This document shows, piece by piece, positions 1-62,146 of a stretch of 62,146 bases of DNA (position 1 is the stretch's first letter; each line of letters opens with the position of its first letter). Below the pieces are notes generated by a model. It was given only the letters and a program-made list of their open reading frames with translations, ran no database searches and had not been told where the DNA came from. The stretch spans positions 1 through 62,146 of the IMG/VR virus record IMGVR_UViG_3300021091_000076; one strand, 5' to 3'. The position numbers and the translations under genes were made by a program. Origin of the DNA: a virus.

Positions 1-143
1 ATGGTGTAGCAGGTACAGCCGCCATGGTGTGTCCAGGTGTTAGAGATTCTGGACGCAGAGGTGGTCCAGGAGCTATAAGAATCACGTACAGAGGTACGAA
101 CGTCAACGGTGAAGTACCGAGAAAACTAGGAGGTACTTTCTAA
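1..143 (+). CDS. Cys/Gly-rich structural paralogue, C-terminal end only
   Basis: The gene enters the window from the left; only the last 46 codons are visible (reading frame begins at base 3). The tail of the protein has a Cys followed by 'RDSGRRGGPGAIRITY', which aligns with the ends of the next two genes ('RDHGGRGGNGSVRIRY' and 'WRGGYGAVRINF'). It is therefore a third member of a tandem family. Its stop TAA (141-143) shares a base with the ATG of the next gene. The function is unknown; a virion tail or fibre role is inferred from context. Confidence 0.7.
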   Translation, partial: GVAGTAAMVCPGVRDSGRRGGPGAIRITYRGTNVNGEVPRKLGGTF

Positions 144-1357
144 TGGCATTATTAACACAATTATTAGGAAATAGACAACTGGCATTTGAAGATCAGTTAG
201 AAAAAGGACGTATTTGGGTATTTGGCGACGGTAATGAATATACTGGTTTATGCAATGGTTTCTGTTGGAAACCTCCAGGTTTCGGTATCGCTGTAATAGA
301 AATATACGGGCCAGGTGGTAGCACAGGGCGCGGCTGCTGCTGCGGCGGTGCAGTGCCAGGTAATCCGGGAGCGGTATCTAGAAAATGCATATGTGTTTGT
401 CCAACTAACTATGTCTGCGGTTCTATAGGTAGAGGCTGCGGCGCCACACCAGAATACAATCGAGGTGATGATCCAGAATCTGTAGGTTTGTGCTGGTTCG
501 GTTGTGCTATCCATCCTTTGTTTGAAGGTGGATACAATCCCGCCCAAACACAAAAATCATGGAGAGGAAACAACCCATGGGGCTGGGGCAATGGTGAGCC
601 CATGGGAAGTCAGCCCATGAACGATACTTCAACAGCAGCTAGATTTTTTAATCCTGCAGACACCGGGTGTCTAAGACGTGTATGCTGTACCGCTGGTGCG
701 ACAAGAGGTTGCATGTGTGCGCAAGGAGGCGCCGGAGGCACATTCTACTGTTCAAACGATGCTATGACGTCATACCTATGTTTTGCAAGAAATAGATACT
801 GCGGGCAACTAATAGGTACAGCAGAGATTTGCGGAGCATTAGCCAATGGTACCTGTGGTATTACCTGTAACGTAGGTGCAGAATGTGTTCAATGGAACAT
901 GAGAGGTATAAAGTGTGCATTTGGCGGGGATCTAAACTGCTGTGGGGTATTTTCTTGTACAAGATGGTTAGACTGTGTACGAAATCAAGCCAGCTGTCGT
1001 TGGCAATACCATCAAGCAACACCTCCTTTGAGATATTCCTCAGAAGGAGGAGTTTATACCTACATAGGAGAACACGACAGTCCCAGCTCAAGAGTATCTG
1101 GATCGAATGCACTGACACAGATGGCCGGAATTCAAACCTTAGCGAGAGATCCTTCATACGTTCAACCAGTATGGTGCTGGAGTGGTGGTGTGGGATGCGG
1201 ATGCTACGAAGCGTTTGGTTGCGTAGCTTGGGCCCCGTCAGGTATGGGAGGATATCCTTCTGCGGTCTGCGGCGACGTTCGAGATCATGGAGGGCGAGGC
1301 GGCAACGGTAGTGTGAGGATTAGATACACACCAACAGATGGAGGCTCAGCGTACTAA
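143..1357 (+). CDS. Cys/Gly-rich tandem protein 1 (404 aa), putative virion protein
   Basis: I count about 35 cysteines in 404 residues (near 9 percent), including CCC and repeated CxC/CC pairs, in a glycine-rich sequence. After a short N-terminal helix-like stretch ('MALLTQLLGNRQLAFEDQLEKG') comes a beta-rich body with 'VIEIYGPGG', 'GNPGAVSRKC', 'CMCAQGGAGGTFYC' and 'ANGTCGITCN'; the C-terminus is 'GGRGGNGSVRIRY'. The same landmarks in the same order occur in the following gene, so the two are paralogues. No signal peptide is evident. The start overlaps the previous stop (TAATG). Metal binding or disulphide knots in a tail-tip adhesin would fit, but no known family is recognised. Confidence 0.8.
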   Translation: MALLTQLLGNRQLAFEDQLEKGRIWVFGDGNEYTGLCNGFCWKPPGFGIAVIEIYGPGGSTGRGCCCGGAVPGNPGAVSRKCICVCPTNYVCGSIGRGCGATPEYNRGDDPESVGLCWFGCAIHPLFEGGYNPAQTQKSWRGNNPWGWGNGEPMGSQPMNDTSTAARFFNPADTGCLRRVCCTAGATRGCMCAQGGAGGTFYCSNDAMTSYLCFARNRYCGQLIGTAEICGALANGTCGITCNVGAECVQWNMRGIKCAFGGDLNCCGVFSCTRWLDCVRNQASCRWQYHQATPPLRYSSEGGVYTYIGEHDSPSSRVSGSNALTQMAGIQTLARDPSYVQPVWCWSGGVGCGCYEAFGCVAWAPSGMGGYPSAVCGDVRDHGGRGGNGSVRIRYTPTDGGSAY

Positions 1358-1358
1358 A

Positions 1359-2360
1359 ATGGCAACTTTAAGACAATTAGTTGAAAATAAAATAAATCAG
1401 ATAGACACTGATGAGATTAATCTAGAAAAAGGTCAATTATGGACTTATGTTCCGTCTGGTTCTGCTGGTACACAGTTCCATCCCAGCGGTATATTCTGTT
1501 GGCAATCGCCTGGTACAGGACGAGTTATCATAGACATTTGGGGAGCTGGAGGCAGCTCTCCGTCTATTAGATGCTGCGGAGTAGGACTTCCTGGAAATCC
1601 AGGTGCTTGGTCTAGAAAATGTATATGCGTAGTGGCAGGATGCCAGATCTGCGGACAAGTTGGACTCAGCTGCGGTAATCCAGAAACATTCTGTTTCAAA
1701 GGATGTTCCGAACCAACACAAGTTTGCTGGACCGGTAGAAACCCTTACACAGGCGCAGCTACCAATGGTTGTCTGTGTGCTCAGGGAGGTCGAGGAGGCA
1801 CTTCTTATTGTGCTCCAGGGAGTGCAGCAGTACTATGCTGTTATCAAAACGGAGGATTCTGCTTTACTAATCTATCTAACGGTACTTGCGGTATTGTTTG
1901 TAACTTTGGTTCTGGTACTGGATCATGTTGTGCAGAATCGTTTGGCGGCGACATTAATAGGCGCGGCGGATTCAGTTGCGCTACGTTCTACACATGCTAT
2001 AGTAATTGCCCATGTTCAACACAAGCACACGTGGCTATTCCTCCAGGTTTGTTTGCCTGCGATGGCGCTGTTGTTACGCATGGTTTTGAAAGCGATCAAG
2101 ATTTCTCTCAGTGGAACGGATCAGGTTATCACCAGTTTATCTTTATGTTAAACGCGATGAGACGTAGTCCAGCTAGAGGTATTCCGATGGTGGCTTGTTG
2201 GAGCTCAAATAAATCATGCGGATGTTATCAGATGCAGGCATGTATTCCATTTATGCCAACAGGAACAGGTGGAACAATGCCAACACCCTGCGGCGAGCAC
2301 TGTAATTTTGGATGGCGCGGCGGATATGGAGCAGTAAGAATTAATTTTATTCCGAGGTAA
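1359..2360 (+). CDS. Cys/Gly-rich tandem protein 2 (333 aa), putative virion protein
   Basis: This is a paralogue of the previous gene with about 32 cysteines. Shared landmarks in order are 'LEKGQLW', 'GIFCWQSPG', 'VIIDIWGAGG', 'GNPGAWSRKCIC', 'GCLCAQGGRGGTSYC', 'SNGTCGIVCN', 'SCGCYQMQAC' and 'RGGYGAVRINF'. I chose the ATG at 1359 rather than the in-frame ATG at 1338, because it sits one base after the upstream stop, has GGAGG about 15 bases upstream and aligns with the paralogue's N-terminus. It lacks the roughly 60-residue Trp/Asn-rich insertion present around residues 130-180 of its neighbour. Its role is unknown. Confidence 0.8.
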   Translation: MATLRQLVENKINQIDTDEINLEKGQLWTYVPSGSAGTQFHPSGIFCWQSPGTGRVIIDIWGAGGSSPSIRCCGVGLPGNPGAWSRKCICVVAGCQICGQVGLSCGNPETFCFKGCSEPTQVCWTGRNPYTGAATNGCLCAQGGRGGTSYCAPGSAAVLCCYQNGGFCFTNLSNGTCGIVCNFGSGTGSCCAESFGGDINRRGGFSCATFYTCYSNCPCSTQAHVAIPPGLFACDGAVVTHGFESDQDFSQWNGSGYHQFIFMLNAMRRSPARGIPMVACWSSNKSCGCYQMQACIPFMPTGTGGTMPTPCGEHCNFGWRGGYGAVRINFIPR

Positions 2361-2362
2361 AA

Positions 2363-3007
2363 ATGATTACAAAAAAATTTACACATCAACTACCAGACGA
2401 ACCGTACAAGCAATCGGCTGGTAAAAATCTCACAGTTGAATGCGAATATCAAGGTCCGCGTTTTCTTTTGGTAAGAATCAAAGAAGAAACTAGATCAGTG
2501 GTTTGCGTAGAAAGATATGGAGATGAAAGAGACCCCTTAGAAGCTAGTATTGTAGATGACGGTAATATTTGGGATTTCGCCATTCTTGACGCTGAACAAA
2601 ATACATGGGAAGCTGCATATCTTACAAGTAGTTACACACACGGAACTGTGGCGGACTACGAAGAATCTTTGCCTACCGGCGAAAAATATTCATTTGTTTA
2701 TCCAGATGGGTCTGGAGTGATCGGATCTTGCCATGCCATAGAAGGATTGAAATACGATAAAAACCTAAAGATTTTTACTCGTCCTAAATTTAATTCTCAT
2801 CCATTAGATTCTGTATCATTTTGGGAAAGTGTTGAACTTCAAAAAATTGAATTTGAAAAAATTCTATCCGGCGATCTATCTAAATACAGCAATGAAGTTA
2901 TTGCTGACATTAGAGCCTACAGTGATTTCTTGAAAACAGCTAAATCTCGTTATCAGAATGTAGATCATTGGAAATTCAGTTGGCCAAAGTTTCCAAATCT
3001 AGCTTAA
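2363..3007 (+). CDS. Unknown protein (214 aa) downstream of Cys-rich family
   Basis: It starts two bases after the previous stop and is probably in the same transcript. The N-terminal half is beta-rich ('FLLVRIKEETRSVVCVERYGD', 'IWDFAILDAEQNTWEAAYL'). The C-terminal part is helical with many charged residues ('FWESVELQKIEFEKILSG'), ending in an aromatic tail 'WKFSWPKFPNLA'. The helical end resembles a chaperone or tail-fibre-assembly style protein, but I recognise no family. Its position after putative fibre genes would suit a fibre accessory protein (inference). Confidence 0.6.
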   Translation: MITKKFTHQLPDEPYKQSAGKNLTVECEYQGPRFLLVRIKEETRSVVCVERYGDERDPLEASIVDDGNIWDFAILDAEQNTWEAAYLTSSYTHGTVADYEESLPTGEKYSFVYPDGSGVIGSCHAIEGLKYDKNLKIFTRPKFNSHPLDSVSFWESVELQKIEFEKILSGDLSKYSNEVIADIRAYSDFLKTAKSRYQNVDHWKFSWPKFPNLA

Positions 3008-3017
3008 TTTAAACTCA

Positions 3018-3073
3018 GAAAAGGCCTTGTGCTTATATCCGTAAGGATATATAATCAACACTAGGCCTTTCTT
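3018..3073 (+). terminator. Nested hairpin between structural and sugar genes
   Basis: The outer stem pairs AAAGGCCT (3020-3027) with AGGCCTTT (3063-3070), then GTG (3029-3031) with CAC (3059-3061). Inside it a second stem, TATATCC (3034-3040) with GGATATA (3045-3051), is capped by a GTAA tetraloop of the GNRA type. The downstream T-run is weak (CTTATT), so this may be a terminator, an attenuator or an mRNA-stabilising structure. A ribosome binding site TTGGAG at 3075-3080 follows for the next gene. Confidence 0.5.
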
Positions 3074-3085
3074 ATTGGAGTTTAA

Positions 3086-4021
3086 ATGACAAGATCAAAA
3101 GCGTTTTTTATAAACGGCGGAGCCGGCAGGATGATTTGTTCTATCCCTGCTTTTGAACTGTATGAAAAAGAATCTGGAGACAAAGATTTTATTATCGTAT
3201 GTGAAGGCGGAACCGACGTTTTTAAAGGACATCCAACTTTAGATTCTAGAACCTATGACATATGGCATAAAAATTTATTTCAAGACAAATTAAAAGATCT
3301 TGAAATAGTGACAACAGAACCTTATAGAATCTGGGAGTATTATAATCAAAAATGTTCAATAGGACAGGCCTTCGACATTCAGATCAATGACAAGGGTATT
3401 AGAACGCTGTCTAAACCATCTCTATATCTTTCCAAAGACGAATTGTTAAATGGCAGATACGTTGTCGGCGAAGTAAAGAAAAAGCTCAAAAAAGATAAAA
3501 TTATAGTTTTTCAACCTTTTGGTCGCGGCATAGAATACATCGATGAAACACTGGTAGATAAGACCGGAAGAAGTTTTGAACTTAAAGATGTAAAACAAAT
3601 CATCAAGAAATTACAAAATGCCGGATTTGCAGTTATCATGATGAGCGAATTTAAAATAGACCTAAGCGATGCGAAATTAAAAGACGAAGTGGCCAGTCCA
3701 GAAAATACTAATATTAGAATATGGTCGGCTATAATCAAATATTGCGATCATTTTTTAGGCTGCGACTCTGTAGGACAACATTTGGCCTACGCTATGGAAA
3801 CTCCATGTACAACTGTAACGGGATCTACTTATCCTATAAATGTAAGTTATCCAGATACACAAGGAGTAGAAGTATTAGATATGGGTGAAATTCATAGAGA
3901 ATTCAGTCCTATAAGAATTACAGTAGACGAACGAGTAGACAGAAAGAATGAAAAATTAATGACTATGAATGAAGATATTACTACATTAATAGTTGATCAT
4001 GTACTAGGGAAAAAAGAATGA
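3086..4021 (+). CDS. Heptosyltransferase-like glycosyltransferase (GT9/GT-B type)
   Basis: The 311-residue protein has the two-domain layout of GT-B enzymes. The N-terminal motif is 'FFINGGAGRMICSIPAFELY', a typical GT9 opening that normally reads G..GD...tP. The C-terminal donor-site stretch is 'YCDHFLGCDSVGQHLAYAMETPCTTVTGSTYPINVSYP', matching the family's 'D..g.HlA.a...P.v.lfG.t.P' region. The expected role is transfer of a heptose or similar sugar from a nucleotide donor to a glycan. Its stop overlaps the start of the carbamoyltransferase (ATGA), so the two are translationally coupled and probably act on the same product. The exact sugar is not knowable from sequence. Confidence 0.65.
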   Translation: MTRSKAFFINGGAGRMICSIPAFELYEKESGDKDFIIVCEGGTDVFKGHPTLDSRTYDIWHKNLFQDKLKDLEIVTTEPYRIWEYYNQKCSIGQAFDIQINDKGIRTLSKPSLYLSKDELLNGRYVVGEVKKKLKKDKIIVFQPFGRGIEYIDETLVDKTGRSFELKDVKQIIKKLQNAGFAVIMMSEFKIDLSDAKLKDEVASPENTNIRIWSAIIKYCDHFLGCDSVGQHLAYAMETPCTTVTGSTYPINVSYPDTQGVEVLDMGEIHREFSPIRITVDERVDRKNEKLMTMNEDITTLIVDHVLGKKE

Positions 4022-5847
4022 CAGTTACTTCGATAGCAAATGAAAAAAAACCAGTTTGGATCGCTGGAATCGCGAGAGGACACAATTCCGGTGTTTGCTT
4101 GCTTAAAGACGGCGAAATAGTTTTCAGCATAGAAGAAGAAAGATTAACAAGACAAAAATATGATGGCGGTCCTCTGGCTTCTATGGTCAAGATTTTAGAA
4201 TATACAGATAAACTAGATTATCTCGTGATCGCTCATACCCAAAGTTTACAAGAAACTGCTGGTAAAATTGATTATACCGGAGACGATGTGTATACAGGTA
4301 TGGCAAGGAAATTAGGTTTGATCGATAGAAAGGTAAAAAATCTTCACCGCCATCCCCAAGTTATAGATATGAGCTATATGCATCATAAATTGCATACAGC
4401 CTGCGCATTTTATCGCAGCGGATTTAAAGATGCAGTAGCATTGATTGTAGATGGTGCCGGTACATTTTTTCCTATGGAATATAACGGCAGTCAGATTTGG
4501 TTTTGGGAAACTGAGTCGATCGTTAATTGCGATTACCCTGCAGAATTCAAAACTTTATACAAGCATTACGGTACTAGAGATCCTGTGGCCACCGCTTTCA
4601 TGCCAGAATTTAGTTCGGATCCTTTAGGTGAAACTGGAGAAACACACGAAGCCTGGTTGACTGATCGAGCAGGTATCGTAAAAGTATATGAAGGTGTTAC
4701 AGAATACTGTGGATTTTCTGCTATTGAAGCAGGAAAAACTATGGGATTATTTCCTTACGGAAAACCCAACGATAAGATTCCTCCGTTGTTTGATCCAATA
4801 GGTAAGACTGTTTTATCAAATAGAAATCTAATCATTCCTAAATATCCTATGAGCAGTGTAGTTAATATGAATCTTTTCGATGAATTAGAAAAAAATCCGG
4901 AAAACATCGACGACGATGTTACCTATATGGAGAATCGCAGAGATATGGCCTATGCTGTTCAAACCCAATCTCAGGATCAAGTAGTTAGACTAATCAAATA
5001 CGCTGTTGAAAAAAGCGGCAAAAACAAAGTGGTTATCAGCGGAGGATATGGACTAAATTGTGTAGCTAATTATCATTATCTAGAACAACTGAGAGATAGC
5101 GGAATTGAAATTTACGTAGAACCTATCAGCAACGACGCGGGCACTGCTATGGGAGCCGCTCTGATGTTCTGGCATGGTATGTACAATGACGAAACTATCC
5201 GTCCTTATGGCACACTTTATCTAGGACCGGCTTACTGTTATACTGCCGATGAAATACAGTCAAAAGTATCAAATGTTAAGAACGCTACATTATCTAAGGC
5301 CGATCACAAAGATATCGTAAAATTACTTCGTGGAAAAAATATTGTTACCATCTTTCAAGGTCGGAGTGAAAACGGTCCTAGAGCATTAGGTAATCGTTCA
5401 GTGCTATTTGATCCTACTTTTTCTGACGGTAAAGATTACGTAAACATGGTCAAGCGCAGAGAATATTTCCGCCCATTTGCAGGAAGTATTCTAGAAGATG
5501 ATGTACATGAATGGTTCGATTTGCGTGGTATGAAAAATAGTCCGTTTATGATGTATGCTGTGAATTGTCAGCCCGGTATTGAAGAAAAGATTCCTAGTAT
5601 CATCCACGAAGATCATACCTGTAGAATTCAAACAGTTAATCGTGAGCAAAATCCACATTACTACGACCTAATTAAAACTTTCAAAGAAGAAACAGGAATT
5701 CCTATACTATTTAATACCAGTTTTAATCTAGGAGGAGAACCCTTAGTCGAAACTTTGGATGATGCTATATGGACACTGCAAAATTCAGATATAGAATATC
5801 TGTATCTTCCAGAATACGAAAAATTAATACATATTCCTAATGAATAA
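4018..5847 (+). CDS. Carbamoyltransferase, NodU/TobZ family, two-domain
   Basis: This is a full-length (609 aa) O-carbamoyltransferase. The N-terminal Kae1-like domain begins 'IAGIARGHNSGVCLLKDGEI', carries the metal-site HxxxH ('HHKLHTACAF', near residue 121) and 'ALIVDGAGTF'. The C-terminal YrdC-like domain carries 'GRSENGPRALGNRSVLFDP' (near residue 447) and 'REYFRPFAGSIL', the carbamoyl-adenylate region. The family moves a carbamoyl group from carbamoyl phosphate to a hydroxyl, using ATP. Known acceptors include sugars (nodulation factors, aminoglycosides, LPS heptose) and, in some phages, 5-hydroxymethylcytosine. Coupling to a heptosyltransferase-like gene favours a sugar acceptor here (inference). 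Confidence 0.9.
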   Translation: MTVTSIANEKKPVWIAGIARGHNSGVCLLKDGEIVFSIEEERLTRQKYDGGPLASMVKILEYTDKLDYLVIAHTQSLQETAGKIDYTGDDVYTGMARKLGLIDRKVKNLHRHPQVIDMSYMHHKLHTACAFYRSGFKDAVALIVDGAGTFFPMEYNGSQIWFWETESIVNCDYPAEFKTLYKHYGTRDPVATAFMPEFSSDPLGETGETHEAWLTDRAGIVKVYEGVTEYCGFSAIEAGKTMGLFPYGKPNDKIPPLFDPIGKTVLSNRNLIIPKYPMSSVVNMNLFDELEKNPENIDDDVTYMENRRDMAYAVQTQSQDQVVRLIKYAVEKSGKNKVVISGGYGLNCVANYHYLEQLRDSGIEIYVEPISNDAGTAMGAALMFWHGMYNDETIRPYGTLYLGPAYCYTADEIQSKVSNVKNATLSKADHKDIVKLLRGKNIVTIFQGRSENGPRALGNRSVLFDPTFSDGKDYVNMVKRREYFRPFAGSILEDDVHEWFDLRGMKNSPFMMYAVNCQPGIEEKIPSIIHEDHTCRIQTVNREQNPHYYDLIKTFKEETGIPILFNTSFNLGGEPLVETLDDAIWTLQNSDIEYLYLPEYEKLIHIPNE

Positions 5848-5869
5848 AAAAGCCCGTAAGGGCTTTTTT
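5846..5869 (+). terminator. Rho-independent terminator after carbamoyltransferase
   Basis: AAAAAAGCCC is followed by a GTAA loop and GGGCTTTTTT, a near-perfect 10-bp stem whose 3' arm includes a six-T run. It closes the sugar gene pair and separates it from the late promoter of the next structural gene. Confidence 0.9.
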
Positions 5870-5877
5870 AATTTCTG

Positions 5878-5884
5878 CTAAATA
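5878..5884 (+). promoter_or_regulatory. T4-type late promoter CTAAATA
   Basis: CTAAATA is followed by TACTACT and then ATG (5892). The same 7-base spacer occurs before the gp14-like gene on the other strand (16726-16732). By the T4 rule, transcription would start about 2 bases before the ATG. Confidence 0.6.
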
Positions 5885-5891
5885 TACTACT

Positions 5892-6329
5892 ATGATGAAT
5901 TTTGCTAAATTTTTCTTTCAAGGCGTGAAAAATACTCTAAGAGTACAAAACGGAGTAAATTTCTCTTATAAAGGCCCTTGGATTTCTGTATTTCAAGACA
6001 CTGTTATCGATGAATGGTATGTGGGCGATTTCATGGCCGCTGAATATACCATAGTTGTAGATGTAGGAAACACCAAAAAAGAAATTATCAAAGCTATGGT
6101 AGTAGCAGGTCCTGAGCAGGCCAATGTTATGATCTATGGAAGAAATAGTCTCAATGAAAGATTAGTAGATTTATCGGCGGTTGTAACTGCTTCTAAGCTT
6201 CAATTAATAGCTAATCCTTCTACTAGTCCTAATGACAGTACCTATGATGATTCTCAACTGTTAGTTGGGTCCAAGGTAATTTTCAGCGCAACTTACTATT
6301 ATACACAGAACGATCTCACTAGTTACTAA
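5892..6329 (+). CDS. Putative virion structural protein (145 aa)
   Basis: A small beta-rich protein with 'WISVFQDTVIDEWYVGDFMAAEYTI' near the N-terminus and 'VGSKVIFSATYYYTQND' at the C-terminus. It is acidic-to-neutral with few charged helices. Two adjacent ATGs (5892, 5895) are possible starts. It has its own late promoter (CTAAATA, 5878-5884) and no ribosome binding site, as expected for a late virion gene in this phage. Similar small proteins sit beside tail-fibre genes in aquatic T4-like phages, but I cannot name a specific function. Confidence 0.6.
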   Translation: MMNFAKFFFQGVKNTLRVQNGVNFSYKGPWISVFQDTVIDEWYVGDFMAAEYTIVVDVGNTKKEIIKAMVVAGPEQANVMIYGRNSLNERLVDLSAVVTASKLQLIANPSTSPNDSTYDDSQLLVGSKVIFSATYYYTQNDLTSY

Positions 6330-6341
6330 ATTTTTGGCTCG

Positions 6342-6349
6342 GATAAATA
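6342..6349 (+). promoter_or_regulatory. T4-type late promoter GATAAATA
   Basis: GATAAATA lies 46 bases before the ATG at 6396. Predicted transcripts have a leader of about 40 bases that includes GGAG just before the start, so this gene is conventionally translated, unlike several other late genes here. Confidence 0.6.
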
Positions 6350-6395
6350 CTAATAGTCTTTGTAGAAGTTGAAGTCGGAGTAACACGGAGATCTT

Positions 6396-7007
6396 ATGTC
6401 AATAAATTACATACCTTTAGAGTCAAAAAGCGGCTTCAAAAGCCCGGGTTTTTCTGTCAACGAAAACGGAGACCTCACAGTAGACGGCTCAGTTTTATTC
6501 AACAGCCAACTTAATGTAGCGCCTAATTTCACAGTCAACGGAATATTAATAATTGACAGTACCGATTCTGTAGTTAGTTTAGGCTCCGACATTAAGCACA
6601 GTAGCTTAACAAAATTAGGAATCTTAGAAAATTTAGCAGTCGATGGAGATTTTACAGTTGCACAAGGCTCAACGCCCTATGTTAATATTGTTAATGGGCA
6701 TGTAGAGATAAACTCAGTAGCAGCAGTTGGATCTATAGACAATATAGATATAGGATTAAAAGATCCAGGTCACGGTAATTTCAAATCTTTAAACGTTGGG
6801 CCAGGTGACAGCACCGGCGAACTCAGTGTTCAAGGTAATGTAACGGTTACTTCTAATATTACTGTCACTGGCGATGTATCTGCCACTGGCGATGTATCTG
6901 CCAGTGACATTTCGTCAACAAATTTACCGACTGCTGCAACACATCTTACCAGAAAAGATTACGTTGACGCAAAGATAGCTGCATTTTCAATTGCTTTTGG
7001 AGCATAA
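6396..7007 (+). CDS. Small tail-fibre-like beta-repeat protein (203 aa)
   Basis: The sequence is a run of short beta strands with repeated 'V.G...V' turns ('LTVDGSVLFNSQLNVAPNFTVNGI', 'VTVTSNITVTGDVSATGDVSASD'), typical of trimeric beta-helix fibre shafts. Near the C-terminus 'THLTRKDYVDAKI' matches the motif that marks the end of many phage tail-fibre chains. A short DNA duplication encodes the adjacent 'TGDVSA' repeats (about 6870-6905). It is probably a fibre or fibre-attachment protein, expressed with the giant protein that follows 10 bases later. Confidence 0.65.
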   Translation: MSINYIPLESKSGFKSPGFSVNENGDLTVDGSVLFNSQLNVAPNFTVNGILIIDSTDSVVSLGSDIKHSSLTKLGILENLAVDGDFTVAQGSTPYVNIVNGHVEINSVAAVGSIDNIDIGLKDPGHGNFKSLNVGPGDSTGELSVQGNVTVTSNITVTGDVSATGDVSASDISSTNLPTAATHLTRKDYVDAKIAAFSIAFGA

Positions 7008-7017
7008 GGATAGATAA

Positions 7018-10000
7018 ATGGCAAAGAAACAGATAAAAAATTATGTATTTGAACCAGGCATTAGCAAGGACAGTAATCTATATCCTAATGCAGTAGCATT
7101 GCTGAGTGCTAATAAAGCATTTTTACAAGCCCAAGTAGTGGCTTTCATTAACAATCAAATCACGAATAATATTTCTCCATATAATGGTTATACATACGCT
7201 CCTGAAAAATGTGTTCGAGACGTAGGATATTTTATTGATGCGGTTATACATGATTTAAGATACGGTGGAAACGTAAAATCTAGAACCGTTGCAGATTATT
7301 TTTGGATCAATGGCGAACCACAAATCAGAGGAGATGTGAGCCCAGAAATTGTTGGTCAACAATATCTAAGAGATTTAATTAACAATTTTATTTTTACCAA
7401 TACTACGGTTACACCCACATACGGTCAGACTGCTGTGTCACAGGTAAAATACACTGGTCAAAACGCAGAAGCAGGAACATCAGCAAGAAACACTACTCTA
7501 TGGGATATCTTTGGCACGGTGATTCAAAACGGTATTCCTGCTATGCCATCAAAGCAGCCTGGAGTATCGTGTGTTAAATTGCAGGGCAAATATGATCCTA
7601 GCGATATTTTATTAATCACTAATACCAATACAGGACAAATTCTATACAATTTTGCTGACTCTAGTAATTCAATAACCATAGAATTAAAAAATGGTAGAAG
7701 CAGCGGCGATGGAAATTTATTAAGCGATTTAGATTTTCCAACATGGTGGCAAAATAATGATTGTATCAGCATAATATCATTATCAACAGATACCAGTGCA
7801 TTATCTACATCTACAGATATACAAATTTTCGTAGAAGAACCCTATCAAACTATTCGCCCGTGGGAATTCGGTACGGATGCGATTGAACGTATGCGTGTTG
7901 CCGCTCCTCAGGCCATGTTAGACGCTGACTTTGAATACGGACTACAGCCCACTAAATGGCAAGCACTGGGATTGATTAGAAGCTATCCTTCTGTGTACGA
8001 AGTGCCTGGAACCGATCTTTCTATCTCTGCCGTAACCACAGATGCATCGACCAACACCGGGGGATTTGGTAGTTCATTGATCACAATAACAACCACTGGA
8101 TCTCATGGATTTTCTGTAGGCACTGCGATCACGATCAAAGGTCTGAATACTGCTGTAAACGGTTTTTCTAGAGCAGAAGGATCTTTTATCATATTCAGTG
8201 TACCTAGCTCAGTTACTTTTACCTATTATAGTTCTGCAAAGGTAGGAACAACATTAGGCGAAAGTTTATTCACTACTTTCGTACAGGCTAGACAAGCTGC
8301 ATTTTTCACGGGATCAGCGATCGGAACGCCTACTTTCTCAGTTTTTTCTAATGGTGCTAATTCTACTGTAATATCAAAATTCGACACACCCAACGGATCT
8401 TTACAGATAGCATTTAACGGAACCTCACCAACTCCCGGCTCCCCAATTTCAGGAAGCCCATTGATCGTTCCAGGTTCGTCTATATCAGGAGTTATTGGAT
8501 CTGGAACTATCACAAGGAACATTGCAGAAACAGTAACGCCCACTGACACAAGTATCGAACTAGTTACTTTAGCAGGAGTACAGCAAGGAATGGCCATAGA
8601 CGATGGCCTTAATAATGCAGTTTTTATCAATAGTATTTCAGGCAATACTCTTTTCCTTTCTAACGCTGTTGGACAATCATATGTAGGAGCCAATGGAACT
8701 AATACTGGGGTATCTGGATCTAATATCAATGGTATAGGTAGCGGAGCTACTTTTACAGTCACGCGATCGGGTGGAAATTACAACGTGATTGATTCTGGAG
8801 ACAGTACCTACAACGGTACAAATTACGCAGTGGGAGATCGAGTAAAAATATTAGGAACAGACTTAGGAGGAACAAGTCCGGCTAATGATGTTACTATTAC
8901 TGTAGATTCTATTGACAGCGGTGGCGCTATACAGACTTTCACAGCCACAGGCACATCTATTTCTGGTGGTGCAGTATATATTAATCAAACACAATCTAGT
9001 ACTACAGGTTCTGGCTCTGGAGCTTCGTTGTCTGTAACAAGAACTGGAGGTACCGGAGCATACTCTATAACATTATTTAATGGTGGTTCGTCTCATAATC
9101 CCGGAGATATAATAACTTTTAATGGTACTTTATTTGGTGGCGATGATGGTGTCAACGACATCGTTATTACCGTAGATGGGGTCTCGTTTGGAACACAGGC
9201 TGTGGTAGATTTTACTATAAATGGCTCACCGGTAGGCGCTACTGGAAATGCTACCTATACTAGTTTGCCTGTCACAAACATAGCTGTAGCAGGTTCAGGT
9301 GCAACATTTACAATAGTAAGAAGCGGTGGATCTTATTCTGCTACTGTAGGTGTAGGCAACGGCGGAATTGATTATCTTGTAGGTAATAGAATATTAATTC
9401 TAGGAACATCATTGAATGGCACTAGTCCTTCTAATGATTGCACAGTCACGGTAACCGCAGCTAGCTCAGGATCTATCTTAACAGCTACAGCTACAGGAAC
9501 ACCGTTCGAAGGAAATACCATAATAGTTTATCCTACCATGTCCATCAGCGATGCTATTACCGGAGAAATTCCAGACGGTACTACTCTTAATGTAGGTGCT
9601 ATTGCCACTATACAAGTAGATTTCGCCAGTGCTCATGGATTGATTCCGGGAACTACAGTATTATCTAATGTAACCTCAACACCGGCGCCCGACTTCAGCT
9701 CTACAAATAGAATACTTGGTAGTTCGGGTACATGGGTAGGTACTGCTTTTAATGCAGGAGTCTTTGTAGCTATAAGAACAGGTAGCTCTGCTACTAATAA
9801 ATCTATAGACGGACAAACATGGACCGCTGGAGGATTAATGCCTTCAGCAGCAAACTGGGTAGCTGTGGCCGGAGGAACGATAGGTGCTGTCAATTACTTT
9901 ATGGCAATCGCCACAGGCAGCAATGCTTCTTGTTGGTCGAATGATGGCGGAAACACATGGACTGCTGCTACTTTGCCTTCAAGCGCCGCATGGTCAGCTA

Positions 10001-13000
10001 TTACATTTGCTAATGGTAATTTTGTCGCAGTGTCCAGTGGAGGAACAGCAGCAGCATATTCGGTCAACGGACAAACATGGACTGCTGCTACTTTGCCTTC
10101 AAGCGCCGCATGGTCAGATGTGACTAGCGGACTGATCGGTTCGTCTTTTTATGTTATAGCTGTGTCAAGCGGGGGCACAGCGGCTGCTTTCTCAGCAGAC
10201 GGTGGTGTAGGTTGGACTGCAACAGGCGCATTGCCGGCTTCAAGTACTTGGAGCACCGTAGTTTATGGTAATTCTAGATTTATTGCAGTAGCTAGAGGTA
10301 CGACTAATGCTGCTTTATCAACGAACGGTACTAGTTGGACCTTAGTTACTTTACCAACTAGTGCTAACTGGAATTGTTCAGCATTTGGAGACGATACGTT
10401 TGTTGTAGTAGCGGACGGCGGAACACAATGCTTGACATCTTTTACAGGTGAAACCGGTTCTTGGACAGATCGAACATTGGCTAGCTCTGCTACATGGGAA
10501 GAAATTGCCTTCGGAAACTATTCAGGTATAGGTATATTTGCAGTAGTAGCCAGCGGTGGAACAGCAGCATTGAGTATATCATTAACTTCGGCCAATCATT
10601 CGTTAGCAGCAGGTCCATTTGTTATCACACAAGTACCTACTCCAACATCATTAAGATATCCTGCTAGAACAACAGGAACTATAAGCGTGTCAGCAGCACC
10701 TATTACCGGCGTTCTCAACGTTAGACCAGACAGCTTCTTTGTACATAGACCGTTTGATGGCGGTGTTCAATTAGGCACCGGCGGCCCAAGTCATTCTGCT
10801 CAATCGATTAGACAGAGTAAAAAATATATACGTTATCAATCAGGTAAGGGTGTTATGTACACCACCGGAGGATTGTTTGCTCCTAGTTATAATATTTCAG
10901 GTGCTACGGCAGCAGCTTTAGCAGTTAATAGTTTCATAACATTTACCTGTGATGACACCGATCATGGTTTACAACCCGGCGCCGTGGTTGAAATCATAGG
11001 ATGTACCAGTTTTGAATATAATGGCGAATATGTCATAGAAAGTATAGTGGATGCAAGACGTTTTAGGGTAAGAGCCCTAGTGGTATTAAGCACATTAACA
11101 GCCAGTTTAGGAGCAGAAGCCAAGGTTATATTAAAATACTGGCATGGATCAACTGTGAGAATTGGGGCGTTTGACGAACAAAACGGATTATTTTATCAAT
11201 ACGATGGCACGAGGCTGTCTGTAGTAAGACGTTCTAGCACTAACCAATTAACAGGCACAGTGGCATGCACTGTGGAAAGTAACTTAGTTACAGGTTCAGG
11301 AACAAGATTTCAAGATCAATTAAAGGCTGGAGATAAAGTAGTGATCAGAGGTATGAGTCATACTGTTACAAATGTTACCAGCCAAACATCCATGACTGTT
11401 GCACCTGACTGGAGAGGTGCTAACAACATATCTGGTGCGAAAATGGCCGTTACACAAGATTTCCTTGTACCACAAGAAGATTGGAATATAGATAGATTGG
11501 ATGGGACCGGCCCCAGCGGATATAACATATTACCGTGGCGTATGCAAATGTTAGGTATGCAATATTCTTGGTACGCTGTTGGATTTGTTGAATTCATGTT
11601 GCGTGGTGGAGATGGTAGATTTGTATTCTTACATAAATTCAGACATTCAAATGTAACCACAGAAGCATACATGAGAACAGCTAATTTGCCTGTAAGATAT
11701 GAAGTTGAAAATATCAGTGCTAAAAGCAAACTGATGGCTACCATAAATTCTGTAGCGCAGTCTATGACACTTCAAGACGCTTATTATTTTCCAACAAATG
11801 GCATCGTCTATGTAGACAATGAATTGATTTCTTATAGCGGTAAAAACGGAAATACTCTTACGAATCTAAGTAGAGCAGCATCTATGACTGCATTTACAGC
11901 AGGTCAAAATAGAACATTTACAGCAGGATCTGCAACAACTCATACAGTAGGAGTCGGTGTAATTTTAGTCAGTTGTACTTGCTCGCCTACTATTAGCCAT
12001 TGGGGATCGGCGTTATTGACAGACGGCATGTTCGATGAAGATAGAGGATATCTATTCAACTACGCTGCTACAGGTTTAAGCGCCAGTACAACCAAGCAGA
12101 CTGCATTTATGATTAGGTTAGCTCCTAGCGTGTCAAATGCTCTCACAGGTGACCTAGGTGAAAGAGATTTATTAAATAGAGCACAATTATTATTGGCTGA
12201 AATCGCTATTACAGCAGATACAGGCACAGGGGCTATCGTAGTAGAAGGAGTGTTAAATCCAAGAAACTATCCAGCTAATCCTGCTAACGTTATTTTTAAC
12301 GGATTATCTAGTTCGGGTGCAGGCGGCCAACCTAGCTTCGCACAGATCGCGCTAGGTGGTTCGGTAAACTGGGGCGGGACTCCTATCACAACTTCTACTG
12401 CTACTATCCAAGGAGCTTTGTCAAGTGCGTTTACAGCGATAGGAAATAGTACCGGCGGCACGACTTTTAGTAATGCATTTAGAAACGATCGAAATACATT
12501 TGTTCTTACCACAGCGGCTTTCGACATAAGCGGAATTCAAATTGGAGATTTGGTATCTAATGCTACATTCTTAGTGGGCGGTAGAACTATTATAAACATT
12601 CAAAGAAACGGTATAACGATTGGAGCGACACCTCATACTATCATTACCATGAGCTTGAACGCCAGCGCCACATCTGCGACAAATGCCAATCAAGTAATCA
12701 CAGTAACCGTTCCACAGACTGCTGCTAGCTATCCCAACACTAACTATCTGTTCTTTACCAACGCATCCTGGAACGCATCCGGAGCTGCGGTAGGTACTAG
12801 AGTAGCACCCGCATTCACACAATTTCCTGCGGGTACTTCCGTAGCTGCGGTTGTAACTAGGACTCTAGCAAATGTTACGATAAGACGTGTAACATTTACT
12901 CAGAACAGTAATGCAACATTATCTTCTGCAGCCACAGTTACTTTTGAATTTGGTGATCCTCAGTATGCATTGCCAGGAGAGCAGGTGTTTGCCTTTGTAA

Positions 13001-13182
13001 CAAACCCCGGTTCAACGACAGCGTTAAGTCTTTTAAACCTCAAAGAATTAACTACCACTGCTATAGGTGGCCGCGGAACATTTCCAAATGGTCCCGATGT
13101 ATTAGCTATTAATATTATTAAGGTTTCAGGAACTGCTACTCCGTGCTCGGTAGTTCTTCGTTGGGGAGAAGCCCAGGCTTAA
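7018..13182 (+). CDS. Giant tail/fibre structural protein with BNR propeller (2054 aa)
   Basis: The N-terminal 130 residues ('YTYAPEKCVRDVGYFIDAVIHDLRYGGN') match a head domain common in T4-like cyanophage structural proteins. Residues about 570-850 hold three modules starting 'GSGATFTVTRSGG', 'GSGASLSVTRTGG' and 'GSGATFTIVRSGG'. Residues about 890-1190 form at least six repeats with Asp-box-like 'S.DGGNTWT'/'SVNGQTWT' signatures, the pattern of a sialidase-type beta-propeller. The C-terminal 850 residues are Thr/Ala-rich and beta-like. A host-recognition or side-fibre role is likely. The last 47 bases overlap the end of the convergent gene. Confidence 0.85.
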   Translation: MAKKQIKNYVFEPGISKDSNLYPNAVALLSANKAFLQAQVVAFINNQITNNISPYNGYTYAPEKCVRDVGYFIDAVIHDLRYGGNVKSRTVADYFWINGEPQIRGDVSPEIVGQQYLRDLINNFIFTNTTVTPTYGQTAVSQVKYTGQNAEAGTSARNTTLWDIFGTVIQNGIPAMPSKQPGVSCVKLQGKYDPSDILLITNTNTGQILYNFADSSNSITIELKNGRSSGDGNLLSDLDFPTWWQNNDCISIISLSTDTSALSTSTDIQIFVEEPYQTIRPWEFGTDAIERMRVAAPQAMLDADFEYGLQPTKWQALGLIRSYPSVYEVPGTDLSISAVTTDASTNTGGFGSSLITITTTGSHGFSVGTAITIKGLNTAVNGFSRAEGSFIIFSVPSSVTFTYYSSAKVGTTLGESLFTTFVQARQAAFFTGSAIGTPTFSVFSNGANSTVISKFDTPNGSLQIAFNGTSPTPGSPISGSPLIVPGSSISGVIGSGTITRNIAETVTPTDTSIELVTLAGVQQGMAIDDGLNNAVFINSISGNTLFLSNAVGQSYVGANGTNTGVSGSNINGIGSGATFTVTRSGGNYNVIDSGDSTYNGTNYAVGDRVKILGTDLGGTSPANDVTITVDSIDSGGAIQTFTATGTSISGGAVYINQTQSSTTGSGSGASLSVTRTGGTGAYSITLFNGGSSHNPGDIITFNGTLFGGDDGVNDIVITVDGVSFGTQAVVDFTINGSPVGATGNATYTSLPVTNIAVAGSGATFTIVRSGGSYSATVGVGNGGIDYLVGNRILILGTSLNGTSPSNDCTVTVTAASSGSILTATATGTPFEGNTIIVYPTMSISDAITGEIPDGTTLNVGAIATIQVDFASAHGLIPGTTVLSNVTSTPAPDFSSTNRILGSSGTWVGTAFNAGVFVAIRTGSSATNKSIDGQTWTAGGLMPSAANWVAVAGGTIGAVNYFMAIATGSNASCWSNDGGNTWTAATLPSSAAWSAITFANGNFVAVSSGGTAAAYSVNGQTWTAATLPSSAAWSDVTSGLIGSSFYVIAVSSGGTAAAFSADGGVGWTATGALPASSTWSTVVYGNSRFIAVARGTTNAALSTNGTSWTLVTLPTSANWNCSAFGDDTFVVVADGGTQCLTSFTGETGSWTDRTLASSATWEEIAFGNYSGIGIFAVVASGGTAALSISLTSANHSLAAGPFVITQVPTPTSLRYPARTTGTISVSAAPITGVLNVRPDSFFVHRPFDGGVQLGTGGPSHSAQSIRQSKKYIRYQSGKGVMYTTGGLFAPSYNISGATAAALAVNSFITFTCDDTDHGLQPGAVVEIIGCTSFEYNGEYVIESIVDARRFRVRALVVLSTLTASLGAEAKVILKYWHGSTVRIGAFDEQNGLFYQYDGTRLSVVRRSSTNQLTGTVACTVESNLVTGSGTRFQDQLKAGDKVVIRGMSHTVTNVTSQTSMTVAPDWRGANNISGAKMAVTQDFLVPQEDWNIDRLDGTGPSGYNILPWRMQMLGMQYSWYAVGFVEFMLRGGDGRFVFLHKFRHSNVTTEAYMRTANLPVRYEVENISAKSKLMATINSVAQSMTLQDAYYFPTNGIVYVDNELISYSGKNGNTLTNLSRAASMTAFTAGQNRTFTAGSATTHTVGVGVILVSCTCSPTISHWGSALLTDGMFDEDRGYLFNYAATGLSASTTKQTAFMIRLAPSVSNALTGDLGERDLLNRAQLLLAEIAITADTGTGAIVVEGVLNPRNYPANPANVIFNGLSSSGAGGQPSFAQIALGGSVNWGGTPITTSTATIQGALSSAFTAIGNSTGGTTFSNAFRNDRNTFVLTTAAFDISGIQIGDLVSNATFLVGGRTIINIQRNGITIGATPHTIITMSLNASATSATNANQVITVTVPQTAASYPNTNYLFFTNASWNASGAAVGTRVAPAFTQFPAGTSVAAVVTRTLANVTIRRVTFTQNSNATLSSAATVTFEFGDPQYALPGEQVFAFVTNPGSTTALSLLNLKELTTTAIGGRGTFPNGPDVLAINIIKVSGTATPCSVVLRWGEAQA
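9955..9997 (+). repeat. 43-bp direct repeat, copy 1 (propeller gene)
   Basis: The 43 bases from ACATGGACTGCTGCTACTTT to CATGGTCAG recur exactly at 10075-10117, one propeller blade (120 bases, 40 codons) further on. Identity at third codon positions implies a recent duplication or gene conversion between blades. Confidence 0.9.
10075..10117 (+). repeat. 43-bp direct repeat, copy 2 (propeller gene)
   Basis: Second exact copy of the 9955-9997 segment, offset by 120 bases, encoding the same 'TWTAATLPSSAAWS' blade segment. Confidence 0.9.
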
Positions 13183-13444
13183 CAATAAATTTAGAACGTT
13201 TCCACATATCGATCTTAGAATCTAAAGATTTTTTGATCGATATGATGTTTGCTCTAATGTCAGTTATTTCAGTAGGAATCCTACCGCTGACCAATAGCTG
13301 TTGGTGATTCTTATCTATATAGCCAACCTGTTCTTTTAGCCTACCTAAAAGTATATTAAGTTCAGATCTTAAAGATTGATCAGTGATGTCACTGATGTCT
13401 TTTGCATAACGATTAAAATCTTCTATAAATTTTTGATTAGTCAT
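13136..13444 (-). CDS. Small helical protein at end of neck operon (102 aa)
   Basis: Predominantly helical with heptad-like hydrophobics ('RYAKDISDITDQSLRSELNILLGRLKEQVGYI', 'DIRANIISIKKSLDSKIDMWKRS'), so a coiled coil is plausible. I chose the ATG at 13444, which overlaps the stop of the upstream Nudix-like gene by 8 bases. Its 3' end overlaps the convergent giant structural gene by 47 bases, with no terminator between them. The function is unknown; it belongs to the minus-strand neck/tail-completion operon. Confidence 0.6.
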   Translation of the reverse strand: MTNQKFIEDFNRYAKDISDITDQSLRSELNILLGRLKEQVGYIDKNHQQLLVSGRIPTEITDIRANIISIKKSLDSKIDMWKRSKFIVKPGLLPNEELPSTE

Positions 13445-13829
13445 TAACGATGGGATCATTTTCTAGCACCAATATAGTTTCTAATTTTGCTCTAATAAGC
13501 TGATTATTTAATGTTGTTTTAAGACCTGTGTGTAAATTCTTTGGTAATTCATTTATGTTAGCCCAACAGATCGTTTGATTTTTATCTGCGAAAAATTCAT
13601 CTTCTACTAAACATACATATGTTCCATATTCGAATCCTCTATCTTCGCTAAGATATAATTCTATAGGCAAAAGTCTACCTGTTGAATATTGTTTTAACAA
13701 AGATTTAGAATCATCAAGCAATGATGATGATCTAGGAAATGTAGGAACCGTCCACTTTTCGTCTTCTAGGATCAAAAAAATGCGATTACTTTTTTTCGCA
13801 AGAAATAATAAACCGGCACGCTGTTGCAT
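13437..13829 (-). CDS. Degenerate Nudix-like protein (130 aa)
   Basis: The N-terminal strand-loop pattern 'AGLLFLAKKSNRIFLILEDEKWTVPTFPR' is the start of a Nudix fold ('...W.lPgG'). The catalytic Nudix box (G-5x-E-7x-REUxEExGU) is absent: the segment after 'FPR' reads 'SSSLLDDSKSLLKQYSTG' with no REUxEE. The later 'FEYGTYVCLVEDEF' and 'ICWANINELP' still match the fold's strands and the 'W....eLp' closing motif. It is therefore probably a binding or structural protein rather than a pyrophosphatase. It lies in the neck operon, with AAAGG before its ATG. Confidence 0.55.
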   Translation of the reverse strand: MQQRAGLLFLAKKSNRIFLILEDEKWTVPTFPRSSSLLDDSKSLLKQYSTGRLLPIELYLSEDRGFEYGTYVCLVEDEFFADKNQTICWANINELPKNLHTGLKTTLNNQLIRAKLETILVLENDPIVND

Positions 13830-13837
13830 ACCTTTAC

Positions 13838-15460
13838 TTATAGCGGATCTAGATTAAATCTCCAATATCCTGACGCATATTCGCCCTCAAAGCTCTTATA
13901 CCAACTACCATCACCGCTCCAACGATATTGTATCCCGGTTTTTAAATTTTGGAAAAGCAAACTTATTTCTGTAAATTTTGGATTTTCTTCAGGAATTACT
14001 GTATTATCTAATTCGTTTATATTGGCTAATGCTCGGTAAACCGTACCATCAAATATAACTATATCTCCTTGAGAATAGACAATACCGCTACCTACAGGGT
14101 ACGATGAAATTTCCCATAAAGGTAAAAGATCTATCCATTGATTACCATCCCATTCTACTATAGTATTGGCTCTTATAACAGGATCAGATCCATCGATATT
14201 TTTCCAACTATAAGGACCATCGTAGGGATACGAAGGCGATGGATCAGTGTTTCCTCCTACGTTAGGACTGTTGTTTACATCATCTAAAACAAGATATCTA
14301 GTGCCTACAACTACTGTTTGATCCGTTTCCTCTTTGTTGGGCCTTCTTGGATTGAATTTGTAAGGATCAACGATGGCATCTACGGTGGTTCTACCATTAG
14401 GATAAACAGAACTATAGATAATAGTGTTAGACGGTTTGTCTTCTATGCTAACTAATAAAAATGTTGGATCTACTTCGTTGACTACAAAAGTGCCTTCTAT
14501 CTCAGATCCGTCTGCCTGTAAGAAATAAATCTTGCTGATTCCGGGAACATATCCGCCGTAGATATCTAGAACTTTAGCCCAATCGATTCTATCTCCAGTT
14601 TTTGTTGGAGGTTCGATGCCAGTTTCTTGTATGACTTCAGCCGGACTGACGATGCTACAATCATAGTCATTGTCATTACCGTTGTCGCTTTTGAGCAGTA
14701 ACAGCCTCCACTTACCTTCAACATTGGGTAATCTAACACTAGCATCTCCACCATATATTAAATCATCTAGGGCCAAAACATCCCCGGTATCTGAAAATAC
14801 ATTCATGATTAAATTGCGAACAACTCCTAGTTTTTTGACCTTAGCAGGAGGACTTATGTATATAGGCATTTCGAATTCCATACTGCAAATATCTATGTCG
14901 CTTTCCGTTCCGACCGGGATAGTTCGTGAACTAAAATTCAACGAAACGAGATTTAAAACACTAAGACTAGTCCAATCTATGTAATTGTCTGTGGTTTGTA
15001 TTTCTAAACTAGGATTAAACAAAACTAATATCTGCTCTGTAAGTTGAAGTTTTTGATCGGTGTTAGACGTCCAGATATCAGCCTTCATTTTTAACTTAAA
15101 CGGAGTAGGCATAAGTCGTTCTACGGTATATCCACCTCCCTGAACACTCTTGTATTCAATTTCTCCGTCTACTTCTTCCCAAGCACGTTCACGTATGTTA
15201 AGTTTACTAACAAACGTAGCATCCGATAATCTGCTGGTGTCCATTTCTAATCCTGTAATATAACAAGATATTCTTGGCACCGTGGGCATTTTATTTTCTG
15301 AATTTTCTTTAATTATACTGGCCACTTGCCTAGTCATATCGCCGTACATCACGGGCACATGACGCAATGCTCCGTCACCGGTTTTATATTTGAAACCGAT
15401 AAACACTCTCATAAATTGAGTAACATATCGGCGTATCTGGCCGTCGTAGAAAAAATCCAT
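13838..15460 (-). CDS. 15: Tail sheath stabiliser / tail completion protein, gp15-like (540 aa)
   Basis: The N-terminal half follows T4 gp15 closely in layout: 'FFYDGQIRRYVTQFMRVFIGF', 'RHVPVMYGDMTRQVASI', 'MPTVPRISCYITGLEMD', 'TPFKLKMKADIWTSN' and 'EQILVLFNPSLEI'. Gp15 caps the sheath and joins tail to neck. T4 gp15 is 272 residues; the extra roughly 270 residues form a beta-rich C-terminal extension with 'NTIVEWDGNQWIDLL' and 'YSQGDIVIFDGTVYRALANI', the latter like a small chitin-binding-type module. The start codon overlaps the upstream stop (TAATG). Confidence 0.8.
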   Translation of the reverse strand: MDFFYDGQIRRYVTQFMRVFIGFKYKTGDGALRHVPVMYGDMTRQVASIIKENSENKMPTVPRISCYITGLEMDTSRLSDATFVSKLNIRERAWEEVDGEIEYKSVQGGGYTVERLMPTPFKLKMKADIWTSNTDQKLQLTEQILVLFNPSLEIQTTDNYIDWTSLSVLNLVSLNFSSRTIPVGTESDIDICSMEFEMPIYISPPAKVKKLGVVRNLIMNVFSDTGDVLALDDLIYGGDASVRLPNVEGKWRLLLLKSDNGNDNDYDCSIVSPAEVIQETGIEPPTKTGDRIDWAKVLDIYGGYVPGISKIYFLQADGSEIEGTFVVNEVDPTFLLVSIEDKPSNTIIYSSVYPNGRTTVDAIVDPYKFNPRRPNKEETDQTVVVGTRYLVLDDVNNSPNVGGNTDPSPSYPYDGPYSWKNIDGSDPVIRANTIVEWDGNQWIDLLPLWEISSYPVGSGIVYSQGDIVIFDGTVYRALANINELDNTVIPEENPKFTEISLLFQNLKTGIQYRWSGDGSWYKSFEGEYASGYWRFNLDPL

Positions 15461-16725
15461 TATTCGTCTGCCTTAGGTCTAAGAGCTTTACTTAGACTCT
15501 GTTTTTCTTTAATTGGTTTACCGTTGATGGTATTTACGTTTGGATTATTGATGAATGTAGTTTTTTGTGTTAAACGAACATCTTTGTCTAAAAATACATT
15601 GTCTGGACTTCCTCCGTCAGCAACATCCTCATATCCCATATTACTCATAGTCATTCTTGTAACATCTTCCACTTTAGCCCACCTTGTTCCTGTAAATCTA
15701 AATAGCCTCTTAGGCAAATAATCTGTACGTAAATGGTATTGTCCTTCTGTAGGTTGTAGCGGAAATGCGATCCCAGCAGTAAAAGGAGCCCCATTAGGCG
15801 GTATTCCGTCGCCATCTCCTATAGCAGGACCATCATAATCTGGACTTTGGTATATAGTAGATGCTGTAGATCCTACATAAACAGGATTACCATCGGCATC
15901 GCTGAGAGGGTTACCATCTGCATCTGTAGCTCTAGTTTGTACACTTGCATCTAAAGACTGGCTATCAACTGTGACTAACTCAGGTTTTCCTTCGCTGTCT
16001 TTTTGCAGCATGTAATGTCGAGTTGTATCGTATCCGCTTCTAGGAGAATCTGATTCGGCTTGATCTAAAACAGCTTGAGTGATCTGCATCTCTTTTTCAT
16101 AGGTGCTCATTATATCTCTGAGACTCTGATCACTACCTTCACCTGCCGCAAGATCTAATATTTCTTTAAATTCTTGGCTATCAACAAGAGGTTTACATTT
16201 AGCTCTATATAGATGAGGATACCACGTTACAGAAAATCCTTCTGCTGCTCTAGTTACTTCTTCGATCACATAAAATCTTTTAAGTGCAAATTGCAAATCG
16301 TTAAGAGCATACTCATCTTTAAGGTGAGGTAATTCTATAACGTCCCCAGAAATTAATTTTCTACCAATTTTTTCCACGGTGTCTGTGATGTGAAATGTTA
16401 TAAAAATAGTATCGTTTTGTAAAAATAATCCAAATTGACTAAGGTTAAAATCAGTATCCTGTATGTTGTAAACACCTCGCAAAAGATAAACATCTTTGTC
16501 ATATTTCCTATCTCTATTTTCTAGAAATAATAGATCTTGTATATTATTAACACTATTAGATGCGTATGTAGGTGTTGCAGGCGTTTCCTCTATGCTAGAT
16601 CCGGGACCTAGATATTTGTGAATAAAAACATCAGTTCCGCCCACTTGAAACATTTCCCAGGCGGTTTTATCTATGAATTTAAAATCATTGCCCTTTTCCG
16701 GGCGATAGAGCGAAAGTCTTGGCAT
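15460..16725 (-). CDS. 14: Neck protein, gp14-like (421 aa)
   Basis: The segment 'YRPEKGNDFKFIDKTAWEMFQVGGTDVFIHKYLGP', then 'TLIFLENRDRKY'-type and 'GDVIELPHLKDEYALND' stretches, are what I recall of T4-like cyanophage neck proteins usually labelled gp14. Neck proteins sit on the portal and receive the tail. I start it at 16725 ('MPRLSLYRPEK'), not 16785, because GTAAATA-TACTACT-ATG, a late promoter with the spacer seen at 5878, lies immediately upstream. The C-terminus has a Trp module ('LFRFTGTRWAKVEDV') also seen in sheath and gp15. The gp13/gp14 assignment could be swapped. Confidence 0.65.
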   Translation of the reverse strand: MPRLSLYRPEKGNDFKFIDKTAWEMFQVGGTDVFIHKYLGPGSSIEETPATPTYASNSVNNIQDLLFLENRDRKYDKDVYLLRGVYNIQDTDFNLSQFGLFLQNDTIFITFHITDTVEKIGRKLISGDVIELPHLKDEYALNDLQFALKRFYVIEEVTRAAEGFSVTWYPHLYRAKCKPLVDSQEFKEILDLAAGEGSDQSLRDIMSTYEKEMQITQAVLDQAESDSPRSGYDTTRHYMLQKDSEGKPELVTVDSQSLDASVQTRATDADGNPLSDADGNPVYVGSTASTIYQSPDYDGPAIGDGDGIPPNGAPFTAGIAFPLQPTEGQYHLRTDYLPKRLFRFTGTRWAKVEDVTRMTMSNMGYEDVADGGSPDNVFLDKDVRLTQKTTFINNPNVNTINGKPIKEKQSLSKALRPKADE

Positions 16726-16732
16726 AGTAGTA

Positions 16733-16739
16733 TATTTAC
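16733..16739 (-). promoter_or_regulatory. Late promoter GTAAATA for the neck operon
   Basis: On the minus strand GTAAATA is followed by TACTACT and the ATG of the gp14-like gene. It is back to back with the plus-strand element at 16746-16753; six bases separate the two. Confidence 0.6.
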
Positions 16740-16745
16740 CGCTAC

Positions 16746-16753
16746 GATAAATA
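16746..16753 (+). promoter_or_regulatory. Late promoter GATAAATA, leaderless spacing
   Basis: GATAAATA is followed by CTTGT and ATG (16759). The 5-base spacer puts the T4-rule transcription start on the A of the start codon. No ribosome binding site is present. Confidence 0.65.
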
Positions 16754-16758
16754 CTTGT

Positions 16759-17517
16759 ATGAGCCAAATTGACCAAGCCCGCCAAAAAGTCTACGAGTAC
16801 TGTAAAGCCATGCTAGGCGACGGTATGATCGACATAGAACTAGATCCTATACATTTTCAAACTGCTGTAGATAGAGCTCTTGGAGTTTTTCGCCAACGCA
16901 GTGACAATGCAGTAGAGGAAAGTTATGCATTTTTGACATTAAACGAAAATCAGAACGAATATGTATTGCCCAAAGAAATACAACAAGTTCGTCAAATTTT
17001 TAGACGCAGCGTCGGTTCTAGAACAGGCAACGGATCGGGAGGCACAGTATTTGAACCTTTTAATTTAGCCTATACTAATACCTATTTGTTGTCGTCGACA
17101 AACATGGGCGGACTTTTAACCTATGAATTATTCAGCGGTTATCAAGAGTTAATAGGCAAGATGTTTGGTAGTTTTATTAATTTTACATGGCAACCTCAAA
17201 GTCGTAAACTTATGATTCAACAGCGTCCTAGAGGTAGTGAAGAAGTATTACTATGGGTATATAATACCAAACCAGACTTTGCGATCATAGAAGACACCTA
17301 TGCAGGACAATGGATCAAAGACTACAGCCTAGCTAACTGTAAAATCATGCTAGGACAGGCTAGAGAAAAATTTGCCAGTATTGCAGGACCACAGGGAGGA
17401 ACAGCTCTTAACGGAGCATCCATGAAATCAGAAGGTCAAGCTGATCTAGACAGACTGACAGATGAATTAATGAAATTAGTTCCGGGAGGCCAAGGATATA
17501 CCTGGATCATAGGATGA
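16759..17517 (+). CDS. 13: Neck protein, gp13-like (252 aa)
   Basis: Characteristic stretches are 'GDGMIDIELDPIHFQTAVDRALGVFRQRSDNAVEESYAF' and 'WIKDYSLANCKIMLGQAREKFASIAGPQGGTALNGA', which I recall from the gp13 neck/connector proteins of T4-like cyanophages. The protein would form the head-tail neck with the gp14-like product encoded divergently. I start it at 16759 rather than at upstream in-frame codons, because a late promoter lies directly before this ATG. Downstream, the next gene begins with an ATGA overlap. Confidence 0.7.
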   Translation: MSQIDQARQKVYEYCKAMLGDGMIDIELDPIHFQTAVDRALGVFRQRSDNAVEESYAFLTLNENQNEYVLPKEIQQVRQIFRRSVGSRTGNGSGGTVFEPFNLAYTNTYLLSSTNMGGLLTYELFSGYQELIGKMFGSFINFTWQPQSRKLMIQQRPRGSEEVLLWVYNTKPDFAIIEDTYAGQWIKDYSLANCKIMLGQAREKFASIAGPQGGTALNGASMKSEGQADLDRLTDELMKLVPGGQGYTWIIG

Positions 17518-17852
17518 AAGCTTCTGAATTTATTTTTGAATCTGATGAGGAATTCTATACGGAAAGTGCCAAAATGGTCTGGGGAGTAGGTAAACACACT
17601 GCCAGAACCGGAAAGACTAAACTGAAATTTCGTTGCACCACTGGTCCCAGAGCAGGTCGCCAGGTCAGTCATCCCAACAAATGCCACCAGCCCATGGACG
17701 TGGCACAGGCACAGCGCATGAAGACCACAAGAGCTCGTACCAAAACACAAGCAGCTCGCAGGACCCAGAGAACCAAATCTATCAATACTGCCAGCGTATT
17801 AGCCAATCGCCTTAACACAGGCAAACCAAAAACACCAAAACCATATTATTAA
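17514..17852 (+). CDS. Basic protein with capsid-targeting-like N-terminus (112 aa)
   Basis: The N-terminus 'MKASEFIFESDEEFYTES' is short and acidic and contains 'FIFE', a fit to the (I/L)xE cleavage site of the T4 prohead protease. The rest is strongly basic ('MKTTRARTKTQAARRTQRTKS', with a 'KPKTPKPYY' tail) and has two Cys and two His near residues 40-57 ('RCTTGP...HPNKCHQ'). T4 internal head proteins have exactly this plan: a ten-residue targeting peptide removed in the prohead, then a basic DNA-associated body. An internal or injected head protein is my inference; no homologue is recognised. Confidence 0.6.
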   Translation: MKASEFIFESDEEFYTESAKMVWGVGKHTARTGKTKLKFRCTTGPRAGRQVSHPNKCHQPMDVAQAQRMKTTRARTKTQAARRTQRTKSINTASVLANRLNTGKPKTPKPYY

Positions 17853-17855
17853 AGG

Positions 17856-17884
17856 TTGATTCTCGCTGCCGGATCTGTTATAAT
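17856..17884 (+). promoter_or_regulatory. Sigma70-type early promoter for dNMP kinase
   Basis: TTGATT (17856-17861), exactly 17 bases, then TATAAT (17879-17884). Predicted start is near 17891, just before the GGAG at 17895-17898 and the ATG at 17905. The consensus -10 marks it as host-polymerase driven. Confidence 0.8.
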
Positions 17885-17904
17885 GTTCTTAATTGGAGAA
17901 TATT

Positions 17905-18594
17905 ATGATCATAGGTATTTGCGGATTCATCGGCAGCGGCAAGGACACAATCGCCGACTATCTTGTAAACTTTCACGAATTTAGGCGAGAGAGCTTCGCC
18001 AATACATTAAAGGATGCAGTAAGTTCTGTGTTCGGTTGGGACAGGACCATGCTAGAAGGGCGTACCAAAGCTGCCCGAGAGTGGCGAGAACAAGTAGATC
18101 CGTGGTGGGCCGAGCGTCTAGACATGCCCACACTTACTCCACGTTGGGTTCTACAGTACTGGGGCACAGAGGTCTGCCGTAAAGGATTTCATGACGACAT
18201 TTGGATCGCGTCATTAGAAAATAAACTCAGAAGTAGCAAAGATTCTGTGGTTATTTCAGATTGTCGTTTCCCCAATGAGATTTTAAGTATCCGAAATACA
18301 GGCGGAAAGATCTTATGGGTAAAAAGAGGATCTTTGCCAGATTGGTACGAATATGCAATGGCCGCTAATCAACTAGGAAGTAATCTTGCTCATAACGAAT
18401 TAAAAAAATTAAAAATACATGCTTCAGAAACTGCATGGGTCGGTACTGATTTCGATCATATTATAGAAAATGACGGCTCTATTGACGATCTTTATAATCA
18501 GGTAAAATTAATAATCAGCAATGAGATCACCTTGCCTCCAGGAGATGCCTTCCTTGCCAAGGATCTGAGCACAGTTACAGCAGACGGTTTTTAG
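17905..18594 (+). CDS. 1: Deoxynucleoside monophosphate kinase, T4 gp1-like
   Basis: The P-loop 'GFIGSGKD' is at residues 7-14. It is followed by 'DTIADYLVNFHEFRRESFANTLKDAVSSVFGW' and 'TPRWVLQYWGTEVCR', the hallmarks of the T4 gp1/phage dNMP kinase family that phosphorylates dNMPs to dNDPs for phage DNA synthesis. The 229-residue length is normal for the family. I use the ATG at 17905, with GGAG seven bases upstream, over the in-frame TTG at 17893. It has its own early promoter. The last 87 bases overlap the convergent HNH gene, so its C-terminal tail may be shaped by that overlap. Confidence 0.85.
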   Translation: MIIGICGFIGSGKDTIADYLVNFHEFRRESFANTLKDAVSSVFGWDRTMLEGRTKAAREWREQVDPWWAERLDMPTLTPRWVLQYWGTEVCRKGFHDDIWIASLENKLRSSKDSVVISDCRFPNEILSIRNTGGKILWVKRGSLPDWYEYAMAANQLGSNLAHNELKKLKIHASETAWVGTDFDHIIENDGSIDDLYNQVKLIISNEITLPPGDAFLAKDLSTVTADGF

Positions 18595-18843
18595 ATTGTT
18601 ATGACGGCAATTATCTAGATTGCCGTCAATATGAAATACTCTAAAAATTTCTCTGTGAGTACTTTTGATTCCACATTTATCGCATAGATTTTTCATTTTG
18701 TATCCTGCTCTCTGCCATCTAGGTATTCCGTATCCTATTCCATGTGCCATGCAGATTTCGCACAGACTTCTATAATAGATTCTGTTATTTTTCTTATAAT
18801 TAATAGCCTTAGGCCTTTGCCCACACTTACAAAGCGGTCTCAT
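18508..18843 (-). CDS. HNH endonuclease-like protein (111 aa)
   Basis: Two zinc-binding parts are visible: 'CKCG...CEIC' (residues 5-31) and 'CDKCG...CCNC'. The nuclease core is 'FRVFHIDGNLDNCRHNNLKTVCCNC', the form seen in free-standing phage HNH enzymes. It may be a homing-type mobile gene inserted between dNMP kinase and the sheath gene on the opposite strand. Its 3' end overlaps the kinase by 87 bases. GTAAATA-TTTGC-ATG upstream is a late promoter with leaderless spacing. Confidence 0.75.
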   Translation of the reverse strand: MRPLCKCGQRPKAINYKKNNRIYYRSLCEICMAHGIGYGIPRWQRAGYKMKNLCDKCGIKSTHREIFRVFHIDGNLDNCRHNNLKTVCCNCAQILGKEGISWRQGDLIADY

Positions 18844-18848
18844 GCAAA

Positions 18849-18855
18849 TATTTAC
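18849..18855 (-). promoter_or_regulatory. Late promoter GTAAATA for HNH gene, leaderless spacing
   Basis: Reading the minus strand, GTAAATA is followed by TTTGC and the ATG at 18843. The 5-base spacer matches that of several plus-strand late genes. Confidence 0.5.
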
Positions 18856-18909
18856 ACCTTTTTAACCCCTTTTTCTCCTAGTATAAGTGGCTCTTTTTTA
18901 AACTTACCG

Positions 18910-18916
18910 CTAAATA
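18910..18916 (+). promoter_or_regulatory. Late promoter CTAAATA for sheath gene
   Basis: CTAAATA lies 31 bases before the sheath ATG. The transcript would carry a leader of about 26 bases including AGGAG at 18935-18939, so the most highly needed tail protein keeps a classical ribosome binding site. Confidence 0.65.
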
Positions 18917-18947
18917 ATATGAGCAACTATTACCAGGAGAATAAGTA

Positions 18948-21900
18948 ATGGCACTAGTATCCCCAGGCGTAGAAGTTACGGTAATTGATGAGAGTTTTTA
19001 TACACCTGCTGAGCCAGGTACTGTTCCTCTTATCGTAGTAGCTACTGCAGAGAATAAATCAAATGCGGCAGGCACAGGCACTGCTGTAGGAACAACACAG
19101 GCCAATTCTGGCAAAGTGTTTAAGATCACAAGTCAACGAGAGCTTGTTGACACATTCGGTGTACCGTTCTTTGAAAAGACAGCAAGTTCAACACCAATCC
19201 ACGGATCAGAACGAAACGAATATGGTCTTCTAGCAGCTTACAGTTTGCTAGGAGTGTCTAATTCAGCTTTTATTGTTCGTGCTGATGTGAACCTAGATGA
19301 ATTAGAAGCACAGGCGACCGCTCCGGGAGCAGAACCTATCGATGGAACATGGTGGGTGGACACACAGGCAACAGCTTGGGGAATCCAAGAATGGAACGGA
19401 GCAGCAGCAACTACCACAGGCGGACAAAAATTCGCAGTTAAATTTCCAATCGTACTAACAGACGATGACGAATCTAAAGTATCATCTAATGCTCCACGAG
19501 ATTCTGTGGGGTCTATTGGGGATTATGCTGTAGTATTTCAAACTGTAGAAGGCACAGGTTCTTTTACAGCATCTAGAGAATTAGCAACCTTTTGGTATAA
19601 GTCACCAGGCGGAACTATTACTTCTACTAGCGGAGCAGTTGATGCAGGACAATGGGTATTAGTAGGAAGCCCAGAATGGAAAGCCAGTTGGCCAACTGTA
19701 TCCAGCACAACAACCACGGTACTGCCAGCCGGTGTACTAAAATTAAATGGAAATACTATTAATATTTCCGGCGGCGCATCAAGGGCTACGGTTGCATCAT
19801 CTATTAGTTCATTAGCTGAAGCACAGGGAATAAGCGCCAAAGCAGTAGGCGGTGGACTACAAATTTATGTAGACGGAGAAGACTCTAGTGCTGGCGATTC
19901 TACTTCGTCTTCTAAAGGTGCTTTAGACGTTGCAGGAGACGCTTCTGTATTAACAGCGTTAGGTATCACAGCTGGAACTTATTTTCCTCCATCATTACAA
20001 CAAACGCCACACACTCAAGTGCCTACTTGGAAATCAAATAGTGCAACACCAAGACCAAGTGGTTCAATATGGATCAAGACCACAGAACCAAATCAAGGTG
20101 CTCGTTGGAGAGTAAAGCGTTGGAACTCAGCCACTAAGACATGGATTGAGTACAGCGCACCTATATATGCTAACACAGAATCGGCCATATATTTCTTAGA
20201 TAGAAGTGGCGGTGGTCAAAATATTGCATCCGACAGTCTTTATGTTCAATCTAATTCGGATGGTGAACTAGGACAAGATGCTACAGCCAAATTCCGTATA
20301 TGGAAAAAGAAAGCATCGGGTGCTACCGTAATCAGATCTGCTGTGATTGAAGATAGTACATTGCCTGCAGGATCATACACATTCCAGGTAGCAGAAACAG
20401 TTGCTGGAGAAGCGGCACTAGCAGCAGATGTCACAGTTACTTTCACAGCTATATCTGGTTCGGGCTCAGGAGTCACTGATGCTAACGCTATCGCAGCAGC
20501 CATCAACGCTGCTGGTTTCACTCATGTAGAAGCCGAAGTAACAGCAGAAAATGAATTACAGATCAGTCATAAAGCAGGCGGAGATATTCATTTCACAGAT
20601 GGAACCGGCACACCTTTAGCAGATATTTTTGTACCTTATGACATAGAAGATGGCGAAGGTACAGTTAATTTTTATGATTTATCTAGTTTAGCCCCGGCAG
20701 ACCCTCATGATTATCTGGCATCTAATTTTATTGCATTAGCCGGCGACGAATTAAGATTTAGTGCATCACCAGATGAACCGCTAGCCGAACCAGAAGATGG
20801 ACAATTATGGTATACACCAAACTTCGGCGAAGTAGACATAATGGTGCATAATGGAGCTGTATGGGTAGGATATCAGCATTCTACAAGTCCATATTACGCG
20901 GCATCCGCAGGAGACAAAACAGATCCTGCAGGACCTATTGTTGCTGCTAGTATGCCAACTGTGCAAAGCGATGGTACACCTTTGAAAAATGGTGATCTAT
21001 GGATTAGCACAGCTGATTTAGAAAATTTTCCAACAATTTACAGATTCAATAACGACGGCGGCGCCACAGTTGCTGAAAAATGGCAGTTGATGGATAAGAC
21101 AGATCAAACTACAGAAGAAGGTGTTTTATTTGCAGATGCACGTTATGGAATCAGCGGTGCAACAGGCGACGAAGCAGGCACGATCAAAGAATTGCTAACA
21201 AGTAATTATGTAGATCCCGATTGTCCCGACCCAGATCTATATCCAAAAGGTATGTTGCTATGGAATCTGCGTAGAAGTGGCGGCAATGTCAAGCGTTATG
21301 CAAACAATTACATCAATACAGCACAAGATAACGTTCGCTTTGATTCTACCAACTCACCGTTGGGATCATTTACTTCAGGTGAAGGTATGAGCGGATACGC
21401 AACCGATCGTTGGGTAACAGCATCACCGAATAATGAAGATGGTTCTGGTAGCTTTGGACGCAAAGCTCAACGTGCTTTAATAGTTCAAAAATTAAAGAGC
21501 GTTATCGATACTAGTGCAGAGGCTAGAGATGAAGAGCGTAGAAATTTCAACATTATCGCTTGCCCAGGATATCCAGAAGCATTCAGTAACCTGATTAATC
21601 TAAACATTGATCGCGGTCTTACAGCGTTTGTAGTTGGCGACAGTCCATTGCGTTTACCAGCAGATGCCACTAGCCTAACAGCATGGGGTACCAATGCTAA
21701 TGGCGCACTAGACAATGGTGACATCGGTATCGTTAGCTATGACGAATATTCCGCAGTCTATTATCCGAACGGATTTACCACAGACTTAGGTGGTGCAAAT
21801 GCTGTGGTTCCAGCTAGTCATATGATGCTAAGAACAATAGCTCTAAGCGATCAGGTCAGCTATCCATGGTTCGCACCAGCAGGTACTAGACGCGGCGGTA

Positions 21901-22391
21901 TTACAAATGCTACAGCAGTTGGCTATATCGATGCCGACACTGGCGAATTCCAAAGTGTTGCACTGAACGAAGGTCAAAGAGATACACTATATGATTTAAA
22001 AGTAAATCCAATTCCGTTCTTTGTTGGGGTCGGTTTAGTTGCATACGGTCAAAAAACTCGTGCAAGAAATGCGTCTGCACTAGACAGAATCAACGTAGCA
22101 CGTTTAGTGGTGTACCTACGCAGTCAGCTAAACAAACTAGCTCGTCCGTATATCTTCGAACCTAACGATAAGATCACTAGAGATGAAATCAAAGGTGCTG
22201 TTGAGAGCTTATTACTTGAATTGGTAGGTTTGAGAGCTCTATATGACTTCGCAGTTGTTTGCGATGAGTCAAACAATACGCCAAGCAGAATTGATCGTAA
22301 CGAATTGTATGTCGATATCGCAATTGAGCCAACTAAGGCAGTTGAGTTTATTTACATTCCATTGCGTGTCAAGAACACAGGAGAGATTTAA
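18948..22391 (+). CDS. 18: Contractile tail sheath protein gp18, enlarged (1147 aa)
   Basis: The N-terminus 'SPGVEVTVIDESFYTPAEPGTVPLIVVATAENKS' and the C-terminal 350 residues ('RGLTAFVVGDSPLRLP', 'WFAPAGTRRGGITNATAVGYI', 'INVARLVVYLRSQLNKLARPYIFEPND') are the conserved sheath core that packs around the tube. T4 gp18 has 659 residues; this one has about 490 more, inserted between the core halves. The insert contains repeated Trp-turn modules: 'IDGTWWVDT', 'PSGSIWIKT', 'PEDGQLWYTP...NGAVWVGY' and 'LKNGDLWIST'. These probably form surface domains. Expression is late and linked to the tube gene two bases downstream. Confidence 0.92.
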   Translation: MALVSPGVEVTVIDESFYTPAEPGTVPLIVVATAENKSNAAGTGTAVGTTQANSGKVFKITSQRELVDTFGVPFFEKTASSTPIHGSERNEYGLLAAYSLLGVSNSAFIVRADVNLDELEAQATAPGAEPIDGTWWVDTQATAWGIQEWNGAAATTTGGQKFAVKFPIVLTDDDESKVSSNAPRDSVGSIGDYAVVFQTVEGTGSFTASRELATFWYKSPGGTITSTSGAVDAGQWVLVGSPEWKASWPTVSSTTTTVLPAGVLKLNGNTINISGGASRATVASSISSLAEAQGISAKAVGGGLQIYVDGEDSSAGDSTSSSKGALDVAGDASVLTALGITAGTYFPPSLQQTPHTQVPTWKSNSATPRPSGSIWIKTTEPNQGARWRVKRWNSATKTWIEYSAPIYANTESAIYFLDRSGGGQNIASDSLYVQSNSDGELGQDATAKFRIWKKKASGATVIRSAVIEDSTLPAGSYTFQVAETVAGEAALAADVTVTFTAISGSGSGVTDANAIAAAINAAGFTHVEAEVTAENELQISHKAGGDIHFTDGTGTPLADIFVPYDIEDGEGTVNFYDLSSLAPADPHDYLASNFIALAGDELRFSASPDEPLAEPEDGQLWYTPNFGEVDIMVHNGAVWVGYQHSTSPYYAASAGDKTDPAGPIVAASMPTVQSDGTPLKNGDLWISTADLENFPTIYRFNNDGGATVAEKWQLMDKTDQTTEEGVLFADARYGISGATGDEAGTIKELLTSNYVDPDCPDPDLYPKGMLLWNLRRSGGNVKRYANNYINTAQDNVRFDSTNSPLGSFTSGEGMSGYATDRWVTASPNNEDGSGSFGRKAQRALIVQKLKSVIDTSAEARDEERRNFNIIACPGYPEAFSNLINLNIDRGLTAFVVGDSPLRLPADATSLTAWGTNANGALDNGDIGIVSYDEYSAVYYPNGFTTDLGGANAVVPASHMMLRTIALSDQVSYPWFAPAGTRRGGITNATAVGYIDADTGEFQSVALNEGQRDTLYDLKVNPIPFFVGVGLVAYGQKTRARNASALDRINVARLVVYLRSQLNKLARPYIFEPNDKITRDEIKGAVESLLLELVGLRALYDFAVVCDESNNTPSRIDRNELYVDIAIEPTKAVEFIYIPLRVKNTGEI

Positions 22392-22393
22392 AA

Positions 22394-23029
22394 ATGGCAC
22401 TAACTTCATTAAATAGGATTTCGATTCCACCAGCAGGCGGTAATTCAGGTACCGCTCTGCTAATGCCAAAGCTCAAGTATCGATTTAGAGTGATCCTTTT
22501 AGGATTTGGAGTTGAGGCCAGCACTGAATTGACCAAACAGGTCGCTGATGTCAAAAGACCTAATGTGTCTTTTGAAGAAATGACCATAGACATTTACAAC
22601 TCAAAGGTAAAACTAGCAGGTAAGCCGAGCTGGGAAGATGTAACCATTAATCTAAGAGACGATGCCAACGGTCAAATCCAAAAACTTGTGGGTCAACAGA
22701 TTCAGAAGCAATATGACTTTATGGAACAGGCGTCTGCACGTTCTGGTATTGATTATAAGTTCCAAATGAACATCGAAACCTTAGACGGCGGTAACGGTGC
22801 ATTTGAACCGGCAGTATTAGAAAAATGGGAACTATACGGATGTTTCGTTAGCGGAGCAGATTACGGCGAACAGAATTACGGTACTAACGAACCAATGACT
22901 ATCGCATTGACTATCAAGTACGACAATGCTGTACAGTTTGCTGGTCCTACTGGTTCCGGTATTGATCGTGGTGTCGGTGCCCTAGTTGGTAGAACGATTA
23001 GAGACGCAGTCACAGGACGTTCAGCTTAA
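22394..23029 (+). CDS. 19: Tail tube protein gp19
   Basis: A 211-residue tube subunit (T4 gp19 has 163). Family features include 'KLKYRFRVILLGFG', 'LTKQVADVKRPNVSFEEMTIDIYNSKVKLAGKPSWEDVTINLRDD' and 'ENWELYGCF'-type strands near 'KWELYGCFVSGADYGEQNYGTNEPMTIALTIKYDNAVQF'. Hexamer rings of this protein form the inner tail tube. It directly follows the sheath gene, as in T4, and is closed by a strong terminator. Confidence 0.92.
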   Translation: MALTSLNRISIPPAGGNSGTALLMPKLKYRFRVILLGFGVEASTELTKQVADVKRPNVSFEEMTIDIYNSKVKLAGKPSWEDVTINLRDDANGQIQKLVGQQIQKQYDFMEQASARSGIDYKFQMNIETLDGGNGAFEPAVLEKWELYGCFVSGADYGEQNYGTNEPMTIALTIKYDNAVQFAGPTGSGIDRGVGALVGRTIRDAVTGRSA

Positions 23030-23050
23030 ATTTAATTCTAGATTGAAAAT

Positions 23051-23080
23051 AAAAAACCTGGTTAAAACCCAGGTTTTTTT
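23051..23080 (+). terminator. Rho-independent terminator after tail tube gene
   Basis: AAAAAACCTGG and CCAGGTTTTTTT form the stem around a 7-base loop, with a seven-T run. A late promoter follows 5 bases later. Confidence 0.9.
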
Positions 23081-23084
23081 ATGG

Positions 23085-23092
23085 CATAAATA
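23085..23092 (+). promoter_or_regulatory. Late promoter CATAAATA, leaderless spacing
   Basis: CATAAATA, then TTTGT, then ATG (23098). A 5-base spacer and no ribosome binding site. Confidence 0.65.
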
Positions 23093-23097
23093 TTTGT

Positions 23098-24225
23098 ATG
23101 GCAAATAAATTTACAAGATTTCTATCGGGACAAGGCGGCAGCAGTGCGGTGGGTAGATTCGTTAGCGGTGTACTAGGGGGATTAACTAACCCCAAAGGCG
23201 GCCTGGCAGATTACCGTCATGCATCTAAATTATTTTTACCTAATTATTACAGATTGGCACCTAGAACTAAATTTATGTTCTACGTGCGATTCGAAATTAG
23301 AAAATCAGTGCTTACATCTACTACGTTTTCAAACAAACACACTGATGAAATTGGTTACCTGATTAAGAGTTCAGATTTACCTAAGTATAAATTTGACACA
23401 GTGACAAAGAATCAATATAACAGAAAACATGTTATATATAAGAATTTTCAATACGAGCCATTGTCAATGAAATTTAGAGACGACAGCCACGGTGTGATGA
23501 ATGCCATGTGGGCTTTGTACATGGGCACGTATGTTCAAGACAGATTAAATCCTGAAAAGGCATTTTTTAAAACAAATTTGAGAACGACCGGATCAGTGGC
23601 AGATTCTTATAGATATGGTCTAGATAAGATAGGAAAAAACGATGACTTTTTTGAATCTATTACTATCTATACTATGAGTCGTAGACGATTTTTAGGATAT
23701 AAATTAATTAATCCTAAGATAACTAGTTGGCAACACGGAGATGTTGCTTACGATTCTAATGAATTCAACGACATGTCTATGAACATTGAATATGAATCTG
23801 TGTCATACGAATCAGGCGAAGTAGCCCCCGGCACACCAAAGGGTTTTGCCACACTTTATTATGATGCTGTACCAAGTCCGTTGACTGTGGCAGGCGGTGG
23901 CGTAAGTAATTTATTTGGAGAAGGTGGTGTACTAGATGGGTTAGAAAGTGTCTTTGGAGATATTGCTGGAGGAAATGCTTTTTCTAGTCCGGGAGCTTTT
24001 TTAGGCACAGCGATCAAGGCGTTAAACACCGCTAAAAACATAGGCGGCCTAACTAAAGAAGGAATCAGACAGCAAACCATAGGGTTGATTACAAGTCCGG
24101 CAGCACTCAGCGGTATAGTTAATACTGTAGGAGGCGTAGTCGGTGCAGCCTTTCCTAAAAATAATGGCGCCGATGCTACGGTTAAAGCCGTACAAAAAAG
24201 ATTAGCGCCGCCTCCAGGAGATTGA
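23098..24225 (+). CDS. Tail-tube-fold baseplate protein (gp54/gp48-like), 375 aa
   Basis: Residues about 55-265 follow the tube-subunit pattern: 'FYVRFEIRKS', 'IKSSDLPKYKFDTVTKNQYNRKHVIYKNFQYEPLSMKF' and 'INPKITSWQHGDVAYDSNEFNDMSMNIEYESVSYESG'. In T4 the tube initiator gp54 and cap gp48 share this fold with gp19. The C-terminal 100 residues are Gly/Ala-rich and hydrophobic ('FLGTAIKALNTAKNIGGLT'), comparable to the end of gp54. I favour the gp54/gp48 class without choosing between them. It is transcribed from its own late promoter. Confidence 0.6.
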   Translation: MANKFTRFLSGQGGSSAVGRFVSGVLGGLTNPKGGLADYRHASKLFLPNYYRLAPRTKFMFYVRFEIRKSVLTSTTFSNKHTDEIGYLIKSSDLPKYKFDTVTKNQYNRKHVIYKNFQYEPLSMKFRDDSHGVMNAMWALYMGTYVQDRLNPEKAFFKTNLRTTGSVADSYRYGLDKIGKNDDFFESITIYTMSRRRFLGYKLINPKITSWQHGDVAYDSNEFNDMSMNIEYESVSYESGEVAPGTPKGFATLYYDAVPSPLTVAGGGVSNLFGEGGVLDGLESVFGDIAGGNAFSSPGAFLGTAIKALNTAKNIGGLTKEGIRQQTIGLITSPAALSGIVNTVGGVVGAAFPKNNGADATVKAVQKRLAPPPGD

Positions 24226-24226
24226 T

Positions 24227-24595
24227 GTGTCAGCAAATATTCCAGTCCCGCCACAGGAAGATAGTGGAGCTGCTACCAAATTATTTTTTGACACATACGG
24301 CAAAACACCTTTAGAGTTTAACGCCAACGAAGTTACAGCGGCAATTGGTTTTTTCGAATCAGCAGGTTTCGATAAAGATGCAGCAGAAGTAACAGCAGCA
24401 GTTTTATTAAAACAGGCTAAATTAGATGGTGCTCCGGTTTTCAAACTTTTAGATACATTAAAAAAGTTAAGCGGCGTTCAATTAAGCGCATTAGTAGGGG
24501 AAATTCTAAACAATAACAGAGGATCAAGCAGCACACTAGGCTTTAGAATTGTCAACGTTGACAAAGAAAACCAAACTAGGAATATTTTTGCCTAA
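24227..24595 (+). CDS. Small conserved-type protein before gp4 (122 aa)
   Basis: It begins with GTG overlapping the previous stop region; CAGGAG at 24216-24221 fits this start, whereas the ATG at 24225 is in another frame. After a Pro-rich N-terminus ('SANIPVPPQEDSG') the body is helical: 'FNANEVTAAIGFFESAGFDKDAAEVTAAVLLKQAKLDGA' and 'FKLLDTLKKLSGVQLSALVGEILNNNRGSSSTLG'. The layout looks like a conserved T4-like cyanophage protein of unknown function. Neighbours suggest a tail or head completion role. Confidence 0.65.
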   Translation: MSANIPVPPQEDSGAATKLFFDTYGKTPLEFNANEVTAAIGFFESAGFDKDAAEVTAAVLLKQAKLDGAPVFKLLDTLKKLSGVQLSALVGEILNNNRGSSSTLGFRIVNVDKENQTRNIFA

Positions 24596-25035
24596 TGGTT
24601 AAATTTGCTCAAGGTCGTTTTGAGATGAAGAACCCTGACAAATATGTAGGGAAGAAAACGCCTTTGGCTAGATCAAGTTGGGAATTCGTTTTCATGCGTA
24701 TGTTAGATGAACATCCCGGAGTTGAAAATTGGGCCAGCGAAAGTGTTCAGATACCTTATAGAGATCCCTTAACAGGAAAATATACCATATACGTGCCGGA
24801 CTTTTTTATAGTCTATAAAGATAAAAATGGTAAAAAACACGCAGAAGTCGTTGAAGTGAAGCCTGCTAGTCAAACATTAAGAGAACAAGTGGGTAAGAGT
24901 TTGTATAATCAAGAACAATATGTAAAAAATCTTGCCAAATGGGAAGCAGCAGTGGCGTGGTGCAAACAACAGGGTATTAGATTCAGGGTAATAAACGAGG
25001 GAGATATTTTCCATCAAGGTTCAAAACGTAGATAA
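24595..25035 (+). CDS. 4: Head-completion nuclease, gp4-like (146 aa)
   Basis: The pattern 'NPDKYVG...RSSWEFVFMRMLDEHPGVENWASESVQIPYRDPLTGKY' then 'YVPDFFIVY' and 'AEVVEVKP' is that of T4 gp4-type head-completion proteins. These carry a TnsA/restriction-like nuclease core (E, PDFF, ExK). They act on filled heads before tail joining. The length equals T4 gp4 (150 residues). Its start overlaps the previous stop (TAATG). Position next to the terminase genes fits. Confidence 0.8.
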   Translation: MVKFAQGRFEMKNPDKYVGKKTPLARSSWEFVFMRMLDEHPGVENWASESVQIPYRDPLTGKYTIYVPDFFIVYKDKNGKKHAEVVEVKPASQTLREQVGKSLYNQEQYVKNLAKWEAAVAWCKQQGIRFRVINEGDIFHQGSKRR

Positions 25036-25038
25036 GTA
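25031..25038 (+). promoter_or_regulatory. Late promoter variant GATAAGTA
   Basis: GATAAGTA, then TACT, then ATG (25043). The spacer is 4 rather than 5, so a transcript would start on or within one base of the start codon. It overlaps the end of gp4. Confidence 0.45.
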
Positions 25039-25042
25039 TACT

Positions 25043-25525
25043 ATGACCAAAAAATTAGAAGAATTATTCAATCTAGAAGAAAAGCCTAAAAAAGAATCTA
25101 CAGCTAAAATAAAAGAAGCAGTAGATCATCAAGAAGTGACTGATCTAGATGACAGCTATAAAGCGGTAGCTGCTCTTACCAAAGACCTTCCTGCTATCAG
25201 AGAATTAGACGATTTAGGTGAAAAAGAACTAGATGATTTAGCCAGTAAGGCCGAACAGGCTTATGATGATCTAATGGATCTTGGCATGAATGTAGAGGTA
25301 CGATATAGCGGACGTATTTTTGAAGTAGCAGGCACTATGATGAAAAATGCCATAGATGCTAAAAGTGCGAAAATAGAAAAAAAGCTCAAAGCTATAGATC
25401 TACAGTTAAAAAAATATAAAATAGACAAGGATAACAACGAAGATCCCAACGATATAATCAATGGACAAGGTTATGTTATATCAGATCGTAATGAACTACT
25501 CAAAAGATTAGGTAAAAAGGAATAA
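25043..25525 (+). CDS. 16: Terminase small subunit, gp16-like (160 aa)
   Basis: The T4 gp16 plan is visible: an acidic N-terminus ending 'LDDSYKAVAALTKDLP', then a long helical central part ('FEVAGTMMKNAIDAKSAKIEKKLKAIDLQLKKYKIDKD') and a short tail 'ISDRNELLKRLGKKE'. Gp16 binds DNA and regulates the packaging motor gp17. In T4 it directly precedes gp17; here three small genes separate them. Confidence 0.75.
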   Translation: MTKKLEELFNLEEKPKKESTAKIKEAVDHQEVTDLDDSYKAVAALTKDLPAIRELDDLGEKELDDLASKAEQAYDDLMDLGMNVEVRYSGRIFEVAGTMMKNAIDAKSAKIEKKLKAIDLQLKKYKIDKDNNEDPNDIINGQGYVISDRNELLKRLGKKE

Positions 25526-25528
25526 ATA
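25521..25528 (+). promoter_or_regulatory. Late promoter AATAAATA, leaderless spacing
   Basis: AATAAATA, then TACAT, then ATG (25534); it overlaps the gp16 stop codon. A 5-base spacer. Confidence 0.65.
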
Positions 25529-25533
25529 TACAT

Positions 25534-26046
25534 ATGAAAACTTTTAAAGAATACCTTTTTGAAAGCAAAAAAACCTATAGCTTTAAAATTAAAGTAGCGG
25601 GCGATTTGCCAGAATCTTTCCAAGAAAAACTAAAAACTTCATTAGATCGTTGCAGTGTAATGAAGTTATCAAAAACCGGCACTAGCCCTATACAATCATT
25701 GCCATTAGATTTTCCTACCAAGAAAAATTGTGAAGTTCATATGTTTGAAGTAACCTGTGAATACCCAATTACTGCTCCTGAAATCGCATTAGATGTTAAA
25801 TCTATGGGCATCGATGATGAAAGTTTTAGAGTACGGGGCAGCGACGAACCTTACGAAGAAGAAGTAGTGCAGGAAGTAGCTAAAATCAATCACAAAGATT
25901 ATTTCGGTGCTGATTTTAACAAAGGATTTCTTAAAGAGTTAAGCAAGACGGCCAAACAGCGTCAAAAAGATGGCGTACAAACAGAATACAAGTTGCCTAA
26001 GGCCAAACAAGATAAAGCAGGTGCAAAAAGCGCCTTAGGGAGTTAA
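25534..26046 (+). CDS. Putative internal head protein with capsid-targeting-like N-terminus (170 aa)
   Basis: The first residues 'MKTFKEYLFES' are strikingly like the T4 capsid-targeting peptide of internal head proteins ('MKTYQEFI.E'), including the LxE cleavage position ('YLFE'). The mature part has an alpha/beta domain ('YSFKIKVAGDLPESFQEKLKTSLDRC', 'KNCEVHMFEVTCEYPITAPEIALDVKSMGI') and a basic Lys-rich tail. I infer a protein packaged in the prohead and processed by the gp21-type protease. The alternative is an unrelated conserved structural protein. It has its own leaderless-type late promoter. Confidence 0.6.
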   Translation: MKTFKEYLFESKKTYSFKIKVAGDLPESFQEKLKTSLDRCSVMKLSKTGTSPIQSLPLDFPTKKNCEVHMFEVTCEYPITAPEIALDVKSMGIDDESFRVRGSDEPYEEEVVQEVAKINHKDYFGADFNKGFLKELSKTAKQRQKDGVQTEYKLPKAKQDKAGAKSALGS

Positions 26047-26047
26047 C

Positions 26048-26719
26048 ATGAATTTTCAACAACTATTAGCCAAGATGCAACAATTAGATCAACCTGTGGC
26101 CGAAACTATTCCTGCAGAAAACTGCGGTAGTCCAATGCCAGGTATGCAGTCTCCAATGGATCAACCTCCTCCTGCACATCCTAGTCTAAGCATTAATTTA
26201 AATGCTCAGGGAATGGACAACATCGAACAGATCATGAAATTGGTAGCTAAGGTCAATCCAGATATGGCGAAACCAGACATGCCTCCGTTACCATCGGTGA
26301 GCCCAGAAACTAGCATCATGAGTATCAAACCAGAAATGCCTCCCATCAAGATGCTGCCTGACTTAGATAAAGAAGGCGATCATCCTGAACCAGATGCAGA
26401 TAATAAAATCGATATCATTCAAAAATCTATGGGAGATGTTGACGGTGATGGTGACCACGATATGGACGACCATGACGCTGAAGACGACGAAAAGAAAAAA
26501 GACGAGTGGGCTAACGGTCTAGCCGGACATGATGATGTAGATTACAAAGGCATGGATGCTGCTGTTCCCGACGGCAACGATTTGCATAAACCAAAGAAAA
26601 GTTACAGTGACAGGCCATATAGAGGAGATAATCCTATGGCTGCAGAAGGCACAGATCTACGTTCACAGATTCGTGCAGAATTATTAAGAAGATTAAACGA
26701 GTCAAAGGGAGTTAAATAA
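26048..26719 (+). CDS. Acidic Pro/Met/Asp-rich protein (223 aa)
   Basis: The N-terminus 'MNFQQLLAKMQQLDQP' is followed by a Pro/Met-rich linker with little predicted structure, then an Asp-rich stretch 'DVDGDGDHDMDDHDAEDD' that resembles calcium-binding DxDGDxD loops. The C-terminus is a charged helix 'LRSQIRAELLRRLNESKGVK'. Similar proteins lie near terminase in aquatic T4-like phages, function unknown. An acidic, disordered protein with a helical end would fit a scaffold or core component (inference). Confidence 0.6.
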   Translation: MNFQQLLAKMQQLDQPVAETIPAENCGSPMPGMQSPMDQPPPAHPSLSINLNAQGMDNIEQIMKLVAKVNPDMAKPDMPPLPSVSPETSIMSIKPEMPPIKMLPDLDKEGDHPEPDADNKIDIIQKSMGDVDGDGDHDMDDHDAEDDEKKKDEWANGLAGHDDVDYKGMDAAVPDGNDLHKPKKSYSDRPYRGDNPMAAEGTDLRSQIRAELLRRLNESKGVK

Positions 26720-27075
26720 TGGCGGCATTCACTAGAGTAAACGGTCTAAGAAATACCGTAGGAACATTATATATGGATAATTGTAATATGTTTGTTATCC
26801 AGGTACAGAACGTTTCTAACAGTAACAGAGATCTTCGCGCTGAAGATGATGCTGTAGACGAAGCTGTAGAATTTCTAGTCAAAGAATTAAACCCATTGGC
26901 ATTTTTTGTAGTAGATGCAGCCACTGGTCTAGTCTATGTGGTTATGGACAAAAATGTCTCCAGTGCAGCCGAGTTACAAACACGTATTCGTAACATGGGA
27001 TCATCAGTAGGTGTTAACGCTGTCGATTTTAGAGGTACAGACGTAACTCTAGCTACTTCGTTAACATTAGCCTAA
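26719..27075 (+). CDS. Small putative virion protein upstream of gp17 (118 aa)
   Basis: A compact alpha/beta protein: 'NTVGTLYMDNCNMFVIQVQNVS', a helix 'EDDAVDEAVEFLVKELNPLAFFVVDAATGLVYVVMDKNVSSAAELQTRIRNMG', then a Thr/Val-rich end. It shares a base with the previous stop (TAATG) and ends at a strong terminator, so it closes the gp16-led operon. No family recognised; head decoration or completion is possible by position. Confidence 0.6.
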   Translation: MAAFTRVNGLRNTVGTLYMDNCNMFVIQVQNVSNSNRDLRAEDDAVDEAVEFLVKELNPLAFFVVDAATGLVYVVMDKNVSSAAELQTRIRNMGSSVGVNAVDFRGTDVTLATSLTLA

Positions 27076-27090
27076 GTTAATCAACTTCAA

Positions 27091-27116
27091 ATAGGGCCGG
27101 AAGGCCCTATTTTTTT
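27091..27116 (+). terminator. Rho-independent terminator before gp17
   Basis: ATAGGGCC, a GGAA tetraloop, then GGCCCTAT and at least six T. It separates the gp16 transcript from the gp17 promoter that follows directly. Confidence 0.92.
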
Positions 27117-27118
27117 CA

Positions 27119-27125
27119 TTAAATA
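27119..27125 (+). promoter_or_regulatory. Late promoter TTAAATA, leaderless spacing
   Basis: TTAAATA, then AGAGT, then ATG (27131). A 5-base spacer; it overlaps the end of the terminator's T-run region. Confidence 0.6.
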
Positions 27126-27130
27126 AGAGT

Positions 27131-28717
27131 ATGGCAAAAAGTCTAGACGGTAATTTAATTAAAAAAGCTCACGCCCCTCAAAAATACACACTTGAGGAAG
27201 TCAAGCATCTTGAAGCATGTATGGATCCAAATGACGGACCTCTGTACTTCATGAAAAATTTTTTAAAGATACAACATCCGACTAGAGGATCAATTTCATT
27301 CGCACCGTATGAATATCAAGTAAGATTAATAGAGGCATATCATAATCATAAAGATGTTATAGCAATGCTACCAAGACAGATGGGAAAAACTACCTGTGCT
27401 GTAGGATATCTTTTATGGTTTACACAATTTGTTCCTGAATCGCAAATTCTAATCGCTGCCCACAAATATGAAGGTGCGCAAGATATAATGAATCGCTATC
27501 GATTTGGATATGAAAATCTACCTGACTTTATCCGTGCCGGTGTTTACAGTTATAATCGTAATACGATTGAATACGACAATGGTTGTAGAATACAAGCAAC
27601 AACAACTACAGAAAACACAGGTCGTGGTAAATCATTATCACTGATTTACTGCGACGAGTTCGCATTTGTGCAGCCGCCAGAAAAAGCCAAAGAATTCTGG
27701 ACAGCACTATCGCCAACATTATCTACAGGCGGCCGTGCTATAATCACATCTACTCCAAACTCGGACGAGGATCAATTCGCAATGATCTGGACCGAAGCAA
27801 ACAATAAATTTGACGAGTATGGTAATGAACAAGAATTAGGTGTCAATGGATTCTTTTCTTATTATGCACACTGGCACGAGCATCCTGACAGAGATGAAAA
27901 CTGGGCAAAGACTGAGAGAGCTAAGATTGGCGAAGAGCGTTTTCGTAGAGAATTCGATTGTGAATTCTTGATTTTTGATGAAACCCTTATAAATGCAGTC
28001 AAACTTGCGGATTTAAAAGGTATAGAACCAACATTGACCATGGGTCAAACTCGTTGGTATAAAGACATTGATCCTAGGGCCACTTATTTGGTTGCTTTAG
28101 ATCCATCTATGGGAACTGGCGGAGACTATTCTGCTATACAGGTTTTTGAAATGCCGTCCATGATTCAGGTAGCAGAGTGGCACCATAATCTTACGCCAGT
28201 ACAGAATCAGACTAAACATCTGCGTGAAATTTGTAAGTACATACAGGATAGAGGAGCAGAAAAAGGCGGGCATCCCCAGATTTATTATTCTGTAGAAAAT
28301 AATACAGTTGGTGAAAGTGCGTTAGTGTGTATACAAAATATAGGAGAAGAAAATATTCCTGGTCTTTTCCTTAGCGAACCTATACGTAAAGGTCATGTCC
28401 GAAGATTCCGAAAGGGTTTTAATACTACACACAAAAGCAAAATAGCTGCATGTAGTCAATTCAAACACATGCTAGAAACAAATAAAATGACCATTTATAG
28501 CAAACCCTTTATATCAGAGCTAAAAAATTACGTAGCTAACGGTATAGGATTTAGGGCTAAAACAGGAGAAAACGACGATTTAATTTCGTCAGTTTTATTA
28601 ATCGTAAGAATGGCCGGGATACTTAGTGATTGGGATCCTAAAATCTATGAAAAAATGACAGACAAACTCACCGAAGATCAAATGCCAATGCCTATATTCG
28701 TAAGCACAGGATTTTGA
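27131..28717 (+). CDS. 17: Terminase large subunit gp17 (packaging ATPase/nuclease)
   Basis: The ATPase Walker A is 'PRQMGKT' (residues 81-87), and Walker B with the catalytic Glu is 'LIYCDEFAF' (near 175), followed by the coupling-motif-like 'AIITSTPNSDED'. The C-terminal RNase H-like nuclease begins 'YLVALDPSMGTGGDYSAIQVFE' (Asp near 324) and includes 'YYSVENNTVGESAL' and 'NDDLISSVLLIVRM'. It drives DNA into the prohead through the portal and cuts concatemers. At 528 residues it is shorter than T4 gp17 (610). The ATG has no ribosome binding site, but a late promoter lies 5 bases upstream. Confidence 0.95.
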   Translation: MAKSLDGNLIKKAHAPQKYTLEEVKHLEACMDPNDGPLYFMKNFLKIQHPTRGSISFAPYEYQVRLIEAYHNHKDVIAMLPRQMGKTTCAVGYLLWFTQFVPESQILIAAHKYEGAQDIMNRYRFGYENLPDFIRAGVYSYNRNTIEYDNGCRIQATTTTENTGRGKSLSLIYCDEFAFVQPPEKAKEFWTALSPTLSTGGRAIITSTPNSDEDQFAMIWTEANNKFDEYGNEQELGVNGFFSYYAHWHEHPDRDENWAKTERAKIGEERFRREFDCEFLIFDETLINAVKLADLKGIEPTLTMGQTRWYKDIDPRATYLVALDPSMGTGGDYSAIQVFEMPSMIQVAEWHHNLTPVQNQTKHLREICKYIQDRGAEKGGHPQIYYSVENNTVGESALVCIQNIGEENIPGLFLSEPIRKGHVRRFRKGFNTTHKSKIAACSQFKHMLETNKMTIYSKPFISELKNYVANGIGFRAKTGENDDLISSVLLIVRMAGILSDWDPKIYEKMTDKLTEDQMPMPIFVSTGF

Positions 28718-28724
28718 ATAAATA
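28717..28724 (+). promoter_or_regulatory. Late promoter AATAAATA, leaderless spacing
   Basis: AATAAATA, then CAACT, then ATG (28730). It overlaps the last base of the gp17 stop codon, so the two genes are transcribed separately as well as together. Confidence 0.65.
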
Positions 28725-28729
28725 CAACT

Positions 28730-30460
28730 ATGGATGCAACTAACAATATCGCCACCGATTTATTTTATAAAATTAGAAGCAGATTTCAAGGCCTTAAATT
28801 AGGCAATGAAATGGGCCAAATCACCATTAATCCTGAAGGAGCACGGTTTTTTGATTTTGATTACATGGAAGGTGAAACGCCTATAGGGCATGTCAGTATT
28901 AGTCTAGCAGAACCTAATTCTATGAAAGTGTATTTCAGTTCGGGCATTACAGAATCAATGGACGGCAATCAAAAAGATAACTGGTACGGTTTTTTAAAAG
29001 AACTGCGCTCTTTTGCCAAAAGAAGATTAATGGCATTCGATACCAGAGATATTGCCAAAGACAATTTAGATCAAAGAGATTATGCTTTTTTAAGCCAACA
29101 TAATCAACCACAAAAACAAACACAGGATACAATCGTGAAACCCGTTGGAGAATCAATTATGAGTGAAAGTGCTATGTACGGTAGCAAGACTATGAGCTAT
29201 CAGAAATTAATGGATACAAGATTAATTATTAAGCACAGCAAAACATTAACAGATGATCAGCAACCAGGAGCAAGAACTAGAAATATTTCTGCACTTTTTG
29301 TTGAAAATCAAGACGGTGAGAGGTTTAAATATCCATTCATTCATTTGGCCGGTGCTCGAGCTATGCAACGCCATGTGGCCAATGGCGGACTTCCTTACGA
29401 CGAGCTAGGAAAGAGTATAGTACAAATGAGTGAAGAAATAGCACAGCTAAAAAGTTTTTCAAATTATGTTGTTCGAAACGATCTAATGAATTATGAAACA
29501 AATTCTATAGTTGAAAAATCTACTCAGGCATTAGATCAATTAAGAGAACAAATTAAGGCATTGAGTAAACAAGGTTATTATGCAGCATATAAGGAATCTT
29601 TTCAAACACAACAGCCTGTTGACATTCCAGAAGACGTAATTGAAGATTACACAGAAAAATTTACAGTAAGAAATTTTAAAGAAGACATCAAATCCGTTTT
29701 TCCTGTTTTATATAAATTGATGCAGGAAAATAACACCATAGGCTACGACGACATAGTCGCTATGACAACAGAAGAATCAGTAAATGACACAGCCGAAGTT
29801 GTTTTTAACGAAGAAGATAGTTTTGATCGTTTTGAATCTTGGGTAATGAGCCTAGGAGAAGAATCGGCAATTACCAGCGGCGATAATGAAGAGCAGCAGG
29901 CAGCACTACAAAAATTGCAAGAATTAGTAAAACAACATTTTCCTGCAGGCGTAGACGGAAGCAATGCTATTCAAAGTCTCAAAGGCATCATAGAAGATCC
30001 ACAATTATTCAAACAAATCAAAGATCAAAGTAAAGAAGATCCAGACGGCTGCGTCAGAGGTTTGGTCAAAGATTGGTTAGAATCAAATGCACCAGAAGTA
30101 GTAGATCAATTAGACTTCGGTGATTTCGTAGATGAACCAAAAGACGGTAAAGACAGCGATCAAGATGAAGAACCAACAGCAGGATTTGGTGCAGATCAAG
30201 AAGAAAAAGAATCTTCAGAAATGCAACAAAAAACCAGCGTACAAGATCTAGCAGAATTTATTCACAGTTTTTATGATCGTGATTCGGGAACATTCCCCAA
30301 AGGCCCAGAAGGCGTTTGCACAATGGTAGGCAAGAAGTTTGGTGAACAGGCAGAACAAGTTGCAAGAAAATTTGTAGAAAGAATGGCACCACAACAAAAT
30401 ACTAATCAAAATCCAGAGCTAGCCGAACTAGCAAGAATTAAAGAACTATCGGGCTTTTAA
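28730..30460 (+). CDS. Large acidic late protein (576 aa), putative virion/scaffold-type
   Basis: The N-terminal domain (to about 120) has 'YMEGETPIGHVSISLAEPNSMKVYFSSGI' and 'WYGFLKELRSFAKRRLMAFDTRDI'. A middle helical region follows ('MSYQKLMDTRLIIKHSKTLTDDQQPGARTRNISALFVENQDGERFKYP'). The C-terminal third is very acidic ('DFVDEPKDGKDSDQDEEPTAGFGADQEEKE') and ends 'ARIKELSGF', an ending I associate with aquatic T4-like phage proteins. Proteins of this layout follow gp17 in some marine T4-like phages and are usually unannotated. Late promoter and position suggest a virion or assembly role. Confidence 0.7.
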   Translation: MDATNNIATDLFYKIRSRFQGLKLGNEMGQITINPEGARFFDFDYMEGETPIGHVSISLAEPNSMKVYFSSGITESMDGNQKDNWYGFLKELRSFAKRRLMAFDTRDIAKDNLDQRDYAFLSQHNQPQKQTQDTIVKPVGESIMSESAMYGSKTMSYQKLMDTRLIIKHSKTLTDDQQPGARTRNISALFVENQDGERFKYPFIHLAGARAMQRHVANGGLPYDELGKSIVQMSEEIAQLKSFSNYVVRNDLMNYETNSIVEKSTQALDQLREQIKALSKQGYYAAYKESFQTQQPVDIPEDVIEDYTEKFTVRNFKEDIKSVFPVLYKLMQENNTIGYDDIVAMTTEESVNDTAEVVFNEEDSFDRFESWVMSLGEESAITSGDNEEQQAALQKLQELVKQHFPAGVDGSNAIQSLKGIIEDPQLFKQIKDQSKEDPDGCVRGLVKDWLESNAPEVVDQLDFGDFVDEPKDGKDSDQDEEPTAGFGADQEEKESSEMQQKTSVQDLAEFIHSFYDRDSGTFPKGPEGVCTMVGKKFGEQAEQVARKFVERMAPQQNTNQNPELAELARIKELSGF

Positions 30461-30480
30461 ATTTTTTTTTAAATAAATTA

Positions 30481-30504
30481 AAATGGGCACTTTGGTGCCC
30501 ATTT
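30481..30504 (+). terminator. Hairpin terminator after the large acidic protein
   Basis: AAATGGGCAC, a TTTG loop, then GTGCCCATTT: a perfect 10-bp stem. Its T-run is short (ATTTCC), so termination may be partial. The rest of 30461-30595 holds an A/T-rich stretch, a small ACAGC/GCTGT hairpin (30557-30572) and AAAAGGAG before the next ATG. Confidence 0.7.
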
Positions 30505-30595
30505 CCTTGGCCAGAAAGCCAACGTAAGTTTTTGTAAGGCGTTATATATATACGCACAGCAATTTCGCTGTCGTTAATTTTAAAAGGAGATTTCT

Positions 30596-30781
30596 ATGAA
30601 ATCAGCATTAGTACTAGTCGCATCCCTATTTGCAGTATCCGCATTCGCACAAGCACCAGCTGCCCCAGCAAAGAAAGAAGAAGCCAAGCCAGCCGTAGCC
30701 GCACCTGCCGCTAAGAAAGACGAGAAGAAGGTCGAGCCTGCCAAAAGCGACGCTAAAAAAGCCGAGCCTGCTAAGAAGTAA
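30596..30781 (+). CDS. Exported Ala/Lys/Pro-rich peptide (61 aa)
   Basis: A clear Sec signal peptide 'MKSALVLVASLFAVSAFA' with a signal peptidase I site AFA at residues 16-18 is followed by about 43 residues composed almost only of A, K, P, E, D and V ('KKEEAKPAVAAPAAKKDEKK'). A strong AAAAGGAG site precedes the ATG. The mature peptide would be a disordered, highly charged periplasmic chain. Similar short exported peptides are common in Betaproteobacteria (general recollection), so host origin is possible. The function in a phage is unknown. Confidence 0.75.
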   Translation: MKSALVLVASLFAVSAFAQAPAAPAKKEEAKPAVAAPAAKKDEKKVEPAKSDAKKAEPAKK

Positions 30782-30824
30782 TCCAACTCGAATAGTTGTT
30801 CTAATATTTGATGATTGTGAAATC

Positions 30825-30974
30825 GTGTACGTATTTGAAGATGCAGTACATCGAAGCTACAGCAGACCAAAATTAGAAGAACTGGCCGAAGATGATCTTC
30901 CTGAATATATCAAGTGGAGATTATTCTTAGCTAGACAACTAGCTCTTTTACAATATAAAAAAATCCACGGTTAA
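30825..30974 (+). CDS. Small conserved-looking ORF (49 aa), unclear start
   Basis: The open frame reads 'VYVFEDAVHRSYSRPKLEEL' then 'AEDDLPEYIKWRLFLARQLA' and ends '...ALLQYKKIHG'. It looks like a real, compact phage protein of a type I recall from T4-like cyanophages. GTG at 30825 is the first standard start, but the protein-like sequence continues upstream in frame ('IVVLIFDDCEI', from about 30792) with no ATG, GTG or TTG. An ATA start, or a frameshift from the preceding gene, are alternatives. Its stop codon lies in the loop of a terminator hairpin. Confidence 0.5.
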   Translation: MYVFEDAVHRSYSRPKLEELAEDDLPEYIKWRLFLARQLALLQYKKIHG

Positions 30975-30989
30975 TCCGTGGATTTTTTT
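30957..30989 (+). terminator. Strong terminator containing the stop codon of the small ORF
   Basis: An A-run, ATCCACGG (30963-30970), loop TTAAT, CCGTGGAT (30976-30983) and a T-run. The stop TAA (30972-30974) sits in the loop, so ribosomes finishing the small ORF would cover the hairpin. Confidence 0.9.
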
Positions 30990-31023
30990 GGTGAATTTAT
31001 TTTCAGTTTTGATTAACAATCTA

Positions 31024-31064
31024 TTGCAAAAGCTAAATAAAAAGCGCATAATATATGTTATGCG
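31024..31064 (+). promoter_or_regulatory. Dual promoter and inverted repeat upstream of gp32
   Basis: TTGCAA (31024-31029), 17 bases, then CATAAT (31047-31052): a sigma70-type promoter. A late-type CTAAATA (31033-31039) lies inside its spacer. An inverted repeat CGCATAA (31045-31051) / TTATGCG (31058-31064) straddles the -10 and start region and could act as an operator or, in transcripts from the late element, as a leader hairpin. T4 gp32 is autoregulated through its leader. AAGGAGG at 31098-31104 precedes the ATG. Confidence 0.6.
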
Positions 31065-31111
31065 AAAGGCATATAACAGTCATTTACACAAAGGCATAAG
31101 GAGGCTATAAA

Positions 31112-32092
31112 ATGGCAACACTAGCAGAAATTCGTGCTAAACTTCAAGAAGCACAAAACAAGAGCACAGGCTCTACATCAAGCGGCGGCGACAACGCAAT
31201 TTACCCCCACTGGAACATGCAAGAAGGCAAAGAAGCCGTAGTACGTTTCTTACCTGACGGTAATACCAACAACACTTTCTTCTGGGTAGAACGTGCGATG
31301 ATTAAATTAGAATTCGCAGGCGTCAAGGGAGAAACCGATAATCGTAAAGTACAGGTGCAAGTACCATGTGTAGAAATGTACAACGATGGATCAGTATGTC
31401 CTATTCTATCAGAAGTACGTGGTTGGTTCAAAGACAAGAGTCTTGAAGAAATGGGTCGTAAGTATTGGAAGAAACGTTCGTATATCTTCCAAGGTTTTGT
31501 AGTTGAAGATGCTCTCAAAGAAGAAAAGACCCCAGAAAATCCTATCCGTAGATTTATCATCGGTCCTCAGATTTATCAAATCATCCGTTCAGCATTGATG
31601 GACCCAGAGTTGGAAGAGTTGCCAACCGACTACCTCCGTGGTGTTGACTTCCGTATCGCAAAAACCAGCAAAGGTGGTTTCGCTGATTACTCTACTTCTA
31701 AATGGAGTCGTCGCGAACGTACACTAACTGACGCTGAAAAAGCAGCCGTAGGCCAATATAGTCTATTTAATCTTTCAGATTTCCTACCTAAGAAACCAAC
31801 CGATGTTGAACTTAAGGTTATGAAGGAAATGTTTGAAGCCTCGGTTAACGGAGAAGCCTATGACATGGATCGTTGGGGCCAATATTTTAAACCTGCGGGC
31901 ATGAATGCTGCCACAGGCGATCCTAATAAACCAGTTGCCAAACCTGCACCAACAGCCAGCGAAGAAGAAGCACCCTGGGAAGAACCAGCAGTCGCAGCTC
32001 CAGCAGTAAAGCCGGCGGCCCCTGCAGCTTCAACAGAAAGTGCTAGTCGTGCGCAAGATATCCTTGCCATGATTCGCAATCGTCAAAAGTAA
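31112..32092 (+). CDS. 32: Single-stranded DNA binding protein gp32
   Basis: The 326-residue protein (T4 gp32: 301) has a basic N-terminal oligomerisation segment and an OB-fold core with 'VQVPCVEMYNDGSVCPILSEVRGWFKDK', 'RKYWKKRSYIFQGFVVED' and 'NPIRRFIIGPQIYQIIRSAL'. 'WSRRERTLTDAEKAA' and 'LSDFLPKKP' follow. The C-terminal tail is acidic then Ala/Pro-rich ('EEEAPWEEPAVAAPA') and ends 'DILAMIRNRQK', in place of the all-acidic T4 tail that recruits replication partners. It coats ssDNA during replication and recombination and precedes uvsX/uvsY. Confidence 0.92.
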   Translation: MATLAEIRAKLQEAQNKSTGSTSSGGDNAIYPHWNMQEGKEAVVRFLPDGNTNNTFFWVERAMIKLEFAGVKGETDNRKVQVQVPCVEMYNDGSVCPILSEVRGWFKDKSLEEMGRKYWKKRSYIFQGFVVEDALKEEKTPENPIRRFIIGPQIYQIIRSALMDPELEELPTDYLRGVDFRIAKTSKGGFADYSTSKWSRRERTLTDAEKAAVGQYSLFNLSDFLPKKPTDVELKVMKEMFEASVNGEAYDMDRWGQYFKPAGMNAATGDPNKPVAKPAPTASEEEAPWEEPAVAAPAVKPAAPAASTESASRAQDILAMIRNRQK

Positions 32093-32103
32093 TAACTAAA
32101 CTC

Positions 32104-32131
32104 GAGAGTACGGGCTAATGTCCGTACTCTC
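32104..32131 (+). terminator. Hairpin between gp32 and downstream genes
   Basis: GAGAGTACGG and CCGTACTCTC form a perfect 10-bp stem with an 8-base loop. No T-run follows, so it looks like an mRNA-stabilising or attenuating hairpin that could uncouple gp32 level from uvsX. Confidence 0.7.
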
Positions 32132-32153
32132 TAACCATTACAGGAGAATAAAA

Positions 32154-32345
32154 ATGGCAAAATTAGACAAACTAGCAAAAGTTAGTGAACAGATCACACT
32201 CAATCGTTACGACAACGGTTGGATGATTGAAATTGGTGGTAGAGATAAAAAAGAAGAATGGAAAAACACTAAAACAATGTGCAACACTGAAGAAGAAGTA
32301 CTTGCAGTTATCCAAGAGTGGAATTCTAAGGATTTGGAAAGTTAA
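32154..32345 (+). CDS. Small protein between gp32 and uvsX (63 aa)
   Basis: I start it at 32154, which has AGGAG about 8 bases upstream, instead of the in-frame codon at 32118 that lies inside the hairpin. The protein is charged, with a central strand pair ('ITLNRYDNGWMIEIGGRDKKEEWKNTK') and a C-terminal helix ('TEEEVLAVIQEWNSKDLES'). It reads like a small regulatory or accessory factor; no family recognised. It is two bases from uvsX and surely co-transcribed. Confidence 0.65.
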   Translation: MAKLDKLAKVSEQITLNRYDNGWMIEIGGRDKKEEWKNTKTMCNTEEEVLAVIQEWNSKDLES

Positions 32346-32347
32346 TC

Positions 32348-33427
32348 ATGGCAAAAGCATTCGATATTTCAAAATTTAGAAAGTCTATTACTAAGAGTAT
32401 CGAAGGTCTTAGTATCGGCTTCAACGATCCCACAGACTGGGTTTCAACAGGTAACTATGCATTGAATTATTTGATCAGCGGCGATTTTCATAAAGGTGTT
32501 CCTCTTGGTAAAGTCACTGTGTTTGCTGGTGAATCTGGTGCCGGCAAATCATATATCTGTTCTGGCAATCTTATTAAAGCAGCGCAGGCACAAGGAATTT
32601 ATCCTATCTTGATCGATACAGAAAATGCTCTTGATGAAGATTGGCTTAAGGCATTAGGTGTAGATACCGCCGAAGATAAACTTCTCAAACTTAACATGGC
32701 TATGATTGATGATGTAGCTAAGACTATTACAGAATTTGTTGCTGAATACAAAGCCATGCCTGAAGATAGTCGTCCTAAGGTATTATTCGTATTAGATTCT
32801 TTAGGAATGTTACTGACGCCAACAGATGTAAATCAATTCGAGGCAGGCGATTTAAAAGGCGATCTTGGTAGGAAAGCCAAGAGCCTTACAGCCCTAGTTC
32901 GTAATTGTGTGAACATGTTTGGTAGCCTGAACATTGGCCTAGTAGCGACTAATCACACATACGCTAGCCAAGACATGTTTGATCCAGACGACAAGATCTC
33001 AGGCGGACAAGGGTTCATTTACGCAAGTTCTATCGTGGTTGCCATGAGAAAACTCAAACTAAAAGAAGATGAGGATGGCAACAAGATCACTGAAGTAAAA
33101 GGTATACGTGCAGCCTGTAAGATCATGAAAACACGTTACGCTAAGCCTTTTGAATCAGTACAGGTCAAGATCCCTTACGAAACCGGTATGAATCCCTATA
33201 GCGGACTTGTCGACCTTGCTGAAGGAAAAACTATTCTTCAGAAAGACGGCAATAGATTGTCATATACTACTAGCGACGGCGAAATTATCAAACTTTATCG
33301 CAAGGAATGGGAACGTAACGAAGCCGGTAGCCTAGATAAACTAATGGAAGACATTTCAAAACATGGTGAAAAAACTGCAACTGAGATAACTAATACTGTT
33401 AACTTAAACTTGGAGGTTGCGGAATGA
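32348..33427 (+). CDS. uvsX: RecA-like recombinase UvsX
   Basis: Walker A is 'GESGAGKS' (residues 61-68), Walker B 'VLFVLDSLGML'. The L2-like region is 'ISGGQGFIYASSIVVAM', and 'ACKIMKTRYAKPFESVQVKIPYETGMNPYSGLVDLA' matches UvsX C-terminal core strands. The protein forms filaments on ssDNA with UvsY and gp32 for recombination-dependent replication and repair. At 359 residues it is close to T4 UvsX (391). It overlaps the following gene by 4 bases (ATGA). Confidence 0.95.
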   Translation: MAKAFDISKFRKSITKSIEGLSIGFNDPTDWVSTGNYALNYLISGDFHKGVPLGKVTVFAGESGAGKSYICSGNLIKAAQAQGIYPILIDTENALDEDWLKALGVDTAEDKLLKLNMAMIDDVAKTITEFVAEYKAMPEDSRPKVLFVLDSLGMLLTPTDVNQFEAGDLKGDLGRKAKSLTALVRNCVNMFGSLNIGLVATNHTYASQDMFDPDDKISGGQGFIYASSIVVAMRKLKLKEDEDGNKITEVKGIRAACKIMKTRYAKPFESVQVKIPYETGMNPYSGLVDLAEGKTILQKDGNRLSYTTSDGEIIKLYRKEWERNEAGSLDKLMEDISKHGEKTATEITNTVNLNLEVAE

Positions 33428-33657
33428 AAGAAGATTTGATTGCGGATATCTGGACATTAGTTATTGAACATATTCCTGAGAAACATCGCAAAGATCTTGC
33501 AGCAGATTTTGTTAATACTTTGCTTGATTATGGTATCAAAGAATCAACTCTGCAAGGACTCGTTGGTGTCGACAATTATCTAGACGATGCAATTGATTAT
33601 GCTATCGACGGCGAAGAAATCGAAGAAGAAAACGATTACTACGAAGATGAGGAATAA
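33424..33657 (+). CDS. Small acidic protein between uvsX and uvsY (77 aa)
   Basis: A helical N-terminal part ('EDLIADIWTLVIEHIPEKHRKDLAADFVNTLLDYGI') is followed by a very acidic tail ('EEIEEENDYYEDEE'). It is embedded between uvsX and uvsY with overlapping or abutting codons, so it is likely expressed with the recombination proteins. I recognise the arrangement from T4-like cyanophages but know no function. DNA mimicry by the acidic tail is possible speculation. Confidence 0.7.
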   Translation: MKEDLIADIWTLVIEHIPEKHRKDLAADFVNTLLDYGIKESTLQGLVGVDNYLDDAIDYAIDGEEIEEENDYYEDEE

Positions 33658-34113
33658 ATGAATTGGTATGATCGAGTTTCAAAAGACATTTCAAACATAC
33701 CAGATGCCGTGGCATTTTATGAAGCCGAATTGTTGGCTGCAAAACAAGATGCTCGCATAACAGGAAATATTGAAAAAGCATCTGCTGCAATGCCGGGCAT
33801 CGTTGAAAATCGATTTAATCAACTTCAAGAGATAGAAGCTGTTTTAGAATATCTTAACATCGAATTACGCAGACTGCGCAGTCAACATTTTCGTAAATAT
33901 CTTGAAAATTATCAACGCAGCCTGTCCTCTAGAGACTGTGAAAAATTTGTAGAGGGCGAGGCTGACGTCGTTGATTTTGAAAAGATTATAAATGATTTTG
34001 CTCTGTTAAGAAATAAATGGTTGGGCATTATCAAAGCGTTAGATATCAAACAATGGCAGTTATCAAATATTGTTAAATTAAGAACTGCCGGATTAGAAGA
34101 TGCAACATTATGA
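33658..34113 (+). CDS. uvsY: Recombination mediator UvsY
   Basis: The 151-residue helical protein matches the UvsY pattern of T4-like cyanophages: 'EIEAVLEYLNIELRRLRSQHFRKYLENYQRSLSSRD' in the middle and 'LLRNKWLGIIKALDIKQWQLSNIVKLRTAGLEDA' at the end, the counterpart of the C-terminal helix in T4 UvsY (137 aa). UvsY helps UvsX displace gp32 from ssDNA. Gene order gp32-uvsX-uvsY supports the call. It overlaps the next gene by 4 bases. Confidence 0.7.
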   Translation: MNWYDRVSKDISNIPDAVAFYEAELLAAKQDARITGNIEKASAAMPGIVENRFNQLQEIEAVLEYLNIELRRLRSQHFRKYLENYQRSLSSRDCEKFVEGEADVVDFEKIINDFALLRNKWLGIIKALDIKQWQLSNIVKLRTAGLEDATL

Positions 34114-35090
34114 ATGTATTAGTTACAGGTGGCCTGGGTCTTATAGGTCATAACATTGTTAGTAAATTGACAAAACTTGGTCACAAAGTTATAGTCTACG
34201 ATAGTTGTACAAATTACGGAGTAATTCCTCAATCTGAAATAGATTATCTAATTAATGAGCGTAAAAAAATAATAGGCAATGTTGAAATCCATGAAATGGA
34301 TATTATGCAAAGCAGCATTTTTGATTGGTTATTGCCTAGTCATAATATAGATACTATCATTCATCTAGCTTCATTTCCTAGACAAAAAGTAGTAAACTCT
34401 GATCCTGTCCGGGGCAGTGCCGTAATGAGCACAGGTTTATTATTGTTGCTAGAAAAAGCTGTGAAACACAAAGTTCGAAGATTCGTCTACGCTAGCAGTA
34501 GTATGGTCTACGGAGACTTTACAAATTTCGTAAGCGAAGATGCAATATGTAGACCTCAGGGTCAATATGGCATATTGAAATTAGCCGGAGAATGGTTAGT
34601 ACGTGATTATTCTAGAAAATACGGATTAGAACATACCATTCTTAGACCTAGTGCAGTATATGGTCCATTAGATGTGGAGGATAGAGTAATATCCAAATTT
34701 CTTTTGACTGCTATGCGAGGACAAACTCTTAAGGTAAATGGTAGAAATGAAACTTTAGATTTTACCTATGTCGATGATGCCGCCGATGGTTTTGTAAATG
34801 CTACACTTTCACAAAAAACAATAAATCAAACTTATAATATCACGAAAAGTCACAGTAAAACATTATTAGCAGCAGCAGAACTAGCTGTAAGATTAGTCGG
34901 AAAAGGCAGTATTGAAGTTCGAGAAAAAGATGCAGACTTTCCCAGCAGGGGTGCTTTAGATATTACAGCAGCTCGACGAGATTTTAATTTTGACCCAAAA
35001 ATAGATATAGAAGAAGGATTTGAAATCTATTATAACTGGTTAATAGAATCGGAATATTGGCAATCTAATCTAAAAAATACAATTATCTGA
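34110..35090 (+). CDS. NAD-dependent nucleotide-sugar epimerase/dehydratase (SDR)
   Basis: The Rossmann motif 'VTGGLGLIGHNIV' at the N-terminus, catalytic Ser region 'YASSSMVYGDF' and YxxxK 'YGILKLAGEWLVRDY' place it in the extended SDR family acting on nucleotide sugars. 'LRPSAVYGPLDVEDRVISKFL' and 'TLDFTYVDDAADGFVNAT' are typical substrate-domain features. It is the first gene of the sugar cluster and overlaps uvsY by 4 bases, so the cluster begins on the recombination transcript. The exact sugar cannot be read from sequence. Confidence 0.85.
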   Translation: MNVLVTGGLGLIGHNIVSKLTKLGHKVIVYDSCTNYGVIPQSEIDYLINERKKIIGNVEIHEMDIMQSSIFDWLLPSHNIDTIIHLASFPRQKVVNSDPVRGSAVMSTGLLLLLEKAVKHKVRRFVYASSSMVYGDFTNFVSEDAICRPQGQYGILKLAGEWLVRDYSRKYGLEHTILRPSAVYGPLDVEDRVISKFLLTAMRGQTLKVNGRNETLDFTYVDDAADGFVNATLSQKTINQTYNITKSHSKTLLAAAELAVRLVGKGSIEVREKDADFPSRGALDITAARRDFNFDPKIDIEEGFEIYYNWLIESEYWQSNLKNTII

Positions 35091-35093
35091 GCA

Positions 35094-35101
35094 TATAAAT
35101 A
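35094..35101 (+). promoter_or_regulatory. Perfect T4 late promoter TATAAATA, leaderless spacing
   Basis: TATAAATA (exact T4 consensus), then CTAGC, then ATG (35107). It gives the sugar cluster its own late expression, with a 5-base spacer and no ribosome binding site. Confidence 0.75.
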
Positions 35102-35106
35102 CTAGC

Positions 35107-35868
35107 ATGAAAAAAATCGTGCTAGTCACAGGGGGATTTGACCCCATACATTCTGGGCATATTGCCTATTTCAAAGCTGCCAAAACCCTAGGCGATCATT
35201 TAATCGTTGGCCTAAACAGTGACGACTGGCTTGAAAGGAAAAAAGGCCGGGCATTTATGCCTTGGAACGAAAGATTATGCGTTATAAACAATCTGTCAAT
35301 GGTAGATGAAGTTTATACGTTTGATGACACAGACGGATCTGCTAAATCATTTATTCAACAAGTAAGGGCTCATTATCCTGAAGCCGAATTAATTTTTGCC
35401 AACGGTGGGGATAGAACAGCTAAAAATATTCCAGAAATGGATATTATAGATCCTAATATTTGTTTTGAATTCGGAATAGGGGGCGAAGATAAAAAGAATT
35501 CTAGTTCTTGGATTCTTGAAGAATGGAAGGCTCCGAAAACTGAAAGACAATGGGGATACTTTAGAGTATTACACGAAGTTCCCGGAATGAAAGTGAAAGA
35601 ATTAACTGTAAATCCGGGTAAGAGCCTTTCTATGCAAAGACACTTTTTTAGATCAGAGTATTGGATAGTCAGCGAGGGTCGTGCAGCAGTTCGTCAATTA
35701 ACCACTAGCGGATATGAATTACCGACCAAAGAATTAGAAAAACATTCTGAATTCGATATACCTGTGACTGGTTGGCATCAGCTACATAATCCATATGATG
35801 AGCCTTGCAAGATCGTAGAAATTCAATACGGAGAAAACTGTATAGAAGAGGACATCGAAAGAAAATGA
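35107..35868 (+). CDS. Nucleotidyltransferase-cupin fusion (HldE/TagD-type + cupin)
   Basis: Residues 1-140 form a cytidylyltransferase-like domain: 'VTGGFDPIHSGHIAYFKAAKTLGDHLIVGLNSDDWL' with the HxGH-type motif, then 'FANGGDRTAKNIPE'. This fits heptose-1-phosphate or glycerol-3-phosphate nucleotide transfer. Residues about 155-253 form a cupin ('VLHEVPGMKVKELTVNPGKSLSMQRHFFRSEYWIVSEGRAAV', 'WHQLHNPYDEPCKIVEIQYG') like the type II mannose-6-phosphate isomerase barrel. Such a fusion could join sugar isomerisation to activation in one chain. It is led by a perfect late promoter and overlaps the next gene by 4 bases. Confidence 0.8.
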   Translation: MKKIVLVTGGFDPIHSGHIAYFKAAKTLGDHLIVGLNSDDWLERKKGRAFMPWNERLCVINNLSMVDEVYTFDDTDGSAKSFIQQVRAHYPEAELIFANGGDRTAKNIPEMDIIDPNICFEFGIGGEDKKNSSSWILEEWKAPKTERQWGYFRVLHEVPGMKVKELTVNPGKSLSMQRHFFRSEYWIVSEGRAAVRQLTTSGYELPTKELEKHSEFDIPVTGWHQLHNPYDEPCKIVEIQYGENCIEEDIERK

Positions 35869-36545
35869 TTCCTGTGTTTATAGGTTACGATCCCAGAGAA
35901 GCCATAGCCTTTCACGTCTGTTCAAACAGTATAATTCGTCATTCTAGTCAGCCCGTCAGCATTTCGCCGTTAGCTTTAAACATACTCAAAGATTACAAAG
36001 AAACACACACCGACGGCAGCAACCATTTCATATACAGTAGATTTTTAGTTCCTCACCTAATGAATTATAACGGCTGGGCGTTATTCATCGACGGAGATAT
36101 GTTATTGAGAGATGACATATCAAATCTTTGGAATCTTAGAGACGAATCTAAAGCAGTAATGGTAGTAAAACATGAATATTCAACTAGAATGACTGAAAAG
36201 TATTTAGGATCTAAGAATGAAAATTATCCTAGAAAAAATTGGAGTAGTGTTATATTATGGAATTGTAAGCATTCTGCGAATAAATTAGTAACTCCCGACT
36301 ATATTCAGAATGCCACTGGCGCACAAGTACATAGATTTTCTTGGTTGACTGATGACCTAATAGGAGAAATCCCAAAAGAATGGAATTGGTTAGATATTGA
36401 ATATGATCATAATCCTGATGCTAAACTAGTTCATTATACCTTAGGTTCTCCATGCTTCCACGAGTTTGCAGATAAAGGTAGTTTTAGCAACGAATGGCAT
36501 AGAGAAAGAATCTACACAGAATATTGTCAACAGAAAGATATATGA
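35865..36545 (+). CDS. Glycosyltransferase, GT-A fold (GT8-like), 226 aa
   Basis: I start at 35865, whose ATG overlaps the previous stop (ATGA), not at 35805. 'IPVFIGYDPREAIAFHVCSNSIIRHSS' opens like GT8-type enzymes. The metal-binding DxD appears as 'ALFIDGDMLLRDDISNLW', and 'LVHYTLGSPCFHEF' matches the later His-containing acceptor region. It would add a hexose from a nucleotide sugar to a growing glycan. Acceptor unknown. Confidence 0.8.
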   Translation: MIPVFIGYDPREAIAFHVCSNSIIRHSSQPVSISPLALNILKDYKETHTDGSNHFIYSRFLVPHLMNYNGWALFIDGDMLLRDDISNLWNLRDESKAVMVVKHEYSTRMTEKYLGSKNENYPRKNWSSVILWNCKHSANKLVTPDYIQNATGAQVHRFSWLTDDLIGEIPKEWNWLDIEYDHNPDAKLVHYTLGSPCFHEFADKGSFSNEWHRERIYTEYCQQKDI

Positions 36546-37369
36546 ACAATTGGTTATTTCTTAGTAAAGACGGCCAGGATGAATATGTAAACATGTTCGC
36601 CATAGGGACCGGTGGGCGAGTAGTGTCTACTCAAGATTTTATCTTTGAAGATTCAAACGATCCATTAGTAATACGAGGTATACTGAAAAAGAAAATCATA
36701 CAAGAATGTTGGCGAACCACTAGAGATTTTTATTTTATTGACACTGGCTATCTAGGAAATCAAAAAGGACCTTTAAACCCCATGGGTTGGAAATATTATC
36801 ATCGTATAGTAAAAAATGATTTACAATATTCCGGAGATATTATTTCTAGGCGGGATGATCGATTTAAAAAATTAATGATTCCCATTAGCCCTTGGAAACG
36901 AGGCGGTCGAAAAATTTTAATAGCAAAACCAGACGATAAGCCTATGAGATTTTATGGTCTTCATTTAGAGCAATGGTTGGAAGAAACTATCAATGTTATT
37001 AAACAATATACCGATAAAGAAATTGTAGTAAGAGAAAGGGTGAAAAGCAGAACTGACAGAATGGTACATAACACTCTCAAAGAAGCGTTAGATGACGACG
37101 TACATTGTTTAGTTACTTTCAATAGCAATTCTGCTACAGAATCTATACTACATGGTATACCTGCATTCACACTAGCACCAAGCCATGCTGCTAGTCCTGT
37201 AACTAGCAACGATCTATCAAAGATTGAAAGCCCTTATTATCCCGATAGAGACAAAGTATACGCATGGGCTTGTCACTTAGCTTATTTGCAATTCCATAAT
37301 AATGAATTGCGCGATGGATCAGCCAAGAGAATAATAGAAGAAACATATGGAAAAATTAAGACTTCCTAA
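36542..37369 (+). CDS. Capsule-transferase-like (GT-B/KpsC-S style) paralogue A (275 aa)
   Basis: It starts at 36542, overlapping the previous stop. The C-terminal half has 'HCLVTFNSNSATESILHGIPAFTLAPSHAASPV' and 'LSKIESPYYPDRDKVYAWACHLAYLQFHNNEL'. The same scheme (N.NS...A...G.P, then 'IE.P..PDR...W...L...Q') recurs in three other genes here (38698, 39632, 45457). The pattern recalls the donor half of capsule polysaccharide transferases (KpsC/KpsS type). A glycosyltransferase role is inferred. Confidence 0.6.
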   Translation: MNNWLFLSKDGQDEYVNMFAIGTGGRVVSTQDFIFEDSNDPLVIRGILKKKIIQECWRTTRDFYFIDTGYLGNQKGPLNPMGWKYYHRIVKNDLQYSGDIISRRDDRFKKLMIPISPWKRGGRKILIAKPDDKPMRFYGLHLEQWLEETINVIKQYTDKEIVVRERVKSRTDRMVHNTLKEALDDDVHCLVTFNSNSATESILHGIPAFTLAPSHAASPVTSNDLSKIESPYYPDRDKVYAWACHLAYLQFHNNELRDGSAKRIIEETYGKIKTS

Positions 37370-38012
37370 AGATAGTTATTTTTACACTCTAGAAAAAAAT
37401 AACGAAATATTAAATTTTGGAAAACCGTCGAGAGATATAGCATTATCTCATGTAAAAAATCACAGAACTGTTATAGACATCGGAGCTCACATAGGTATTA
37501 GCGTGTTACAATGGTCCAAGTTATTTAAAAATGTCTATGCTTTTGAACCTATGTTAGAGCATTATGAATGTTTGATTTCTAACACCAACAATTTAACAAA
37601 CGTCGAATGTTTTAATTATGCCCTAAGTAACGAAACATCGATAAAAAATGCTGCATATAGAACACTAAAAAACAGCGGAAGTTTTCAATTGTTGGATGAT
37701 CAATATCAACAACCTTCGAAGAAACCACCTAGGCAACTATATCAAGTAGAAACTAAAAAATTAGATGATCACAATTTTACAGAGATAGATTTAATTAAGA
37801 TAGATGTTGAAGGTTGGGAGCTAGAAGTATTGTTAGGAGCAAAATCTACCATCATCAAGAATTCTCCTGTACTGATTGTAGAATTTACTGGAGGGAATTC
37901 AAGTAAAAGTTTGCATAGATATGATGTAAACCTCTATAACGAATTTATAAACGAAATAGGATATATCCCCGTAGGATCCTATGACGACGACATAATATAT
38001 ATAAAAGGATAA
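37347..38012 (+). CDS. FkbM-family methyltransferase
   Basis: SAM-binding motif 'TVIDIGAHIGISVLQW' (near residue 50), 'VYAFEPMLEHYECL' and the family-typical 'IDLIKIDVEGWELEVLLGA' and 'PVLIVEF'. FkbM enzymes O-methylate sugars and other natural products, so in this cluster the target is probably a glycan. It overlaps the upstream gene by 23 bases. Length (221 aa) is standard. Confidence 0.85.
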   Translation: MEKLRLPKDSYFYTLEKNNEILNFGKPSRDIALSHVKNHRTVIDIGAHIGISVLQWSKLFKNVYAFEPMLEHYECLISNTNNLTNVECFNYALSNETSIKNAAYRTLKNSGSFQLLDDQYQQPSKKPPRQLYQVETKKLDDHNFTEIDLIKIDVEGWELEVLLGAKSTIIKNSPVLIVEFTGGNSSKSLHRYDVNLYNEFINEIGYIPVGSYDDDIIYIKG

Positions 38013-38014
38013 AC

Positions 38015-38698
38015 ATGAATTTGCATTTTATAACTAGCGTATCAAAAAACTATTGGTACGATACAGCACAATATTGTGTTAGAACATGGAATAGTTTTCC
38101 CGGACCAATAACTGTATATGTAGACCAAAAGGATGGAGATTTAGATTGGTTGAAAGATATTCCTTTTCATAAAGAATTATTGTATGTGCCTAACCTAGAC
38201 GCAAGAGTTGCTGATCGAGCTAAGGTAAGAAAATTTTGGGGTAAAGCCTGCGCACAAATTACTGCTCTTAGGAACAGGGGCATGGACGAAAGAATTATAT
38301 GGATTGACGCCGACGTAGAAAATACTTTATCTCCGATGCCGCATCAAATTTTTAATTTTGAATTTGTCGAACCAGTAGCTGTAATGAACTCGGGTGATCG
38401 CGAAGATTGCTGGGAATCTGGGATTGTGATTTTTAATCAAAAAGCAGAAAAATTTGATCGTTTCGTTCGTGCATACGAAAAAGCATGGTTAGATGAGGAT
38501 ACACTATTAGGATTATGGAGACCATATGATGCTCAGGTCCTCGGACATGTATGCACTGAAAGATCATATAGAAATCTATGCCACAGAGATTGTTCTAATA
38601 TAGATGCATTGTCTAATACACATTTTGCTTCTTATTTTAAACATTGGATTAACAAAGACAATAAGAAATTACTGTCGGAAAAAAACAAAGGTAGATAA
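38015..38698 (+). CDS. GT-A-type glycosyltransferase (227 aa)
   Basis: The opening 'MNLHFITSVSKNYWYDTAQYCVRTWNSFPG' and central 'ERIIWIDADVENTLSPMP' (a DxD metal motif) are characteristic of GT-A enzymes with short phage-type chains. 'NSGDREDCWESGIVIFN' follows, similar to the GT8-like 'N.GV..fN' site. The next gene's ATG shares the last base of its stop. Probably one of several sequential transferases in the cluster. Confidence 0.7.
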   Translation: MNLHFITSVSKNYWYDTAQYCVRTWNSFPGPITVYVDQKDGDLDWLKDIPFHKELLYVPNLDARVADRAKVRKFWGKACAQITALRNRGMDERIIWIDADVENTLSPMPHQIFNFEFVEPVAVMNSGDREDCWESGIVIFNQKAEKFDRFVRAYEKAWLDEDTLLGLWRPYDAQVLGHVCTERSYRNLCHRDCSNIDALSNTHFASYFKHWINKDNKKLLSEKNKGR

Positions 38699-39630
38699 TG
38701 TCAACCGTAGCCGTTTATCACGGATCAATACCCAATAAAAAAAGTCAAGAGAAAATTGATCTCTTATTGAATTTTTCTGAAGGTGTAAAACGCTGCGGAG
38801 AGTTAGTATTTGATTATAATGATCATCATTACAGACCCTCGGATGTAGCTGTTATACAAGGATGGACTGCTCCTGGCGTGCCGGTCAGCAAGCATTTAAT
38901 ATTAAGAAATACTGTTATCCAACAACAATTAAGATTAAAGAAGTATGTAGTTGGTGTTGACAGCAATTTATTTTTATATGCAAATAAGAATAATCCACAA
39001 CATTATCTAAGATATAGTTTTAATGGCATTTTTCCTAATTCCGGAATATATTGCGATACAGAAATTGATCCCAGTCGTTGGAAAAAAATTAGCAAAAATT
39101 TTAATATCTCTTTAAAAGAATATCGTAACACTGGCGGTCATATATTGTTATGTTTACAAAGAAATGGTGGTTGGAGCATGGATGGATTCGATGTGCAAGA
39201 TTGGGCTAATGATGTTATAGATCGAATTAAAAAATATACTGATCGTCCTATAATCATAAGACCCCATCCCGGTGACAAAGATGCTATGAATTATCTTAAT
39301 CACAGGATGCCTCGTTGCAAGATAAAATTTAGTAAGCGTGTGCTGTTGAGTTACAATGAAAATTTAGTTGATGATTTAAATGATTGCTGGGCTGCAATTA
39401 ATTATAATTCTAGTCCGGTAGTGGGGGCTGCTATCGAGGGCGTGCCTATTTTCGTTACAGATCCAATAAGAAGTCAATGTGCAGAAATCGCTAACACTGA
39501 TCTTACTCAAATAGAAAATCCATTGTTGCCAGATAGACAGGCTTGGGTTGAACGGCTATCGATGTTTCATTGGAACTTTGATGAGCTAAAAAGCGGAGAG
39601 TGCTGGCAGCATATGAAAAAATTTATTTAA
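38698..39630 (+). CDS. Capsule-transferase-like paralogue B (310 aa)
   Basis: This paralogue has 'PIIIRPHPGDKDAM' in the middle and 'CWAAINYNSSPVVGAAIEGVPIFVTDPIRSQCAEIANTDLTQIENPLLPDRQAWVERLSMFHWNFDELKSG' at the C-terminus, the clearest form of the shared scheme. The RPHPG and NYNSS segments correspond to donor-binding loops of GT-B capsule transferases. Alternative: a glycosyltransferase family specific to aquatic phages. Confidence 0.65.
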   Translation: MSTVAVYHGSIPNKKSQEKIDLLLNFSEGVKRCGELVFDYNDHHYRPSDVAVIQGWTAPGVPVSKHLILRNTVIQQQLRLKKYVVGVDSNLFLYANKNNPQHYLRYSFNGIFPNSGIYCDTEIDPSRWKKISKNFNISLKEYRNTGGHILLCLQRNGGWSMDGFDVQDWANDVIDRIKKYTDRPIIIRPHPGDKDAMNYLNHRMPRCKIKFSKRVLLSYNENLVDDLNDCWAAINYNSSPVVGAAIEGVPIFVTDPIRSQCAEIANTDLTQIENPLLPDRQAWVERLSMFHWNFDELKSGECWQHMKKFI

Positions 39631-39631
39631 A

Positions 39632-40429
39632 ATGTTACAAATTTTAGAAAAAGATTACCAAGAAGGTATTAGATGGTTTGAAAATTGGAATGGCTTAAAT
39701 AGGGTAGATAGCCACGAATCTGTAAATGCTAATGTTCCTATTATAATAGGAGCAGATCTTCTTCGACCAGAAGTTAGAAACTTTTTAAATCTCAATCAAC
39801 CGGGCATTTATATAGCAAGAGGATACCTAGGAAATCATATACGTAAAACAAGATGGTGGTGGAGATATAGTATAAATTCATGGGCTAATACCAAGATACT
39901 AGATATCCCATATTCGAGATGGGATCTATTGAATTTAGAAAGACATCCTTGGAAAGTCAAAGAAGTAAAACGTGTATTAATCGCTCCTAGTAAGATGACA
40001 CAGCCTATATGGGATCCATCTAGCGGTTGGGGATGGGCTGAATATATGTCTACTCGATTTCCAGGAGCCGATGTTAAAATTAGATACAAGAAAGGCAAAT
40101 CAGGACTAAGATGGGAATCCTTATTCAAAGATTTAGATTGGGCAGATCTAGTTGTAGCACAAGGATCTGCCATAACAGCTGAGGCATTCTGGTACGGAAA
40201 AAAGGTCATTAGTCTAGGACCATGCACGACATGGGCTGCTGAGAAAAATACACTTAAAGATTGGAAAAATCCTAAAGAACCGGAATTAAGAGATTCTTGG
40301 CATGAACATCTTGCATGGTCGCAATTCACAGAAGAAGAATGGAAATCTCAAGAAGCACTACAGCTTATTGAAAAATATATAGGATCAATATTAGATTACG
40401 GTATTAGACACAATTACAAATTTAATTAG
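39632..40429 (+). CDS. Capsule-transferase-like paralogue C, divergent (265 aa)
   Basis: It opens 'MLQILEKDYQEGIRWFENWNGLNRVD'. The C-terminal part contains 'DLVVAQGSAITAEAFWYGKKVISLGPCTTWAAEKN' and 'ELRDSWHEHLAWSQFTEEEWKS', a more divergent version of the paralogue scheme. Its 3' end overlaps the convergent epimerase gene by 8 bases. It is the last plus-strand gene before the minus-strand block. Confidence 0.55.
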   Translation: MLQILEKDYQEGIRWFENWNGLNRVDSHESVNANVPIIIGADLLRPEVRNFLNLNQPGIYIARGYLGNHIRKTRWWWRYSINSWANTKILDIPYSRWDLLNLERHPWKVKEVKRVLIAPSKMTQPIWDPSSGWGWAEYMSTRFPGADVKIRYKKGKSGLRWESLFKDLDWADLVVAQGSAITAEAFWYGKKVISLGPCTTWAAEKNTLKDWKNPKEPELRDSWHEHLAWSQFTEEEWKSQEALQLIEKYIGSILDYGIRHNYKFN

Positions 40430-41435
40430 TTTTTCCTAATTTCAATAAAATTTTAAGTTCGTTATCTTTGTAATTATTTTTAGAAACTTGATCAAAGATC
40501 CACTGGTATGTTATTTCTAATCCAGTTTTTAATGGCTGTTTGTAATCCCAACCTAACTTATTTCTAATTAATGTATTATCAGAGTTACGACCTCTAACTC
40601 CTTCAGGACCAGATATATTTTTAATAGTTAATTTTTTTCCTGAAATATCTATAACCATCTGAGCTAATTGATTAATGCTGACCATTTCTTCGCTGCCTAT
40701 GTTAACTGGACCGGAGAAATCGCTGTTCATTAATCTAATAGTAGCTTCCACACATTCGTCGATAAACAAGAAGGATCGAGTTTGTTTTCCGTCACCCCAT
40801 ACTTCTATATATGTTCCGTCCACAGCTTCAGCGACTTTCCTACACATAGCAGCAGGAGCTTTTTCTCTTCCTCCTGCCCATGTTCCCTGAGGTCCGAATA
40901 TATTATGGTACCTAGCCACTCGAACTTGAATTCGGTAATTCCTCATTAATGCCAAAAATAATCTTTCACTAAAAAGTTTTTCCCATCCGTATTCGCTATC
41001 GGGCGCAGCAGGATATGCACTTTCTTCCGAACATAAAGGATTGTCGGGATCTTCTTGATTATAAGCAGGATACATACAGGCACTAGAGCTATAAAAAACC
41101 TTTTTAATTTGTTTAGCAACAATTTGCTCGACCACATTTAAATTAATAGTAGCCGAATTATGCATAATGTCAGCATCGTGCTCACCGGTAAAGATATAAC
41201 CTGCCCCGCCCATATCTGCTGCTAATTGGTATATTTCATCTATGTCGGTTGTAATAATATTTCTACAAATTTCTTGTTCTCTTAAATCTCCAATTATAAA
41301 TTCGTCTGCTGAAGTCGAGCTAAACTCTGGATGTTTTAGATCAACTCCTCTAACCCAATTACCTTCTGCTTTGAGACGTTTAACTAAATGAGATCCAATA
41401 AATCCACCGGCCCCTAACACTAAAATTTTTTTCAT
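40422..41435 (-). CDS. GDP-mannose 3,5-epimerase-like enzyme
   Basis: Very close in pattern to plant and bacterial GDP-mannose 3,5-epimerases: 'LGAGGFIGSHLV', 'YQLAADMGGAGYIFTGEHDADIMHN', 'YSSSACMYPAYNQ', 'YGWEKLFSERL', 'RYHNIFGPQGTWAGGREKAPAAMCRK', 'WGDGKQTRSFLFIDECVEATIRLM' and 'GPEGVRGRNSDNTLI'. The 337-residue length is normal. The known reaction converts GDP-D-mannose to GDP-L-galactose/GDP-L-gulose; related enzymes act on GDP-heptose. It implies a GDP-activated sugar made by the phage or host. Confidence 0.88.
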   Translation of the reverse strand: MKKILVLGAGGFIGSHLVKRLKAEGNWVRGVDLKHPEFSSTSADEFIIGDLREQEICRNIITTDIDEIYQLAADMGGAGYIFTGEHDADIMHNSATINLNVVEQIVAKQIKKVFYSSSACMYPAYNQEDPDNPLCSEESAYPAAPDSEYGWEKLFSERLFLALMRNYRIQVRVARYHNIFGPQGTWAGGREKAPAAMCRKVAEAVDGTYIEVWGDGKQTRSFLFIDECVEATIRLMNSDFSGPVNIGSEEMVSINQLAQMVIDISGKKLTIKNISGPEGVRGRNSDNTLIRNKLGWDYKQPLKTGLEITYQWIFDQVSKNNYKDNELKILLKLGKTN

Positions 41436-42275
41436 TCACATCTCCATAAATTTTACTATTTCTCTAATACCATCCTTTAATTTGATTTCTGGTTTCCAAT
41501 AATTTAAAATATAGGGGTCGGCCTCATTTTTTGTTCCCATTTGCACAGCATCAAATGCTCTAGACGGAACAACATCTGTGCCCGGAAAATTTGAAGCAAC
41601 AATCTTCGCTACATCTATTATACTAGTCCATTCAAAACTTGTTACATGGTATTCCTTGTCTCTCGGCAACTCATTGTATTTTGTAGATAAAATATAAAGA
41701 CATTTTGAACAATCGGTAGCATGAAGAAATTGTCGTACTTCTTTGCCATCTGTCATCATATCTATTACTTTAGTATTTTTTGCCTTTAATACGAAATCTG
41801 TAACTGCGTGAAATTTTTCCGGATTAGTTTCGGGACCATATACATTCCAAAATTTAACTGTGATGCCATTAAGAGATGCAGCTATTCGTTCTCCAATGTT
41901 TTTTGTAACACCGTAAGAAGAAAATCCCATATTTGCCATTTGACTAGATGCAAATAAAAACGGTTTATTATATTTTTTAATTAAGTCAAATGTATTACTT
42001 ACTATTTTAATATTATTTTGAATAAAATCAAAACTGTCTTGATTTTTGTTTAGGTATCTCGATCCTCCAACATCCCATGCCAAGAAAAAAACAAAATCAC
42101 AGTCGACCATATATTGATCCAACTTTTTATTATTTGAAATTCTTAAGTCCTCATCTTCATTATCTTCAATGTCGAAAGTAATCACTTTGTGTCCGATTTC
42201 TTTAAGGTATTCGCAAAGAGGAACACCTACTTGTCCTGCAGATCCTAAAACCAGATATGTATTATTGTTTTTCAT
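41436..42275 (-). CDS. NAD(P)-dependent sugar epimerase/reductase (SDR), 279 aa
   Basis: Rossmann motif 'LVLGSAGQVGVPLCEYL', 'FLFASSQMANMGFSSYGVTKNIGERIA' containing the Ser and YxxxK catalytic residues, and 'VKFWNVYGPE'. The stop-to-start distance to the next gene of the block is zero, so both SDRs are coupled. It may carry out the second epimerisation or reduction of the sugar handled by the GDP-mannose epimerase-like enzyme (inference). Confidence 0.8.
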   Translation of the reverse strand: MKNNNTYLVLGSAGQVGVPLCEYLKEIGHKVITFDIEDNEDEDLRISNNKKLDQYMVDCDFVFFLAWDVGGSRYLNKNQDSFDFIQNNIKIVSNTFDLIKKYNKPFLFASSQMANMGFSSYGVTKNIGERIAASLNGITVKFWNVYGPETNPEKFHAVTDFVLKAKNTKVIDMMTDGKEVRQFLHATDCSKCLYILSTKYNELPRDKEYHVTSFEWTSIIDVAKIVASNFPGTDVVPSRAFDAVQMGTKNEADPYILNYWKPEIKLKDGIREIVKFMEM

Positions 42276-42276
42276 A

Positions 42277-42873
42277 TTAATATTTACTTGAATATTTTTT
42301 CCGCAAAATTGTTAGTCCGTTATTACTAGGTATTGTAGAAAATTCCCAAAAGTTGGGATTTAATTCTGCTACAGCTCTATAAGGACCACCATTGGCCCAT
42401 TGAGGAGAACATGTCGTAAGATCTACATGGTAATAAGGACACGTATTTCCATACATAAGATCATGTAGCAATACAACACTTCCTGGTCTAACTAGTTGGT
42501 CTATATATTCCAATTCTTGTTTGACATGCTCGTATGAGTGCCAATCGTCAACATAAATCAAATCATATTTTTCTTTTTGATTGGCTTTTTCCTGTAATAT
42601 CTCTAATGCATTTGCTTTTTTAAATGTCCAATATTTTTCAAATTCTTTAGGGCATTTGAATGTTGTTTCTTCAAGGTCTATAGATTCTAATTTTCCATTA
42701 GTAATATCGCATGCCATTAATAATGGCAATGTGGTTGATCCGTGCCTAACACCTAATTCTAAAATATTTTTGGCATTAATAGAAAGTGCAATAGAATATA
42801 AAGTAAGAAGATGTTTATCGCTATCCCCTATACCTTCTATGACAGTATTAACTAGTTGTTCCAAGTATTTCAT
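42277..42873 (-). CDS. Class I SAM methyltransferase (Methyltransf_24-like), 198 aa
   Basis: Motif I is 'NILELGVRHGSTTLPLLMA', followed by 'GKLESIDLEETTF' and 'YDLIYVDDWHSYEHVKQELEYIDQLVRPGSVVLLHDLMYG', the order seen in Methyltransf_24 / cephalosporin-hydroxylase-like enzymes. It probably methylates a sugar. It overlaps the upstream glycosyltransferase by 4 bases. Confidence 0.75.
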   Translation of the reverse strand: MKYLEQLVNTVIEGIGDSDKHLLTLYSIALSINAKNILELGVRHGSTTLPLLMACDITNGKLESIDLEETTFKCPKEFEKYWTFKKANALEILQEKANQKEKYDLIYVDDWHSYEHVKQELEYIDQLVRPGSVVLLHDLMYGNTCPYYHVDLTTCSPQWANGGPYRAVAELNPNFWEFSTIPSNNGLTILRKKYSSKY

Positions 42874-43544
42874 TTCAATTTTTCCATATCTTTTAAAAAT
42901 TCTGTTTCCATGTATAGCCTATAACTTTCTGCATCTTTACCGTAGTTTGAATCGACAATACTGCTTATTTCGTCTTTTTCTATGTGCGAGTGCTTACTGT
43001 AATGGTAATGTTTTATCATTACATCTTCAAATTTATAATATGTATCTAAATGAGTCGCCATAGCCCGCCAAAAATTATCGGCCCACAAAGACCTAAGACA
43101 GGGAGGCGCAAACCATCCCAACCTTCGAATTATATTCGAATCAATTACAGGAATAGAAATAAATTTTCTTTTGTCTACTCCGTCTTTGGCATGCACTATT
43201 CCTGTGCTTCCTAATTCATTTAGTTTTTTTATAAATCTTTTTTCATAGTTCTTTGTTTCAAAAACAATATCATCTTCCATAAAACCAATATATCGATATG
43301 TTGTAGAATATTTTACAGCAATATAATTAAGTAAATTTAGAAAAGATCCGTGAATAGGTTCGTTAATTTCCCAGATTAATTCAGTGTATTTTTGTTTCAT
43401 CTCATCATAACTTGTATCATCGGTATCAATAGCTATCAATAAATCTGAATATTCTTCAGTAGTATTGAGCCATGAAGTTATTAATTTTTGTAATCTTTCA
43501 GGACGTTTTCTTGACGGACATATCCATAATATTTTATCTTTCAT
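42870..43544 (-). CDS. Glycosyltransferase-like protein (GT-A), 224 aa
   Basis: 'ILWICPSRKRPERLQKLITSWLNTT' and 'LLIAIDTDDTSYDE' open a GT2-like GT-A domain. 'YIGFMEDDIVFETKNY' provides the acidic metal motif, and 'WFAPPCLRSLWADNFWRAMA' the acceptor side. Chain length is short, without membrane segments. Acts in the same coupled minus-strand operon (ATGA overlaps on both sides). Confidence 0.7.
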   Translation of the reverse strand: MKDKILWICPSRKRPERLQKLITSWLNTTEEYSDLLIAIDTDDTSYDEMKQKYTELIWEINEPIHGSFLNLLNYIAVKYSTTYRYIGFMEDDIVFETKNYEKRFIKKLNELGSTGIVHAKDGVDKRKFISIPVIDSNIIRRLGWFAPPCLRSLWADNFWRAMATHLDTYYKFEDVMIKHYHYSKHSHIEKDEISSIVDSNYGKDAESYRLYMETEFLKDMEKLK

Positions 43545-44227
43545 TTATATGTTTCCCAAAAGGTTGTTCTTGTTAAACTTCTTTTACCGTCCTTTTTCAC
43601 CATTGCGATTCCCATAACATAATTATGAATCTGGATTCTAACATGATGTTGGTTGATGGCATTGTCTGCAGGTAAAAAGGTTTTAGAATATGCTTCTACA
43701 AGTTTTTTAGCAGCATGTGGTTTTATAGCATATCCGCAATTTCCAGGCATAGAGCTTTGATGGTAATTTTCTGCCGTTGGATCACCTTCCGGAGTTTCTA
43801 AATAGTGCATATACTTTCCGCTTTTTGTAGGATGTCCTAATGCCAATACTAGTACATCTTCCCAATCTATAGGAATATATTTTCTTGTTAATTTTATGTC
43901 ATCTTCCCAAATTATTATGGGTTCATCTAAATCAACACATTTTTGCCATAATCGATAGTGACTATAAAAACATCCTCGTACTCCCGGAGTAAAAGATTTC
44001 GGATTTTCTTTTTCCAAATCTACGGACGGATCAACTTTGTCTGGACCTTTTATACCCCACGGATGCAATTTTCTGTTTTCTTCTTCCATTAATCTAACAG
44101 CATCGTGGCCATATGTTCCTTCGAATAGTTCTACTTCTTCGCCGTATTCTTCTAATTTATTTTTTAGATCAATTGCCGTTTTTAACGATGCTTCAATCTT
44201 TGAAAGACAGATAATAAAGTTTTTCAT
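43541..44227 (-). CDS. GT25-family (LPS-type) glycosyltransferase
   Basis: Family landmarks are 'GVRGCFYSHYRLWQKCVDLDEPIIIWEDDIKL' (S-HY...W....ED) and 'SMPGNCGYAIKPHAAKKLVEAY...LPADNAIN'. GT25 members add galactose and other sugars to LPS or capsule. At 228 residues it is typical. Its presence strengthens the view that the cluster builds or remodels an LPS-like glycan. Confidence 0.85.
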   Translation of the reverse strand: MKNFIICLSKIEASLKTAIDLKNKLEEYGEEVELFEGTYGHDAVRLMEEENRKLHPWGIKGPDKVDPSVDLEKENPKSFTPGVRGCFYSHYRLWQKCVDLDEPIIIWEDDIKLTRKYIPIDWEDVLVLALGHPTKSGKYMHYLETPEGDPTAENYHQSSMPGNCGYAIKPHAAKKLVEAYSKTFLPADNAINQHHVRIQIHNYVMGIAMVKKDGKRSLTRTTFWETYK

Positions 44228-45027
44228 TGCCAGTAACTTTCAGTTCTTTTTATTTTCAAATCGTTGACCTTACTACGGCCTAAATTTTTCCTGTCGCCTT
44301 TGAGGTGATCTAAATACGCCCCCCATTCGCTGTTGATCAGAGGATGACCTTCACCTTTAATTATGTTTTGACTCCAGTTGTATTCTTGTAATTTAAATTT
44401 TTTTCTAACAGCATCGAATACAAAACTGTCATGCCATTCGGCCAAAGTAAAAATTCCATATTCAGCGTCATCGTACATTCGTTGGAATTCTCTTATAAAA
44501 GATTGTACACACGGAGATCGCAAATTCAATGAATATAATCCACATTCTGAATATTTTCCTTCCCTCCCCAAATAACCTATATCTATATGAGGCGGACAAA
44601 ATTTTTCTATTGTTTTTAATTGGATAGGACTGTGACAAACAGTATCGGCATCCATCCAGAATAGTACATCTGCCTCACTTTTTCTTGCACAATCAAAAAT
44701 AGCATAAACTTTATGTGCGAATCTTACAGCATCCCACTTAAATCCTTTTCCAGCATCCTTGCGTTTAGATCTTATTGGATCATCGGTTACATTGCCGTTG
44801 GCTTTATTGACATTTTTCCAAATATTTTTAAATTCTGTCAATTCTTTTACGCTATCTAAATCTGTCAATGTAATTCTAGAGTGATCGGGTACTCTGGGAT
44901 TGCATTTTTCTGGATAAACATTAAGAATAATTTCTTCAGGCCAGTTTTTTACAAAAGTATCGATCATTCGCTGACCGTATTGTTTCAATCCCTGTTCATG
45001 GAAGGTAGTTACCACTTCTATTTTCAT
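44224..45027 (-). CDS. Glycosyltransferase-like protein (GT-A), 267 aa
   Basis: I start at 45027 ('MKIEVVTTFHEQGL'), whose ATG overlaps the upstream TGA, not at 45048. 'ADVLFWMDADTVCHSPI' supplies the DxD motif, and 'YLGREGKYSECGLYSLNLRSP' with 'AEWHDSFVFDAVRKKF' follows a scheme seen in short phage and LPS transferases. Acceptor and donor unknown. Confidence 0.7.
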   Translation of the reverse strand: MKIEVVTTFHEQGLKQYGQRMIDTFVKNWPEEIILNVYPEKCNPRVPDHSRITLTDLDSVKELTEFKNIWKNVNKANGNVTDDPIRSKRKDAGKGFKWDAVRFAHKVYAIFDCARKSEADVLFWMDADTVCHSPIQLKTIEKFCPPHIDIGYLGREGKYSECGLYSLNLRSPCVQSFIREFQRMYDDAEYGIFTLAEWHDSFVFDAVRKKFKLQEYNWSQNIIKGEGHPLINSEWGAYLDHLKGDRKNLGRSKVNDLKIKRTESYWQ

Positions 45028-45419
45028 TGTATTTTCCAAATATGCCAATTTTTTCCGATTTCTATTATTTGAAATCTTTCCTTTCTTAAAAATTTATTAA
45101 ATTCCATCGAAGTTGAGGGATCTCCCTCAACTATCAGTAGACACTGTATCCTTTTCCACAACGGCCTTAACTCAGGGATCAAATGTACTAGGTCTTTATC
45201 AATAAAAACGAAATCTATGTCATATAACGCATGTATCGATTCTAAATCTTCTCTATAAATTAAATTTTTTCGCCTAAGTGTTTCATCTTTAGGAAAAGTT
45301 AAAAAAATTGTAGAAGTATTTTCCAATAAATCTTCCATGTTTCCAAATGCAGATCCCAGCACAAGACCATTTCGGTAATGTTTGTTGACTTTTTTTATTC
45401 GTTTTGAAAATTTCCCCAT
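45024..45419 (-). CDS. Unknown small protein leading the minus-strand sugar operon (131 aa)
   Basis: I start at 45419 ('MGKFSKRIKK'). The sequence 'GLVLGSAFGNMEDLLENTSTIFLTF', 'YDIDFVFIDKDLVHLIPELRPLWKRIQCLLIVEGDPSTSMEFNKFL' resembles the second half of a Rossmann-like methyltransferase ('DFVFID....L...i..l'), but the glycine motif I is missing. It may be a reduced or non-catalytic methyltransferase-like protein. It is first in the operon. Confidence 0.5.
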   Translation of the reverse strand: MGKFSKRIKKVNKHYRNGLVLGSAFGNMEDLLENTSTIFLTFPKDETLRRKNLIYREDLESIHALYDIDFVFIDKDLVHLIPELRPLWKRIQCLLIVEGDPSTSMEFNKFLRKERFQIIEIGKNWHIWKIQ

Positions 45420-45427
45420 GATTTGCA

Positions 45428-45448
45428 ATTAAATACTCATATATTTAG
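45428..45448. promoter_or_regulatory. Overlapping divergent late promoters at strand switch
   Basis: Plus strand: ATTAAATA (45428-45435), then CTCAT, start near 45441. Minus strand: CTAAATA (complement of 45442-45448) pointing into the 45419 operon with a leader of about 17 bases. The two elements lie within 21 bases, so transcription in one direction may interfere with the other. Confidence 0.55.
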
Positions 45449-45456
45449 TGAAGGTT

Positions 45457-46284
45457 ATGCGCTTCAAATTACATCAAGAACACGGTGCTTTAAACAGTCC
45501 TCCTATTTTTGCCGCAGTGGCGCAAGGGTTGCGAAATTCTGGCCACGAAGTGGTAAATTCTGAACAAGACATTGATGTCATATGGTCAGTTTTATGGCAC
45601 GGACGAATGAAAGGTAATCAGCAGGTGTATCAACAGGCAAAAAAACAAGGCCGGCCTGTAATGATCATAGAAGTAGGAAATATTTTTAGAAACATAACAT
45701 GGAGAATCAGTTTCAACCACATAAACGGACTTGGAAATTTTGGAAATTATGAAAATCTTGATCCAGACCGGCCAAAAAAGTTAGGTGTTGAATTGAAGCC
45801 TTTATTAAAAACTCGCCGTAGAGAAATTTTAATTGCATGTCAGCATGAACACAGTCTTCAATGGGAGGGAAATCCTCGCATGGCACATTGGGTCGAGAAC
45901 AAGGTGCAGGAAATTCAAAATTACACCGATATTCCAATAGCGGTAAGACCACATCCTCGATCACAATTTTCAATAAATGTCAAAAATGTTCGAATCGATC
46001 AACCTAAACAAATACCCAATACCTACGATGACTATAATTTTGATTACAATTATCATTGTATTGTAAATCATAACAGCGGTCCGGGAATTCGAGCCGCTCT
46101 AAGCGGTGTACCGATCATTGTTGATCAGAGTAGTTTGGCCTATCCGGTCGGTGATTCGATGCAAAATATAGAAAATCCCCACTTACAAGATAGACAAGAT
46201 TGGTTTATAAAATTAGTTCATTCAGAATGGACAGTGGACGAAATTTCTAAAGGAATACCGATAAAGAGAATTCTAAAAATTTAG
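45457..46284 (+). CDS. Capsule-transferase-like paralogue D (275 aa)
   Basis: GTG at 45448 is an alternative start; I prefer the ATG. The protein has 'IPIAVRPHPRSQFSI' and 'YHCIVNHNSGPGIRAALSGVPIIVDQSSLAYPVGDSMQNIENPHLQDRQDWFIKLVHSEWTVDEISKG', the same scheme as the genes at 36542 and 38698. It is the right-hand flank of the minus-strand block, with paralogue C on the left. A glycosyltransferase role is inferred. Confidence 0.65.
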   Translation: MRFKLHQEHGALNSPPIFAAVAQGLRNSGHEVVNSEQDIDVIWSVLWHGRMKGNQQVYQQAKKQGRPVMIIEVGNIFRNITWRISFNHINGLGNFGNYENLDPDRPKKLGVELKPLLKTRRREILIACQHEHSLQWEGNPRMAHWVENKVQEIQNYTDIPIAVRPHPRSQFSINVKNVRIDQPKQIPNTYDDYNFDYNYHCIVNHNSGPGIRAALSGVPIIVDQSSLAYPVGDSMQNIENPHLQDRQDWFIKLVHSEWTVDEISKGIPIKRILKI

Positions 46285-46291
46285 AATTTTC

Positions 46292-46320
46292 TTGACATTT
46301 AGGTCAAATACCTATATTAT
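46292..46320 (+). promoter_or_regulatory. Sigma70-type early promoter upstream of the uvsW region
   Basis: TTGACA (46292-46297), 17 bases, then TATTAT (46315-46320). The predicted start falls at or next to the ATG at 46327. A small palindrome TTCTAAA-AA-TTTAGAA (46271-46286) followed by TTTT just upstream may be a weak terminator or operator. Confidence 0.75.
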
Positions 46321-46326
46321 ATTACT

Positions 46327-47514
46327 ATGACCCGATCTGTTTATATCGAAGACGTATTTTGTGAATTTTTTGATCTTTGTACAAGTAACAGTAATGTTAT
46401 GACCAGTCACGAGTTAAACACATGTCAAAGTTTTAATTATCAATTAATCAATAAAAATCAATTAACTCAAAATCAAGGTAATTTTATTCTTAAAATTTTG
46501 TCAAAGTATAGGGTGCCTGTTAAGAAATTAGGTCTAGACTATGATGAGGCATTGCTAAATCCTGTATGGAAACACAATTTTAGAGTAATTGATCTTTCTA
46601 AGAAAATATATGTGGAAAAAAATGAGGAAAGTATCGGCATCTGCATGAAATTTCCATATTCTCTTAAGAAAGATTTTGATTCAGAAATAGAAAATATAGG
46701 AGGCGGCCGGTTCAGTCAATGGGATCATGATCGGAAGTTACGAATTTTGAACGCCTACAACTATAATCTCATACAACTTTATGAATTTTGCCAAAAAAAT
46801 GCTTTTGAAATAGACGATTCGTTTCTGTCATTGATCAGTGAAGTTGAGGAAATATGGCAAAATCAAGAACACATTGTTACGCATGGAGTCATAAACGAAA
46901 ATTACGTTGTCTTAAAAAATGCTCCAGACAGCACATTAGAATTTTGGGAAAAAACTAAGAAAAACTCACTTTTACAAGACATGTTTTTGGCTAAGACAAT
47001 GGGTTATCCGGTGATGATTAATAAGACCGATAAAACTTTGTTAGAAAATATCTGTTCATCGAAAGAAAAGTTCTTCTGGTTTAAATCATTAGATGACTTC
47101 TTTTCTGTACATATGGATCTGGGTGGTATTTCGGCGGTATTATTAGATAGAAATACTAAAGATGTGGTAGAATGGCTCAAACATTTTATAGAGGTCAGTG
47201 ATCGATTCGTTTCTAGAGATGACGTGAAAGTTTGTTTTAGAGAAGACAGCGATAATAAATCTGTTTTAAATTATTGGATCAAAAGCAATGGCCTTGGCGG
47301 CAAGGTAGAGAATGGAAAAATCTTAATTTTTCACCACAAACCCCCCAAGTGGTTGTTTTCTAAGATTATAGATGTTAAAATTATATTAACAAATAGTTAC
47401 ACTCCGCATGCCGAGCCGATAACTTCTTCGTGGGTACATTCTCACCCATGCGTGTGTTATACTGGAGATGTTAAACCGACTGCGCCAAGGAAGTCAAAAA
47501 TTGTCAAATTGTAA
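46327..47514 (+). CDS. HARP-like-domain protein upstream of uvsW (395 aa)
   Basis: I do not recognise the whole protein. Residues about 95-160 ('IGICMKFPYSLKKDFDSEIENIGGGRFSQWDHDRKLRILNAYNYNLIQLYEFCQKNAFEID') look like the HARP domain of SMARCAL1-type annealing helicases: a beta hairpin ending in FPY, then 'W......w', then a helix and 'f.id'. Residues about 210-330 ('MINKTDKTLLENICSSKEKFFWFKSLDDFF', 'AVLLDRNTKDVVEWLKHFIEV') could be a degenerate helicase-like domain, but no Walker A is present. Adjacent UvsW reverses forks, so a shared role is plausible. It overlaps uvsW by 47 bases. Confidence 0.5.
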   Translation: MTRSVYIEDVFCEFFDLCTSNSNVMTSHELNTCQSFNYQLINKNQLTQNQGNFILKILSKYRVPVKKLGLDYDEALLNPVWKHNFRVIDLSKKIYVEKNEESIGICMKFPYSLKKDFDSEIENIGGGRFSQWDHDRKLRILNAYNYNLIQLYEFCQKNAFEIDDSFLSLISEVEEIWQNQEHIVTHGVINENYVVLKNAPDSTLEFWEKTKKNSLLQDMFLAKTMGYPVMINKTDKTLLENICSSKEKFFWFKSLDDFFSVHMDLGGISAVLLDRNTKDVVEWLKHFIEVSDRFVSRDDVKVCFREDSDNKSVLNYWIKSNGLGGKVENGKILIFHHKPPKWLFSKIIDVKIILTNSYTPHAEPITSSWVHSHPCVCYTGDVKPTAPRKSKIVKL

Positions 47515-48955
47515 GATAGTCATACGAGATGAGGTCAATATAAAAGTCGAAGGGCTCAGTGTGGAAACACGGAGAAAAATCGTAAACAAATTAAAATTTG
47601 ATCTTCCGTATGCTCGACATATGCCGGCTTATAAGTTAGGAAGATGGGACGGAACTAAAACTTATTTCGGTATAGGGGGCACTGGATATCTGGCACATAT
47701 TGACACTATTATCCCGATCATCGACGAGGAAGGATACGACATAGAAGTAGAAGATCTTAGACAACATCACGCATTTAATTTTGAAATCATCGATGAAAAT
47801 TATTGGTCCAGTCGAGGAAAGACTTGGCCTAAGGGACATCCGGAAGCAGGCAAATCCATCGTGTTACGTGACTATCAATATGATGTTGTTAATAAATTTT
47901 TAGAAAATCATCAAGCTCTACAGGAGGTAGCTACAGGTGCAGGAAAAACTATCACTACAGCGACGTTATCGCATCTTTGTGAGGCATATGGCCGTACGAT
48001 GGTTATTGTTCCGAACAAATCGCTTGTTGTCCAAACTGAGGAAGACTACAAAAATCTAGACCTAGACGTTGGCGTATATTTCGGCGATCGCAAAGAATTA
48101 AACAGAACACATACTATCTGTACATGGCAGAGTCTCAACATATTAGATAAGAAAAGCTATGATGACGAAACACTTACCTTAGCAGAATTTTGCGAAGGTG
48201 TAGTGGCCGTTATCGTAGACGAAGTGCATCAAGCCAAGGCCGATGTGTTAACCAAGTTACTCACACAAAACTTTAAAAATTGTGCTATTCGATGGGGACT
48301 TACTGGTACAGTTCCAAAAGAAAAATGGGAATATCAAGGATTGTTGGCCAGTATAGGACCAGTGATCAATCAAGTGTCTGCACACGAGCTACAACAAAAA
48401 GATGTATTAGCACAATTACACATTAACATTCTTCAAACTAACGAAGTGCAGGCATTTAGAAGTTATCAAGATGAGTATACATATCTTGTAACCAATCAAG
48501 AACGAATTAATTGGTTCGGCTCAAAAATTAAAGAGATATCGGCGTCGGGAAATACATTGGTGTTAGTCAATAGGATAGACACCGGCAATAAACTTATGGA
48601 TTTATTGTCAGATGCAGTTTTCATTTCTGGTGCTGTTAAATTAAGCGACAGGAAAGAAGAATATGATGAAATTAAAACTAGTGACGGCAAGATTATTGTG
48701 GCGACTTATGGTGTGGCCGCTGTGGGTATTAATATCCCTAGGATTTTTAATCTGGTTCTTCTGGAGCCCGGAAAGAGCTTTGTCAGGGTTATACAAAGTA
48801 TTGGACGAGGCATTAGGAAAGCCGAAGACAAAGACTTCGTTCAGATCTGGGACATCACCAGTGCATGTAAGTATGCCAAACGTCATCTTACCGAGCGAAA
48901 AAAATATTACAAAGAGGCCAACTATCCCTTTACAATAACCAAGGTAGACATATGA
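47468..48955 (+). CDS. uvsW: RNA-DNA / DNA helicase UvsW
   Basis: Superfamily 2 motifs are clear: Q-like 'LRDYQYDVVNKFL', Walker A 'TGAGKT' (near residue 155), DEVH box 'IVDEVHQAK' (near 250), 'GLTGT' motif III, and 'ATYGVAAVGINIPRIFNLVLLEPGKSFVRVIQSIGRGIR' for motifs V-VI. The N-terminal 'LPYARHMPAYKLGRWDGTKTYF' matches the UvsW N-domain. It unwinds R-loops, branches and reversed forks, switching off origin replication in T4. The ATG at 47468 is inside the previous gene; a later non-ATG start is possible. Length 495 (T4: 502). Confidence 0.93.
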   Translation: MLNRLRQGSQKLSNCKIVIRDEVNIKVEGLSVETRRKIVNKLKFDLPYARHMPAYKLGRWDGTKTYFGIGGTGYLAHIDTIIPIIDEEGYDIEVEDLRQHHAFNFEIIDENYWSSRGKTWPKGHPEAGKSIVLRDYQYDVVNKFLENHQALQEVATGAGKTITTATLSHLCEAYGRTMVIVPNKSLVVQTEEDYKNLDLDVGVYFGDRKELNRTHTICTWQSLNILDKKSYDDETLTLAEFCEGVVAVIVDEVHQAKADVLTKLLTQNFKNCAIRWGLTGTVPKEKWEYQGLLASIGPVINQVSAHELQQKDVLAQLHINILQTNEVQAFRSYQDEYTYLVTNQERINWFGSKIKEISASGNTLVLVNRIDTGNKLMDLLSDAVFISGAVKLSDRKEEYDEIKTSDGKIIVATYGVAAVGINIPRIFNLVLLEPGKSFVRVIQSIGRGIRKAEDKDFVQIWDITSACKYAKRHLTERKKYYKEANYPFTITKVDI

Positions 48956-49458
48956 AAATTTTAACATTAAACAACGTGGCATTTGATTTGAACGATTTGC
49001 CAGACGAAGTAGACGAAGATACTAGATTTTCGGTATTAGATAATTCAAATCCTGCCGAACCAGATTTCTTTTTTATGCCTTTGATCTTTTTAGAATCTTT
49101 TAATAGTCCTGCTATATTATTAAACATTGGAGGACATGAAGTACAGATGCCTCTAGATTGGTGTATGGTAGTAGGCGACAAAGATTGTGGTTTAGATCCC
49201 GAAGTGTTGCCCTTAACAAGTTTGAACGAAAGAGGCTTTGATGCATTTGTGTTCAATCCGATCAAAGGATTTAAATGCGAATATATGCCTATCGAAATCG
49301 TAAACATCTATCAAGATGTTCGCTGGTATTTTCCTAAAATGAAAAATGGACAATTACTAACTGTACCGTTAAGTGACGAGGAGAATCCGCCTTGTGTATT
49401 TTTTGTCAAAGAAATTTCTAGACAAAGTGAAATCATTCATTTAGATAAAGTAATTTGA
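48952..49458 (+). CDS. Unknown protein after uvsW (168 aa)
   Basis: It overlaps uvsW by 4 bases. A beta-rich N-terminal half with acidic loops ('LNDLPDEVDEDTRFSVLDNS') is followed by 'PLDWCMVVGDKDCGLDPEVLPLTSLNERGFDAFVFNPI' and a C-terminal 'FVKEISRQSEIIHLDKVI'. The middle stretch reads like a conserved aquatic T4-like protein but no function is known to me. Co-transcription with replication genes is likely. Confidence 0.65.
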   Translation: MKILTLNNVAFDLNDLPDEVDEDTRFSVLDNSNPAEPDFFFMPLIFLESFNSPAILLNIGGHEVQMPLDWCMVVGDKDCGLDPEVLPLTSLNERGFDAFVFNPIKGFKCEYMPIEIVNIYQDVRWYFPKMKNGQLLTVPLSDEENPPCVFFVKEISRQSEIIHLDKVI

Positions 49459-49700
49459 TGCCAATGGACAGCCTTATGTGGCAAGAAACAGATGACGAGG
49501 CGTTCAAAAGAAGATGTATCGGATGGGAACTTAAATATCTTCTATGGCCAAGACGTTGTCATTACACAAGAAGATTATTGTGGCTCACATGGGCTTATAT
49601 AGGAGCATCTGTGCTGACTGGACCCGGAGATCCTATATTTGATTATCGCTGGTGTGAAAGACATGAATATTTGTTTTTGAAAATAAAAGGAACGATATGA
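49458..49700 (+). CDS. Small Trp-rich protein (80 aa)
   Basis: ATG overlaps the previous stop (TGATG). The sequence is rich in Trp, Arg and Cys ('CIGWELKYLLWPRRCHYTRRLLWLTWAYIGASVLTGPGDPIF'). The hydrophobic stretch is too broken by Arg to be a clear membrane segment. Several Cys/His could bind metal. No family recognised; it is part of a tightly packed operon with 4-base overlaps. Confidence 0.55.
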   Translation: MPMDSLMWQETDDEAFKRRCIGWELKYLLWPRRCHYTRRLLWLTWAYIGASVLTGPGDPIFDYRWCERHEYLFLKIKGTI

Positions 49701-50053
49701 AATCAGGTAAAGTTTGGGGAATAACAGAATTATTGGAAGCCAACGGAGTTCTGGAATTTCATCGTATTGAAGCTAAAGCAGGCGGAGTCTGCTCTAAACA
49801 TAAACACAAATACAAGTGGAATGGCTTCTTTATAGAATCAGGTAAGATGATCATTAGAGTATGGAAAAATAATTACGATCTTGTAGATGAAACATGTCTT
49901 GCAGCCGGTCAATATACTAAAGTGGCACCGGGTGAATATCATCAATTCGAAGCACTAGAAGATACAGTGGCTTTTGAATTATATTGGGCTGAATTTGATC
50001 ACGACGATATTGAAAGAGAAACTGTGGGGTTTAACAAAAATGGGAACACTTAA
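49697..50053 (+). CDS. Small cupin-fold protein (118 aa)
   Basis: 'GVCSKHKHKYKWNGFFIESGKMIIRV' carries the first cupin motif (HxH...E/G) and 'GEYHQFEALEDTVAFELYW' the second (H). The single barrel covers the whole protein. Metal-binding cupins bind or modify sugars and small metabolites. Comparable small cupins occur in T4-like cyanophage replication regions. No substrate can be assigned. Confidence 0.75.
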   Translation: MKSGKVWGITELLEANGVLEFHRIEAKAGGVCSKHKHKYKWNGFFIESGKMIIRVWKNNYDLVDETCLAAGQYTKVAPGEYHQFEALEDTVAFELYWAEFDHDDIERETVGFNKNGNT

Positions 50054-50309
50054 AGCGGACGCCAAATACATATATGAACGTAACGGCGACACAGTTTATG
50101 CTAGAGAATTTGGCGCTGATCCTAGCACCAGAAAAGTTATAGGATATGATTATAATCCCGACCCTACTATTTCTAATATTGCCGATAGATATTTTCTCGA
50201 AGTTGAATGGTCAAATATACTGAAGGAATCTCGTTCAAATCCCATGTTGCAAGAAGCCATAGAACGTGTTAAAATACTTTATCATCTGAGTAAACAAGAT
50301 GCCGAATAA
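50040..50309 (+). CDS. Small conserved-type protein (89 aa)
   Basis: I start at 50040 ('MGTLKADAKYIYERNGDTVYAREFGADPSTRKVIGYDY'), inside the end of the cupin gene, rather than at 49974. The pattern is what I recall of a conserved cyanophage protein. It has a strand-rich N-terminal half and a helical C-terminus ('PMLQEAIERVKILYHLSKQDAE'). Function unknown; it overlaps gp62 by 11 bases. Confidence 0.65.
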   Translation: MGTLKADAKYIYERNGDTVYAREFGADPSTRKVIGYDYNPDPTISNIADRYFLEVEWSNILKESRSNPMLQEAIERVKILYHLSKQDAE

Positions 50310-50775
50310 ACATATTGATCTTTTCAAAGAAATTATTCCTGCTGTAGATATCGGCATGAAAGAACTTTGGGATGCTGCTGAAGAAGAAGGTAAAAAAGAA
50401 ATCAAAGCCGATTTTTGGAATTTGAATAGATATATCAGTAATGTTAAATCTAACAATAGAGAATTGCAAGAACATTTTGTTTTAACAGTAAATGAATTTT
50501 ACAATAAAAATTGGGCAGCTATTCAAAAACATCCTAAGTTAGTATGGCAGACATTGTGTATGTGTAGCCACGAAAGTAAAAGAACATATTTTCACGAATA
50601 CATACCTTTGAGAACAGTAAAGAACAAAAAAGTAGAGTTTTTAGGTAAACTCTTTCCATCAACAAAGTGGAGCGATCTTGAAACACTTGCAGTTATTACC
50701 ACAGACAAAGAAATCAAACAATATTGCGAAGGCCTCGGTTGGGACAAAAAAGAGATCAATGCTATCAAGTTTTAA
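50299..50775 (+). CDS. 62: Clamp loader small subunit gp62
   Basis: The all-helical 158-residue protein follows the gp62 pattern of T4-like cyanophages: 'FWNLNRYISNVKSNNRELQEHFVLTVNEFYNKNWAAIQKHPKLVWQTLCMCS' and 'KVEFLGKLFPSTKWSDLETLAVITTDKEIKQYCEGLGWDKKEI'. With gp44 it loads the sliding clamp gp45. Neither partner is in this window, whereas in T4 gp44 and gp62 are adjacent. Confidence 0.75.
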   Translation: MPNKHIDLFKEIIPAVDIGMKELWDAAEEEGKKEIKADFWNLNRYISNVKSNNRELQEHFVLTVNEFYNKNWAAIQKHPKLVWQTLCMCSHESKRTYFHEYIPLRTVKNKKVEFLGKLFPSTKWSDLETLAVITTDKEIKQYCEGLGWDKKEINAIKF

Positions 50776-51442
50776 ATGCGAATACTGCGGTAAAGATTTT
50801 GCCAAAGAAAAAACTTTGGCAGTGCATATCTGCGAGCAAAAAAGAAGACATCTAAGTAAAAATGAGAAACATGTTCAAGCCGGTCTAATGACATTTCAAA
50901 AATTTTACGACTTCGTTCAAAAAGGAAAAACACAAAAAACATTTGATGATTTTGCAAATAGTCCTTACTATACAGCTTTCGTGAAATTCGGTAGTTTTTT
51001 AGTGAACGCTGCACCTATATATCCTGAAAGATTTATCGAGTTTGTCATCAAAAGCGGAATAAAATTAGATCACTGGTGTCGTGATGAACTATATGAAACT
51101 TACATACAGGACCTAATAAAAATAGAACCTGCCGACGGAGCTGTGCAAAGAAGTATTACAACCATGATGGATTGGGCAGACAAAAATCAAGCACAATGGG
51201 AGCATTATTTTGCATATGTTAACTTGAACAGAGCTGCTCACGATATAAAAGAAGGACTAATAAGTCCTTGGTTAGTGTTAAATACCAAGTCGGGTAAGGA
51301 TATGTTAAAAAGAATGAACGACGAACAGTTGGATATTATTGGAGCGATTATTGATCCTAATTATTGGGCTAAAAAATTTAAATCGTTGCCTGCGGATATT
51401 GAACTGGTTAAAGACATTGTAAGGGAGGCCAAGATACTTTGA
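50759..51442 (+). CDS. C2H2-type zinc-finger protein of the replication region (227 aa)
   Basis: I start at 50759, overlapping gp62 by 17 bases. Residues 5-30 form a zinc finger 'FKCEYCGKDFAKEKTLAVHICEQKRRHL' (C-x2-C...H-x-C). The remainder is helical with 'FDDFANSPYYTAFVKFGSFLVNAAPIYPERFIEFVIKSGIKLDHWCRDELYE' and 'SPWLVLNTKSGKDML'. I recall this protein as conserved beside gp62 in cyanophages. Nucleic-acid binding is likely from the finger; a late-transcription or replication role is inference. Confidence 0.7.
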   Translation: MLSSFKCEYCGKDFAKEKTLAVHICEQKRRHLSKNEKHVQAGLMTFQKFYDFVQKGKTQKTFDDFANSPYYTAFVKFGSFLVNAAPIYPERFIEFVIKSGIKLDHWCRDELYETYIQDLIKIEPADGAVQRSITTMMDWADKNQAQWEHYFAYVNLNRAAHDIKEGLISPWLVLNTKSGKDMLKRMNDEQLDIIGAIIDPNYWAKKFKSLPADIELVKDIVREAKIL

Positions 51443-51657
51443 TGCCTAAAAGACCAGATCCTGAAATTGAAGAATTAAAAGATAATGAAGAGTTTATTTC
51501 TAGAGATGACATCGATATTGAAGTTAGATTGACCGAAGATAATACAGTAATGGTACAATTTTCTGGTTTTAACGACGACGAAGATGCTGAGGAGTATGCT
51601 CAATTTCTAGCAGACACACTTCCATTATTATTATTTGAAAGTACGAGATTGCAATAA
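51442..51657 (+). CDS. Small acidic protein (71 aa)
   Basis: The ATG overlaps the previous TGA. A strongly acidic N-terminal half ('DPEIEELKDNEEFISRDDIDIEVRLTED') leads into one strand ('NTVMVQFSGF') and an acidic helix ('DDEDAEEYAQFLADTLPLLLF'). It shares its last base with the next gene's start (TAATG). No known family. Confidence 0.6.
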   Translation: MPKRPDPEIEELKDNEEFISRDDIDIEVRLTEDNTVMVQFSGFNDDEDAEEYAQFLADTLPLLLFESTRLQ

Positions 51658-52235
51658 TGCCAGATATCGACATAGATTTTGTAGACAGAGAACAAGCACT
51701 GAAATTATTTCAATATACTTGTGCGAGTCGCATAGAAAATAATGAATTAGTTAAACATAATACCGGTGTATACATGCATCAAGTTCCTGTAGATCCTATA
51801 AAGAATTTATGCACATTGTCCTATGAACATGCGGAAGAACAAGGATTTTTTAAAATTGATTTTTTGAATGTTGGCATTTATAAAGGTATAAAAAACGAGG
51901 AACATCTCGTTCAATTAATGAAACAGGAGCCATTATGGGAATTACTTTTAGACGACCAATTTGTAAGTCTATTATTTCATTTGAACGGCCATGGTGCAAT
52001 TCTGAGGAAGACTTGCCCTACCTCAGTGGAACAATTAGCTGCCGTCCTAGCTATGATCCGCCCCGCGAAGAGGAATTTGATTGGGAAGACTTGGCCGGAG
52101 ATCATGACGGAAGTGTGGATTCCTCCAAAGACTGGTGAATATTATTTTAAAAAAAGCCACGCTATTGCCTACGCCATGGCTATTGTTGTACAGATGAATC
52201 TCATATGTGAACAAATAAGTTATGGATATTCTTGA
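51657..52235 (+). CDS. Miniature DnaE-like (DNA polymerase III alpha) protein (192 aa)
   Basis: The start 'PDIDIDF' (residues 2-8) is the DnaE palm motif with two catalytic aspartates. 'HNTGVYMH' (34-41) resembles the DnaE H.aGV segment, and 'FFKIDFLNV' (64-72) carries the third aspartate (D68, matching KFDFLGL). 'KKSHAIAYA' (165-173) matches the DnaE 'KSHAAAYA' element. The PHP, fingers, tau and OB parts of the about 1160-residue enzyme are absent. I recall similar short proteins in T4-like cyanophages. Polymerase activity is unproven; a regulatory or decoy role is equally possible. Confidence 0.75.
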   Translation: MPDIDIDFVDREQALKLFQYTCASRIENNELVKHNTGVYMHQVPVDPIKNLCTLSYEHAEEQGFFKIDFLNVGIYKGIKNEEHLVQLMKQEPLWELLLDDQFVSLLFHLNGHGAILRKTCPTSVEQLAAVLAMIRPAKRNLIGKTWPEIMTEVWIPPKTGEYYFKKSHAIAYAMAIVVQMNLICEQISYGYS

Positions 52236-52795
52236 TGGACTTTGATTCTTTTAGTTCTGCCCAGATGCAATCTAAACTTTGGCTAGTTCAAAGATTAGAA
52301 GATGCATTGAATGAACATCGTCCTACAGAGGAAGGATATAGATTATGGATACTGGCAGGATGGTATGGTATAACTAATTTGTTAATCAGAACCAGAAATA
52401 AAATACCTATACAAGAAATTAGATCTTTCGATATCGATCCGTCCTGTGAAAATATTGCCGATGCGATAAACAATCTTTGGGTATGGAAGGCATGGGAATT
52501 CAAAGCTCATACTGTCGATATAAATCATTTAAGCTACAATCCTAAACCGGACGTTATTGTAAACAGTGCGGTGGAACATATGATTTCAGATCAATGGTGG
52601 AAAAATATTCCTGAAAATACAATAGTATGTTTGCAAGCCAGCGACTTAGATCATAGTGATCATGTGAATAAAGTTTCGTCATCTAATGAACTTTTAAATA
52701 GATATAAATTACAAGAATGTTTTTATGAAGGAACAAAACGATTTCAATATGATCAAAATGGATTTAATAGATTTATGATCGTAGGGGTTAAGTAG
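52235..52795 (+). CDS. Class I methyltransferase-like protein (186 aa)
   Basis: 'EGYRLWILAGWYGITNLLI' is a modified SAM motif I, followed by 'EIRSFDIDPSCENIADAINN' (acidic residue after strand 2) and 'KPDVIVNSAVEHMI' (strand 4). It lacks the full GxGxG, so SAM binding is likely but not certain. The ATG overlaps the previous stop. The 3' end overlaps a convergent gene by 8 bases. Target unknown. Confidence 0.6.
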   Translation: MDFDSFSSAQMQSKLWLVQRLEDALNEHRPTEEGYRLWILAGWYGITNLLIRTRNKIPIQEIRSFDIDPSCENIADAINNLWVWKAWEFKAHTVDINHLSYNPKPDVIVNSAVEHMISDQWWKNIPENTIVCLQASDLDHSDHVNKVSSSNELLNRYKLQECFYEGTKRFQYDQNGFNRFMIVGVK

Positions 52796-53159
52796 GTTTT
52801 CGGATTAAAGTAATAGATTTTCTCTTGATTCGTTTTACTATAATATCATTAAGGCTGGTACATGGCCCGAATAGTATCTTAACATCTTTGGTAGAAAAAT
52901 TCCTAATTATATACTTGAAATCAGTGATTTCTCGTAACAAGAAGATATTGATGGGAATCTGACGATTACTCTCCCACCACCAAACTTCACCCAATTCTAA
53001 AAATCTTTGTTTTTCCTGTTCTGTTTTAATTAAGGTATAATCATACATACTAGTGACCTGAGCGTCTTGATTTATGATGATTCCCACGTATTCTTGATCT
53101 ACGTGATTAAGTACACTAATGAATGGAAAATTTTGTTGTAAATTCTCTGTTATTCTCAT
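52788..53159 (-). CDS. Unknown protein on opposite strand within replication region (123 aa)
   Basis: Beta-rich start 'FPFISVLNHVDQEYVGIIINQDAQVTSMYDYTLI', then 'FLELGEVWWWESNRQIPINIFL' with a WWW stretch, and a basic end 'IIVKRIKRKSITLIRKPT'. It looks like a conserved aquatic T4-like protein but no function is known to me. A perfect late element TATAAATA (complement of 53207-53214) lies upstream inside the divergent gene, giving a leader of about 42 bases. Confidence 0.6.
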   Translation of the reverse strand: MRITENLQQNFPFISVLNHVDQEYVGIIINQDAQVTSMYDYTLIKTEQEKQRFLELGEVWWWESNRQIPINIFLLREITDFKYIIRNFSTKDVKILFGPCTSLNDIIVKRIKRKSITLIRKPT

Positions 53160-53160
53160 A

Positions 53161-53168
53161 GATAAATA
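53161..53168 (+). promoter_or_regulatory. Late promoter GATAAATA
   Basis: GATAAATA, then TTGCT, then a leader of about 15 bases with AAAGG before the ATG at 53189. Confidence 0.6.
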
Positions 53169-53188
53169 TTGCTAAAGGTCCATAACGT

Positions 53189-54019
53189 ATGCAAGCAATT
53201 TCAGTTTATTTATATCCAAATCTAATTGATGTATTTACAAATTTGCATTCTGATTGGCTTCAAGAGAGGTATCGTAGAGTGTATAATAGAACCGTTAAAA
53301 TATATAGAGGTGTAGATAATAGAATAGATCTACAAGTAAGAAATTCAGATCAAAAAGCTGTTAGCACTTCAGGGTATAACTTTGTTTTTAGTCTTATTAA
53401 TCCCGAAACCCAGAAATTGCTATTAAGCAAAGACTGTGCAGACATTAATGATTCTAGTACAAGCAAGGGTCGTTTTTTTGTTACTTTAACACAATCTGAA
53501 TTATCAGCAATAGAGCCGGGATTTTACCATTATTCTGTCATTAGAGAGATAAGACAAGATTTGGGAGATGGAAGTTATTCGGTAACCCAAAAAGATCCTT
53601 TATATATCGACAGCCAATATGGCACCCATGCAATCATAGAAATCGGCAATAACTTACAAGGCGAACCAGTAGATAGTGTGAGGGTAATTGCATTTAAAAA
53701 TTTCGAAGCTTTCAATCCTGGAGATCAAAAATATTTTATAAGCAGTATTATCGATGCTAAACCAGAAACCAATTCGCCACAGAGCCTTCATACATTCCAA
53801 TTCAATATGACCAATTTCAGTGGTTCAATACTTATTCAAGGCAGTTTGAGTGAAGGTGGTAATCCACAGACATGGACTAATTTAGAAACTCTGGTAGCTG
53901 ATCAAGATTCGATTTTATATCAAAATATCGTTGGCAAATACAATTGGTTTAGAATAAAACATCTTCCCGATACTACTTTAACTAATTATGGGACTGTTGA
54001 CAGTATACTTTACAGATAG
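53189..54019 (+). CDS. Putative virion structural protein inside replication region (276 aa)
   Basis: The beginning 'ISVYLYPNLIDVFTNLHSDWLQERYRRVYNRTVKIYRGVDNRIDLQVRNSDQKAV' matches a repeated type of structural protein in marine T4-like phages ('YLYPN...NR.VKIY.GVDN...v.vkn.Dqk'). The rest is beta-sandwich-like ('GYNFVFSLINPETQKLLLSKD', 'FQFNMTNFSGSILIQGSLSEGG'). It has its own late promoter, as expected for a virion gene lodged between gp62 and gp61. A baseplate or tail role is likely. Confidence 0.65.
   Translation: MQAISVYLYPNLIDVFTNLHSDWLQERYRRVYNRTVKIYRGVDNRIDLQVRNSDQKAVSTSGYNFVFSLINPETQKLLLSKDCADINDSSTSKGRFFVTLTQSELSAIEPGFYHYSVIREIRQDLGDGSYSVTQKDPLYIDSQYGTHAIIEIGNNLQGEPVDSVRVIAFKNFEAFNPGDQKYFISSIIDAKPETNSPQSLHTFQFNMTNFSGSILIQGSLSEGGNPQTWTNLETLVADQDSILYQNIVGKYNWFRIKHLPDTTLTNYGTVDSILYR
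53207..53214 (-). promoter_or_regulatory. Late promoter TATAAATA for the 53159 minus-strand gene
   Basis: The complement reads TATAAATA, the exact T4 consensus, within codons 7-9 of the divergent structural gene. Confidence 0.5.
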
Positions 54020-54031
54020 TATACTATAAAC

Positions 54032-55045
54032 ATGGCTCTTGTCTTAGATAAATTTCGAACTCTACTGCCACCTAAAACAAAAACTAGCCCGAGCGGATGG
54101 ACTAGTTTCAATGCTCCTTGCTGTCATCATAGAGGACATAAGTCTGACACTAGGAAACGTGCAGGTGTGACATTCGGAGATGGTATAGTCTACAATTGCT
54201 TCAATTGTAAATTCACTGCCAGTTGGCAACCAGGAAGGAATATAAACGAAAAGTTTAAAAATCTTTGTCGCTGGTTAGGCGCTTCTGATGACGATATAAA
54301 AGAATTAATTTTTGAAGCACTCAAGACAGAAAGCACAGATTATAAACAAGAAATATCTGAGCCTAGAGCAGTATTTTCAGAGAAAGATCTGCCGGGGGGT
54401 TCAATGCCTTTATTGAATTGGGTAAATGGCGAATATTGGAAAGACATATCTTTAGAATTAGAACCAGTTATATCCTACGTAGTTAACAGAGGCCACGATC
54501 CGTTTGACGGCAATTTTTATTGGAGCCCTGCTCAAGGTTATTCTGACAGAATCATTCTTCCATATTTTTATAATGGAAAAATAGTAGGTAACACAGCAAG
54601 AAAAATCACAGAAGGAAAGCCCAAATATATTTCAGATCAACATCCTTTCTTTGTATACAATTTAGACAATCAAGAAGAAGGAAACAAATACATATTTGTA
54701 GTTGAAGGACAGTTTGATGCATTGTCAATCGGAGGAGTGGGTCTTCTCACTAACGAAGTATCTGATCTCCAATCTAGGATAATTAACAGTATGGGCAAAC
54801 AGGTAATTGTTATACCTGATCAAGACAAAGCCGGATCTGTTTTAATTGATCAAGCAAAAAAACTTGGATGGGCCATAGCATTTCCTACGTGGGAAAAAAA
54901 TGTTAAAGATTGTGCCGATGCTGTTAAAAAATATGGTAGATTATTTGTAACAGTAGATGCTATTAAAACTGCCACAACTAATCCGGCTAAAATAGAAATT
55001 GAAAAAAGGAAACTCTTAAACGAGTTGGAAATTGAAAATGTTTAA
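54032..55045 (+). CDS. 61: DNA primase gp61
   Basis: The N-terminal zinc finger is 'CCHHRGH...CFNC' (Cys 30, 31, 56, 59 with nearby His). The Toprim domain has 'YIFVVEGQFDALSIGGVGLL' (conserved Glu) and 'VIVIPDQDKAGSVLI' (DxD). The length (337) matches T4 gp61 (342). It makes RNA primers for lagging-strand synthesis, with helicase gp41 encoded 1 kb downstream. Just upstream, TATACTATAAAC resembles a -10 element but is not called. Confidence 0.92.
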   Translation: MALVLDKFRTLLPPKTKTSPSGWTSFNAPCCHHRGHKSDTRKRAGVTFGDGIVYNCFNCKFTASWQPGRNINEKFKNLCRWLGASDDDIKELIFEALKTESTDYKQEISEPRAVFSEKDLPGGSMPLLNWVNGEYWKDISLELEPVISYVVNRGHDPFDGNFYWSPAQGYSDRIILPYFYNGKIVGNTARKITEGKPKYISDQHPFFVYNLDNQEEGNKYIFVVEGQFDALSIGGVGLLTNEVSDLQSRIINSMGKQVIVIPDQDKAGSVLIDQAKKLGWAIAFPTWEKNVKDCADAVKKYGRLFVTVDAIKTATTNPAKIEIEKRKLLNELEIENV

Positions 55046-55154
55046 AAAAATAATCGAATTATTGATTTATCCTTATACAAAATTCAAAGAGAGAAGGGCT
55101 TGGAAAAAACGTTTAGAAGAATTGAAAAAACGTGATCCGTTTATATACAAATGA
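55038..55154 (+). CDS. Very small basic protein (38 aa)
   Basis: The ATG at 55038 lies inside the end of gp61 and the stop overlaps the next start (ATGA), so the frame is held by overlaps on both sides. The sequence is a basic amphipathic helix 'KFKERRAWKKRLEELKKRDP' ending 'FIYK'. I recall short proteins with this '.KKRDPFIY' ending in T4-like cyanophages. Function unknown; RNA or protein binding is possible. Confidence 0.65.
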   Translation: MFKKIIELLIYPYTKFKERRAWKKRLEELKKRDPFIYK

Positions 55155-56098
55155 TTACCTGGGGAATTAACGCATTAAATCACGGCAGTAGCCTTGCAGT
55201 GTTTGCCAATGGCAGACTGTCGATGTTTGAGTCTTGTAAATCAGATCATCTAGATTCTTCATTAATCCATAGAGCGTTTAATTATGGTGGCCCGGCTCAT
55301 ATTTTTTGGTATGAAAGACCGTGGTTAAAAAAAATAAGGCAAGCCAAGGCCGGCCAATGGCATAGAGTAGTAGATTTAGAAGATTTACCTAGAAGATATC
55401 TTAATAAGATCAATATCAAATATGCTAAATTACATTACACTCCTCATCATGGCAGTCATGCCGCTGCTGGTTATTATACTAGTCCATTTAATCACGCGGC
55501 TATTATAGTTTTAGATGCCATAGGCGAATTCGAGTGCGCCACCATATGGGAAGCCAGGTACGGAGAAATAAAAAAAGTTTGGAGTCGCAATTATCCTAAT
55601 AGTCTTGGATTATTTTATTCTGCATTTGCTCATCTCATAGGATTAAAACCTATTCTAGAAGAACATATATTTCAGCAGATGAGCGACAAGGGTGATTCTA
55701 GTCGATTCTATTCAACTGTTCTAGATTATATGTTACCTACTTTGCGTATGCCGAAAAATCTTCATCAGGGTGTAACTGACTGGCCGCATCCTATTGAGAC
55801 TGAACAAGATAGACACGACATAGCCGCAGCAGTACAAGAAGTTTTTGAAAGGCAAATAGAATTAATTCATAATCAAGCTAAAAAGTTAACTGGTGCCGAA
55901 TCTCTTGTTTATATGGGGGGATGCGCAATGAATTCTAAGGCCAATAAAAAAATTGTTGAGCCAATGTGGAAATATCGTTGGAGCCTACCTCAACCAGGAG
56001 ATCCGAGCTCTAGCATAGGTGCTGTTTTATATCATGAAAGATTTAGAGAATGGGATTGGAAGTTTGGGGTTGTAAAGCACATGGAAATTAGTGTATAA
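55151..56098 (+). CDS. Carbamoyltransferase N-terminal-domain protein (315 aa), lacks C-terminal domain
   Basis: 'WGINALNHGSSLAVFANGRL' and 'HHGSHAAAGYYTSPFNHAAIIVLDAIGEFECATIW' (metal HxxxH near residue 98) identify the Kae1-like half of the NodU/TobZ family, and 'LVYMGGCAMNSKANKKI' its end. The YrdC-like carbamoyl-adenylate domain ('GR.E.GPRALGNRS') is absent: the gene stops where it should begin. The frame is intact, so this is a stable single-domain form rather than a wreck. It may use a carbamoyl-adenylate made by another protein, or bind a ligand without catalysis. Confidence 0.8.
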   Translation: MITWGINALNHGSSLAVFANGRLSMFESCKSDHLDSSLIHRAFNYGGPAHIFWYERPWLKKIRQAKAGQWHRVVDLEDLPRRYLNKINIKYAKLHYTPHHGSHAAAGYYTSPFNHAAIIVLDAIGEFECATIWEARYGEIKKVWSRNYPNSLGLFYSAFAHLIGLKPILEEHIFQQMSDKGDSSRFYSTVLDYMLPTLRMPKNLHQGVTDWPHPIETEQDRHDIAAAVQEVFERQIELIHNQAKKLTGAESLVYMGGCAMNSKANKKIVEPMWKYRWSLPQPGDPSSSIGAVLYHERFREWDWKFGVVKHMEISV

Positions 56099-56101
56099 TA
56101 A

Positions 56102-57544
56102 ATGATGATTAAAGATTACGGATACGAAGTACAAAAATTATATCTAGAATTAATGCTGGCCGACGCAGAAATATTTGTGAGGTGCCAAGGCATTTTCGAT
56201 CACACATTGTTCGATCGAAAGTTACAAGATGCTGCTGAATTTATTAATATCTATGCTAAACAATATTCAGTAATGCCAGATTATAATATGGTTAACGCAT
56301 CTTGTAGAATAGATTTACAAAAGCCAGAAGACATCAAAGAAGGACATAATGATTGGCTCATGGATGAGTTTGAGCATTTCACTCGTCACAAAGCTCTAGA
56401 ACGTGCTATCATTAACTCAGCGGATCTACTCGAAAAGAAAGATTACGGACAAGTTGAATCTATGATCAAGGAAGCAGTTCAAATATCCTTAACCAAGGAT
56501 CTTGGCACAGACTACTTTGAAGATCCTAGAGCTAGACTGATGCGCATCAAAGATAAGAATGGTCAAATATCTACTGGTTGGCCCACCCTAGATCGTAGAT
56601 TGTTTGGAGGTATGAATCGCGGTGAGCTTAATATTTTTGCTGGCGGTAGTGGTGCAGGTAAGTCGTTGTTTCTTGCCAACTTGGGTGTTAACTGGTGCCT
56701 TCAGGGGCTGAACGTTCTATATCTAACATTAGAACTTTCAGAAGACCTGGTAGCTATGCGTATTGATGCAATGACCACTGGCATTTCGACTAAAGAAATT
56801 TTCAAAGAGCTTGACGATGTTGAAATGAAAGTTCGTATTATAGGAAAGAAAGCAGGAAAACTCCAGATTAAATATATGCCTAGCGGTAAAACTGCTAATG
56901 ATCTTAGAGCATACATGAAAGAATTTGAAATCAAAACAGGTTCTAAGATCGATGTACTGCTGGTAGATTACTTGGATCTCTTAATGCCGGCTAGTCGTAA
57001 GATTTCGGCAGAAAACTTATTCATCAAAGACAAATATGTATCTGAAGAATTAAGAAATCTCGCGATGGAGAAACAATGTATTCTAGTAACTGCGGCACAG
57101 TTGAATCGTGGCGCTGTTGAAGAAGTTGAATTTGATCATAGCCATATTTCGGGCGGGTTGAGTAAGATTCAAACTGCCGACAATGTGTTTGGTATCTTTA
57201 CCAGTCGCGCCATGCGTGAACGAGGACGCTATCAGATACAGTTGATGAAAACACGTTCCTCGTCGGGTGTGGGACAAAAAGTAGATCTAGAGTTTAATTT
57301 AGAAACACTAAAAATCAGCGACCTCCCAGAAGAAGAACAAGAAAGCCACAATGGTGCTAGTAGAGGCAGTTCTAGTATTATCGAAAGCATCAAAGCTAGA
57401 TCAACGGTTCATCAGCCTAAAATTGATGCGGACGGTGGAATAGAAGATCCCACAAAAGGTGCAAGTTTAGGCAGAGTACGTGCTAATGTTGAGAGCACAA
57501 AACTTAGAGAAATTTTAAATAATCAATTCGGTGATGAAGAGTAG
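56102..57544 (+). CDS. 41: Replicative DNA helicase gp41 (DnaB-like)
   Basis: Walker A 'GGSGAGKS' (near residues 181-188), Walker B 'DVLLVDYLDLL', and the DnaB-type 'VTAAQLNRGAVEEVEFDHSHISGGLSKIQTADNVF' and 'QIQLMKTRSSSGVGQKV' give a hexameric helicase. The length (480) matches T4 gp41 (475). It unwinds the fork 5'-to-3' and pairs with primase gp61. ATGs at 56102 and 56105 are both possible starts. The C-terminal 70 residues are polar and low-complexity. Confidence 0.94.
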   Translation: MMIKDYGYEVQKLYLELMLADAEIFVRCQGIFDHTLFDRKLQDAAEFINIYAKQYSVMPDYNMVNASCRIDLQKPEDIKEGHNDWLMDEFEHFTRHKALERAIINSADLLEKKDYGQVESMIKEAVQISLTKDLGTDYFEDPRARLMRIKDKNGQISTGWPTLDRRLFGGMNRGELNIFAGGSGAGKSLFLANLGVNWCLQGLNVLYLTLELSEDLVAMRIDAMTTGISTKEIFKELDDVEMKVRIIGKKAGKLQIKYMPSGKTANDLRAYMKEFEIKTGSKIDVLLVDYLDLLMPASRKISAENLFIKDKYVSEELRNLAMEKQCILVTAAQLNRGAVEEVEFDHSHISGGLSKIQTADNVFGIFTSRAMRERGRYQIQLMKTRSSSGVGQKVDLEFNLETLKISDLPEEEQESHNGASRGSSSIIESIKARSTVHQPKIDADGGIEDPTKGASLGRVRANVESTKLREILNNQFGDEE

Positions 57545-57770
57545 TAAAGTAGAATTGTTAAAATGGTTGCCTTTAGAAAACGAATATATTGAAATAGATT
57601 GGCCTAAGGTACACAAAACGATCGGTATCGATCAAACGAGATGGTTGCTAGATCAACCACAAGATCACTGTCAAATTGTGCTAGAACGCAGAGGCAGGTA
57701 TTGTCGCTTAATCGCTGAATTTTATAATAATAGTGCTTTGGCAAATTACCATTTAATGTGGGCTAAATAA
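57534..57770 (+). CDS. Small protein after gp41 (78 aa)
   Basis: The ATG at 57534 overlaps the gp41 stop by 11 bases. It has a Trp-rich compact sequence: 'LLKWLPLENEYIEIDWPKVHKTIGIDQTRWLLDQPQDHCQIVLERRGRYCRLIAEFY'. It is probably a small alpha/beta fold. No function known; position suggests a helicase accessory or an early small protein. Confidence 0.6.
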   Translation: MKSSKVELLKWLPLENEYIEIDWPKVHKTIGIDQTRWLLDQPQDHCQIVLERRGRYCRLIAEFYNNSALANYHLMWAK

Positions 57771-57773
57771 TGA

Positions 57774-58484
57774 ATGCGCCTACGAGAATTAAACGAACGT
57801 TCTTCATTTGTCACAATTAATCGTCGCCTTAATCCTAAAATATGGTCAGGGGATGAATTAGATCCCGCAGTAGTAGAAAAACTTAAAAAAATAGCCTTGG
57901 CTTTTGAAGAATTTGTAGGCGTAGATCTAGACATTAAGGATTATACTATAACTGGTTCAAATGCCAATTATACGTGGACTGACTATTCTGATTTAGATCT
58001 TCATCTGATCATTCCCGGAACTCCGTCTGAAGAACAAAGAGAGCTTTTTAATGCCAAAAAGTCACTGTGGGCCGAACAGCACGATATCACTATCAAAGGA
58101 TTGCCTGTAGAGTGTTATGTACAAGGCGAAGATGAAGAACATCACAGCACAGGTGTGTATAGCATACTAAAAAATCAATGGCTGGTTGAACCTAAGAAAA
58201 TCAAACCGGAAGTAGATGATGCTGCGGTAGAAGCTAAAAAAGATGGAATCATGCGTGAAATTGAATCTGCCATGCTCAGTAAAGATCTTGAGAAAATACG
58301 CAGAGTTAAAGAAAAAATTACTAAAATGCGTAAGGCAGGTTTAGCTAGGGCCGGAGAATGGAGTGTAGAAAATCTAGTGTTTAAGATCCTGCGCAATCTC
58401 GGTCTAATAGATCAAATAGCAGAAAAAATAAGAGAGTTGGAGGATGACCAACTCTCTCTAGAACAACAAAACTCTACTGTTTAG
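57774..58484 (+). CDS. Nucleotidyltransferase-fold protein (Pol-beta superfamily), 236 aa
   Basis: The active-site signature 'TITGSNANYTWTDYSDLDLHLII' (GS...DxD) marks a Pol-beta-type nucleotidyltransferase; 'LPVECYVQGEDEEHH' carries the third acidic position. The C-terminal part is a charged helical bundle ('KDLEKIRRVKEKITKMRKAGLARAGEWSVENLVFKILRNLGLI'). T4-like cyanophages often have one such protein of unknown target. The N-terminus 'MRLRELNERS' also has an LxE site. A 10-bp hairpin (58431-58457) lies near its end. Confidence 0.75.
   Translation: MRLRELNERSSFVTINRRLNPKIWSGDELDPAVVEKLKKIALAFEEFVGVDLDIKDYTITGSNANYTWTDYSDLDLHLIIPGTPSEEQRELFNAKKSLWAEQHDITIKGLPVECYVQGEDEEHHSTGVYSILKNQWLVEPKKIKPEVDDAAVEAKKDGIMREIESAMLSKDLEKIRRVKEKITKMRKAGLARAGEWSVENLVFKILRNLGLIDQIAEKIRELEDDQLSLEQQNSTV
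58431..58457 (+). terminator. Hairpin inside the nucleotidyltransferase 3' end
   Basis: AGAGAGTTGG, a 7-base loop, then CCAACTCTCT: a perfect 10-bp stem within the coding region, 27 bases before the stop and facing a convergent gene. No T-run follows, so it may protect the mRNA end rather than terminate. Confidence 0.5.
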
Positions 58485-59183
58485 TTATTCGTTCTTATTA
58501 CCAAAAAGTTGTAACAAGCTAAGGAAGATATTAATAAAGTTGAGATACAGGCTCAATGCACCCATAATCTCCGCTTTTCCATTGTTGTCATAACTCACTA
58601 ATTGACGAATTTGTTGTGTGTCATAGGCAGTAAGACCCACAAAGATTATAATTGCCAAAGCTGAAATTACAGAACTGAGCACTGCATTATTAACTAGTCC
58701 GGGCCAAAAGCTGGCTAAAACTAGATTAACGATACTAGCGATTATGATCGCTATCAGCCCGACAAATAAGAATGATCCCCATCCACTGAGATCTTTCTTT
58801 GTAAAATAACCGTAAAAACTCATCGTACCAAAAAGCACAGCGGCCCCCATGAATGCTGACACGATAGAACCTAGAGTGTAAACCACAAATATTGTGGCAA
58901 AACTTAATCCCATCAAAGCAGCAAAACCATGCAGAAGAATTTGCAAGGTACTTTTGCTCATTTTATCAAAGGCAAGACTCATGCCCAAGACAGCGATCAA
59001 GGGAGCGAAAATTACTATCCATTTCATTGCACCCGTAAAGAAAAAGGTCATTAAGGCGGCATTACTACTAACCAGCAGCGAAACAATCATGCTGGTCAAT
59101 AATGCCAGACCCATATGGCCGTAGACACGACCCATTGCAGAGTTAATTTCTCCAGCAGATCGATAAGTTGCAGTTGCGTACAT
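58485..59183 (-). CDS. Bax inhibitor-1 / TMBIM-family membrane protein (232 aa)
   Basis: Seven hydrophobic segments are visible ('MGLALLTSMIVSLLV', 'WIVIFAPLIAVLGMSLAF', 'LLHGFAALMGLSFATIFVVYT', 'IVSAFMGAAVLFGTMSFYGYF', 'FLFVGLIAIIIASIVNLVLASFW', 'SSVISALAIIIFVGLTAYD', 'ALSLYLNFINIFLSLLQLF'). 'GLTAYDTQQIRQL' and 'LSLYLNFINIFLSLLQLFG' are the signature of YbhL/YccA-type proteins. Bacterial YccA restrains the FtsH membrane protease. It has a strong sigma70-type promoter (59214-59242), so early action on the host membrane is likely. Confidence 0.88.
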   Translation of the reverse strand: MYATATYRSAGEINSAMGRVYGHMGLALLTSMIVSLLVSSNAALMTFFFTGAMKWIVIFAPLIAVLGMSLAFDKMSKSTLQILLHGFAALMGLSFATIFVVYTLGSIVSAFMGAAVLFGTMSFYGYFTKKDLSGWGSFLFVGLIAIIIASIVNLVLASFWPGLVNNAVLSSVISALAIIIFVGLTAYDTQQIRQLVSYDNNGKAEIMGALSLYLNFINIFLSLLQLFGNKNE

Positions 59184-59213
59184 TTGGACTCCTTTTATAT
59201 TGAAAGTATAACT

Positions 59214-59242
59214 ATTATACTGTAAAATTATTTATTGGTCAA
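59214..59242 (-). promoter_or_regulatory. Strong sigma70-type promoter for Bax-inhibitor-like gene
   Basis: On the minus strand TTGACC (complement of 59237-59242), 17 bases, TATAAT (complement of 59214-59219). The leader carries AAGGAG before the ATG at 59183. This is one of the two perfect TATAAT boxes noted in the window. Confidence 0.85.
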
Positions 59243-59281
59243 CGGTCCTCACCGCGTGATTATACCAAATTATAACAATTA

Positions 59282-59289
59282 TATAAATA
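59282..59289 (+). promoter_or_regulatory. Late promoter TATAAATA
   Basis: Exact T4 consensus, 21 bases before the ATG at 59311. The leader of about 16 bases has no obvious ribosome binding site. Confidence 0.6.
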
Positions 59290-59310
59290 TTCGTTTACCA
59301 CACAGAAACC

Positions 59311-59748
59311 ATGAAATTAACACGCTGCACGGAAATCACAGAAAAATTGTTGACGTTAGTTAAAGATGATCCGGTACGTCCCGAAATTCCAGTTGAACAG
59401 CGGATTGATCAAAAAGGATGTGTGTATGTTTTGGAAGACGATAAAGGCGAGGCATTGGCAGTGACTTGTGTTAAATTTTTAGGCAAGATACCGTCTTCTG
59501 TAGAAGAATTAGCAGACGTAGCAGTCAACACTTCCACGGCTGTTTTCTATACTATTTGGAGTTACGCTGCTGGTGCAGGTCGTACATTAATTGAACAGGC
59601 ACAGGAAGATATCAAATCGCAGCAGCCAGAGGTAAACACTTTTGTTACACTAAGTCCTAAGACTGAAATGGCCCGCAAATTCCATCATAAAAACGGCGCT
59701 AAGACCTATCGAGAAAACACAGATACCATTAATTATCTGTACGATTAA
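59311..59748 (+). CDS. GNAT-like acetyltransferase-fold protein (145 aa)
   Basis: 'GCVYVLEDDKGEALAVTCVKFLG' (strands), 'AVFYTIWSYAAGAGRTLIEQAQEDI' (possible acetyl-CoA loop and helix) and 'NTFVTLSPKTEMARKFHHKNGAKTY' (final strand-helix 'A.kfh.k.GAk') follow the GNAT order. The typical R/QxxGxG/A loop appears only as 'GAGRTL', so activity is uncertain. It has a late promoter, and its 3' end overlaps the SGNH-like gene by 20 bases. Confidence 0.5.
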   Translation: MKLTRCTEITEKLLTLVKDDPVRPEIPVEQRIDQKGCVYVLEDDKGEALAVTCVKFLGKIPSSVEELADVAVNTSTAVFYTIWSYAAGAGRTLIEQAQEDIKSQQPEVNTFVTLSPKTEMARKFHHKNGAKTYRENTDTINYLYD

Positions 59749-60631
59749 ACTTACCAAGAAATTCTACGCCTACTCTGCGTTTCCAGGGTAGGATTTCTCC
59801 TTTGCTGTGGATATTTTCAAAATAATATTTCAAGGCCGTAGGATTTAATTCATCTAACATAAAATCTTCGTTTTTATACCAATTCTTATCAATCAACTGT
59901 GTTTTGAAACCGGTAGATATGTCGGCTACCTTTTTGTTGACTAACTGTTCTGCTAGAAGTTCGCTGAGTATGTCGTGATTGCTGAGACACATGTGATTAT
60001 ATCTGCAATCATAGCCTTTGAAATATCCGGATCCTGTTTGATTGTATAAATCCACTACTACTTCCTGATCAGCGTATTCTGCAAATTGTATCGCTGAAAG
60101 AAAGCCTTTGGCCCAATCCAAATTACTCCAGGTATCGCAGGGATTAAATTTATCATCAAAGGCTTTCACTATAAGAGGATTACGCAGTCCTTTGATTTGT
60201 GCGTAATAAGCTATCAAAGATAGTCTACACACAGATTGTAGATGATCTAATGCAGGACGTTGTATGTGTTTGAGATATAATTCAACCGATCGAGCTCGCT
60301 CTTTGCCCACATGCTGATCTAGATCTATGATGTTCCAATTAGTCAATGTGGGCATATCATCAAAATACCAATATCTACTGGCGCTGGTCATCACTATGAC
60401 CACGAAATCATCGGGCAGTATCTGATCTTGAAAACTCATGAAACTGTTCACCGTCCAATCTTGTGAACAGCCTATAAGACTGTAGTTGAACAGTTCTATG
60501 GGCTCGTTCAACATCAAACTGATGCGTTTAGCCAGTTGCCTGGACCATACTCTGGGGTTGTCTTTTTTAGGGTCACAGACGCCGAAACTGTCAGCGAATA
60601 CCCATAATCTTTTAACTGTGCGTTGTGTCAT
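59729..60631 (-). CDS. SGNH/GDSL hydrolase-like protein (300 aa)
   Basis: I start at 60631 ('MTQRTVKRLWVFADSFG'), not 60658, because GATATATA-CAGCT-ATG, a late promoter variant, lies directly upstream. 'VFADSFGVCD' (block I Ser), 'NYSLIGCSQDWTVNSF' (block II/III-like G and N) and 'NHMCLSNHDIL' (possible final D/H) suggest an SGNH fold. These enzymes deacetylate or cleave esters on glycans. A virion or glycan-trimming role is inferred. Confidence 0.6.
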   Translation of the reverse strand: MTQRTVKRLWVFADSFGVCDPKKDNPRVWSRQLAKRISLMLNEPIELFNYSLIGCSQDWTVNSFMSFQDQILPDDFVVIVMTSASRYWYFDDMPTLTNWNIIDLDQHVGKERARSVELYLKHIQRPALDHLQSVCRLSLIAYYAQIKGLRNPLIVKAFDDKFNPCDTWSNLDWAKGFLSAIQFAEYADQEVVVDLYNQTGSGYFKGYDCRYNHMCLSNHDILSELLAEQLVNKKVADISTGFKTQLIDKNWYKNEDFMLDELNPTALKYYFENIHSKGEILPWKRRVGVEFLGKFNRTDN

Positions 60632-60667
60632 AGCTGTATATATCAGCACTGACACCAAGTTTGTAAA

Positions 60668-60856
60668 TTATTGATCTACTGAATAAGTGCTAACTTCTGC
60701 TACCCATTGATCTTGGCCGCGTTGCTGCATCTGCGCCGCGAAGTTTTGGGCTAACCGCCATGCCTCGGCTTCTGCAGTGATGTGCTGTCTAAGATCCTGT
60801 CTTTGTACTCGCATGTTGGTTTTAACATTACGAGCCATAACTTTATATGCTGTCAT
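60668..60856 (-). CDS. Small basic protein (62 aa)
   Basis: I start at 60856 ('MTAYKVMARNVKTNMRVQRQDL'), with AAGGAG five bases upstream, rather than the GTG at 60862. The sequence is basic and then Gln-rich helical ('RQHITAEAEAWRLAQNFAAQMQQRGQDQW'). A late element AATAAATA (complement of 60875-60882) precedes it with a leader of about 14 bases. No function recognised. Confidence 0.6.
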   Translation of the reverse strand: MTAYKVMARNVKTNMRVQRQDLRQHITAEAEAWRLAQNFAAQMQQRGQDQWVAEVSTYSVDQ

Positions 60857-60884
60857 AACCACTCCTTAGACAAGTATTTATTCG

Positions 60885-61526
60885 TCAAGGATTTTTTGGT
60901 TCGGCTATGAAGTTATAAACCACACAGAAACGCTGAGAATGTTCACTAGGACGGCCGGTGATTCTCCAATGTGTACCGTCACAGTCGTACCATGTGTTGG
61001 CTTTGGGTTCCAGCTCATGTGCTAGATCATAGGTTTCCGGCAGTTCCCACTGCTGCATCCAACTTCTCTGCTTGAAGATTTTCAATGCGCCATCGCTGGT
61101 TTCGGGAAACCAATAGCCCGTTTGATGCGGGCCACTGAGATCTATGTGGGGTTTGCTGTTATCCGTATCTGTGGGCAGACTGTTGACTATTCTAATCTTG
61201 AACAGTAGGCCTAGTTTTCGATCAGTGCGATCTAGTGCTGTCAACAAAGGCAGCACCAGCAAATTATACAAAGGACTGATTTCTCGATCATTATCGTAGA
61301 CCATGTGAGTGTATTGATTCCAATCATATACTCTGATGTCTGCGCTGCGATTAGGACCAAAAAATCCATAGGTCACACTAGGATCTACCACACAGTGTCT
61401 TAGAAAGTCTTTGACTTCGTCTGTGAATAGATCTTCTACCACGTGCAATGGGGGCGTGATCAATAGGTCGCTGTGTCTTCGGGGTTCGCCTGGTTCTGGT
61501 GCAGGCATCTGCATAAAATCACTCAT
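60885..61526 (-). CDS. 2-oxoglutarate/Fe(II) oxygenase-like protein (213 aa)
   Basis: The iron site is readable as 'PHIDLSG' (H127-x-D129) with a later 'THWRITGRPSEHSQRFCVVYNF' (candidate H186 or H196, and R199 for 2-oxoglutarate). The beta-strand spacing is that of the double-stranded beta-helix fold. Phage members are assumed to hydroxylate proteins, sugars or bases, substrate unknown. It is expressed from a palindromic divergent late promoter; AAGGAG precedes the ATG. Confidence 0.6.
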   Translation of the reverse strand: MSDFMQMPAPEPGEPRRHSDLLITPPLHVVEDLFTDEVKDFLRHCVVDPSVTYGFFGPNRSADIRVYDWNQYTHMVYDNDREISPLYNLLVLPLLTALDRTDRKLGLLFKIRIVNSLPTDTDNSKPHIDLSGPHQTGYWFPETSDGALKIFKQRSWMQQWELPETYDLAHELEPKANTWYDCDGTHWRITGRPSEHSQRFCVVYNFIAEPKNP

Positions 61527-61543
61527 TGTATCTCCTTGTCACT

Positions 61544-61557
61544 TACTTAGCTAAGTA
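61544..61557. promoter_or_regulatory. Palindromic divergent late promoter TACTTAGCTAAGTA
   Basis: A perfect 14-bp palindrome in which both strands read CTAAGTA. To the right, TTACC and ATG (61563) give leaderless spacing; to the left, the minus-strand gene has a leader of about 13 bases with AAGGAG. Confidence 0.55.
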
Positions 61558-61562
61558 TTACC

Positions 61563-62146
61563 ATGCAAGCAGAAATTTTAGACCTGTTTCCTACCGCAGT
61601 GATCAGATATGGTATAGATCCCGAGCCTTGGCAGGTCAGTCTCCGACAGCAGCCGTTAGAGCATCGCGGCAGTCACAGCTACAGTCTAGACTGTCATATT
61701 TTGGATCATTATCCAGATCTTCGTGACATCATTGAACGATGTTGCACAGACTATGCTCAAAATGTCTTGGGCATGGTAGACGTTCAACGAGCACAGACCA
61801 GTTGGATCAATCACAGCCAAATCAGCGATTTCACGCACGAACACATACACAGTAACTCGGTCATAGCAGCCTGTTGGTATTGGGATCTGCCCGGAGGTCG
61901 GGATCGCATACGATTCCATAAACCAGATCCCAGAGCATGGGGTGTGTATAACATGATATTTGATCTAGATCCGCAGCGAGCACAGCGCAGCCCTTATGCC
62001 AAGACCACTGTGGAAGTCACAGTGAACCAAGGAGACCTTTTGGTATGGCCCAGTTGGCTCTTGCACAGCGTACCCGCTATGACTGAACAGGCGGATCGTT
62101 GGAGCTTGGCTGTGAATACCATGCCCGTGAGAGGATGGGGCAGCAG
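61563..62146 (+). CDS. 2-oxoglutarate/Fe(II) oxygenase-like protein, 3'-truncated by window end
   Basis: An open frame runs from the ATG at 61563 to the end of the window (194 codons, no stop). 'FTHEHIHSNSVIAACWYWDLP' (H94, H96), 'NQGDLLVWPSWLLHSVPAMT' (H168) and 'ADRWSLAVNT' (R179) match the phage 2OG-Fe(II) oxygenase pattern 'H.H.N...g..Y...P...FPs.l.H.v.....R.Si..N'. It is divergent from a second oxygenase-like gene and its codons are less AT-rich than those of the central window. Substrate unknown. Confidence 0.75.
   Translation, partial: MQAEILDLFPTAVIRYGIDPEPWQVSLRQQPLEHRGSHSYSLDCHILDHYPDLRDIIERCCTDYAQNVLGMVDVQRAQTSWINHSQISDFTHEHIHSNSVIAACWYWDLPGGRDRIRFHKPDPRAWGVYNMIFDLDPQRAQRSPYAKTTVEVTVNQGDLLVWPSWLLHSVPAMTEQADRWSLAVNTMPVRGWGS

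Follow-up and report, generated by a model that had tools for sequence, protein, structure and literature searches.

The best solved match to the modelled fold of the proteins described here is the Pam3 tail fibre gp24 (7YPX), a homotrimer. Each of its chains starts with a helix for docking, which is followed by a TNF-like domain and, distally, by a glycine-rich domain that has been proposed to bind the receptor (PMC9608196). Gp24 is encoded by a single gene and has a chaperone, gp25; glycine makes up 39% of its distal domain. The adhesin gp38 of Salmonella phage S16 (6F45) has a distal glycine-rich loop lattice that carries its receptor-binding loops (PMC9608196). The virion of phage Milano holds an extensive disulphide network, located in its sheath and baseplate, and the structural proteins of this phage average 2.1% cysteine (PMC10811340).

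The DNA analysed here (the window) is a virus record of 62 kb (62,146 nucleotides) with genes for sheath, tube, large terminase, UvsX, SSB, and helicase. The virus is an aquatic, T4-like myovirus and probably a jumbo phage. Its large terminase (27131-28717) is closest to those of jumbo Pseudomonas phages such as PA5oct (53% identity), whereas its tail-tip module resembles those of cyanophages. Relatives of this module occur on contigs of up to 365 kb. The genes at the left edge of the window are as follows.

3..143, plus strand: paralogue A, C-terminal end; 46 codons and a stop (141-143), containing CPGVRDSGRRGGPGAIRITYRG
143..1357, plus strand: paralogue B; 404 aa, 35 Cys; Cys/Gly-rich, tail-fibre-tip-like
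1359..2360, plus strand: paralogue C; 333 aa, 32 Cys; member of phrog_4205; Pam3 tail fibre as fold match of the model
2363..3007, plus strand: phrog_9740 protein; 214 aa; beta domain at the N-terminus, helical hairpin at the C-terminus
3086..4021, plus strand: phrog_8954 protein; weak Glyco_transf_9 match, below cut-off; next in the module
4018..5847, plus strand: Nol-like carbamoyltransferase; conserved next gene of the module
5892..6329, plus strand: small conserved protein; 145 aa; part of the module
6396..7007, plus strand: tail-fibre-like protein; C-terminal end TRKDYVDAKIAAFSIAFGA
7018..13182, plus strand: virion structural protein, phrog_5838; 2054 aa; first gene past the module

Cysteine-rich paralogues and their relatives

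The genes A, B, and C follow one another in the same orientation from the left edge of the window, and their stop and start codons overlap or touch. B and C are paralogues (41-43% identity, E down to 6.6e-30), and a complete gene equivalent to A is present in other contigs (for example L005, 4967-5998). The mechanically called start of C at 1338 is probably wrong, because the ATG at 1359 fits the conserved N-terminus. Once the starts of gp106 and gp107 of cyanophage S-CAM1 are moved upstream, a start motif, M..L..LL, is common to the window proteins and those of S-CAM1. The annotated starts of these two genes are probably too far downstream (L046, 10841-12702), and upstream ATGs restore the conserved N-terminus.

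Cysteine makes up 8.7% of B and 9.6% of C, and glycine 17% and 16%, respectively; the next-highest cysteine content among window ORFs of at least 150 aa is 2.6%, and the median is 1.3%. Profile scans of IMG/VR returned 247 relatives, from which the best 80 of 247 were kept. Conservation was evaluated in a set of 129 relatives less than 90% identical to one another, whose mean cysteine content is 9.8%. Fifteen alignment columns were cysteine in at least 95% of these sequences and nine more in at least 80%, giving 24 in all. Since the conserved columns include the CC, CCC, CxC, and CxxxC clusters, the clusters are neither chance nor a frame artefact, and the original prediction of adjacent cysteine-dense paralogues, one of them partial, describes a real feature that is kept in relatives. 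At columns where cysteine is the majority, the non-cysteine residues were mostly R, T, K, S, Y, or N and rarely G, so a residue-by-residue exchange of cysteine for glycine within the family was rejected.

Among 84,980 prokaryote genomes scanned, a relative was found on one contig only, from a metagenome-assembled genome; the family is thus essentially viral. Searches of phage records with B and with a solitary copy from another contig (tblastn) gave no match, and literature searches found the cysteine-rich form nowhere described.

Family identity and predicted fold

The proteins had been thought to belong to no described family, which was only partly right. C matches phrog_4205 (HMM E 2.8e-13, profile positions 4-285 of 287), as do A and other C genes; B itself has no match, and an orthologue of B reached only 9.6e-4. 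The family is therefore described, but phrog_4205 has no assigned function. Its members include gp105-107 of S-CAM1, gp156-158 of S-CAM3, and PSSM2_304 and 306 of P-SSM2, so that the genes occur as a tandem of three in cyanophages S-CAM1 and S-CAM3 and of two in P-SSM2. Profile-profile comparison linked the window family to the S-CAM1/S-CAM3 proteins over nearly its full length (E 9e-21, positions 1-327) and to the P-SSM2 proteins at E 1e-6. The S-CAM and P-SSM2 members are likewise cysteine-rich and have the same neighbouring genes, but the S-CAM proteins have many of their cysteines at positions other than in the window family, and the P-SSM2 proteins have a longer N-terminal part.

A more distant described relative is the Pfam family Gly_rich_2 (PF21722). 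S-CAM1 gp107 scored above its cut-off (5.4e-10, 40.1 bits; cut-off 24.3), as did two S-CAM3 proteins, whereas none of 42 window-family members reached the gathering cut-off of this family or of any other in Pfam. Gly_rich_2 and the phage family have the landmarks W.VP..V...IWGAGGSG....G.PG.GAY in common; the difference is that poly-glycine in the window family has largely given way to cysteine-rich runs with CCC and CxC motifs. The window-family profile was also compared directly with four low-cysteine glycine-rich proteins of cyanophages; this gave no match, perhaps because that alignment was small and poorly aligned outside the domain. Because Pfam and the direct comparison were negative, membership of the glycine-rich tips rests on the bridge through the S-CAM proteins and on a structure model of moderate confidence.

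That model, an AlphaFold2 prediction for a single chain of C (mean pLDDT 71.6, pTM 0.73), has a predicted helix at residues 4-21 with strands after it. Its best PDB match by Foldseek was the Pam3 tail fibre (7ypx_A; E 5e-5, prob 1.00), with modest TM-scores of 0.40-0.51, followed by ALK/LTK glycine-rich domains and the Bxb1 tail tip. S16 gp38 was absent from the best fold matches listed, and that adhesin is not known to be rich in cysteine. Among viral models, C matched those of S-CAM3 (E 1e-13), P-SSM2, Syn9 gp38, and many phage proteins annotated as 'glycine-rich domain-containing'. Sequence searches of the PDB with the family profile, S-CAM1 gp107, and an S-CAM profile gave nothing usable, and between Pam3 gp24 and the window proteins no similarity can be detected at the sequence level. 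Unlike the distal domain of gp24, the window proteins are 15-17% glycine overall and do not have the high-glycine GGGGxGG character. The fold match, the profile homology of the S-CAM proteins that match Gly_rich_2, and the tail-fibre synteny described below all support the tail-tip adhesin originally proposed, and no enzyme match emerged from the family searches, in which NCBIfam returned nothing. Most likely, the window proteins are a cysteine-rich version of the glycine-rich tip of tail fibres.

A conserved module with three copies

The gene order is conserved among IMG/VR contigs, S-CAM1, S-CAM3, and P-SSM2: a giant tail-fibre-like gene, two small genes, the cysteine-rich set, and then genes for phrog_9740, a glycosyltransferase-like protein, and a carbamoyltransferase. 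In the IMG/VR contigs the module continues with a small gene and a short tail-fibre-like gene. The two small genes that regularly precede the cysteine-rich set encode, in most cases, a protein of 106 aa that begins MATGxLG and one of about 110 aa that begins MGR (L005, 4289-4950, and equivalents elsewhere); their products are perhaps connectors of the tip. The window also encodes heptosyltransferase-like and two carbamoyltransferase-like proteins (3086-5847, 55151-56098) and nucleotide-sugar epimerases (34110-35090, 40422-41435), which suggests that a sugar is synthesised or modified by the phage.

The phrog_9740 gene directly follows the cysteine-rich set in nearly all relatives; in P-SSM2 a gene judged by eye from its sequence to be phrog_9740-like lies between the two copies. 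The model of the phrog_9740 protein, a beta domain with a helical hairpin, is confident (pLDDT 96) and had no match among solved structures, Pam3 gp25 included, so it may be a new fold. A Tfa-type chaperone of the Pam3 gp25 kind was considered for this protein, and the fold gives no support for it. One of 43 members had a weak Caudo_TAP score (E 0.17). We would guess that phrog_9740 is an assembly helper.

Exactly three copies of the cysteine-rich gene were found in each of 34 IMG/VR contigs (51-365 kb), a count that includes near-identical contigs and hence fewer independent cases. P-SSM2, with its two copies, is the exception. Relatives with a single copy were ruled out, since a long contig of the group in question holds two more elsewhere. 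In one of the 34 contigs the three copies are split, with a solitary copy among structural genes about 22 kb from the other two, which are in the usual module (L148, 5351-7286; L120, 3977-4954). In a tree of 76 sequences, the gene positions formed their own clades within each of two lineages, with the exception of one row; these clades apply within a lineage and do not say which position in one corresponds to which in the other. Position labels changed 8 times on the tree, compared to 50.8 times in shuffles. Judged by their sequences, A, B, and C are old, separately maintained subunits. Within lineage I, mean pairwise identity was lowest for B (54%), followed by A (56%) and C (66%); B shows almost no conservation at residues 161-180.

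The earlier suggestion that tandem copies reflect diversification holds only in part. The fixed number of three and the old separate lineages of the positions indicate fixed subunits rather than expanding diversity, though the hypervariable segment of the middle protein, B, retains a part of that idea. Because relatives nearly always have exactly three copies, the three may act together as one part. The family itself was already known as phrog_4205; what is new here is the constant three copies, the position-specific clades, and the conserved tail-fibre module.

A different explanation is that the genes encode three independent homotrimeric tips, each with a receptor of its own and retained together for different host surface structures. 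We consider this rather unlikely, albeit with several observations in its favour: Pam3 gp24 is itself a homotrimer (PMC9608196), at least about half of the residues differ between the paralogues, B varies strongly in one segment, and the split contig has one copy well away from the other two. Three copies in all 34 contigs and a gene order that is kept speak against it. Host-range adhesins usually differ in number among relatives.

State of the cysteines and a possible tip

Among the 129 sequences, the number of cysteines was even in 65 and odd in 64, with no bias towards even counts. Of 36 variable cysteine columns, only the pair at 123 and 207 of C stood out in paired gains and losses (p 0.0005, uncorrected). 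Complete pairing of all cysteines within a chain is thus disfavoured, and interchain bonds, free cysteines, and metal ligands are all compatible with the equal parity and weak covariation. Disulphides in the window family are plausible because the Milano virion has such a network, although the Milano proteins are unrelated to the window family and their average cysteine content is far below its 9-10%.

In a metal-loaded tip, iron, zinc, or copper would be bound by the CCC, CxC, and CxxxC groups, which could add stability or let the phage take advantage of the host's uptake of metals. Such a tip would account for the strong conservation of the clusters, and free or ligand cysteines would be expected to give odd counts as often as even and few paired changes. 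We nevertheless regard it as improbable, as the proteins matched none of the known metal-site families, have no invariant histidine, and differ from the S-CAM proteins at many cysteine positions, unlike a conserved metal site. That the proteins are instead cysteine-rich, non-virion products acting inside the infected cell is very improbable: no proteomic proof of virion location, or virion proteome of any known carrier containing these proteins, was found in the literature, but the tail-fibre fold, the tail-fibre neighbours, the shared N-terminal helix, and the absence of any enzyme or regulator match in family searches all argue for a structural role.

We favour, with reasonable though limited confidence, the reading in which the three paralogues are subunits of a three-part distal adhesin of a T4-like (probably jumbo) myovirus, probably stabilised by disulphides after lysis. 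A, B, and C would each contribute a different subunit to a distal adhesin of the tail fibre or baseplate. The short N-terminal helix of each chain may dock on the fibre or baseplate, and the predicted fold would place after it a beta (TNF-like) part and then, at the distal end, a glycine-rich loop domain like that of Pam3 gp24. In this domain, as seen in the alignments, many of the usual poly-glycine stretches have been exchanged for cysteine-rich ones. Given their fixed number and old separate lineages, the three paralogues would be needed together, most simply as a 1:1:1 heterotrimer. The chains would be made reduced in the cytoplasm; after lysis, in oxidising water, many of the conserved cysteines would probably form disulphides within and between chains and stiffen the tip. 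The hypervariable segment of B is a likely candidate for receptor contact.

In its most specific form, which we offer tentatively, this adhesin would be an obligate three-gene, cysteine-cross-linked heterotrimeric receptor-binding tip, with a network of about 24 cysteine positions per chain in place of the poly-glycine lattice. We found a heterotrimeric tail-fibre tip nowhere in the literature. With similar reserve, we suggest that the carriers of such a tip are large T4-like phages, nearly all of them known through environmental sequence alone.

If this reading is true, a widespread phage family of unassigned function would gain one, and the distal loop lattice of tail-fibre adhesins would have a second mode of construction, with cysteines in place of poly-glycine. 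It raises the question of whether a receptor-binding tip can be built from three fixed paralogous subunits, and would provide an extreme case for how proteins made in a reducing cytoplasm come to bear a dense network of cysteines in the virion.
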